Source: Magnetospirillum sp. WYHS-4 (lineage in GTDB: Bacteria; Pseudomonadota; Alphaproteobacteria; Rhodospirillales; GLO-3). From it: a stretch of 33,446 nucleotides of DNA. A model generated the notes under the pieces. The model was given only the letters and a program-made list of their open reading frames with translations. It had not been told where the DNA came from and searched no databases. Within the stretch, counting starts at the first letter, position 1. The number at the start of each line of letters is the position of its first letter. The DNA is taken from the NCBI GenBank assembly GCA_039908345.1, contig JAMOBD010000034.1:1-33446 (forward strand), in the 5' to 3' direction. Below, one piece after another: positions 1-33,446 of the stretch. The position numbers were made by a program, and so were the translations under genes.

Positions 1-246
1 CCGGACCCGGACGCGCCGTCCGGCCCGGCGGTCCCGGAGATCGCCGCGTCGCCCGTGCCGTCACCCGCCGCCCCGGCCAACACCGCCCCGCCCTGGGTCC
101 TACCCTTCATGCGGCTCCTGAAGGGCGGTGCCCATGGCGACATCACGGCGGCCTGGCGGGAACTGCCCCGCCACCTCCCCGCCGGCGTTTCCCTGCCCAC
201 CCAAGAAGAGGCGGCCGAAACCATCGCCCGGCTGGGGCTGGCATGA
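1..246 (+). CDS. 3' end of an unrecognised gene, cut by the window edge
   Basis: The frame is open from base 1 to a TGA at 244-246, so this is the last 81 codons of a longer gene. The visible part starts with a Pro/Ala/Ser-rich stretch, typical of a linker. It then has a compact segment with WVLPFMRLLKGG and WRELPRHLPAG, ending in an acidic helix (TQEEAAETIARLGLA). I do not recognise the family. The next gene starts inside its stop codon (ATGA, 243-246), so the two are probably co-translated. A GTG at 55 could be an internal start, but the frame is open upstream of it, so I treat it as internal. Confidence 0.5.
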   Translation, partial: PDPDAPSGPAVPEIAASPVPSPAAPANTAPPWVLPFMRLLKGGAHGDITAAWRELPRHLPAGVSLPTQEEAAETIARLGLA

Positions 247-626
247 AGGACGGCCTTTCCCTTCATCGCGGCTTCACCGACTGGTCATTGTGCCTGCCGC
301 CGGAAGACCCCCGGTTTCTGGACGAGCCCTTGATTTGCGTCGATACCGCCAGCGACCTGGATTGGCGGCTTCGGCGCGAGGAGAAGTTCCAGAGCTGGCT
401 GTACTTCCATGACCGGGCATCCTGGCGCATCGCCCATCGCCTCGCCCGCCTGATGGCGGCAGGTGGTGGGCGGGCCACGGTCGTTCAGCGCCGGGAGGCC
501 GTCGACCTGCCGTTCATGATCATCGCTGACCGCCACTCGCTCACGATCCAACAGGCCGTGCCCTGGAGCCCCGAGGCCCCCTTCCCGCGCGCCCGTTCCC
601 CCCATGGCCGCCGGCGGGTCGGATGA
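243..626 (+). CDS. Hypothetical protein, coupled to the gene before it
   Basis: This encodes 127 residues and starts with an ATG that overlaps the preceding stop by four bases. The N-terminal 80 residues look like a real folded protein: aromatic and acidic motifs such as FTDWSLCLPPEDPRF and DWRLRREEKFQSWLYFHD. The last 30 residues are Pro/Arg-rich and less convincing. There is no signal peptide or membrane segment. I do not recognise a family. Its reality rests mainly on the start/stop overlap and the sensible N-terminal composition. Confidence 0.45.
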   Translation: MKDGLSLHRGFTDWSLCLPPEDPRFLDEPLICVDTASDLDWRLRREEKFQSWLYFHDRASWRIAHRLARLMAAGGGRATVVQRREAVDLPFMIIADRHSLTIQQAVPWSPEAPFPRARSPHGRRRVG

Positions 627-1145
627 ATATCTCCGGTTGAATTGCCAGTTCTGTTTCGGGAAAGTTGTCGTCAGTCTATTTCCCTGTTCCCGCGCCGCAC
701 AATGCCCTCTCCCGAGGGACGGAGAGTGGCGGAACGCAAGGGTTTCCGGCGAAGTCCGAAGAACTCTGACGCACTTTTCCGGAATTTCCCAGTTCGTCAG
801 TGTTTCGGCGAACGGCCGGGAAGTGAAAAGCGCCCGCAAAATCGAAGCGAAACCAACGGCTGGCAAGGCCTTGAAGCGAAGCAGCGGCAACCAGGCTGCC
901 GTTGGCGGTGCTGCAATGTCCGGCGTCCCGAATGCGGCTTTTCGTGGTTTACTGCAGACATGATGGCCTCCCGGCGCGGCCGGTTGTAGATGGCCCTCAA
1001 CCTGGCTGTTTCCTAGGGCTCATCCCATCATATCCCGCCCCATCCCGCCATATCCCGGTTACTGCAGGTAACTGTGTCCCCGTACACCCTAGGCACCTGG
1101 AGGCTTTTCCGGGGGAGCGCCTTCGTGGACTAGTTTTGATGACAA
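627..1145. other. 519-base gap without a convincing gene
   Basis: Short open frames exist on both strands, but none has both a ribosome-binding site and protein-like composition. The region holds a four-copy 10-bp tandem repeat and a small palindrome (1021-1072). It also has a 9-base direct repeat TTACTGCAG at 949-957 and 1059-1067. The sequence GGTAACTGTGTCCCCGT (about 1067-1083) resembles the kind of REP sequence seen beside REP-associated transposases, but only by eye. I see no tRNA or recognisable riboswitch. Confidence 0.4.
1021..1072. repeat. Four-copy 10-bp tandem repeat followed by a GTTAC/GTAAC palindrome
   Basis: YATCCC recurs exactly every ten bases at 1021, 1031, 1041 and 1051, in units catcccatca, tatcccgccc, catcccgcca and tatcccggtt. 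It runs straight into GTTAC-tgcag-GTAAC (1058-1072). A ten-base period puts all copies on one face of the helix, as in some protein-binding arrays. No adjacent gene explains it. Confidence 0.5.
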
Positions 1146-1301
1146 CTACTTTCCTCCCACCTTCGGCTTCCACTCCGTCTCCAACCGCTCCGCCTCGGCG
1201 ACCTGGGCGGGGGTCATGAGCTTGGCGACAATGTCACGGGTCTTGCCGGCAGGTTCGAAGCTTTGGGCCGCAGCGACCACTGCCAATACCAGTTTTCGCA
1301 T
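1146..1301 (-). pseudogene. Remnant of a secreted Sel1-repeat protein (signal start joined to C-terminal tail)
   Basis: The 51-residue product starts MRKLVLAVVAAAQ, like the beginning of a signal peptide. It continues FEPAGKTRDIVAKLMTPAQV and AEAERLETEWKPK, which closely matches the usual C-terminus of Sel1-like (TPR-type) repeat proteins. All the repeats that should lie between are missing, so an in-frame internal deletion is the simplest reading. A purine-rich stretch (GGGGGAAAAGAAG) lies just upstream of the ATG, so it may still be translated. The frame also continues upstream of this ATG, but that part is not protein-like. Direct 10-base repeats (ACTAGTTTTG) flank the region at 1129-1138 and 1499-1508. 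Confidence 0.55.
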
Positions 1302-1511
1302 GGTCTTCTTTTCCCCCGTCTCCAGCTCACACGGCACCGGGCCGCGTTCAGCTTCTCGCGCTTCAGCCCCCTGGTCAATGTAGTCGTACGGGAAGAACCC
1401 GGTGCTGGTCGGCTTCATCTTGGTCGGCATGGTCACGCCCTCCCGGCCCATGAGTCCGGCCTCTCCTCCAATTGGATGGATGCGCGAGTATGCGGACAAC
1501 TAGTTTTGTGG

Positions 1512-1540
1512 TTGACGTCATGGGTGGTGGTTATTAGAAA
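1512..1540 (+). promoter_or_regulatory. Possible sigma70-type promoter for the beta-barrel gene
   Basis: TTGACG at 1512-1517 is followed after 17 bases by TAGAAA at 1535-1540, a good -35 and a weak -10. It lies 45 bases before the GTG start of the outer-membrane protein gene. No experimental support is available. Confidence 0.35.
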
Positions 1541-1585
1541 GTGTCTCACGAATACGAAGCATACCTAACGTCGTGGAGGAAGGTT

Positions 1586-2299
1586 GTGAGCATCAAGCGG
1601 ATTGTCCTCGGCAGCTTTCTGTCGACTCTTGTCGCCGGGGCGGCGGCGTCGCCCGGGCAGGCCGATACCGGCATCTATCTGGAAGGCAAGGCAGGGGTCT
1701 CCTTCCTCGATGCCGACGATTTCGAGAATACCACTCATGTGGACCCCTCCATCAAGGCCCGGGTGAACGTCAAGAGCGAAAGCGAGACGGTGTTCGGCAT
1801 CGGCGGGGCCGTCGGGTACAACTGGAAGCCGCGCCACAACGTTCCGCTCAGGGCGGACGTGGAATACATGTACCGCACGGCTCTCGACTACAGCCCCAAT
1901 CCCACCTTTATCAATGCGGCGACTCCGACCCGGACCGACGCGGATATGAACAGCCATTCCCTGCTGCTCAACGGGTATTGGGATATCGGGTCCTGGCAGG
2001 GGTTCACCCCGTTCGTCGGGGCCGGGTTCGGCATGGCCTTCAATCGTACCGACACCGACGGCACGGTGATCGCGTCCGGGCTCAAGGAGAACTACACCAA
2101 TACCAATATGGATTTCGCCTGGACCGTCGGGGGCGGCGTCAGCTACGCCATCTCGCCCAAGTGGACGCTGGGGCTGTCCTACCGCTACCTCGACCTGGGC
2201 GAAGCGGCGTTCGGCGATCCCAGCGCCACCGACGCGGAACTGACCGCGCAGAACGTCAGCACCCACGAGGTCCTGCTGGGCTTGCGTTACCAGTTTTGA
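1586..2299 (+). CDS. Outer-membrane beta-barrel protein (OmpA/Opa-like porin family)
   Basis: The 237-residue product has an N-terminal signal peptide (VSIKRIVLGSFLSTLVAGAA, cleavage near the following SPGQAD). The rest alternates polar and hydrophobic residues as in an eight-stranded barrel: YLEGKAGVSFLD, GIGGAVGYNWKP, LRADVEYMYRT, HSLLLNGYWDI, FTPFVGAGFGMAFN, FAWTVGGGVSYAISPKWTLG and LSYRYLDLG. It ends in VLLGLRYQF, with the terminal Phe typical of outer-membrane barrels recognised by BamA. I chose GTG 1586 because GGAGGA (1575-1580) sits five bases upstream; an ATG at 1541 has no such site and would place 15 unlikely residues before the signal peptide. It is a single gene, convergent with the block to its right. 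It belongs to the porin/surface-antigen superfamily; ligand unknown. Confidence 0.85.
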   Translation: MSIKRIVLGSFLSTLVAGAAASPGQADTGIYLEGKAGVSFLDADDFENTTHVDPSIKARVNVKSESETVFGIGGAVGYNWKPRHNVPLRADVEYMYRTALDYSPNPTFINAATPTRTDADMNSHSLLLNGYWDIGSWQGFTPFVGAGFGMAFNRTDTDGTVIASGLKENYTNTNMDFAWTVGGGVSYAISPKWTLGLSYRYLDLGEAAFGDPSATDAELTAQNVSTHEVLLGLRYQF

Positions 2300-2325
2300 T
2301 GCCGATCTTCGGGACGGGGCGGACT

Positions 2326-2452
2326 GATACCGGTCAACACTGGAACTTGTTGGCCGGTATCGAGCGGCCATTAAGGCCGCGGCCAAGCGAGCGGAGCGAG
2401 CGCCCGGCGAGGGACCAGAAAAAATACCAACCGGTCATTGGCCGGTTGGTAT
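2326..2452. repeat. REP-like cluster of three hairpins
   Basis: Three inverted repeats lie close together downstream of the barrel gene. GATACCGGTCAACA (2326-2339) pairs with TGTTGGCCGGTATC (2348-2361), with one G:T wobble. GCGGCC (2364-2369) pairs with GGCCGC (2375-2380). ATACCAACCGG (2424-2434) pairs perfectly with CCGGTTGGTAT (2442-2452). The first and third hairpins share the ATACC/CCGG core, suggesting a composite repeat unit. Between them lies gcgagcggagcgagcgc, itself a short repeat. Confidence 0.6.
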
Positions 2453-2458
2453 GACAGG

Positions 2459-2484
2459 AAGGGCGCCCTTCGCGGGGCGCCCTT
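2459..2484. terminator. Bidirectional terminator between convergent genes
   Basis: AAGGGCGCCC (2459-2468) pairs perfectly with GGGCGCCCTT (2475-2484) around a six-base loop. It is followed by a T-rich run (ctttcgttt) on the plus strand. It lies between the barrel gene and the convergent yjfC-like gene, whose stop is at 2490-2492. Confidence 0.75.
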
Positions 2485-2489
2485 TCGTT

Positions 2490-3611
2490 TCAGCGGAACA
2501 GGTGCGGCAGGAAGCGGCTGGAATTGCGGGTGATGGCGCCATCGTCCTCGCGCCAGCCTAGCCCGCAGGCCTTGTCGCCCACCACCCAGACACCGGCCAC
2601 CGCATGGCCCGCCGCCGAAGCGAAGAGGGGATGCCAGGCTTGGTAGACCCAGCCTTCCTCGCCGTAAGGGCCGGGGGATTCTTCCAGCAGCATGCCGTTT
2701 TCGTCCAAAATCGCCACGTTGCCGCCTTCCCGGCCCCAAAGGGGCTTGCGGACGGTGCGCCCTTCGATGGCGCCGGCCTCGCCGGAAGCGGGCAGCAGGT
2801 TGGGGTGGCCGGGGAACATCTCCCAGAGCAGGGCTAGAATGCCCTTGCCGGAAAGCAGCACCTTCCAGGCCGGTTCGACGAAGCGGGTATCGGTGCCCCC
2901 GACGTGGTTGCCGAATTCCTCGCGCAGCAGCCATTCCCAGGGATAGAGCTTGAACAGGTTCCGGATGGGCTGGTCTTCCCCATCGACGAAACGGCGGCCG
3001 TCCCAGCCGATCTGTTCCATGGTCAGGACCTTGGCCGCCAGTCCGGCTTCCAAGGCGGTGGCTTCCAGGTAGCGGAGCGTTCCCTGGTCTTCGGAATGGC
3101 CGGCCGAGGCGGCCAGATGCAGGCTCTCGCCCAGGTCCATGGCCGCCCAGCGCTCCACCAACGCCTCGTGTATCCAGTTGAACTGGTCGGCATCGGGAAA
3201 GAGGTCCTGCAGCCATTGCCATTGGACGACCGCGGCCTCGAACAGGGCCGTTGGGGTGTCGGCGTTGTATTCCAGCAGCTTGGGCGGCCCGTCGCCGCTC
3301 CAGGCGAGATCGAAGCGGCCGTATAGGTGGGGATCGCGGCGGCGCCAACTCGCCTCGACGATGGCCGCCACGGACTCCGGAATGCCGATCACTTCGTAGA
3401 GGCCTTCCGCCACCACCCGCGCGACCGCCTCCAGACAAAGGCGGTGTAGCTCGTCGGCGGCATCCTCCAGGCTGTCGACCTGGGCGGCGGTGAGGGAGAA
3501 ATAGGCTTTCTCGTCCCAATAGGGAGCCCCTTCGAGGGTGTGGAAGTCGAACCCCAGGGCCTCGACCTTGGCGGCCCAATCCGGCCGGGGGGAAAGGGCG
3601 TGCCGGTGCAT
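2490..3611 (-). CDS. yjfC: Glutathionylspermidine synthase-like ATP-grasp protein (YjfC/YgiC family)
   Basis: The 373-residue product matches the pre-ATP-grasp/glutathionylspermidine synthase-like family in length (about 385 in E. coli YjfC/YgiC) and in motifs. These include HLYGRFDLAWSGDGPPKLLEYNADTPTALFEAAVVQW near the middle-left, the NLFKLYPWEWLLREEFG segment, and VRKPLWGREGGNV, the ATP/Mg-binding core. E. coli YgiC and YjfC lack the amidase half of Gss, and their peptide-ligase substrate is not established. The ATG at 3611 overlaps the preceding TGA by one base (TGATG), so translation is coupled to yjfM. The yjfL-yjfM-yjfC order is the known conserved cassette. Longer in-frame extensions upstream run through yjfM in another frame and are not real. 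Confidence 0.88.
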   Translation of the reverse strand: MHRHALSPRPDWAAKVEALGFDFHTLEGAPYWDEKAYFSLTAAQVDSLEDAADELHRLCLEAVARVVAEGLYEVIGIPESVAAIVEASWRRRDPHLYGRFDLAWSGDGPPKLLEYNADTPTALFEAAVVQWQWLQDLFPDADQFNWIHEALVERWAAMDLGESLHLAASAGHSEDQGTLRYLEATALEAGLAAKVLTMEQIGWDGRRFVDGEDQPIRNLFKLYPWEWLLREEFGNHVGGTDTRFVEPAWKVLLSGKGILALLWEMFPGHPNLLPASGEAGAIEGRTVRKPLWGREGGNVAILDENGMLLEESPGPYGEEGWVYQAWHPLFASAAGHAVAGVWVVGDKACGLGWREDDGAITRNSSRFLPHLFR

Positions 3612-4165
3612 CACGAGGACGAGGAACTCGACAGCGACCGACCCGTGCTGCCGAAACCGCCGCGCTGCACGGTGGGCGATGCTGCGGCCTTGCCGCCGCT
3701 CCAGCCGGTGCCGCTGCCCGAATAGCCGCCGGTCCGCTGCTCCTCGCGCTTGGGCGCGATGTCGGGCAGGGGACGGCCGCCGGTGTAGGAATAGCCGTAG
3801 CGGTCGCGATAGACCGGGGTGGCCGCCGCCATCTGGCTGCCGCCTCCCATCATCTTCCCCATCATGAAGCCCGCCAGCGCCGGCATGAACCAGCCGCCGC
3901 CCGACTGGGCCGGAACGCACTTGCCGACGCCGTAGACCTCCTCGCAGGAGGCTTGGTTCTTGTGATGGGGGGCCGCGGCCTGGTGGGCCTTCTGCGCATC
4001 GGCGAAGGACTGGCGGCAGACGGCTTCGTCCTTGCCGTCGGCCACGCATTCCTCGACCGAACCGTAGATGCTGTCGGGAGGCTTGGGCTTGTCGTCGCAA
4101 GCGGTCAGTGCCAGCAGGCAGGCGCCGCCCAGGGCCAGGGTCGCGACGTGGCGGGAGCGCTTCAT
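3611..4165 (-). CDS. yjfM: DUF1190 lipoprotein (YjfM/YgiB family)
   Basis: The 184-residue product starts MKRSRHVATLALGGACLLAL followed by TACDD, a signal peptide with lipobox LTAC, so it is a predicted lipoprotein. Cysteines follow in the YGSVEECVADGKDEAVC and ASCEEVYGVGKCVP segments, the pattern of the DUF1190 family. A Gly/Met-rich stretch (AGFMMGKMMGGGSQM) and a Gly/Ser-rich tail ending in a run of six serines complete it. I chose the ATG at 4165 because GAGGAGAGG lies eight bases upstream; ATG 4171 and TTG 4183 are possible but fit the Shine-Dalgarno worse. It sits between yjfL and yjfC, as in enterobacteria. Function unknown; an envelope role is likely. Confidence 0.85.
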   Translation of the reverse strand: MKRSRHVATLALGGACLLALTACDDKPKPPDSIYGSVEECVADGKDEAVCRQSFADAQKAHQAAAPHHKNQASCEEVYGVGKCVPAQSGGGWFMPALAGFMMGKMMGGGSQMAAATPVYRDRYGYSYTGGRPLPDIAPKREEQRTGGYSGSGTGWSGGKAAASPTVQRGGFGSTGRSLSSSSSS

Positions 4166-4179
4166 GGTCATCCCTCTCC

Positions 4180-4581
4180 TCAATAGGTCAGGGCGCCGGC
4201 ATTGAGGATGCCGACCGCCACCGACAGGCCGCCCAGCATGATGCCATAGCTGACCTTGCCTTCCTCGATGCCGGCCTTGAATCCTTTGAACAGGAAGGTG
4301 GCCGCGGCGAAGGCCAGGATTTGGAAGACCAGGGCGATGACGCTCCAGATGGCCATGTCGGCCAGGTCGACGCTGTGGCTCATGGCGCTGGCGAGAGGGA
4401 GGGCGAAGCCGATCATGGTGCCGACCAAGCTGCAGCTTGCCGCCATGTTGCCCTCGCGGATCAGGCGGAATTCCTTGTAGGGCGTCACCCAGACATAGAC
4501 CGCCAGCCCAGCGCCGAACAACCCCAGAGCCACGAGGATATAGGTGAGATAGACACCCATGTAGGCGAAGTAGGCGGGCAT
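4180..4581 (-). CDS. yjfL: DUF350 inner-membrane protein (YjfL family)
   Basis: The 133-residue product has four hydrophobic segments, about residues 10-30, 50-70, 74-98 and 108-130, arranged as two similar halves as expected for DUF350. The GMAASCSLVGTMIGFALPLAS-like first half (here NMAASCSLVGTMIGFALPLA) is the family hallmark. GGGAGAGG lies eight bases upstream of the ATG. Its stop overlaps the ribosome-binding region of yjfM. The family often sits beside DUF1190 and glutathionylspermidine-synthase-like genes; its biochemical role is not known. It follows der by 72 bases, so it may be read through from the der operon or have its own promoter there. Confidence 0.85.
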   Translation of the reverse strand: MPAYFAYMGVYLTYILVALGLFGAGLAVYVWVTPYKEFRLIREGNMAASCSLVGTMIGFALPLASAMSHSVDLADMAIWSVIALVFQILAFAAATFLFKGFKAGIEEGKVSYGIMLGGLSVAVGILNAGALTY

Positions 4582-4653
4582 ATCCGTGGCCTCTCCCTGC
4601 TGTCCGATCCGGCTAGGACTCTACCGCCGGACCGGCGGCGGGGCAAGCGCCGC

Positions 4654-5991
4654 TCACCGCTCCGCGAAGGGATTGCCGCCCTTGCGGGTTTGCAGCCGAA
4701 GAGGAACGCCAGGCAGGTCGAAGGCCTCGCGCAATCCATTCTCCAGATAGCGCAGGTAGGCATCGGGCAGGCCGTCGGCCTGGCTGACGAACAGCACGAA
4801 GGTGGGTGGCTTGGCCTTGGCCTGGGTCATGTAGCGGATCTTTACCCGGCGGCCCTTGACCAGCGGTGGCGGGTGGTGCTCCAGCACACCTTCCAACCAA
4901 CGGTTGAGCCGTGCCGTGGCTATGCGGCGGTTCCAGACCTCGTGGATGTCCATGACCTTGGGCAACAGCCTGTCGAGGCCGCGCCCGGTCCGTGCCGAAA
5001 GCGTGACCACCGGCAGGCCCTTGGCTTGCGGCAGGGAAATTTCCAGCCGGTCGCCAAGCTTGGCCAGGGCGGCGCGCGCATCCGCGATCAGGTCCCATTT
5101 GTTGACCGCGATGACCAGGGCGCGACCTTCCTCGATCACAAGGCGGGCGATCTGCAGGTCTTGCTTTTCCAGCATGTCCTCGGCGTCGAGCACGAGCACC
5201 ACCACCTGGGCGAAGCGGACCACCCGCAAGGTATCGGCGACCGAAAGGGATTCCAGCTTGTCCTCGACCCTGGACTTGCGGCGCAGGCCGGCCGTATCCA
5301 CCAGTTTGATGGGGCGGCCCTTGAAGGACCAGGGGACGGAAACCGCGTCCCGCGTGATCCCCGCTTCCGGCCCGGTGAGCATGCGTTCGTCACCCAGCAG
5401 GGCGTTGACCAAAGTCGACTTGCCGACGTTGGGCCGTCCCACGATGGCGAGTTGAAGCGGTCCAGCATCGTCTTCGCCTTCGTCTTCGGGCGGCGGTTCG
5501 GCGCCGTGGGCGAGCAGGGCGTCGTACAGGTCCCCCAGACCCTCGCCATGTTCGGCCGAGACGGGCAAAGGATCGCCCAACCCCAGGGCATAGGCTTCGT
5601 GCAGGCCGGCCTGGGCGGCCTTGCCCTCGCACTTGTTGGCCAGCAGGACCACCGGCGTCTTGCGCCGCCGCAGCCATTGGGCGAAATGCTGGTCGAGCGG
5701 CGTGACCCCGGAGCGGGCGTCGATCATGAAGAGGGCCAGATCGGCCTCGTCGACGGCCCTTTCGGTCTGGGCCCGCATGCGGGCCTCCAGGCTATCGTCG
5801 TTGGCATCCTCGAAGCCGGCCGTATCCACCACGGTGAAGCTGAGATCGCCCAGCTTGCCTTCCCCCTCGCGGCGGTCGCGGGTGACGCCGGGCGTATCGT
5901 CGACGATGGCGAGCCGCTTGCCGACCAAGCGGTTGAACAAGGTGGACTTTCCGACGTTGGGGCGGCCTACGACCGCGACCTTGAATCCCAT
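4654..5991 (-). CDS. der: GTPase Der (EngA), ribosome assembly
   Basis: The 445-residue product has two tandem GTPase domains and a C-terminal KH-like domain, the architecture unique to Der, which acts in 50S subunit maturation. The first G domain starts at once: [16 protein letters not shown] (G1), DTAGFE (G3), NKCEG (G4). The second has [31 protein letters not shown] and NKWDL. The KH part includes [18 protein letters not shown] and ends GGNPFAER. Length fits the family (440-490). The ATG at 5991 is five bases after the bamB stop and is the only start that keeps a normal N-terminus (MGFKVAVVG). It is co-transcribed with bamB, as in many proteobacteria. Confidence 0.97.
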
Positions 5992-5996
5992 GGCCG

Positions 5997-7322
5997 TCAA
6001 CGATAGGCGACGATATCGGCGTTGTCGGTCTGGAAATAGACCGTCCCCTCCGCCACCACCGGCGGCACGGTGGTTTCGTCGGGCAGTGGCTGACGGCCCA
6101 GGAGTTCCCCCGTGTAGGGCGACAGCGCCAGGGCGCCGCCGTGGCTGCCGACCACGATCAGGCGGTCGCTGACCAGTACGGGGCCGGCCCAGAGGAGCGG
6201 ATTTTCCTTGTCCTGAGCGTCGCTGGCGTCGCGGTAGCGGGGCAGGGAAGCGACCCAGTGGATGCTGCCGTCCTTGCGGGCCATGCAGACCACTTCCCCG
6301 TCCAAGGTGAGGACGAACAGGTATTCCCCGGCGATCCAAGGGCTTTCCATGCCGCCGACCCGCTTTTCCCAGACCCGGCGCCCACTGCGCAGGTCGACGG
6401 CCACCATGGTTTCGCCGTGGCTCATGGCGAAGACCAGGCCGCGGTCGATGACCGGCCGGCCGCGAATGTGCGACAGGGTGGAAAGCTCGTCCGTGCGACG
6501 GACAGAGGCCAGGGACTCGGACCAAAGAACCTGCCCGGTTTCGACCCGCATGGCGACCAGTTCGCCCGACGAATAGGGGACCACGATAACGCCCTGGTCT
6601 TCGGCCGGGCTGGCGCCGCCCAGCAGGCTGGCTGTCTCGGCAATGCCGGTGTGGGTCCAAAGATCGCGGCCGTTGGCGGCGGCAAGGGCGTAGGTCTTGT
6701 TTTCCACGGTCACCGCGAAGACGCGTCCGCCGCGCACCAGGGGGGCCGCCCGCATGGGGCCGTCCAGATGGCGCCGCCAGATCTCCTTGCCTGTCTTGGC
6801 GTCGAGCGCCACGACGTCGGCGAAGCCGGTGGTCGCGACGATGCGTCCCTTCTCGTAACCGATGCCGCCACCGATATGGTCGTCGCTTTCACTCCTGGGC
6901 GTCAGGTCGACCCGCCAGAGGCGGTCGCCGGTCTTGGCGTCGAGGGCGGTGACCCTGGTCTCCGAGTCCAAGGCGAAGACCTTGCCTTCCGCCACGATGG
7001 GCGGAGCGACGATGCGCATCTCGTCGTTGGCCTTGGTGCCCACGCTGGACTTCCAGGCCTGGCGGAGGCTGTCGCCTACCTGGATGTGGTGCATGGCATG
7101 GTTGGCGAATCCGCCCGCCAGCGGCCAACTATCGTTGGGCGAGGGGGCGGGGAGCATGATTTCGACCCCCTGCGTTCCCTGATCCGGGTTCAGCGTGCGC
7201 TCGTGGGCCAGGACGGAGATGCGTTCTCCCGGAAGCTTGGCCTTCTTGTCGGTGTCCTTGAACCAATCGCAGCCGGCGACAGCCAGCGCGACGAGGGAGA
7301 TCAGGGGGACGATGCGGCGCAT
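5997..7322 (-). CDS. bamB: BamB-like outer-membrane assembly lipoprotein (PQQ-type beta-propeller)
   Basis: The 441-residue product has a signal peptide and lipobox ([20 protein letters not shown]; Cys 18). It is followed by repeated beta-propeller blades with the alanine/tryptophan signature of PQQ-like repeats: [68 protein letters not shown] and [13 protein letters not shown]. BamB is the propeller subunit of the BAM complex that inserts beta-barrels into the outer membrane. It is somewhat longer than the E. coli protein (392) but normal for alphaproteobacteria. GAGGAGAGG in the 12-base gap after the upstream gene gives a clear ribosome-binding site. The order YfgM-like-bamB-der is conserved and supports the call. 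Confidence 0.93.
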
Positions 7323-7334
7323 GGGGCCCTCTCC

Positions 7335-8027
7335 TCAAGACTGTCCGAGGGTGACCAGAAGGTCGGCGGCGCGCTGGCCGATCCCGGACGGCACACGGGT
7401 ATCCTTGCCCAGGGCTTCCAGGAGACCGCGGGCCTTGGCCTTGTCGCCCGACGCGAGGGCGAGCACGGCGGTCAATTCCCGCGCCGAATAGCGCCAGGGA
7501 CTGGCATCGGCGGTGAGAGGAGCCAGACGCGCCGTCAGGTCGGCGGCCGGGGCGCTTTCCATTTCCTGCAACACGCCGAGGAGCGTGGCGAGGTCCCGGT
7601 AGGGGGCGTCGATCGCTCCGTCGGACGCGACCTTCCGGTAGGCGGCCGCGGCACCGGAGGCGTTGCCGGCGCGGGCCAGCAGGGCGGCCTCCTGCAGGTG
7701 GGCCAGCACGGCGTAGCCGGGGCGCGCCTTGGCGGCGAAGTCGGCGAAGGCCAAGCGAGCGGCATCGGCCTGGCCTTTGCGCATCAGGTCCTGGGCGGTC
7801 GCGAAGCTGCGTCCCTGTTCCAGGCGGGCCTGGGTATCGAAATGACGCCAACCCTGGTATCCCGCAACCCCGACCACGAGAAGCAGCGCGGCTCCGATGA
7901 CGGCGTTGCCGTACTTCTTCCAGAGCTTGGTGTACTGCTCATGGCGAAGATCCTCGTCGATTTCGATGAGGAGGGCATCCTGTTCCGGATTGATGACGGG
8001 CTTGGACGGAATCTTGGAATCGGCCAC
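7335..8027 (-). CDS. Membrane-anchored TPR protein, YfgM-like
   Basis: The 230-residue product has a short acidic cytoplasmic start (IEIDEDLRHEQYTKLWKKYG), one membrane helix (NAVIGAALLLVVGVAGYQGW, about residues 37-57) and a periplasmic helical-repeat domain to the end. This is the layout of the TPR_21/YfgM family. In E. coli, YfgM associates with SecYEG and periplasmic chaperones and lies directly upstream of bamB, as here. I chose GTG 8027 (VADSKIPSKP) because GGGGGAAA lies just upstream and residues before it look non-coding. The gene is 12 bases from bamB and heads the minus-strand operon. Confidence 0.8.
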   Translation of the reverse strand: MADSKIPSKPVINPEQDALLIEIDEDLRHEQYTKLWKKYGNAVIGAALLLVVGVAGYQGWRHFDTQARLEQGRSFATAQDLMRKGQADAARLAFADFAAKARPGYAVLAHLQEAALLARAGNASGAAAAYRKVASDGAIDAPYRDLATLLGVLQEMESAPAADLTARLAPLTADASPWRYSARELTAVLALASGDKAKARGLLEALGKDTRVPSGIGQRAADLLVTLGQS

Positions 8028-8223
8028 GGCTTTCCCCCAGGGATCGGTTGGATGGCGCGTACCATACCGCCCGTCGCGCCACTTGGCAAACCCGGACGCA
8101 ACGGCCTTCCCATAAGCCGGTCCCAGGAGGAATGAACCTCTCCTGAACAAGGGCTTCAAGGTGGGTTCCGCCGGTCGGTGGCATACCTCTCGCCAGCATC
8201 CACCGGATGAGAGGAGACATCCC

Positions 8224-8418
8224 ATGTTCCGCAAGACCCTGACACTGGCCCTTCTCGGGTTCCTGCTGGTGGGCGGCGCGACCGTCGCCTACGGCACCTA
8301 CGATGGGACCGGCTTCCTGTCCAGTTTGGCCACCGTGGCCGGCATGGGGGAGAACGGCAAGAGCGACAGCAAGCAAGAGCGTAAGCACAAGAAGGACCGC
8401 CATCATGACGACGACTAG
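8224..8418 (+). CDS. Small signal-peptide or membrane-anchored protein with a charged tail
   Basis: The 64-residue product has a hydrophobic N-terminus (MFRKTLTLALLGFLLVGGAT). A short Gly/Thr-rich middle follows, then a tail of Lys, His and Asp (KQERKHKKDRHHDDD). AGAGGAGA (about 8210-8217) gives a good ribosome-binding site for ATG 8224. The gene overlaps the following cytochrome b gene by 14 bases, so the two are translationally linked. The His/Asp tail could bind metal, but this is a guess. I do not recognise a named family. Confidence 0.7.
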   Translation: MFRKTLTLALLGFLLVGGATVAYGTYDGTGFLSSLATVAGMGENGKSDSKQERKHKKDRHHDDD

Positions 8419-8923
8419 GTTTTCCGGGCCTTTGGCGATGCGCCTCCTGCTCGCTTGGCACGGACTGTTCGCCGGTGCCTACGGCGTCGCCTTTCTGACC
8501 GCCGAAGGCATCGGGGCCCTGCACCGATTTGCCGGCTACGCCGCCCTGGGCCTCCTGGCTTTACGCTTGGCGGCCGCGATGTTGGCCCCTGAACGCAGTC
8601 CCTGGTCTTTGCCCTGGCCGACCGCAGTCCAGTGGAAGCCGTTCCTTGCCAAGCTGGGGCGGGGAGATATATCGGTCTTTCGCAGCCGCACGCCGCTGGC
8701 ACCCTTGTCTGGGCTGGTCATCCTGGCCGTTCTGGTCCTGGTAAGCGTAAGCGGGCTGATCGCCGAGTTCTGGAAATGGGACGATATGCACGAAGGTGTG
8801 GCCGAGGCCTCCCTGGCCGCGATCCTGGTCCATATCGCCCTGGTGTCCTTGGGGCCGGCCTGGAAAGCGCTTGCCGCCGCACCGCGCGCATCCGAAGCCC
8901 GTTCCGCCGCTTCGGCCTATTGA
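8405..8923 (+). CDS. Cytochrome b561-like di-heme membrane protein
   Basis: The 172-residue product has four hydrophobic helices with candidate heme ligands placed as in the cytochrome b561 / Ni-hydrogenase b-type family: His in LLLAWHGLFAGAYG (helix 1), ALHRFAGYAALG (helix 2), DDMHEGVAEAS (start of helix 4) and ILVHIALVSLG. Such proteins pass electrons between the quinone pool and periplasmic partners. The ATG at 8405 lies inside the end of the preceding small gene; the frame is open further upstream, but those residues are not protein-like. The partner is probably the preceding small envelope protein. It converges with trpE. Confidence 0.8.
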   Translation: MTTTRFSGPLAMRLLLAWHGLFAGAYGVAFLTAEGIGALHRFAGYAALGLLALRLAAAMLAPERSPWSLPWPTAVQWKPFLAKLGRGDISVFRSRTPLAPLSGLVILAVLVLVSVSGLIAEFWKWDDMHEGVAEASLAAILVHIALVSLGPAWKALAAAPRASEARSAASAY

Positions 8924-8934
8924 GGGTGTCCTGT

Positions 8935-8960
8935 CGGGCGGGGGACTTTAGCCCCGCCCG
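8935..8960. terminator. Hairpin between cytochrome b gene and trpE
   Basis: CGGGCGGGG (8935-8943) pairs perfectly with CCCCGCCCG (8952-8960) around an eight-base loop. The right arm lies in the last codons of trpE and the loop holds its TAA stop. It could end transcription from both convergent genes, though there is no clear T run. Confidence 0.55.
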
Positions 8961-10462
8961 GCGGCGAACTTGACGGCCTCTTCGGCTGCGCGGATCAGGG
9001 CACGAGCCTTGTTGCGGCTTTCCTGGTATTCGCCTTCGGGGCTGGAATCGGCGACGATGCCGCCACCCGCCTGGACATAGGCCATCCCATCCTTGACCAC
9101 CGCCGTCCGCAACGCGATGCAGGTGTCCATCTCGCCGTTGGCGCCGAAATATCCGATGCAACCGGCGTAGATGCCGCGCCGTTCCGGCTCCAGTTCGTCG
9201 ATGATCTCCATGGCCCGCACCTTGGGGGCACCCGAGACGGTGCCAGCGGGAAAACCGGCGAACAGAGCGGACATGGCGTCGTGGCGCTGGGTATCCAACG
9301 CGCCTTCGACGTTGGACACGATGTGCATGACGTGGGAATAACGTTCGATGGTCATCCGCTCGGTTACCTTGACGGTGCCGATCTTCGCCACCCGGCCCAC
9401 GTCGTTGCGCCCCAGATCGAGCAGCATCAGGTGTTCGGCCAGTTCCTTGGGATCGGCCAGGAGTTCTTCGGCCAAAGCCTGATCCTGTTCGGGGCTGGCG
9501 CCACGCGGGCGAGTGCCGGCGATGGGGCGAATGGTCACCTTGCCATCGCGCACGCGGACCAGGATCTCGGGGCTGGAGCCCACCACCGAGAACCGGCCGA
9601 AATCCAGGAAGAACAGGAAGGGAGAGGGGTTGAGCCGGCGTAGCGACCGGTAAAGGGCGAAGGCGGGCAGGGCGAAGGGGACTCGGAAACGTTGGGACAG
9701 CACCACTTGAAAAATGTCGCCGGCCAGGATGTATTCCTTGGACTTCTCCACCATGGCGTGGAACCGCTCGCGCGTCATGTTGGAGGCCGGCTCGGGCATC
9801 TCGCCGACGAAGCCGGTGGCGTCCAGGCGCTGGCGGGGCAGGCTGCGCTCGAAGTCGCGCACCACGTCGGCCAGGCGCTCGCAGGCGGACTCGTAGGCTT
9901 CTTCCGGGCTGCGTCCGTCCTTGGGGCGGACCGGAGTGATGACGCTCACCCGGTCTTCGATGGTATCGAACACGGCCATGATGGTGGGCCGAAGGAAGAT
10001 GCCGTCCGGAACCCCCAGGACGTCGGGCTTGGTGTCGGGAATCTTCTCGACCAGACGCACCGTGTCGTAGGCCATGTAGCCCACCAGGCCCGCCGCCATG
10101 GGTGGCAGGCCGGCGGGCAAATCGATCCGGGATTCGTCCACCAGCGCGCGGAGCGAGTCCAGGGTGCCCAGGGGGCAGGGCTCGAAGCCGTCGGCATCGA
10201 CGCGGGCGCGGCGGTTGATTTCCGCCTTGTCGCCGAAGCAGCGCCAGATCAGGTCCGGCTTCAGGCCGATGAAGGAATAGCGCCCCCGCACCGCGCCGCC
10301 GGTCACCGATTCCAGCAGGAAGCTGTTGGGCTGGCCGTCGGCCAGCTTGAGCATGGCGGAAACAGGGGTTTCCAGATCCGCCACCAAGGTCGTCCAGACC
10401 ACCTGCGCCCGGCCGGCGCGATAGGTCTCGGCGAAGGCGGCGAAGTCGGGAAAGGCCTTCAT
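8948..10462 (-). CDS. trpE: Anthranilate synthase component I
   Basis: The 504-residue product is a full-length chorismate-utilising enzyme converting chorismate to anthranilate with TrpG, the first step of tryptophan synthesis. Hallmarks include the N-terminal Trp-binding element LLESVTGGAVRGRYSFIG and the catalytic core: GDIFQVVLSQRF, NPSPFLFFLDFG, SSPEILVRV, RPIAGTRPRG, LLDLGRNDVGRV, FPAGTVSGAPKVRAMEIIDELE and YAGCIGYFGANGEMDTCIALRT. The LLES motif suggests feedback inhibition by tryptophan. It starts one base after the ppiD stop, so no separate leader or attenuator can precede it. The ppiD-trpE order is common in alphaproteobacteria. Confidence 0.97.
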   Translation of the reverse strand: MKAFPDFAAFAETYRAGRAQVVWTTLVADLETPVSAMLKLADGQPNSFLLESVTGGAVRGRYSFIGLKPDLIWRCFGDKAEINRRARVDADGFEPCPLGTLDSLRALVDESRIDLPAGLPPMAAGLVGYMAYDTVRLVEKIPDTKPDVLGVPDGIFLRPTIMAVFDTIEDRVSVITPVRPKDGRSPEEAYESACERLADVVRDFERSLPRQRLDATGFVGEMPEPASNMTRERFHAMVEKSKEYILAGDIFQVVLSQRFRVPFALPAFALYRSLRRLNPSPFLFFLDFGRFSVVGSSPEILVRVRDGKVTIRPIAGTRPRGASPEQDQALAEELLADPKELAEHLMLLDLGRNDVGRVAKIGTVKVTERMTIERYSHVMHIVSNVEGALDTQRHDAMSALFAGFPAGTVSGAPKVRAMEIIDELEPERRGIYAGCIGYFGANGEMDTCIALRTAVVKDGMAYVQAGGGIVADSSPEGEYQESRNKARALIRAAEEAVKFAAGRG

Positions 10463-10463
10463 G

Positions 10464-12368
10464 TCACGACCGCGGTTCGTACAGTTTCTTGAGCCCGGCG
10501 TTGTTGATCGACACCGGGAAGCGCTTGCGCAAGGCCTCGGCCAGTTGCTGCGAGATGTCGTTGCGCATCTCGCCGGCCACTTGGGTGCGCAAGGCCTGCA
10601 CGCCCGGCGCGTCGCCCGAGACGTCGGCTGCCTGGATTTCCTTCAGGCGGGCCACCAGGCTGCCGCCCTTGCCGCGGCCTTCGGCCACGTCACCGACCTT
10701 GAGTTCGAACAGACGGGCGGCCAGATCGGCCGGCATCTCCTTGGGCACGCCCACGCCCTCGCGGGTGAAGGGCCCGGCGACGCCGACGGAGTAGCCGAGT
10801 TCCTTGGCCGCCGCAGCCATGTCCTTGCCGGCCTGCACGGCGGCGGCCAGTTGGGCGGCGGTCTCGGCGGCCAGGCGGGCGCGTTCCGAGTCCTTCCATT
10901 GGGCGAGGACGGCGTCGCGGACCTGATCCAGCGGCTTGAGGGCAGGAGGCGTCACGCCGTCGACCCGCAACAGAAAGAAGCCGTCGTGTCCGGTCTCGAC
11001 CAAGCCGCTGTCCTGATTGGGGCCCGTGGCGAAGGCGGTTTCCAGGAAGGCCTTGCCCGGCGGCAGGTCGGTCACCTTGGCACCGGACGGGTCGTTCCCC
11101 TGGGCGTCGATGGCGGCGATCTTCACCACTTTGGCGCCGAAGGCCTTGCCGGCGTCCTCGATGGTGGCGCCACCGCCCATCTTGTCCTCGATCTTGTTGG
11201 CCATATCGAAGAGGACCTCGGCGGCCTTGTCCCTGCGGGCTTCCTGGGTCACCTTGGCGCGGGCCTCCTCGAAGGTCGTCTGGCGGCCGGTCTGGACCGA
11301 CACCACCTTGAGCACGTGCCAACCCAGCGCCGAACGGGTCGGCTGGACGATTCCCCCCGCATCCACCTGGAAGGCGGCGTCGGCGATTTCGGCCAGCAGA
11401 TCGTCGCGGGTGACCATGCCGAGCGCGAGGGCGTCGGCCGGCTGGCCGGCGACGTCCTTGGCGACCTGGGCGAAGTCCGCGCCCTTGGCGACCATCTCGA
11501 AGGCCTTGCGGGCATCTTCCTCCTTGCCGAGAATCATCTGCAGGAGGTTCCGCTTTTCCGGCTCGACGAATTCGGCGGCGCGCTGTTCGAAGGATTCCTT
11601 GGCCTGGGCCTCTGTGATTTCGATGCCGCCCATCAGGTCGGCGGCGTCCAGACGCAGCACGGTCAGCGCGCGGTATTCCGGGGCGGTGAACTTGGCGGCG
11701 CTGTCCTGGTGGAACTTGGCCAGTGCTTCGGGAGCCGGTGCGGCGGGTTCGGGCATGGCGGCGTCGGCGATGCGCACCACCTCGGCGGCGCGGCGTTCGA
11801 AGCGATGGCGGAACAGGGCTTCCGCCATGGCCTTGGGCGCCACGGTCGGCCCGGCGTCGGCGACCATGCTTTCGAGGAACTGGGCGCGCGTCAAGTCGCC
11901 CCGCATCATGGCGACGAACTGATCCTCGTTCAGGCCGTTGTCGCGGAGAATCTGTTCGTAGGCGAAGCGGTCGAACTGGCCGGCCTTGTTGTGGAAGGTC
12001 TTGTCGGCGCGGATGCGGGCCGAGATCACGTCGTCGGGTACCGCGACACCCAGCTCATTCGCGGCCAAGGTCAGCAGCTTGCGGTCGATCAAGCGCTGCA
12101 GGACGACGCCGGCGATGTCGGCGGGCTGCAGCTTGGTCTTGTCGAACGAAGGGCCCAGAGCCTGCTGCAGGCGGGACAATTCCGCCTGGACCTCGTTGTG
12201 CAACTCGTTGGGCCCGATCTTGGCCGGCCCGACTTCGGCGATCCAGTCGATGCCGGCGCCGACGCGGATCATGTCCCCCACGCCCCAGGCGGCGAAGCTG
12301 AGGATCAAGATGCCGAACAAGATCTTGATGACGATGGACTTGGAATGGGTACGCAGGACATCCAGCAT
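10464..12368 (-). CDS. ppiD: PpiD/SurA-type periplasmic peptidyl-prolyl isomerase
   Basis: The 634-residue product has a short cytoplasmic start, one membrane anchor (about residues 12-35, IVIKILFGILILSFAAWGVG), a SurA_N-like helical region (NELHNEVQAELSRLQQ...VLQRLIDRKLL) and a parvulin-type isomerase domain near residues 260-360. The latter includes FAQVAKDVAGQPAD and ALGWHVLKVVSV. A second long helical and beta region follows to the end. PpiD is an inner-membrane-anchored chaperone for proteins leaving SecYEG. Length matches the family (about 620-640). The stop lies one base from the trpE start, so translation is coupled. Confidence 0.92.
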   Translation of the reverse strand: MLDVLRTHSKSIVIKILFGILILSFAAWGVGDMIRVGAGIDWIAEVGPAKIGPNELHNEVQAELSRLQQALGPSFDKTKLQPADIAGVVLQRLIDRKLLTLAANELGVAVPDDVISARIRADKTFHNKAGQFDRFAYEQILRDNGLNEDQFVAMMRGDLTRAQFLESMVADAGPTVAPKAMAEALFRHRFERRAAEVVRIADAAMPEPAAPAPEALAKFHQDSAAKFTAPEYRALTVLRLDAADLMGGIEITEAQAKESFEQRAAEFVEPEKRNLLQMILGKEEDARKAFEMVAKGADFAQVAKDVAGQPADALALGMVTRDDLLAEIADAAFQVDAGGIVQPTRSALGWHVLKVVSVQTGRQTTFEEARAKVTQEARRDKAAEVLFDMANKIEDKMGGGATIEDAGKAFGAKVVKIAAIDAQGNDPSGAKVTDLPPGKAFLETAFATGPNQDSGLVETGHDGFFLLRVDGVTPPALKPLDQVRDAVLAQWKDSERARLAAETAAQLAAAVQAGKDMAAAAKELGYSVGVAGPFTREGVGVPKEMPADLAARLFELKVGDVAEGRGKGGSLVARLKEIQAADVSGDAPGVQALRTQVAGEMRNDISQQLAEALRKRFPVSINNAGLKKLYEPRS

Positions 12369-12428
12369 GGGGAGAGACCGATCCTTGGGTTCTTCAGCGG
12401 CGCGGCATCATAAGGGCAGCCCCCGCCC

Positions 12429-12447
12429 CCCGCAACGGCTTTGCGGG
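12429..12447. terminator. Hairpin between the nuclease-like gene and ppiD
   Basis: CCCGCAA (12429-12435) pairs with TTGCGGG (12441-12447) around a five-base loop. It lies downstream of the minus-strand methyltransferase-nuclease pair and upstream of ppiD. It lacks a clear T run, so termination is only possible. Confidence 0.4.
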
Positions 12448-12484
12448 ATTGGCCTGGGCCGGCAGCCCGAACGGGCGGGAGCAA

Positions 12485-13138
12485 TCACGAATTGAGTCCG
12501 GCAGGCGACATGGGCAGAAGGATATGGCGAATCTCGAAATCGGATTCCTTGCCCTTGCGGCCATGGGACGACATATACCTTTGGACGAAACCGAAGGCAC
12601 GCAAACGCGCCAGGGGACCGGTCAAGGACAACGCTTTGCGGTTGCCGGAAATGGCCGCATCGATGCTTCGGGCGGCAGCTTCCAAGTCGCTGTCCAAGAC
12701 GTAGCCAACCATGATCCCGAGGGGAAGGGACTGGGCATACTGGGCGCTGAGATAGCGGGCCATCCCGCCTTTCACATAGGAGCTGGCCTGGGATTTCCGC
12801 CCATGTCCGGTATTGACGTTGAGCCGCTTGCACTCGAAGGCGACATAGCTGTCGGCGTCCTGGTTGAGGACGATGGCGATATCCAGGTAGCCCTTGATCG
12901 AGACGTCGCCCGAACGCTGCTCCGCGAGCAATTCCATCTGCGAGTGGATCGCGCCGATGTGCCGTACCACATGGTCCCGCTTCAGGCGGACAACCAGCCG
13001 TCTCGATATCTCGTTTTCGCGCGGGTTGCCGGGAAGGCCCTGGATGCAGGCCGGCCACAGCGCGGGAAGACGTTCCGCCATGCGGCATTCGACATCCTGG
13101 AAGCGCTTCAGCCAGGCGGTGGGATCGCCGATCAGCAT
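12485..13138 (-). CDS. PD-(D/E)XK nuclease-like protein, partner of the methyltransferase
   Basis: The 217-residue product shows a plausible PD-(D/E)XK core: an N-terminal helix with acidic residues (RENEISRRLVVRL, Glu41/Glu43), then GYLDIAIVL (Asp86), then YVAFECKRLN (Glu102-Cys-Lys104). D-(16)-E-x-K spacing is usual for the fold. The overall family is not known to me. The ATG at 13138 overlaps the end of the methyltransferase gene (ATGCTGA), so the two proteins are probably made together. A restriction or anti-phage role is the natural inference. The nuclease call rests on the motif and on the neighbour; it could also be an inactive regulator. Confidence 0.65.
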   Translation of the reverse strand: MLIGDPTAWLKRFQDVECRMAERLPALWPACIQGLPGNPRENEISRRLVVRLKRDHVVRHIGAIHSQMELLAEQRSGDVSIKGYLDIAIVLNQDADSYVAFECKRLNVNTGHGRKSQASSYVKGGMARYLSAQYAQSLPLGIMVGYVLDSDLEAAARSIDAAISGNRKALSLTGPLARLRAFGFVQRYMSSHGRKGKESDFEIRHILLPMSPAGLNS

Positions 13139-16100
13139 GACGGCCCTTTCCGCTGCGCCCGGAAGAGTTCGGCGGCGATCTCGTCCGCATCGGCGAGTGC
13201 CGTGGAGCGCAGCCAATAGCGAAGGTGGGTCGGCTTGACGAGATAGAGGTCGCCGTCGATCAATACCCGCAGGTCGGGCATGATCTGGAAATTCCGTCCG
13301 GCGACGTTCGCCAAGTGGGGGGATATATCGGCCAGGACCTTCTCCAGTTCGCTGCCGCGCGGGGGCTCGGAATAGGCCTCGCCGCTATCCAGGCGCAGGC
13401 GCAGGATCGCCAGGTCCTTCCCCTTTCCGGCAAGGGTTACCGACAGGCGGGAGCCCGGTTCCAGCCAGCGTTCCAAGGCATGGCGCAGGGTATCGGCATA
13501 ATGCCTGCGATCCGAGGGCTTGCAGTCCGGCCACAGGTCGGCCAATCGGTTTGTCCGCGGCTGGATGCGAGGGACCAGCCTTTCCATCGTTTCCTCGACA
13601 AGGACCGTTTCTTCTTCCGACAGGCCGAAGTAGCGGTAGACCAGCTTGTCCACCTCCGGAAGGATGTCTCCGGACGGCCGCAGCGGCGAATTGGCCTCGC
13701 GGATCGCCTCATCGACCCGCCCCACGATCTCGTCGAAGGCAAGGCTGGCCGCCTGGGGATCGGCGAGGTCGTCGGGCATGGGGAAGGGAAGGAGAAGAAG
13801 CTCGGCCTGGTGGATCTTGGAACGGTCCGCGCCCAGGTTCGCGGTGGCATGGAGGGCGAACCAGGCCGCCAGGCGGCTGTTGAGGATGGCCGTCAGGACC
13901 TTGGCCCGCGGCGCTTCCCCGTTCGGAAACTTGATGGCCTGGATCGAGTGTTGAAAAACTAGGTTCTGGGAGGAGTATGCGGCCCGTATCCGGCCGGTCT
14001 TCCGCTTGACCCCTTGCGGAACCAGCACGTGAGGGCCGATGAAGCCCTGCAGGAAGCCGGGACGATGGATACGGTTGTCCGACCTTGGGGGGGCATGCAC
14101 GGGCGAAAGGGCAACGGGGGGCAGGCCCCTTGCATCGAAGTAGGGGTATCGCGTGACTTCGTCCTCTCGCTGCCATCTGTAGCCCGGATCGTTCAGCCTT
14201 CCGGCATTTGCCGGCTTGAAGCCCTGTCCGATGATCCATCCTGGCCGGGAGTTGCGGCGATGCGCGGGTGTATTGATGTGTTCGTCGATCAAATCCCTCA
14301 TCCGGGGCAGGCTGGACAGGTACTGGAACAGCTTTTCGTCCGGCTGGCGCATCCAAAGCCGGCGCTTGAGGAGAGAGGTATCCTTCGCCACCAAGTCCGA
14401 GCGCAGTTGGCCGCAATCCCAGCGGCTGAGCGTCATGGTTCGCCTCAGCCGCAGCGAGGGATCGGCCTTGGGGCACCAGTAGTCGAAGCGATGGGGCGGG
14501 GTCGAAGGATCGTGCCGTCCGCAGATCAGGAGCGCCGCCGGCCGCTCCGCCCCTTCGAACAGCAGGAAGGCGAGATCGGCGAAGTTGACGATCCGGCGGA
14601 TGGGGGCTTCCGTGAACAGCCTTTGGCGGGCCGCTACCGTGGTCGGTTTATGGTTGTGCAGCGTTGCCATGGCGGGGAGAAGAAGCCCGACCACGCCATC
14701 CGAAGAAACCGCGGTGCCGGCCTTCCACAGGAAGGCCCAGGCGATTTCCTTTTCGGGGAAGGGGAATTCATGTTCCGCGCACCAGGACGCAGCGCCTCCC
14801 GCTTCGTTCCGGCGGCCCTTCCATGGGGGATTGCCGATGACGATGTCGACGGCCGGGGCGTCGGGCTGGCGAAAGAAGCTTCCCGCCCGGAGCGTCCGGT
14901 TCCACAGGCGGGGCAGCAGCTTGCCTTTTTCCATCAGGGCACGGATATCGGGCACGGGCACCTGTTCCAGCAGGGCCAGGTAAAGGGAAAAGACCGCCAC
15001 CCGCAAGGCGCCGCTGTCGATGTCGAAGCCACGAAGCCGCGAAGCGATATCGAGCAGGTCCTGCCACGAGGGTTCGCAGCCAGTCCGGCGACGGTTCTCG
15101 ACCATCCGCTCGAACAGGCGAACCAGGAAGACCCCGGACCCGCAAGCGGGGTCCAGGGCGGTGCCGCTTTCCTTCTGCGCCGGAGTCAGGAACTCCCAGA
15201 CCTGGTTGACCACCACGTCGGCCAGGAACATGGGGGTGAAATAGGCGCCGTCCTCGCGTCTGGCCTCCGGGGCGGCTTTCAGGAACCGGTCGTAGACGGC
15301 GCTGAGCAACGCGACGGGAATGTACTTGAAGTCGTAGGACGCGAACAGCCTTCCTTGTCTGAATGCCATGTCCTCCAGGCCGTCGCGGAAACGTCGGAGG
15401 ATCTCCAGATGGCCGGGATCGAGGGTAACGGCAGGGCTGTCGGGGTCGAAAGAGCAGGGGGCCACGAAAAGGTCCCCGTTGAACTTTGGCCTGAGCCAGT
15501 CGAACAGAGCCGCCACGCAAGAGACGTCGCCGGTACCCAGCAGGGCGGACAGGGACTGGGCCCGGCCTGCGGAGACCTGCCGGAAGACGTCCGGCCGCAA
15601 GACGTCCCGGTCTTCCAGGTAGGCGACGAACATGGCCTGCATCAGCAGCGCCTGCGCCGCTTCCCGGGGCAGGCCCATGTCGGCGAGCCCATCGACGGTC
15701 ATGCTCAAGTTGTCGAGGAGAACCCGGTCGATCCGTTCTTCCCGATCGAAGTGGCCCTTGTTGTCCGACCAGAAGCGCCCGGACTCTACGGAACGGACGA
15801 TCTCCTTGAGATGCATGGCATCGCGGACGAGCTGGAAATTCCTGATGTGGGTGGGATCGGCGGCGCCTTCGTCCGCTGCCGGAGGGCGCCGCACCAGGGA
15901 ATAGGCGCGCAGGACGTCGCCTTCGATGACCAGAAGCAGGCTCATCAGCCCCTGGTTCCACAGCGCGCGACGCACCCGGTCGATGGCCGAGGGATCGGCA
16001 CGGTTCTGGACGAGGAAGCCGATGGTCGGCACTTCCTCGACGCAGAACACCGCCGCCAGCCCCAGTTCGGCGAAGGCGGTCCGGATCGCCACGCCATGGG

Positions 16101-16200
16101 GGCCGGCGAAGGGTTGGCTGCCGCGCAAGACAAGTTCCGGCTCCTGGCGGTCCAGGAGTGCCAATGCCTCTCGCCACTCCCGCGGAAATTGGGCCGTCAT
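13132..16200 (-). CDS. N6-adenine DNA methyltransferase, Eco57I/PglX-like
   Basis: The 1022-residue product has the SAM-binding motif I LDPACGSGVFLVRLFERM (about residues 346-363) and catalytic motif IV DIVIGNPPWKG (about 450-460), the NPPW form of gamma-class N6-adenine methyltransferases. The segment REDGAYFTPMFLADVVV just before motif I is typical of N6_Mtase/Eco57I enzymes. The N-terminal 120 residues (EVPTIGFLVQNR, ALWNQGLMSLLLVIEGDVLR) resemble the nuclease-like N-domain of this class, but I see no clear ExK triad there. The C-terminal half (GQGFKPANAGR, FPMPDDL, DKLVYRYFGLSEEE) should hold the target-recognition domain. It overlaps the PD-(D/E)XK gene by seven bases. It could be part of a Type II-like, BREX-like or new two-gene system; no helicase or specificity subunit is nearby. 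Confidence 0.85.
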   Translation of the reverse strand: MTAQFPREWREALALLDRQEPELVLRGSQPFAGPHGVAIRTAFAELGLAAVFCVEEVPTIGFLVQNRADPSAIDRVRRALWNQGLMSLLLVIEGDVLRAYSLVRRPPAADEGAADPTHIRNFQLVRDAMHLKEIVRSVESGRFWSDNKGHFDREERIDRVLLDNLSMTVDGLADMGLPREAAQALLMQAMFVAYLEDRDVLRPDVFRQVSAGRAQSLSALLGTGDVSCVAALFDWLRPKFNGDLFVAPCSFDPDSPAVTLDPGHLEILRRFRDGLEDMAFRQGRLFASYDFKYIPVALLSAVYDRFLKAAPEARREDGAYFTPMFLADVVVNQVWEFLTPAQKESGTALDPACGSGVFLVRLFERMVENRRRTGCEPSWQDLLDIASRLRGFDIDSGALRVAVFSLYLALLEQVPVPDIRALMEKGKLLPRLWNRTLRAGSFFRQPDAPAVDIVIGNPPWKGRRNEAGGAASWCAEHEFPFPEKEIAWAFLWKAGTAVSSDGVVGLLLPAMATLHNHKPTTVAARQRLFTEAPIRRIVNFADLAFLLFEGAERPAALLICGRHDPSTPPHRFDYWCPKADPSLRLRRTMTLSRWDCGQLRSDLVAKDTSLLKRRLWMRQPDEKLFQYLSSLPRMRDLIDEHINTPAHRRNSRPGWIIGQGFKPANAGRLNDPGYRWQREDEVTRYPYFDARGLPPVALSPVHAPPRSDNRIHRPGFLQGFIGPHVLVPQGVKRKTGRIRAAYSSQNLVFQHSIQAIKFPNGEAPRAKVLTAILNSRLAAWFALHATANLGADRSKIHQAELLLLPFPMPDDLADPQAASLAFDEIVGRVDEAIREANSPLRPSGDILPEVDKLVYRYFGLSEEETVLVEETMERLVPRIQPRTNRLADLWPDCKPSDRRHYADTLRHALERWLEPGSRLSVTLAGKGKDLAILRLRLDSGEAYSEPPRGSELEKVLADISPHLANVAGRNFQIMPDLRVLIDGDLYLVKPTHLRYWLRSTALADADEIAAELFRAQRKGPSC

Positions 16201-16286
16201 CGTGCCAGTCCCGTTCCCCTTTTGCGCCTTGCCCCTTTATCGAACAAATGCGGCTCCAAATCAATTGAGTATAACCGCTCTCCAGC

Positions 16287-16408
16287 CAGGGGAATCGGGT
16301 GAAGGCGGAGAGTCCTGCCAAAGCCTGGGAGCGCGGACGTCCCGTCCGCAAATTGCGGGCCGGAAGGGTAGGTTCGTTCCCCTTTGGGGCCTTCACCCGA
16401 TTGCCCTG
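16287..16408. mobile_element. MITE-like element with about 20-bp terminal inverted repeats
   Basis: CAGGGGAATCGGGTGAAGGC (16287-16306) pairs with GCCTTCACCCGATTGCCCTG (16389-16408), 19 of 20 positions matching. The 122-base unit has no coding capacity. Inside it GCGGACG-tcc-CGTCCGC (16333-16349) forms a further perfect hairpin. I see no clear target-site duplication. It lies between the sigma54 regulator gene's end and the methyltransferase start and could also act as a terminator. Confidence 0.6.
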
Positions 16409-16451
16409 CTCGCCGGGCCGGTGGACGTGTTCGACATTCGCACCGGATAGC

Positions 16452-17783
16452 CTATCCCGCCAGCCCCAGCTTTTGCATGCGGCGCCACAGCGTGCTGCGG
16501 TCGATGCCCAGCAGGCGGGCGGCCAGGGTGCGGTTGCCGCCGGCCTGGGCCAGGGCGGCTTCGATGCGGCGGCGCAGATCGTCGGGGCCGTCCTCCGTCC
16601 CGTCGTCGCCGCGCAGGCGGCGGCGGTTGTGTTCCTCGTATTCCCGGATGTCCTGGGGCAGGCTTTCCGGCAGCACCGTGTTGTCCACCGCGCAGATCAG
16701 CCCGTGTTCGACAGCGTTTTCCATCTCGCGCACGTTGCCCGGCCAGGGATAGTCCATCATCAGCCGCATGGCCTCGGGCGAACATTGCAGGTCCGCGACG
16801 TAACCCCTCTCTTGAAGTTTTTTGCAGAAGTGATTGATAAGCAATGGGATATCCCCTGGACGCTCGCGCAGCGGCGGGATGCCGATGGGGATCACCGCCA
16901 GGCGGTAGTAGAGGTCGGCGCGGAACTCGCCCGCGTCCACCATGTCGCGGACGTTGCGGTTGGACGCGCTGATGACCCGCGCGTCCACCTTGACCGGCTT
17001 GTCGGAACCGACCATCTCGAATTCCTGTTCCTGGATCGCCCGCAGCAGCTTGGCCTGGAGATGGATGGGGATCTCGCCCACCTCGTCCAGGAACAACGTG
17101 CCCCGGTGCGCCGCCTGGAAGCGGCCGGGCCGGTCCTGGGTGGCGCCGGTGAAGGCGCCGCGCACATGGCCGAACAGTTCGGACTCGATCAGGCTTTCGG
17201 GAATGGCGGCGCAGTTGACTTCGACGAAGGGATGTTCCGCCCGCCCGCTCAGGCGGTGGATCAGGCGGGCGATCTGGGTCTTGCCGGTTCCGGACTCGCC
17301 CTGCAGCAGCACGAAGGCATTGGTCGGCGCGATCTGTTCGATGCGCCGCAGGATGTCCAGCATGCGCGGATCGCTGCTGATGAGTTCCTGGCTGGCGCGT
17401 CGGATCGCCGCTTCCAGGTGGCGCTGCTCGGTCATGTCCTGGGCGATCACCAGGCGCAGGCGGCCGTTGCCGCCCGGCGCCTCGACCAGGCCGCAGTGGA
17501 AGCTGAGATCCCGCTGCTGCCCCTCGCGGGAAGCCACGCGCCGTTCGAACCTGACGAAGCCGCCGTCGCGGCGTCGGCCCGCCTCTGCGATCGCGTTCAG
17601 CAGGTTGAAATCGCCGATGCGGCCCAGTTCGCGGATCGGCTCGTTGGGCGAGGCGCCCAGCATCTCGCCCGCCGCCGGGTTCTGATAGAGCACCCGGCCG
17701 CGTTCGTCGGCGATGATGACGCCTTCCTCCATGAAAGCCACGATGGCCTCCAGAAGGGGATAAAGGTCGCCGATGGTTTCCAT
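16452..17783 (-). CDS. Sigma54-dependent transcriptional activator (PAS-AAA+-Fis)
   Basis: The 443-residue product has an N-terminal PAS domain ([20 protein letters not shown], about residues 10-120), a central AAA+ domain and a C-terminal Fis-type helix-turn-helix ([26 protein letters not shown]). Key motifs are Walker A GESGTGKT (162-169), the sigma54-contact loop GAFTGA (209-214) and Walker [10 protein letters not shown] (near 230). PAS suggests sensing of redox state or a small ligand; no heme-type signature is evident. It is transcribed away from the SCP2-RND genes and is their likely activator. The ATG at 17783 gives a natural PAS start; an ATG at 17855 would add 24 residues. Neither has a strong ribosome-binding site. 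Confidence 0.9.
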
Positions 17784-17826
17784 GGACGATTCGCCAGCCT
17801 GGACATTGCACACCCGGTTTTGTAGT

Positions 17827-17863
17827 GTTGCACGTCTCGCGGCGTTGCGCAACATGGTGCAAC
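17827..17863. promoter_or_regulatory. Putative activator-binding sites (GTTGCAC / GTTGCGCAAC / GTGCAAC)
   Basis: GTTGCAC (17827-17833), the palindrome GTTGCGCAAC (17844-17853) and GTGCAAC (17857-17863) share the half-site GTTGC, and the outer two form an inverted pair. They lie about 120-160 bases upstream of the -24/-12 promoter, the usual distance for enhancer sites of sigma54 activators. They also lie just upstream of the activator's own gene, so autoregulation is possible. A further inverted repeat AACCCC-accaa-GGGGTT is at 17886-17902. Confidence 0.55.
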
Positions 17864-17967
17864 GGGAAGGCGGGGCGGAGAGGTCAACCCCACCAAGGGG
17901 TTACAAGCCTTTTCCCCAGGCTTTTCCACAGGGGTGCGGCTTGGCGCGCGTTGTGAAAACTATTTTG

Positions 17968-17980
17968 TTTCAATATGTTG
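17968..17980 (+). promoter_or_regulatory. IHF-like site
   Basis: tttcaatatgttg matches the IHF consensus WATCAANNNNTTR with one mismatch. It lies in an AT-rich stretch between the putative enhancer sites and the -24/-12 promoter, where DNA bending is needed at many sigma54 promoters. Confidence 0.4.
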
Positions 17981-17985
17981 CTCTG

Positions 17986-18001
17986 TGGTATGGAAATTGC
18001 G
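17986..18001 (+). promoter_or_regulatory. Sigma54 (-24/-12) promoter
   Basis: TGGTATGGAAATTGCG has GG (17987-17988) and GC (17999-18000) separated by exactly ten bases, and matches TGGCACGNNNNTTGCW at most fixed positions. Transcription would start near 18012, giving a leader of about 40 bases before the SCP2-like gene. The divergent sigma54 activator next to it supports the call. Confidence 0.65.
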
Positions 18002-18052
18002 TCTAGGGCTGGACCGACCGGGAGCAATCGTTCGTTAGAGGGAGGAACAAAC

Positions 18053-18448
18053 ATGGCGGACATGTTTTCTGCCGAGTGGATGGCGAAGTTCAAGGACGCC
18101 TGGAATGCCGAGCCGGATCTGGCCGGCGCCCTGGCGAAGATCGGCTTCACCTCCAGCATCGCTTATGGGTTCGTGGACGAGGACAAGCCGCGGGGTGTCC
18201 TGGTCGTGCAGAACGGCATGGCCGTGGCCGGCGAGGTCTACACCGGCCAGCCGATGAACTGGGATCTGCGGGCGACGAAGGCCGATTGGGAAGGCTGGTC
18301 CAAGAAGCCCCCCGGGCTGATGGGCCTCGGCATGGCCTACACCTCGCGGAAGCTGCGCTTTGCGGTCGGCGACTACGCGGGCATGATCAAGGACCCGCGC
18401 ATGGCCGGCCCCTTCATCAAGAGCTTCCAGGTGATGGGGCGGGTCTGA
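18053..18448 (+). CDS. SCP2-like lipid-binding domain protein
   Basis: The 131-residue product is a single small domain without signal peptide. The stretch GVLVVQNGMAVAGEVYTG, then MNWDLRATKADWEGW, then YTSRKLRFAVGDYAGMIKDP resembles the SCP2 sterol-carrier fold, in which a beta-sheet and helices enclose a hydrophobic ligand. A purine-rich site (GAGGGAGGAAC) lies just upstream of ATG 18053. It is the first gene after the sigma54 promoter and is followed after three bases by the RND adaptor. A cytoplasmic carrier delivering a lipid-like or other hydrophobic ligand to the pump is a reasonable inference. The ligand is unknown. Confidence 0.7.
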   Translation: MADMFSAEWMAKFKDAWNAEPDLAGALAKIGFTSSIAYGFVDEDKPRGVLVVQNGMAVAGEVYTGQPMNWDLRATKADWEGWSKKPPGLMGLGMAYTSRKLRFAVGDYAGMIKDPRMAGPFIKSFQVMGRV

Positions 18449-18451
18449 TCC

Positions 18452-19588
18452 ATGACAATCCCGGCACGGCTTCTTGCCGCCGGCCTCCTGCTCGCCGCGG
18501 GCGTCGTCCAGGCCGCCGAATACGAGATCGCCACGGTCGCCACCCAGAAGGTGGGCCGGGCTGTCACGGTCGGCGGAACGGTGGTGCCCTATAAGGAAGT
18601 GACTCTCTCCGCCCAGATCCCGGGCGAAGTCACTTTCCTCGCCGGCACCGAGGGCGACGAGTTCACGTCGGGGGCCTCTCTGGTCTCCATCGACGACGCG
18701 GCCCTGCAGGCACAGAAACGGGCGGCCCTGGCGAACATCTACAACGCCGACGCGGCGCTTCGGAACGCGCAGGTCCAGTACTCGCGCGAACTTTATTCGC
18801 CGCAATCCAACAACGTCGGCCGCATGCCCGGCATGGGCATGCCGTCCATGTTCGACACGATGTTCACGCGCGGCATGTCCAACATGATGGGCATGGGCAA
18901 CAGCTACGTGGACCGTTCCGCCGATCTCTACGGCCAGGTGAGCGGCGTCAACCGGGCCCGCAGCAGCCTGTTGCAGGCTCAGGCCGAGGTGGAAACCATC
19001 GATGCCAAGCTGAAGGACGCCCGTCTGCATGCGCCCTTTGACGGCGTGGTGTTGAAGAAGATGGTCGAAGTGGGCGACACCGTGCAGCCGGGCCAGCCCC
19101 TGCTGCGTTTTGCCCATACGAAATACCTGCGCATCCAGGCCGAGGTGCCGGTCCGTCTGGTTGGGGCGCTCAGCAAGGGCGCCATGGTACCGGCCCGGCT
19201 CGACGTGCGCGGTGCGCGGGTCGATGCGCGGATCTCGCAGATATTTCCGATGGCGGATGCCTCGCGACACACGGTGACGGTCAAGTTCGACCTGCCCGTG
19301 GGCGTGGTCGGAGGTCCCGGCATGTATGCCGAGGTGCAGATCACCGATCCGGGCGCCGAAATGCGCGAGGAGCCGGTGATTCCGGAAGCCGCCCTGGTCT
19401 GGCGCGGCAGCCTGCCCGGCGTTTTCCTGTCGGAAGACGGCAAGATCGTCATGCGTTTGGTGCGATTGGGCGTGCCCATGGGCGACGGCCGGATCAGCAT
19501 CCTGTCGGGCCTGAAGGGCGGCGAGCGGGTGATCGTCAATCCGCCGGCCGGACTGGCGTCGAGCAGCGCGATCAAGATCGAAAAGTGA
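18452..19588 (+). CDS. RND efflux periplasmic adaptor (membrane-fusion protein) with Met-rich insert
   Basis: The 378-residue product has a signal peptide (LLAAGLLLAAGVVQAAEY), the lipoyl/barrel-sandwich halves (TLSAQIPGEVTFLAGTEGDE and ARLHAPFDGVVLKKMVEVGD), a helical hairpin between them and a C-terminal beta-barrel and membrane-proximal domain. This is the HlyD/AcrA-type order. The hairpin region holds an unusual insert at residues 125-148 with nine methionines in 24 residues (MPGMGMPSMF, MFTRGMSNMMGMG). It starts three bases after the SCP2-like gene. It should link the next-encoded RND pump to the outer membrane, yet no TolC-like gene is in the cluster. Methionine clusters bind Cu(I) in some transporters; here that is only a possibility. 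Confidence 0.88.
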   Translation: MTIPARLLAAGLLLAAGVVQAAEYEIATVATQKVGRAVTVGGTVVPYKEVTLSAQIPGEVTFLAGTEGDEFTSGASLVSIDDAALQAQKRAALANIYNADAALRNAQVQYSRELYSPQSNNVGRMPGMGMPSMFDTMFTRGMSNMMGMGNSYVDRSADLYGQVSGVNRARSSLLQAQAEVETIDAKLKDARLHAPFDGVVLKKMVEVGDTVQPGQPLLRFAHTKYLRIQAEVPVRLVGALSKGAMVPARLDVRGARVDARISQIFPMADASRHTVTVKFDLPVGVVGGPGMYAEVQITDPGAEMREEPVIPEAALVWRGSLPGVFLSEDGKIVMRLVRLGVPMGDGRISILSGLKGGERVIVNPPAGLASSSAIKIEK

Positions 19589-19642
19589 CAACGGTGCCTT
19601 CGCCGGGGGGAACCGGTGAAGGCCAGGGGGGATAAGCCTTCG

Positions 19643-22600
19643 ATGGCCGAGAACAAGCCGCAAGCGGAAGCCGAAGCCAAGGCCGCCTCTCCCGAGGCGG
19701 AATCCGCGGTGGACCACCTCGACGACCAGCACCTGGGACTGGCCGGCCGCATGGCGCGTGCCTTCATCCATTCGCCCCTGTCGCCGCTGCTCCTGGTGGC
19801 CAGCTTGGCACTCGGCATCCTGGGCCTGCTGGTGACGCCGCGCCAGGAAGACCCGCAGATATCAGTCCCCATGGTGGACGTGTTCTTCCAGTACCCGGGC
19901 GCTTCGTCGGAGCAGGTGGCGAGCCTCGCCATCGATCCGCTGGAACGGATGATGAGCGAGATTCCCGGCGTCAAGCACGTCTATTCCGCCTCCATGCGCG
20001 GCCAGGGCATGGTGACGGTGGAATTCGACGTCGGCCAGCAGATGGAAAACTCGCTGGTCAAGCTCTACGACAAGCTGATGTCCAACATGGACAAGGTTCC
20101 GCCGGGAGTCTCCCAGCCCTTGGTCAAGCCCAAGGGCGTCGACGACGTGCCGGTGGTGTCCCTGACGCTGTGGTCCCATGACGTGGACGACGCGGCGTTG
20201 CGCCTGATGGCGTTGGATGTGCTGCAGCGTCTGAAGGAAGTGCCCGACACCAGCCAAGCGTTCATTGTCGGTGGCCGGGCGGAGCAGATCCGGGTCGAGG
20301 TCTTCCCCGAGCGCTTGTCCGGCTACGGGGTCAGTGTCGGGCAATTGGCCCAGACCATCCAGACCGCCAATTCCGAGAAGGGAACCGGCTACGCCGAGAA
20401 TGAGACCGGCAGCTTCAAGGTCTATACCGGCGCCTTTCTGCGTAGCGCCGCCGAGATCGAACGTCTGGTGGTCGGCGTGCACAACGGCGCGCCGGTCTAC
20501 GTGCGCGACGTGGCCCGCGTATTCGAGGGCCCCGAGGACCCGCGCAACATCGTCCAGTACTTCACCGGTCCCGCTTACAAGGCGGGGACCGTCCAGGCTC
20601 CGCAAGGGGCGCCCGCGGTCACCATCGCCATCGCCAAGAAGCCCGGGAGCAACGGCGTTACCGTGGCCGACGGCATTCTGCGCCAAGTGGAACTCCTCAA
20701 GGGCCGGGTCATCCCCGACAATATCCAGGTATCCATCACCCGGAATTACGGCGAGACCGCCAACGACAAGGTCAACGAACTGCTGGTCAAGCTGTTCGTA
20801 GCCACGGGTGCGGTGACCCTGCTGATCTGGTTCTTCCTGGGATTCCGGGCCGCCACCGTGGTGCTGATCGTCATTCCGGTGGTCATTCTCGTGACGGTGT
20901 TCGCTGCTTGGTTGCTGGGATTCACCATCGACCGCGTGTCGCTGTTCGCCCTTATCTTCTCCATCGGCATCCTGGTCGACGACGCCATCGTGGTGATCGA
21001 GAACATCTACCGACGCTGGCTGCTGAAGGGGGAGGTCGATACCGCCATATCGGTGGATGCCGTTCGCGAGGTGGGCAACCCCACCATCCTCGCCACCTTC
21101 ACCGTGGTTGCCGCCCTGCTGCCCATGGGATTCGTGTCGGGCATGATGGGCCCCTATATGGCGCCCATCCCCATCCTGGGCTCGGTGGCGATGCTGTTCT
21201 CGCTGTTCGCCGCCTTCATCTTCACGCCCTGGCTGGCCATGCGCATCCGGCCTTCCATGGCCAAGCTCAAGTCTTCCCACGACAAGGAACACGCCCGGGC
21301 CCACCGCTGGGAGAGCTTCTACCGCCGCCTGCTGACGCCGCTGTTCGAGAGCGGCGGCAGGCGTGCCCTGTTCAAGCTCACCATGTACGGCATCTTGTTC
21401 GCCTGCTTCGCGCTCTTTTACACCACCCACGTGGCGGTGAAGATGCTGCCGCTGGACAACAAGCCGGAATTCAACGTGGTGGTGAATCTGCCCGACGGGG
21501 CGGCTTTGCCGGTCACCGCCAATGCCATCCAGCAGCTCTCCGAACGGCTGCAGCAGATCCCCGAAGTAACGGCGTTGCAGACCTATGCGGGTACGGCATC
21601 GCCCTTCAACTTCAACGGCTTGGTGCGCCACTACTACCTGCGCCAGGACGCATGGCAGGGCGACATCCAGGTCCAATTGCTGCACAAGCGCGACCGCAAG
21701 CGCTCCAGCCACCAGATCGCCGTCGAAGCGCGCGAGGTGCTGACCCCCATCGCGCGGAAGCTGGGCGCCCACATCCAGGTGGTCGAAATGCCGCCCGGCC
21801 CGCCGGTCCTGCAGACCATGGTGGCCGAGATCTACGGCCCCGACGACAAGACGCGCCGTCAGGTGGCCCGCGACCTGACGGGGATCTTCGAGAAGGCCGA
21901 AGGAGTGGTCGACGTCGACAACCTGATGCAGGACCCCTACGTTTCCTGGCGCTTCGTGGTCGACCGCGAGAAGGCGGTGCGCAAGGGGGTGTCGGTCGAG
22001 GACATCAACTCCCAGATCGAGATGATCATGGGGGGATTCAAGATGGGCGACATCAAGCTCGAGAGAGTGCTCGAGCCGCGCTACATCGTCCTGCAGGCGC
22101 CGATGGCCATCCGGAGCCAGTTCTCCCGCTTGGGCGAACTGCCGATTCCGGCCGGCAAGACAATGGTGCCGCTGTCCGAACTGGGACGCTTCGAGCCGGT
22201 GGAGCAGGACCCCATCCTGTTCCACAAGGATCTGCGGTCCGTCGAGTTCGTCACCGGCGAAGTGACCGGCCGCCTGGGCGCCCCCATCTACGGCATGCTG
22301 GCCGTGGGACGCTTGCTGGAAGGCTACACCGCGCCGGATGGCGTGAAGGTGGACAACTTCTATATCGGCGCTCCCCGGGACAGCTTCAGTTCGGCCTTCG
22401 AGTGGACCGGCGAGTGGACCGTCACTTACGAAACCTTCCGCGACATGGGTATCGCCTTCGCCGCCGCCCTGGCCCTGATCTACATGCTGGTGGTCTGGGA
22501 GTTCGGCAACTTCCGCCAACCTTCCATCATCATGGCGCCCATCCCGCTTACCCTGATGGGCATCATTCCGGGCCATTGGCTGTTCGGAGCGGAATTCACC

Positions 22601-23758
22601 GCCACCTCGATGATCGGCTTCATCGCCCTGGCCGGCATCATCGTGCGCAACTCGATTCTTCTGGTCGATTTCGCCAAGCATGCGGTGGCGGCCGGCATGG
22701 ACGTCCGCGATGCGGTGATCGAGTCCTGTGCCGCCCGCACGCGCCCGATCGTCATCACGGCGCTGGCCCTGGTCGCCGGCTCCAGCGTCATCCTGACCGA
22801 CCCCATCTTCCAGGGCATGGCCATTTCGCTGATGTTCGGCGCCATCGTTTCCACCCTGCTCACCCTGGTGGTCATTCCGTTGGGCTGCGTCCGGGCCCGT
22901 TCCTCCTTCAACGGCCGTCACGTGGCGGTGGCCGTGCCGATGGCCGGCCCCCATGGCGCCCTCGAGCATCATGTGGAAATGGTGGAAGAGGGACGGTACT
23001 GCGCCTCGTCCGGCGATGATCGTCCGCGGCGCGGCGCGACGTTGGGCCGGGCTGTTCTCTATGCCGTTCCCATCATGTTGAAGTTCCTGGCCGCCATCGG
23101 CCAGACCCTGTTGGCGGCCGTGCTGCGGCCTTTCCGACGCTGGGGGGCCGCGGAAAAGCTGCAGATGGTGGGCTATCTGCTCCGTGCCTTGCCGTATTTC
23201 CTGTGGCTGTTCGTCAGCGAGACCGCCAAGGGAATCGCCGCCAAGCTCCGTCGGCCTGCTGCGGCGCCCTACGTCGCGCCCGCTCCGGTGGCCGAACCGG
23301 CCCCCCCGGCGCCAGCCCCCAATCCTGCCCCGCCGCCCGAACCCGAGCCGCAGCCGGTACCCGAAAGCGTGGAACCGACTCTGGCCGTCGCCGAACTCGC
23401 GGTTCCTGCGCCCGAGGAACCGGTGGTCATCGAGGAGGTCGTGCCGCCCGTTCCCGCGTCGCCGCCGATCGAAGCGAAAAGGGAGGCGGCGAGGCCCGCT
23501 CCCGTATCTCGAAACAAGGTCGCCCAGTCCAAGAAGGCGCCGGTCAAGAAGACGGACCCCCAAGAGACGAAGAAGGCCGAGCGGCCGGGCCCTCAAGCCA
23601 AGCCGCGCCAGCCCGTACAGCCTGCCAAGTCCGCCAAGCCGGTTCGTCCGGCCGCGGTGCCCAAGGCAGGTGCCAAGCCCGCGGCGAAGGCGGGAAAGGC
23701 GGCGGGCCAGCGGCCGGGCCAACGGCGCGGCATTCGCCTCAAGTCGCGGCCGTCCTGA
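19643..23758 (+). CDS. RND-superfamily transporter with a long C-terminal cytosolic extension
   Basis: The 1371-residue product has a typical RND core to about residue 1080: a first membrane helix, porter domain (FFQYPGASSEQVASLAIDPLE), helix 4 with FSIGILVDDAIVVIEN (near 443), a second porter half, and a C-terminal helix set with GFIALAGIIVRNSILLVDFA. The VDD and IVRNSILLVDFA motifs are HAE1-like rather than metal-type. Beyond the core, where most relatives stop, about 290 residues follow: two more hydrophobic stretches (about 1136-1160 and 1176-1194), then a Pro/Ala/Glu-rich segment, then a strongly basic Lys/Arg/Pro/Ala tail ending RRGIRLKSRPS. ATG 19643 is preceded by GGGGGG; a GTG at 19616 would add nine residues. 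It is driven by proton flux in the known family; the substrate is unknown. Confidence 0.9.
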   Translation: MAENKPQAEAEAKAASPEAESAVDHLDDQHLGLAGRMARAFIHSPLSPLLLVASLALGILGLLVTPRQEDPQISVPMVDVFFQYPGASSEQVASLAIDPLERMMSEIPGVKHVYSASMRGQGMVTVEFDVGQQMENSLVKLYDKLMSNMDKVPPGVSQPLVKPKGVDDVPVVSLTLWSHDVDDAALRLMALDVLQRLKEVPDTSQAFIVGGRAEQIRVEVFPERLSGYGVSVGQLAQTIQTANSEKGTGYAENETGSFKVYTGAFLRSAAEIERLVVGVHNGAPVYVRDVARVFEGPEDPRNIVQYFTGPAYKAGTVQAPQGAPAVTIAIAKKPGSNGVTVADGILRQVELLKGRVIPDNIQVSITRNYGETANDKVNELLVKLFVATGAVTLLIWFFLGFRAATVVLIVIPVVILVTVFAAWLLGFTIDRVSLFALIFSIGILVDDAIVVIENIYRRWLLKGEVDTAISVDAVREVGNPTILATFTVVAALLPMGFVSGMMGPYMAPIPILGSVAMLFSLFAAFIFTPWLAMRIRPSMAKLKSSHDKEHARAHRWESFYRRLLTPLFESGGRRALFKLTMYGILFACFALFYTTHVAVKMLPLDNKPEFNVVVNLPDGAALPVTANAIQQLSERLQQIPEVTALQTYAGTASPFNFNGLVRHYYLRQDAWQGDIQVQLLHKRDRKRSSHQIAVEAREVLTPIARKLGAHIQVVEMPPGPPVLQTMVAEIYGPDDKTRRQVARDLTGIFEKAEGVVDVDNLMQDPYVSWRFVVDREKAVRKGVSVEDINSQIEMIMGGFKMGDIKLERVLEPRYIVLQAPMAIRSQFSRLGELPIPAGKTMVPLSELGRFEPVEQDPILFHKDLRSVEFVTGEVTGRLGAPIYGMLAVGRLLEGYTAPDGVKVDNFYIGAPRDSFSSAFEWTGEWTVTYETFRDMGIAFAAALALIYMLVVWEFGNFRQPSIIMAPIPLTLMGIIPGHWLFGAEFTATSMIGFIALAGIIVRNSILLVDFAKHAVAAGMDVRDAVIESCAARTRPIVITALALVAGSSVILTDPIFQGMAISLMFGAIVSTLLTLVVIPLGCVRARSSFNGRHVAVAVPMAGPHGALEHHVEMVEEGRYCASSGDDRPRRGATLGRAVLYAVPIMLKFLAAIGQTLLAAVLRPFRRWGAAEKLQMVGYLLRALPYFLWLFVSETAKGIAAKLRRPAAAPYVAPAPVAEPAPPAPAPNPAPPPEPEPQPVPESVEPTLAVAELAVPAPEEPVVIEEVVPPVPASPPIEAKREAARPAPVSRNKVAQSKKAPVKKTDPQETKKAERPGPQAKPRQPVQPAKSAKPVRPAAVPKAGAKPAAKAGKAAGQRPGQRRGIRLKSRPS

Positions 23759-23779
23759 ATTTTGTGACAGGAGATGATC

Positions 23780-24622
23780 ATGCGTTTCACGAGTTTTGTA
23801 TCCGCGCTGCTGGTGGCGATGCCCGCGCTGGCAGGGCAGGGAGATGGTGGCGGGTCGGTCGCGGGCGACATGCCCCCGGCACCTCCGGGACCCTACCAGT
23901 CCCAAATTCCCCAGATGGCGCCCATGCTGCCGCCCGGTCCCGGGAGCGCGGCCTATCCGCCCCTCGACTACAATCCCGAGGCGGTCAAGGAACGCATGGA
24001 GAAGGCGCGCGAGAATCACGAAAAGATGCGCGAAGATCAGCAGAGGCGCATGGAGTCGGTCCGCGAGGACCAGCAGAAGCGCCTGGATGCCGCGCGCGAG
24101 CGCCAGGAGGAATTCCGCGAAACCCGCGAGAAGGCCGCCAATCAGGCTCGTGACGCCGCTCGCGAGCGCCATGAAGCCATGCGCGAGGCCGCCGACCGCG
24201 GCCGTCCGTTGCCGCCGACGGCTCCCGTCGCCCAGGCACCCGCGCCGCAACAGGCTTCCCAGGTGCCCGCCGCCCCACCGCAGGCGCCGGTCTATGCGCC
24301 GCCGGGCTATGGTCCGGGATACTATGGTTATGCGCCACCGGCTGGGTACGGCTATGCTCCACCTTATGCCTATGGTGCCCCCTATGGCTATGGCAGTGGT
24401 CCCCGGGTTCAGGATGACTCCATCCGCCAGCGGCACGACGCCATGCGGGCCCAAGCCGAGGAGCGGGCGGAAAAGATGAAGGAATGGCAGGACAAGCGGC
24501 GCGAGGAGATGGAGCGCCGTCAGCCGCCACGTCCCGGGTACGGATATGGTCCCTACGGCCGTCCGTCCTATCCCTACGCTCCGGCTCCCCAGACTCCGGC
24601 CGGTAGCCGGGACGGGCGTTGA
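23780..24622 (+). CDS. Secreted protein with charged coiled coil and Tyr/Pro/Gly-rich segments
   Basis: The 280-residue product has a signal peptide (MRFTSFVSALLVAMPALAGQ), a Pro-rich spacer, a long highly charged helix (about residues 66-140, NPEAVKERMEKARENHEKMR onward, rich in Glu, Arg, Gln) and a Pro/Gln/Ala stretch. A Tyr/Gly/Pro block (GYGPGYYGYAPPAGYGYAPP), a second charged helix (RQRHDAMRAQAEERAEKMKE) and a final PGYGYGPYGRPSYPYAP block complete it. I chose ATG 23780 because AGGAGA lies six bases upstream; ATG 23774 overlaps that site. The Tyr/Gly blocks resemble the sulfur-globule-like protein two genes on. A structural, self-associating role in the periplasm is inferred. Confidence 0.75.
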   Translation: MRFTSFVSALLVAMPALAGQGDGGGSVAGDMPPAPPGPYQSQIPQMAPMLPPGPGSAAYPPLDYNPEAVKERMEKARENHEKMREDQQRRMESVREDQQKRLDAARERQEEFRETREKAANQARDAARERHEAMREAADRGRPLPPTAPVAQAPAPQQASQVPAAPPQAPVYAPPGYGPGYYGYAPPAGYGYAPPYAYGAPYGYGSGPRVQDDSIRQRHDAMRAQAEERAEKMKEWQDKRREEMERRQPPRPGYGYGPYGRPSYPYAPAPQTPAGSRDGR

Positions 24623-24652
24623 GGTGGTAGGGTAGGGGCGATCGGGGGTGCC

Positions 24653-25216
24653 ATGAAGTACGCACTGTCCCTGCTGACCGTTCTGGTAGCCGCTGTTTCG
24701 GCGGCGGCTCCGGCTGCGGCCGCGGACAATCCCTGGCGCCCCAGTGGGGACTACTACGGCGGGCGGGAGGCGGTTCCCCCTCCCCCAAAGCCGAAGAGTC
24801 CACCGGCCTTCGGCCTGCCCAGCAGGGACAGTCTCTACCCGCCTCTCAGCGAGGACGAGGTCCTGTCTCCGCGAGTTCCGGCCGCGTCGCCTCCCCAGTA
24901 TCCGCCCTTGGATACCGATGTCCCGCAGCGTGGCGGCGGGGTTCACGCGCCGGCCCATGTACCGCAGGCCCCCGCCATGGGGCCTGCGGTACAGGTTCCG
25001 CAGGCCGGCAATCCATCCCAGGCACCGACCGTGATCCTGGTGCAGCCGATGCCGGGTTACGGCTACGGTCATCCTGGGTTCGGGGGGCCTTACGGTGGCT
25101 ACGACCCCTATGCCCCCGGTGGGGGGAGTCCGTGGGGGATGCCACCTCCCGGCGGCGGCTGGCCCGGTGGTTGGGGCGGCGGAGCGCCGTTTCCCGGCGG
25201 GGCGGGCATGTGGTGA
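24653..25216 (+). CDS. Secreted Pro/Gly-rich protein
   Basis: The 187-residue product has a signal peptide (MKYALSLLTVLVAAVSAAAP, cleavage near AAAADNP). A Pro-rich body follows (REAVPPPPKPKSPPAFGLP, SPPQYPPLD) and then a Gly/Pro/Tyr/Trp-rich end (PGYGYGHPGFGGPYGGYDPY, GGGWPGGWGGG). No enzyme motif is seen. GGGGGTGCC precedes the ATG. A perfect 15-bp inverted repeat lies within the coding sequence (24958-24993). Composition links it to its neighbours on both sides, suggesting a set of structural envelope proteins. The gene starts 30 bases after the previous one. Confidence 0.7.
   Translation: MKYALSLLTVLVAAVSAAAPAAAADNPWRPSGDYYGGREAVPPPPKPKSPPAFGLPSRDSLYPPLSEDEVLSPRVPAASPPQYPPLDTDVPQRGGGVHAPAHVPQAPAMGPAVQVPQAGNPSQAPTVILVQPMPGYGYGHPGFGGPYGGYDPYAPGGGSPWGMPPPGGGWPGGWGGGAPFPGGAGMW
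24958..24993. repeat. Perfect 15-bp inverted repeat inside a coding sequence
   Basis: TGTACCGCAGGCCCC (24958-24972) pairs without mismatch with GGGGCCTGCGGTACA (24979-24993) around cgccat. The RNA hairpin would be very stable. It encodes the repeated residues VPQAP and VQVPQA, so part of the symmetry may come from the peptide. Confidence 0.7.
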
Positions 25217-25324
25217 TCGAATAGAATTACGGGCCAAGTGGTCCAGGGTTCCCGGGGTTCTCCCTCCCCCCAGGTCGCCAGAGGCAAGTCGAGAGGGAGA
25301 CAACAACTCGAGGAGTGACGTAAA

Positions 25325-25684
25325 ATGAAGACCTTCCTCAAGACGCTGGCGGTTGCTGGCATCGTTGGCGCCGCCGCGCTGTCCGCTGGCGATGCGAAGG
25401 CTTGGTGGGGCTGGGGTCCCTGGGGTGGCGGCGGCGGTCCGTTCGACGGTTCCGGCCTCGGCGACTTCAACATGAGCATGCGTGGGTCCGGCTCGGGCTA
25501 TGGTCATGGCTATGGTCACGGCTATCCCTATGGTGGCGGCTACGGCGGCTATCCGTATGGCGGCGGCTGGGGTGGTGGCCCGTGGGGTGGCTACGGCGCT
25601 CCCTACGGCGCTCCCTACGGTGCGCCCTATGGTGCCTATCCCTACGCTCCGCCGGCTCCGCCGGCTGCGCCCGCCGCCAAGTAA
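25325..25684 (+). CDS. Sulfur-globule-protein-like Gly/Tyr-rich secreted protein
   Basis: The 119-residue product has a signal peptide ([20 protein letters not shown], cleavage near GDAKA). It then has [34 protein letters not shown], tandem [20 protein letters not shown], four GAPY-type repeats and a Pro/Ala end (PAAPAAK). Trp-rich start, DFNMSMRG-like core and GYG/PYG repeats are the pattern I associate with the sulfur globule protein family, the periplasmic coat of stored sulfur in purple sulfur bacteria. The mature part has no cysteine. GAGGAG precedes ATG, and a 108-base gap separates it from the gene before. Alternative: an unrelated Gly/Tyr-rich surface protein. Confidence 0.6.
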
Positions 25685-25700
25685 GGCTGGCTCGGGATAC

Positions 25701-25736
25701 GGGACGATGCCGGGCTTTTCGGTTCGGCATCGTCCC
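25701..25736 (+). terminator. Perfect 12-bp hairpin after the sulfur-globule-like gene
   Basis: GGGACGATGCCG (25701-25712) pairs fully with CGGCATCGTCCC (25725-25736) around a 12-base loop, 16 bases after the stop codon. There is no T run after it, so it may stabilise the upstream mRNA or only partly stop transcription. Either would let the structural protein be made in excess of downstream products. Confidence 0.6.
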
Positions 25737-25785
25737 TCCATCCCCAAGACGACCCGATGAAGGCTCGCGAGCAAGGAGGGCGATC

Positions 25786-26727
25786 ATGCTGAGGACAGGA
25801 ACATGGCTTCCCGCGGCGGTATTGGTTTGCGCCGCTTCCGGAGCCTTTGCCGAGGGTGTCTCCTTCACGGCCGACGCCGTCCAGAAGCACCCGCAGCAGG
25901 GCACGGAACAGGGCAAGCTGTTCGCTTCGGATGTCGGCATGCGCATGGAGCGCAGTCAGCAGGGCCAGCAGGCGATTCAGATTTCCCTGCCCCAGGAAGG
26001 TGTGATGCGCGTTCTTTTCCCGGACAAGCAAACGTACGTCGAGATGCGCGGTGGGGCCGGTCCCGGCTCGGGAATCAAGCCCGACAATCCTTGTATGGGG
26101 CTGTCCGGAGACCGCTGCCAGAATCTGGGTACCGATACGTTGGGATCGGTCAAGACCGAGAAGTGGAGGATTTCCGCCGACCAGTCCCAGGGGCCGGTGA
26201 CCCTCTGGTGGGACCCGGAACGCAAGATCGCGGTGCGCCAGCAGTTCCCGGATGGTTCGTCCATGCAGATGGCCATGACCGGCGAGACCACCTGGGAGGG
26301 CCGCAAGGTCGAGAAATGGGAAATGACCAGCATCTCGGCCAAGGGCGAACAGCAGAAGGCCGAACAGCTTTTCGACCGCGAACTGAATATCGCGGTTCGC
26401 GAGGTGTTTCCCAACGGTGTTTCCCGCGAACTGAAGAACATCAAGGTGGTTAAGGCGGATCCGGCTTGGTTCGAGGTGCCCAAGGGCTACAGGCAGCAGG
26501 AACTGCCGCAGGCGCCGCAAGGTCAGGCACCCCAGGGCCAGATGCCATCCGGGATGTCGGGCATGCAGGGCCAGCCGGGCGGTTATCCGCCGCAAGGCTA
26601 CCTGCAGCGCGAAGGACAGCCGCCCCGGCCGGCGGTTCCGGGCCAACAGGGCTATCCGCAACCCGGCACCTACCCGCCTGGGTATCCGCCGCAGTATCAG
26701 GGGGGCCAACCCGGCTTCAGGCGATGA
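25786..26727 (+). CDS. Secreted DUF4412/LolA-like protein with Pro/Gln/Gly-rich tail
   Basis: The 313-residue product has a signal peptide (MLRTGTWLPAAVLVCAASGA, cleavage near FAEG). A beta-rich domain to about residue 235 follows, with FTADAVQ, GKLFASDVGMRMERSQQGQQ, MRVLFPDKQTYVEMRG, WRISADQSQGPVTLWWDP and GETTWEGRKVEKWEM. This resembles DUF4412 and LolA/LolB-like folds that hold lipid moieties. NPCMGLSGDRC has a cysteine pair. The last 75 residues are Gln/Pro/Gly/Tyr-rich, like the tails of neighbouring proteins. AGGAGG lies just upstream of ATG 25786. The stop overlaps the ATG of the ParA-like gene (ATGA), so the two are coupled. Family assignment is moderate; the ligand is unknown. Confidence 0.65.
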   Translation: MLRTGTWLPAAVLVCAASGAFAEGVSFTADAVQKHPQQGTEQGKLFASDVGMRMERSQQGQQAIQISLPQEGVMRVLFPDKQTYVEMRGGAGPGSGIKPDNPCMGLSGDRCQNLGTDTLGSVKTEKWRISADQSQGPVTLWWDPERKIAVRQQFPDGSSMQMAMTGETTWEGRKVEKWEMTSISAKGEQQKAEQLFDRELNIAVREVFPNGVSRELKNIKVVKADPAWFEVPKGYRQQELPQAPQGQAPQGQMPSGMSGMQGQPGGYPPQGYLQREGQPPRPAVPGQQGYPQPGTYPPGYPPQYQGGQPGFRR

Positions 26728-27341
26728 TCACGGTCGTTGGAAATCTCAAGGGCGGAACGGGGAAGAGCACCGTCGCCTTCAATCTCGGGCTTTGGCTGGT
26801 GACGCACAAGCGTGGCGTTCAGCTTTGCGACCTGGACCCCCAGGGCACGCTACGCGATGCCGCCGAGGTGCGGACCGAAGAAGGATTCCAGCCGGTTCTC
26901 GCCGTCATGGACAAACTGCCGGCCAAGCCGCAGTCGGAAATCCTGGTGGATGTCGGTCTGTCGGACGGGCCGGCGATGAACGATGCCCTGGCGCGGGCCA
27001 GCCGGGTGGTCATCCCCGTGGCGCCCAGTCAGGCCGATATCTGGTCGACCCAGCGGTTCATCGATATGATCGCCAAGCTGCATACCAAGAACCGCAAGGT
27101 GGAAATCCTGGCTTTCCTGAACCGGGCCGACACCCATCCGGCGGCGCGCGAAAACCAGGAGGCTATCGAAGCGCTGAAGCAGATCAAGGGCATCACGGTA
27201 CTCAAGCCGCGCTTGGCCCAGCGCATGGCTTTCCGGCGCTCCTTCTCCGAAGGGCTGGGGGTCTTCGAACTGGAGCCGCGCGGCAAGGCGGCCAAGGAAC
27301 TGGAGGCTCTAGCCCGCGCGGTGTTCGGCAGCGGTCGCTAG
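26724..27341 (+). CDS. ParA/MinD-type partition ATPase, without a ParB gene
   Basis: The 205-residue product starts MITVVGNLKGGTGKSTVAFN, carrying the deviant Walker A box KGGTGKST (residues 9-16) with the signature lysine. CDLDPQGT (near 36-42) and ILVDVGLSDG provide the switch and Walker B regions. It is a short ParA of the kind that positions plasmids, carboxysomes, chemosensory clusters or other cargo on the nucleoid. No ParB-like gene or parS-like repeat is adjacent, so this is probably a cargo-positioning member rather than a chromosome partition one. Its ATG overlaps the previous stop. Confidence 0.88.
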   Translation: MITVVGNLKGGTGKSTVAFNLGLWLVTHKRGVQLCDLDPQGTLRDAAEVRTEEGFQPVLAVMDKLPAKPQSEILVDVGLSDGPAMNDALARASRVVIPVAPSQADIWSTQRFIDMIAKLHTKNRKVEILAFLNRADTHPAARENQEAIEALKQIKGITVLKPRLAQRMAFRRSFSEGLGVFELEPRGKAAKELEALARAVFGSGR

Positions 27342-27389
27342 AGTCGGATTTTGCAGGGATCAACACGAGAGAGACAGGGGATTACGGAT

Positions 27390-28235
27390 ATGGGCTTGCT
27401 TCGTTGGGCGACCAACCATCTGGTGGCGGTGCTGCTGATCGCGGTGCTGTTCGCCGCCCTTGTGTTCCGGCAGGAACTGGCTTCCGAATTCGGATTCCAG
27501 ACACAGATGGCTGACCTGGATCGGCATCTGGACTGGAAGCGCTACTGGCCGACCGGCACCAGTTCCACGGTCAAGGTGCGCGAGGCGGCACCCGCGCCGG
27601 CCAAGCCGTTGGCTGTGGTCGAGCAGAAAGGGGCATGGGATCGCTTCTGGCCGACCGGCAGCGTGTCTTCCTCCGTGGCTCGGGTCCGTCCTGCGGACCC
27701 GGAGGCCGCCGCCAAGCCGCCCCAGGCCGCCGCCGCTTTGCCGCAAGTCCGTCCGGCTCCTCCGGCGGTTCCGGTTCCCGCCGCCGGCATGCAGGGAATG
27801 TACGGCATGGGGGGCATGACCGGGATGCAGGCCCAGAAGGCGCCCGCGCCGGCTCCCGCTTCGGTTGCCGCACCCGCTCCGACGCCGGCCCCGCGGCCCG
27901 TGGCGGCTCCTGCCGCAAATCTTCGCGATGGCTGGATGCAGGCGCGCCGCGCCTACGCCATCGGCGACCTGAACGCGGCTGCCGAGGCCTATCGGGCCCT
28001 GGTCGCGCAGTATCCCGAGGAAGCCGACATCGCTGGCGAACTGGGTAATGTCTATATGCTTCAGGGGCGCGGCGCCGACGCGGCCGACGCTTTCTACGAA
28101 GCCGGGCAGCGCCTGCTGCGCGGGCCGAACTGGGTGCGCGCCCAGGCGGTCCTGCCAGTCCTGAACCAACTGGACATGGCCAAGGCGGACTCCCTGCGCA
28201 AGCAGATCCTCCAGGCCGTCCAGGGCGGCCGTTAA
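27390..28235 (+). CDS. Membrane-anchored TPR-like protein with Pro/Ala linker
   Basis: The 281-residue product has one N-terminal membrane helix (HLVAVLLIAVLFAALVF, about residues 10-26). A duplicated motif follows (DWKRYWPTG near 48-56 and AWDRFWPTG near 82-90), then a long Pro/Ala-rich linker with a Met-rich patch (GMQGMYGMGGMTGMQ). A C-terminal helical region, about residues 180-281 (ARRAYAIGDLNAAAEAYRAL and GELGNVYMLQGRGADAADAF), is TPR-like. AGGGG lies nine bases upstream of ATG. It starts 48 bases after the ParA gene. A periplasmic scaffold linking membrane to other products of the cluster is a plausible inference. I do not know a named family for the duplicated WPTG motif. Confidence 0.7.
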   Translation: MGLLRWATNHLVAVLLIAVLFAALVFRQELASEFGFQTQMADLDRHLDWKRYWPTGTSSTVKVREAAPAPAKPLAVVEQKGAWDRFWPTGSVSSSVARVRPADPEAAAKPPQAAAALPQVRPAPPAVPVPAAGMQGMYGMGGMTGMQAQKAPAPAPASVAAPAPTPAPRPVAAPAANLRDGWMQARRAYAIGDLNAAAEAYRALVAQYPEEADIAGELGNVYMLQGRGADAADAFYEAGQRLLRGPNWVRAQAVLPVLNQLDMAKADSLRKQILQAVQGGR

Positions 28236-28278
28236 GAACCCGACCGCCGACAGAAAAGTATATGAGAAGGGTCCGACA

Positions 28279-28866
28279 ATGAATGCCATCCGCAATATCC
28301 TGGCCCTGCTGGGCCTCATCGCCGTCGTCGCCATCGCCGTGCTCTATCCGAAGGCGGCGCCTTACTTGGGCGCCTTCCAGAAATTCGATCCCAAGGCCAT
28401 GGACGTCTACGTCGAGATGATGGACGGCTTGGTCAAGACCGGCAATCCCGCAGAGGCCATGATCTGGAAAGTCCAGGTCAAGGATGGGCTGAAAGCGGAA
28501 GACGTCGAGGAATCCCTCAAGGTCATCGCCAACGAGCACAACTTCATGCTGGTGGGCCGTCTGCCCTTCTACCAGCAGATCGAGGCGATCACCGGCAAGC
28601 CCTACCGCAAGGTCCTGTTCTATCTCATGTGCGATGCCTTGATCGGCCGCGACATGCTGGACGTCAGCGATGCCTATTCGGCCTTCATGCCCTGCCGCAT
28701 CAGTCTGGTCGAGGACAAGAGCGGCCGTCTCTGGCTCTATACGCTGAACATGGATTCCATGATCTACGGCGGTACGCCTCTGCCGGCCGATCTCAAGACC
28801 AAGGCCGAGAAGGTCAAGAAGATCATGCTCGACATCATGAACCGCGCCGCCAAAGGAGAGTTCTGA
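28279..28866 (+). CDS. DUF302 domain protein with N-terminal membrane anchor
   Basis: The 195-residue product has a membrane helix (residues 5-23, RNILALLGLIAVVAIAVLYP). A DUF302-type domain follows: LVGRLPFYQQIEAITGKPYR, KVLFYLMCDALIGRDMLD, AYSAFMPCRISLVEDKSG and LWLYTLNMDSMIYGG. Cys118 and Cys139 lie at positions where this family often has conserved residues. DUF302 proteins have no settled function. Many occur in sulfur-oxidising bacteria, which fits a sulfur link but does not prove it. GAGAAGGG precedes ATG. The gene is followed after 32 bases by the dynamin-like gene. Confidence 0.8.
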   Translation: MNAIRNILALLGLIAVVAIAVLYPKAAPYLGAFQKFDPKAMDVYVEMMDGLVKTGNPAEAMIWKVQVKDGLKAEDVEESLKVIANEHNFMLVGRLPFYQQIEAITGKPYRKVLFYLMCDALIGRDMLDVSDAYSAFMPCRISLVEDKSGRLWLYTLNMDSMIYGGTPLPADLKTKAEKVKKIMLDIMNRAAKGEF

Positions 28867-28898
28867 TCTCCTGGGCGCCGACCAAGAAGGAACCCGCC

Positions 28899-30401
28899 AT
28901 GCTCAACGGACCCGGCAAGGCCGTTTCGGCCCGCCTGAACAGCCTGGAAACCCATCTGCGGGCGGAAAACCCGACCTTGCTGGCGGTGGTGCCCACCTTC
29001 CGCCATCTGGACAAGGTGCTCTATCGCATGGGGCTGCTGGACCGCGAGGAATCGCTGGCCAGCCGCATTCCCTGGTGGCCGTTGGTCAGTGTGCTGGGAA
29101 CCTTCTCGTCGGGGAAGTCGACCTTCATCAACAGCTTGCTGGGCCAACCCCTGCAGACCACCGGCAACCAGGCGGTGGACGACAAGTTCACCGTGGTCTG
29201 CTTCGGGCCCGAGAACCAGAACCGGGTCTTGCCGGGCATGGCGCTCGATGCCGATCCGCGCTTTCCCTTCTATGGAATGAGCGCCGAGGTGGACAAGGTG
29301 GCGCGCGGCGAGGGTAAGCGCATCGACGCCTACCTGCAGCTCAAGACCACGCCCAGCACATTCGCTCGCGGCAAGATCGTCATCGACTCGCCGGGGTTCG
29401 ACGCCGACGACCAGCGGCGCTCCATCTTGCGCCTGACCGACCATATCGTCGACCTGTCGGACCTGGTGCTGGTGATGTTCGACGCCCGCCATCCCGAGCC
29501 GGGGGCCATGGCGGACACCTTGCAGCATCTGGTGGCCAAGACGGTCAAGCGGCCGGATGCCGGGAAGTTCCTCTATATCCTGAACCAGATCGATACGGCC
29601 GCGCGCGAGGACAATCCGGAAGCCGTGGTGGCGGCATGGCAGCGGGCCATTGCCCACGCCGGTCTGACCACCGGGCGTTTCTACACCATCTACAACGAGG
29701 CGGCGGCGGTACCGATCGCCGACGCCGGGCTCCAGGCCCGCTTCCAGGCCAAGCGCGACAAGGACCTGGGCGAGATCATGGCGCGGCTCAAGGACGTCGA
29801 GGTGGAGCGGCAGTACCGCATCATCGGTACCCTGGAGCGGGTCGCCAACGAGGTGGAACGGGAAATCGTGCCGGCGCTGGAGCGGGCCATCGCCCGCTGG
29901 CGGCGGCGGACGGCGGCGGCCGAGATCTGGTCGGTCGGCTTGGTATTGGGAGTGCTGGCTGCCCTGGAGGTGGGGACCGACGGCGGCATTCTCCGGGCTA
30001 TCGGCGAGTGGTACATGGCCATGTCGCTGCAAGGGCAGGGGGCCTTCCTGGCGGCGGTGGCGGTCTTTCTGCTCATCGCCCATTTGTGGCTGCGCGACCT
30101 GCTGGGCCGTTCCATCGCCAAGGGCCTGCCTGGCAAGTTCGGTGCGGTGGAACTGAGCCCGCGCGCCGCCTTCGTGAAGAACCTGGGGTCGCTACGGGGC
30201 CTGTTCAGTCGCAATCCGGTCGGCTGGGGCGCGGGCACCCAGCGCAAGCTGCAGGAAATCCGCGACGAGGCGGCCCGCCACGTGCAACGTCTGAACGACC
30301 TCTATACCGATCCCTCCGGCCGCCAGCGCGATGCGGCGGAAAAAGCGGCTGCCGAGGCCGCCGCCAAGGCGGCGGAAGCGGCGGTGACGCCGCCGGTCTG
30401 A
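28899..30401 (+). CDS. Dynamin-like membrane GTPase
   Basis: The 500-residue product has a GTPase domain with G1 GTFSSGKST (67-75), G3 DSPG (163-166) and G4 NQID (229-232). A helical region and two hydrophobic segments follow (about 343-359 and 379-397), with a basic then Ala/Glu-rich C-terminus. FSSGKST and the two late membrane segments are typical of bacterial dynamin-like and membrane-remodelling GTPases. AAGAAGGA lies upstream of ATG 28899. It is the last gene of the plus-strand series and is followed by a strong hairpin. Together with ParA it suggests that a membrane-bound body is shaped and placed. The exact subfamily is uncertain. Confidence 0.82.
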   Translation: MLNGPGKAVSARLNSLETHLRAENPTLLAVVPTFRHLDKVLYRMGLLDREESLASRIPWWPLVSVLGTFSSGKSTFINSLLGQPLQTTGNQAVDDKFTVVCFGPENQNRVLPGMALDADPRFPFYGMSAEVDKVARGEGKRIDAYLQLKTTPSTFARGKIVIDSPGFDADDQRRSILRLTDHIVDLSDLVLVMFDARHPEPGAMADTLQHLVAKTVKRPDAGKFLYILNQIDTAAREDNPEAVVAAWQRAIAHAGLTTGRFYTIYNEAAAVPIADAGLQARFQAKRDKDLGEIMARLKDVEVERQYRIIGTLERVANEVEREIVPALERAIARWRRRTAAAEIWSVGLVLGVLAALEVGTDGGILRAIGEWYMAMSLQGQGAFLAAVAVFLLIAHLWLRDLLGRSIAKGLPGKFGAVELSPRAAFVKNLGSLRGLFSRNPVGWGAGTQRKLQEIRDEAARHVQRLNDLYTDPSGRQRDAAEKAAAEAAAKAAEAAVTPPV

Positions 30402-30411
30402 GGGCCAACCC

Positions 30412-30455
30412 GACGCCTCGGAAGACGTCAACTTGCCGCGTCTTCCGCAGGCGTC
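30412..30455. terminator. Strong bidirectional hairpin between the dynamin-like gene and bolA
   Basis: GACGCCTCGGAAGACG (30412-30427) pairs with CGTCTTCCGCAGGCGTC (30439-30455) with a single-base bulge. The right part overlaps the last codons of bolA. It should end the long plus-strand series and also bolA. Confidence 0.7.
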
Positions 30456-30706
30456 AGGGTGGTCAGCGCCAGGGCGTGGACACCGTTCTTCAGTTCTTCG
30501 GCCAGCAGGGCATAGACCTGCCGCTGGCGGTCGACGCGCGACTTCCCCTGGAAGGCGGCCGAGACCACCTCGACGCGGAAATGGCTTTCGCCTTCCGGGC
30601 GCCAACCTCCGTGCCCCTCGTGGTGGCAGGATTCGTCGATCACCGCCAGGCGGATCGGTTGCAGGGCCTCGGCGAGCTTGCGTTCCATGGCTTGGGCGAC
30701 GGCCAT
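30428..30706 (-). CDS. bolA: BolA family protein
   Basis: The 92-residue product is a full-length BolA: IRLAVIDESCHHEGHGGWRP, EGESHFRVEVVSAAFQGKSR, VDRQRQVYALLAEELKNGVH and ALALTTLTP. BolA proteins partner monothiol glutaredoxins in Fe-S cluster and iron handling and respond to stress. ESHF and VHALAL are hallmark motifs. It is a single gene on the minus strand, divergent from the EamA gene and convergent with the dynamin-like gene. Start ATG 30706 is the usual one; an ATG seven codons later is possible. Confidence 0.92.
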   Translation of the reverse strand: MAVAQAMERKLAEALQPIRLAVIDESCHHEGHGGWRPEGESHFRVEVVSAAFQGKSRVDRQRQVYALLAEELKNGVHALALTTLTPAEDAAS

Positions 30707-30777
30707 TCATGCCTCCTCAGGTTCCGGTTGCAGGGAAGGTGGTGACAAGCCGGCCGTCCGTCAAGTACCACGGAGCC

Positions 30778-31665
30778 ATGACCCCCGTCCGTTCCGCCTA
30801 TCTGCTGCTGGCCGCCGTGATCCTGCTCTGGGGCGCCAACTGGCCCTTGATGAAGATCGGACTGCAGTCCATGACCCCCTTGTGGTTCGCTGCCGCCCGC
30901 GCCCTGATCGGCAGCGCCTGCCTGTTCGCCTGGGCCGCCGTCGCCGGGCGGCTGGCTTGGCCGGTCCGGCAGGATCTGCCCCTGCTGTTCAGCATCGCCG
31001 TCTTGCAGATCGCCGCCGGCTTGGCGCTGATCCATTGGGGGCTCAGCTTCGTCGATGCCGGACGCTCTGCCATCCTGGCCTATACCTTCCCCCTTTGGGT
31101 GGCGCCCCTGGCGGCCCTGGTGCTCAAGGAACCCCTGTCCAGACCGAAGGCCGGTGGCTTGGCCCTGGGCATGGCGGGCATCATCCTGCTGTTCGATCCC
31201 AGCGCCGCGGACTTCACTGGCGAGCACGCCCTCCTGGGCCATGGCCTATTGCTCCTGGCCGCCATGCTCTGGGCGGTGGCCGTGGTCCATATCCGCGCCC
31301 ACCGCTGGGCGGGTCGGCCGGCCGATCTGATGCCCTGGCAGTTGCTGCTGGGCGGGCTTTTGCTGGCAGGATCGGCGATGGCGGCGGACGGATTGCCGCC
31401 GGTGGCCTGGAGCCCCGGTTTCGCCTTGGTCCTGGCCTACAACGGCGCCATCGCGTCCGCCTTCTGCTTCTGGGCCTATACCACGGTGGCCAGGCGCCTG
31501 CCGGCCATGAGCACGGCGCTGGGTTCCCTGGGCGTGCCGGTGGCCGGAGTGGCAACATCGTTTCTTGTTCTGGGCGATAGTCCGGCTCCGGCAACGCTGG
31601 CGGGGCTGGCGCTGATTTCCGGTGGCGTGGCTCTGGTCTCTCTGGCCGACCTGCGGCATAGTTAG
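30778..31665 (+). CDS. EamA/DMT-superfamily transporter
   Basis: The 295-residue product has ten hydrophobic helices in two repeats (VILLWGANWPLMKIGLQSMT at the first, LLLLAAMLWAVAVVHIRAHR at the second), the drug/metabolite transporter pattern. Motifs include the TLWGSN-type start (ILLWGANWP) and GLSFVDAGRSAILAYTFPLW. These proteins export or import small metabolites; the substrate cannot be told. The start ATG at 30778 (MTPVRSAYL) begins just before the first helix. The J-domain gene starts four bases after its stop. Confidence 0.9.
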   Translation: MTPVRSAYLLLAAVILLWGANWPLMKIGLQSMTPLWFAAARALIGSACLFAWAAVAGRLAWPVRQDLPLLFSIAVLQIAAGLALIHWGLSFVDAGRSAILAYTFPLWVAPLAALVLKEPLSRPKAGGLALGMAGIILLFDPSAADFTGEHALLGHGLLLLAAMLWAVAVVHIRAHRWAGRPADLMPWQLLLGGLLLAGSAMAADGLPPVAWSPGFALVLAYNGAIASAFCFWAYTTVARRLPAMSTALGSLGVPVAGVATSFLVLGDSPAPATLAGLALISGGVALVSLADLRHS

Positions 31666-31668
31666 AAG

Positions 31669-32241
31669 ATGTCCAGAACCTCGTCCCACCGATATGGCGA
31701 CTGGAAGCGTCGGCATGAGCCGCCGCCGGAGACCCGGCGATGCGACTGGCCGGGCTGCGAGGGCCAGGGCGAACACCGGGCGCCCAAGTCCCGCGAGCGC
31801 CTGAAGGACTATTTCTGGTTCTGCCTGGAGCACGTGCGCCGGTACAATGCGTCGTGGAACTACTTCGACGGCATGTCCGATGCCGAGGTAGAGGCCGACC
31901 GGCGCCGCGACACGGTCTGGCAACGGCCATCCTGGCGCTTAGGCGACGGTCCGCGCAGTTTCACTATCGATCCGGAAAAGCTCAAGGACCCCATGGGAGT
32001 CTTCTTCGAAGCCGCCGAGGCGAAGTCTCCGGTCCGCCCCGTCGTCCGCACGCCGGAGGAGGAGGCCCTGGCCGTCCTCGACCTGCGCCCGCCGGTCGAA
32101 GTCGCCCAGGTCAAGGCGCGCTACAAGGAACTGGTCAAGCTGCACCACCCGGATGCCAATGCCGGCGACAAGGCCGCCGAAGAACGCTTCAAGGCGATTT
32201 CCGAGGCCTATCGCACGGTCATGCGCTGGCTGGGCCCTTGA
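31669..32241 (+). CDS. J-domain (DnaJ-like) protein with a Cys/His-containing N-terminus
   Basis: The 190-residue product ends in a J domain ([20 protein letters not shown], then [20 protein letters not shown]) with the HPD motif that stimulates DnaK ATPase. The N-terminal part has [15 protein letters not shown] and later [20 protein letters not shown], a possible Cys4/His-type metal site. The same gene type commonly precedes cobS in alphaproteobacteria, so a role in folding or assembling the cobaltochelatase is often inferred, not proven. It starts four bases after the EamA stop. Confidence 0.88.
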
Positions 32242-32300
32242 CGCGAGGCGCTTTCGTCCCCACACCCTTACGCAACCGCAAAAAACACGGGACCCGTTCC

Positions 32301-33293
32301 ATGACCGCCGACGCCGCCTTTCCCTTGTCCGAGCCCGACATCCGCATCTCGGTGCGCCAGGCCTTCGGGCTCGACGTCGACTGGGAGGTCCCCGGCTTCA
32401 GCCAGCGCGAGGAACACGTCCCCGACGTGGACGAAGCCTACCACTTCGACCACGACACGACCCTGGCCATCCTGGCGGGCTTCGCCCACAACCGCCGGGT
32501 CATGATCCAGGGCTACCACGGCACCGGCAAGTCGACCCACATCGAGCAGGTGGCGGCCCGGCTCAACTGGCCCTGCATCCGCATCAACCTGGACAGCCAC
32601 GTCAGCCGCATCGACCTGGTCGGGCGCGACGCCATCGTGGTCAAGGACGGCCAGCAGGTCACCGAATTCCGCGAAGGAATCCTGCCCTGGGCGCTGCAAC
32701 ACCCGGCGGCGTTGGTGTTCGACGAATACGATGCCGGCCGGCCCGACGTGATGTTCGTCATCCAGCGGGTGCTGGAAGTGGAAGGCAAGCTGACGCTGCT
32801 GGACCAGAACCGGGTCATCCGGCCCCATCCCTGGTTCCGTCTGTTCGCCACCACCAACACCATCGGCCTAGGCGATACCACCGGGCTCTACCACGGCACC
32901 CAGCAGATCAACCAGGGCCAGATGGACCGCTGGAACATCGTGGCGACGCTCAACTACCTGCCCCACGACGAGGAAGTGAAGATCGTCCTCGCCAAGGCGC
33001 CCCACTATGACACCCCGGAGGGCCAACGTATCGTTGGCGCCATGGTCGACGTGGCGGATTTCACCCGCGATGGCTTCGTGAATGGCGACGTTTCGACGGT
33101 CATGTCGCCGCGCACCGTCATCACCTGGGCGCAGAACGTGAAGATATTCAATTCGATCTCGACGGCCTTCCGCCTGACCTTCCTCAACAAGTGCGACGAG
33201 ATGGAACGCCCGGTGGTCGCCGAATACTATCAGAAGGCCTTCGGCGAGGAATTGCCGGAATCGGTGGCAAGGAAGGCGGTGGTGCTCAAGTGA
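32301..33293 (+). CDS. cobS: Cobaltochelatase subunit CobS (AAA+ ATPase)
   Basis: The 330-residue product is full length for CobS. It shows Walker [10 protein letters not shown], Walker [11 protein letters not shown] and sensor motif FATTNTIG. With CobT and CobN it inserts Co2+ into hydrogenobyrinic acid a,c-diamide in the aerobic cobalamin pathway; CobS-CobT form the ATP-driven chaperone ring. The ATG at 32301 ([17 protein letters not shown]) fits the family N-terminus. The stop overlaps the GTG start of cobT (GTGA). Confidence 0.95.
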
Positions 33294-33446
33294 CCCACCC
33301 GGCGGAGGACTCCCAGGAACTGCTCGAACGGGTAACCGCGGCGGGGCTGCGTGCCCTGGCCGGCCGCGACGGCGAAATGGAGGTCACCTTCGCGGCGGGC
33401 AGCGAGGCGACGGTCGGCATGGCCACCGGCAGCGTGCGCCTGCCCC
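33290..33446 (+). CDS. cobT: Cobaltochelatase subunit CobT, 5' end only
   Basis: GTG 33290 overlaps the cobS stop by four bases and opens a frame to the window edge. The 52 visible residues ([34 protein letters not shown]) match the start of CobT, the partner ring subunit. The rest is outside the window. Confidence 0.85.

Follow-up and report, generated by a model that had tools for sequence, protein, structure and literature searches.

A putative sigma54-controlled operon for periplasmic sulfur globule biogenesis in Magnetospirillum sp. WYHS-4, with a gene set conserved across alpha- and gammaproteobacteria

Described systems and layout of the locus

The periplasmic sulfur globules of Allochromatium vinosum are well studied. 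In the available text of PMC10386293, the making and bounding of globules is ascribed to a handful of coat proteins with partly overlapping roles, and the gene of one of them, SgpD, adjoins a hydrophobic/amphiphilic exporter gene and shows a 28-fold rise on sulfide. The same text describes sgpD as a separate unit and names no SCP2, LolA-like, ParA or dynamin partners. A second point of comparison is the SQR-RND-MFP operon of Azospira suillum PS (Dsui_3440-3443), whose RND-MFP pump, likened to ours by description, is highly expressed in sulfide oxidation; as far as the available text of PMC5358917 goes, this operon differs in having SQR, its four named genes do not include SGP, ParA or dynamin, and its deletion left the H2S oxidation rate unchanged.

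In the window, i.e., the whole analysed stretch of 33,446 nucleotides, eleven closely packed genes were found on the plus strand between positions 18053 and 30401, with intergenic gaps of -4 to 108 bp, as the original prediction had claimed. Every component family is already known, while the set as a system is undescribed in the literature searched. The features are as follows:

16452..17855, minus: divergent sigma54-dependent activator, PAS - AAA+ (Walker A, GAFTGA) - Fis-type HTH (domain and motif search)
17986..18001, plus: -24/-12 (sigma54) promoter match TGGTATGGAAATTGCG (TGGTATG-N4-TTGCG)
18053..18448, plus: gene 1, cytoplasmic protein of predicted SCP2 fold, without signal peptide
18452..19588, plus: gene 2, RND periplasmic adaptor (MFP; TIGR01730, 161.9 bits, cut-off 94.9)
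19616..23758, plus: gene 3, RND permease (ACR_tran, 480 bits)
23774..24622, plus: gene 4, secreted Pro/Ala/Arg-rich protein, PPxPxGPY near the start (signal peptide, composition)
24653..25216, plus: gene 5, secreted Pro/Gly-rich protein, NPW near the start and YPPLD later
25325..25684, plus: gene 6, secreted Gly/Tyr/Trp-rich, sulfur-globule-protein-like putative coat protein (PF17228)
25786..26727, plus: gene 7, secreted LolA/RseB-like (DUF4412-related) protein (homologue matches, predicted fold)
26724..27341, plus: gene 8, ParA-type ATPase (KGGTGKS; CbiA, 54 bits)
27351..28235, plus: gene 9, one N-terminal membrane helix and a TPR domain (TPR, 33.7 bits)
28279..28866, plus: gene 10, membrane-anchored DUF302 protein, one N-terminal helix (PF03625, 33.8 bits, cut-off 23)
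28899..30401, plus: gene 11, dynamin-like GTPase, two C-terminal membrane segments (Dynamin_N, 53.1 bits, cut-off 27)
30400..30470, plus: strong hairpin, overlapping the end of bolA, a convergent gene (-44.1 kcal/mol, z -5.85)

Promoter and gene products

A good match to the predicted -24/-12 promoter was found just outside the interval 18053-30401 to which the original prediction had assigned the locus. Scored against the familiar -24/-12 consensus, the site is the sole match of at least 11/12 in the window, both strands included, and it lies next to a GAFTGA-bearing activator, a pairing that marks a sigma54 regulon; no receiver domain was found in this activator. A divergent orthologue of it (51-67% identical) is present in 8 of the 10 relatives that have the operon and long upstream sequence, and all eight carry a -24/-12 site in the same gap. 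Thus, a match of at least 11/12 occurs in 9/9 activator-operon gaps (the window and eight relatives, 3.0 kb), compared with two such matches on both strands of the remaining 378 kb. The hairpin that had been proposed to close the locus is indeed strong, but it overlaps the end of convergent bolA, has no T-run and is absent from the terminator-like listing. The eleven genes are inferred to be co-transcribed.

The original prediction of an RND export pump was borne out at the level of families. The permease ends in a Pro/Ala/Lys-rich tail in the same frame and shares 57-82% identity with the operon copies in related loci (window or Sedimenticola query). The SCP2 carrier proposed for gene 1 stands as a predicted fold: the AlphaFold model (pLDDT 92) matched 2cx7 in Foldseek (3.4e-6) and superposed on it with Z 16.5 and an rmsd of 2.4 over 122 residues. 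By sequence, no Pfam, NCBIfam or PDB match to SCP2 was obtained, and the SCP2 Pfam models matched 0/22 proteins of the gene 1 family, whose 21 homologues are 57-77% identical to the window protein. Gene 1 is therefore SCP2-like in its modelled fold only.

Three secreted low-complexity proteins follow. The gene 4 type was found in 21 and the NPW type of gene 5 in 19 of 29 alphaproteobacterial loci. The product of gene 6 has a signal-like N-terminus and a composition of 31% G, 12% P and 11% Y, and as a secreted repetitive protein it resembles SgpA/B/C/D of A. vinosum, the SGP family being represented by PF17228. The claim that it is SGP-like holds in part: the window protein scores 18.8 bits, below the gathering cut-off of 26.7, but relatives pass this cut-off, namely three of the five gene 6-type proteins rescanned (34.5, 36.1 and 68.7 bits), the others being the window protein and one without a match. 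None of five shuffled controls matched, whereas 20 of 27 gene 6 family proteins did at E<=0.1 (best 9.9e-25); five SGP-type proteins scanned against NCBIfam gave no match. An SGP-type gene lies within 25/29 alpha loci and 1/12 gamma loci.

Gene 7 was assigned through its relatives and its model. Among 26 homologues at E<=1, 11 match DUF4412 (best 9.1e-10) and three match MucB_RseB (best 0.0017). The model (pLDDT >90 across most of the fold) has a half-barrel lipid-carrier fold, with LolA and RseB entries (LolA3, RseB) among the top Foldseek matches, Z scores of 10.9 to 7.7 against them and identities of 8-17% among the alignments listed. An uncharacterised Thermus protein reaches Z 12.3, and VioE and ependymin-related proteins score equal to or higher than LolA/RseB, so the shared fold leaves the function unfixed. 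No LolCDE-like partner was found among the eleven genes.

The ParA, DUF302 and dynamin-like assignments of the original prediction were likewise upheld as families. Gene 8, which starts in an ATGA overlap with gene 7, encodes a ParA family protein with a KGG-type Walker A motif, whose nearest solved structure by sequence is ParF; no ParB-type family was found among the eleven genes, and the membrane-anchored TPR protein of gene 9 (start codon uncertain, with an ATG at 27390) may be the ParA partner. Gene 8 can also be likened to the cargo-positioning ATPases of the McdA type. Gene 11 shares with EHD and bacterial dynamin-like GTPases (EHD4, IniA) a GTPase domain with intact G1, G3 and G4 motifs, which are kept in 80/80 homologues. 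EHD4/EHD2 are its nearest solved structures by sequence, but the similarity is weak (28 bits to EHD4, 20.1 to IniA), it has two membrane segments of its own, and a family search for an EH domain gave no match.

Distribution of the gene set and association with dsrA

The gene set is conserved across alpha- and gammaproteobacteria. Much of it, mostly with the order kept, recurs in Rhodospirillales, Rhodobacteraceae, Sedimenticola and Chromatiales, and its carriers include A. vinosum (pump-ParA locus at about Alvin_1759-1765, position inferred), Magnetovibrio blakemorei MV-1, Magnetospira, Maritimibacter and a Solemya symbiont. The adaptor was found at E<=1e-50 in 134/147 genomes of the order to which Sedimenticola and A. 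vinosum belong, with at least 56% identity in 133. The dynamin gene stands alone in 21/80 loci, 17 of them from Azospirillum and a few on short contigs. The original prediction would have been refuted had homologous loci kept only scattered subsets; many loci elsewhere instead keep most genes in order, and dsrA accompanies the set much more often than the background rate.

The dsrA gene is present in 37/38 operon genomes versus 1/12 genomes with the dynamin gene alone, and in 4/241 genomes of the class sample. In the order sample, it occurs in 14/17 genomes with the dynamin gene versus 45/133 without (p 2.7e-4), or 10/11 versus 25/61 when counted by genus, and in the gamma sample (n=323), in 56/66 genomes with a pump orthologue versus 48/257 without (p 1e-23). 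The window genome itself carries dsrA (559.6 bits, above the curated cut-off), with a weaker match directly behind it that is likely dsrB; from the organism group, this Dsr would be of the oxidative type. Comparison of genomes thus argues strongly for a link between the locus and sulfur metabolism. In the other direction, dsrA genomes without the dynamin gene number 45/59 in the order sample and 3/4 in the class sample, and 48/104 gamma dsrA genomes have no pump orthologue, so the system is not required for Dsr metabolism. Conversely, 10/66 gamma genomes with the pump orthologue are without dsrA. The dsr genes adjoin the locus in only 1/116 loci searched; at one locus (L046), the stretch 2-9 kb behind the dynamin gene holds cysG and dsrC together with two NIR_SIR and two DsrE-family genes.

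Possible function and its alternatives

We consider it probable, on comparative grounds, that the locus serves periplasmic sulfur globule biogenesis in an rDsr-type sulfur oxidizer as an operon under sigma54 control, with a likely role in the building, coating and positioning of globules. The conserved set, the dsrA co-occurrence and the SGP matches support the original proposal of an operon that makes, coats and places an envelope inclusion. Of the two contents proposed, sulfur globules are favored over a generic lipid store because of this co-occurrence, the SGP matches and the presence of the locus in A. vinosum and M. blakemorei MV-1. For globules in cultivated marine magnetotactic alphaproteobacteria, the available text of PMC4169400 cites a study of MV-1 and MV-2.

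In the proposed mechanism, the PAS domain of the activator would sense a redox or sulfur-related signal and switch the operon on. A carrier-pump-carrier relay made up of the gene 1 protein (SCP2 fold), the RND-MFP pump and the gene 7 protein (LolA/RseB-like) could move hydrophobic cargo, perhaps lipid or some long sulfane carrier, between the cytoplasm and the growing globule. The three secreted proteins, one of them SGP-type by family match in relatives, would make up the coat, by analogy with the SGPs of Chromatiaceae; ParA, together with the TPR and DUF302 proteins (both membrane-anchored), may set the position of the globule or of the site where it is assembled, while the EHD/dynamin-like GTPase may shape the inner membrane around it. 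More tentatively, and with somewhat less than even confidence, we suggest that many alpha- and gammaproteobacteria build their globules with a dedicated apparatus resembling that of an organelle, in which the relay brings a hydrophobic sulfur or lipid cargo to the secreted coat, while ParA and the EHD-like dynamin see to globule position and to the wrapping of inner membrane around it.

Several observations count against the globule proposal, among them the dsrA mismatches, the rarity of adjoining dsr genes, the lone dynamin genes, and the SGP score below cut-off and missing NCBIfam matches given above. SUP05 bacteria form globules and are reported without dynamin in the available text of PMC6509183; the locus numbers of sgpA, sgpB, sgpC and sgpD in A. 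vinosum are far from the pump-ParA locus. The SGP-type gene is missing from 11 of the 12 gamma loci scanned, and in the text of a pyrite study, in which sgpD and dsr genes appear, 0/10 Alvin_17xx entries fall within Alvin_1755-1769.

The same dsrA association would fit a sulfur-stress envelope system, in which polysulfide, persulfide carriers or metal sulfides generated as sulfide is oxidized leave the cell through the pump, the remaining genes serving envelope repair. High expression of the A. suillum operon under H2S oxidation agrees with this, and the induction of RND genes is proposed by its authors to be a response to toxic metal sulfides (PMC5358917, available text). We nevertheless regard this explanation as unlikely, as it accounts neither for three secreted coat-like proteins, SGP-type included, nor for the retention of ParA and a dynamin-like GTPase with them. 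Somewhat less likely still is lipid or membrane remodelling (export of hopanoids, quinones or other lipids) needed by sulfur oxidizers for non-globule reasons: the SCP2 fold, the LolA/RseB-like fold, the RND pump and the EHD-like GTPase are all lipid- or membrane-related, and HpnN appears as a weak NCBIfam match (11.6 bits), but the tight dsrA link and the SGP-type genes within alphaproteobacterial operons speak against it. ParA and dynamin-like proteins also serve other inclusions, and the locus occurs in magnetotactic Magnetovibrio and Magnetospira and in the phototroph A. vinosum; a machine for magnetosomes, polyhydroxyalkanoate or intracytoplasmic membrane is nonetheless very improbable, as the locus is shared by Sedimenticola, Maritimibacter and the Solemya symbiont, which are not known to be magnetic or phototrophic, and the trait found in common is dsrA. 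An ordinary multidrug pump operon with unrelated neighbors, suggested by the resemblance of the permease to multidrug RND pumps, is scarcely credible given the gene set conserved in two classes, the conserved sigma54 site, the dsrA association and family searches that found no outer-membrane channel family among the eleven genes.

Thus, the locus looks like a likely undescribed kit for coating, supplying and placing envelope sulfur grains in many sulfur bacteria. In A. vinosum, fluorescent-protein tagging of globule proteins and gene deletion are both feasible (PMC10386293, available text), and the conserved locus there would open the building and placing of globules and inner-membrane sulfur transfer to direct test. 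If the proposal is true, a periplasmic inclusion joins the bacterial bodies for which a ParA and dynamin machinery is likely.

Layout and control of the operon

Eleven plus-strand genes follow one another in series with intergenic gaps of -4 to 108 bp, and a regulator gene diverges from them upstream. The assignments below use the general -24/-12 consensus and the usual motifs of ATPases, GTPases and GAFTGA-bearing activators.

16452-17855, divergent, upstream of the operon: PAS-AAA+-Fis activator with GAFTGA and Walker A motifs
17986-18001: -24/-12 site TGGTATGGAAATTGCG, matching the consensus at 11 of 12 positions
18053-30401 (+), genes 1-3: SCP2-fold protein; RND adaptor (MFP); RND permease with a long in-frame Pro/Ala/Lys tail
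genes 4-7: three secreted low-complexity proteins, then a secreted LolA/RseB-like protein
genes 8-11: ParA; membrane-anchored TPR protein; membrane-anchored DUF302 protein; dynamin-like GTPase
30428-30706 (-): bolA (104.6 bits), convergent with the dynamin-like gene, its end overlapped by a hairpin

The divergent activator was common to eight of the ten relatives fetched with both the operon and long upstream sequence (51-67% identical), and a -24/-12 site with 11 or 12 matches was present in the activator-operon gap of all eight. Including the window, 9/9 gaps (3.0 kb) contained the site, versus two sites in the remaining 378 kb on both strands. The related loci L108 and L112 possess the operon and have no activator in the stretch fetched; thus, sigma54 control is a trait of part of the family. 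The strong hairpin shared by the operon end and bolA (-44.1 kcal/mol, z -5.85) is not followed by a T-run. Neither Rfam families over the gathering score nor tRNA genes were found in the window, where the following genes were also identified:

2490-4100 (-): glutathionylspermidine synthase
5997-7322 (-): BamB/PQQ propeller
8303-8923 (+): cytochrome b561
8948-10462 (-): anthranilate synthase I
10464-12368 (-): SurA/PPIC-type isomerase
13132-16200 (-): type IIG restriction-modification enzyme (PADLOC 3e-79, N6_Mtase), just past the activator gene

Conservation of the gene set and its protein families

Searches of genome contigs with the dynamin-like protein revealed at least 565 relatives, and the best 80 loci were retained. 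Because many of these loci, selected via the dynamin gene, end at contig borders, gene counts are lower bounds, and they rest on our own crude gene calls: ParA was present in at least 48 loci, TPR in 42, LolA-like in 40, RND in 36 (37 minus a paralogue in L095, a 34% match on the opposite strand), MFP in 31, DUF302 in 18 and SCP2 in 13. Alphaproteobacteria with the operon have the same gene order as the window, as do some gammaproteobacteria (such as L047, L070 and L089); a different layout, with the pump genes on the opposite strand and a divergent dynamin gene, is found in Sedimenticola, in a Solemya symbiont and in further gammaproteobacteria. Of 147 genomes from Chromatiales, the order that includes Sedimenticola, 134 had MFP at E<=1e-50 (133 of them at >=56% identity), and 20 regions, chosen from genomes carrying the MFP gene, contained RND and ParA in 20/20 cases, the conserved neighbour C50 in 17/20, the dynamin gene in 15/20, LolA-like in 12/20, SCP2 in 11/20 and DUF302 in 10/20.

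The dynamin gene lacked operon partners in 21 of the 80 loci, 17 of them from Azospirillum. In a quick tree, the Azospirillum rows formed one clade of 23 with L041, L052 and L118-L121 within the alphaproteobacterial part, and the no-operon group of this tree also takes in contigs that are too short to be judged (such as L041 and L068) and the DUF302-bearing L021 and L039. L118-L121 and Azospirillum carry the dynamin-like gene alone, mostly in genomes without dsrA, the dissimilatory sulfite reductase gene, and this lone gene may have another role there.

Further conserved neighbours accompany the related loci. The C12 gene (29/80 loci, including L037:11474-12037; also L108:12045-12704; alignment A4), not seen in the window, adjoins the dynamin gene or the operon and encodes a protein with a YEAGHA motif, invariant cysteines and weak Peptidase_M41 or M50 matches. 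A second neighbour, C23 in 17/80 and C50 in 11/80 loci (L046:487-912, L094:2475-3020, L167), has one membrane helix and a Met-spaced coiled coil, and is a candidate ParA partner. L108 harbors an extra RND-MFP pair (13427-17823) ~2 kb upstream of the operon with C23 and C12 genes in between, and many gammaproteobacterial genomes, such as G636, G756 and G777, possess a second, shorter, tail-less pump copy that is 57-62% identical to the operon pump of Sedimenticola.

Between the pump and the LolA-like gene, alphaproteobacterial loci encode up to three types of secreted protein in a shared order: type 1 with the signature PPxPxGP(Y/F), type 2 with NPW and, further on, Y(A/P)PxD, and type 3 with a high content of Gly, Trp, Tyr and Asn. 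Sorting by simple patterns of our own over 41 distinct loci (five duplicates dropped) placed types 1, 2 and 3 in 21, 19 and 25 of the 29 alphaproteobacterial loci, respectively, and all three in 14; type 3 occurred in one of 12 gammaproteobacterial loci, L089, which has all three types. Type 3 proteins were compared with the Pfam sulfur globule protein family (SGP, PF17228) using an alignment of 27 proteins (28 found, minus one from L020 and a second one from L111, plus the window protein), and 20/27 matched at E<=0.1 (best 9.9e-25). The window protein scored 18.8 bits, below the gathering cut-off of 26.7. Upon rescanning of five SGP-type proteins, four matched, three of them over the cut-off (34.5, 36.1 and 68.7 bits) and the window protein below it, and one had no match; 0/5 composition-shuffled controls matched the family. 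In NCBIfam, five SGP-type proteins gave no match.

No sequence match of gene 1 to SCP2 was found in Pfam, NCBIfam or PDB; its predicted model (pLDDT 92, built from 22 sequences) aligned with the SCP2 structure 2cx7 with Z 16.5 over 122 residues (Foldseek 3.4e-6). Gene 7, not named in the original prediction, belongs to a family of which 26 proteins were scanned: at E<=1, DUF4412 was matched in 11 (best 9.1e-10) and MucB_RseB in three (best 0.0017); the Allochromatium vinosum homologue passes the DUF4412 cut-off (24.3 vs 21.6). The gene 7 model matches LolA and RseB structures with low Foldseek TM-scores (0.2-0.5), and equal or better scores were obtained with VioE, ependymin-related proteins and a Thermus protein that is uncharacterised. 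In the predicted models, hydrophobic-ligand-carrier folds flank the RND pump on either side, and the SCP2-fold protein, pump and LolA-like protein might form a relay.

Association with dsr genes

The window genome carries dsrA (559.6 bits, over the cut-off) with a weaker match directly behind it, which we read as dsrB. Among 50 of the 80 loci examined, 37 of 38 genomes with operon genes beside the dynamin gene carry dsrA, the exception being L033, a MAG, and only 1/12 genomes with the dynamin gene alone do so. Judging by the organisms, the dsr genes are probably of the oxidative type. The class sample had dsrA over the cut-off in 4/241 genomes. In the order sample (150 genomes), dsrA was present in 59, the dynamin gene in 17 and both in 14 (Fisher p 2.7e-4); by genus, dsrA occurred in 10/11 with the dynamin gene vs 25/61 without it (p 0.003), and the three dynamin genomes lacking dsrA (L118-L120) belong to one genus and carry the dynamin gene alone. 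In the gammaproteobacterial sample (323 genomes), a pump orthologue was present in 66, dsrA in 104 and both in 56 (p 1e-23). Orthologues were defined by >=52% identity, a split that we set ourselves (next matches, paralogues, <=47%; two best candidates per genome scored), and dsrA by E<=1e-60; 103 of the 104 exceed the curated cut-off, and the remaining one, G816, is a fragment with a pump orthologue. These p-values are inflated by the relatedness of the genomes; the counts per genus, and the fact that two classes agree, are safer ground.

The link between operon and dsrA runs one way only. The dynamin gene is absent from 45/59 dsrA genomes in the order and 3/4 in the class sample, and 48/104 gammaproteobacterial dsrA genomes lack the pump orthologue; conversely, 10/66 pump-orthologue genomes lack dsrA. 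SUP05 bacteria form periplasmic globules, and dynamin was reported absent from them in the context of cell-division proteins (PMC6509183). Deletion of an SQR-RND-MFP operon in Azospira suillum reportedly left the sulfide oxidation rate unchanged (PMC5358917).

Physical proximity was seen in L046, where cysG, two NIR_SIR genes, two DsrE-family genes and dsrC sit 2-9 kb behind the dynamin gene; it is the only one among 116 loci with dsr-type genes alongside, save for a 40% DsrC-like match in L170. In L053 and L063, a flavoprotein gene comes after the dynamin gene.

The Allochromatium locus and the putative role

A. vinosum DSM 180 belongs to the order of Sedimenticola, and its locus comprises the MFP and RND genes, one secreted protein, the LolA-like gene, ParA and C50, near genes for elongation factor P and a class II tRNA synthetase. 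As these are Alvin_1754 and Alvin_1753, respectively, in a pyrite-growth study (PMC11267869), the locus probably spans about Alvin_1759-1765. The ten Alvin_17xx entries in the text of that study include none within 1755-1769, and no open-access journal paper naming Alvin_1760 to Alvin_1765 was found. The sgpD gene is described in another study as adjoining an exporter gene, and its mutant as having normal globules (PMC10386293); its number, 2515, places it elsewhere than the pump-ParA locus. Its product, SgpD, has been tagged with a fluorescent protein. On pyrite, sgpD and dsr transcripts are reported to fall (PMC11267869).

Chance clustering of the operon genes and plain multidrug efflux were considered and rejected, as was anti-phage defence, PADLOC giving no match for the dynamin-like, ParA, SCP2-like and TPR proteins. 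Judged by title and opening of the abstract, no paper on the gene set appeared among the matches listed for sulfur globule with dynamin, RND, ParA, SCP2, MFP or DUF302, or for DUF302 with sulfur oxidation; no description of the eleven-gene set was found in these searches of open-access journal papers.

Folds and families make relay and positioning, taken together, a tentative reading. The comparative evidence makes it very likely that the locus has a role in Dsr-type sulfur oxidation, and it would probably act in building, coating or placing stored globules.
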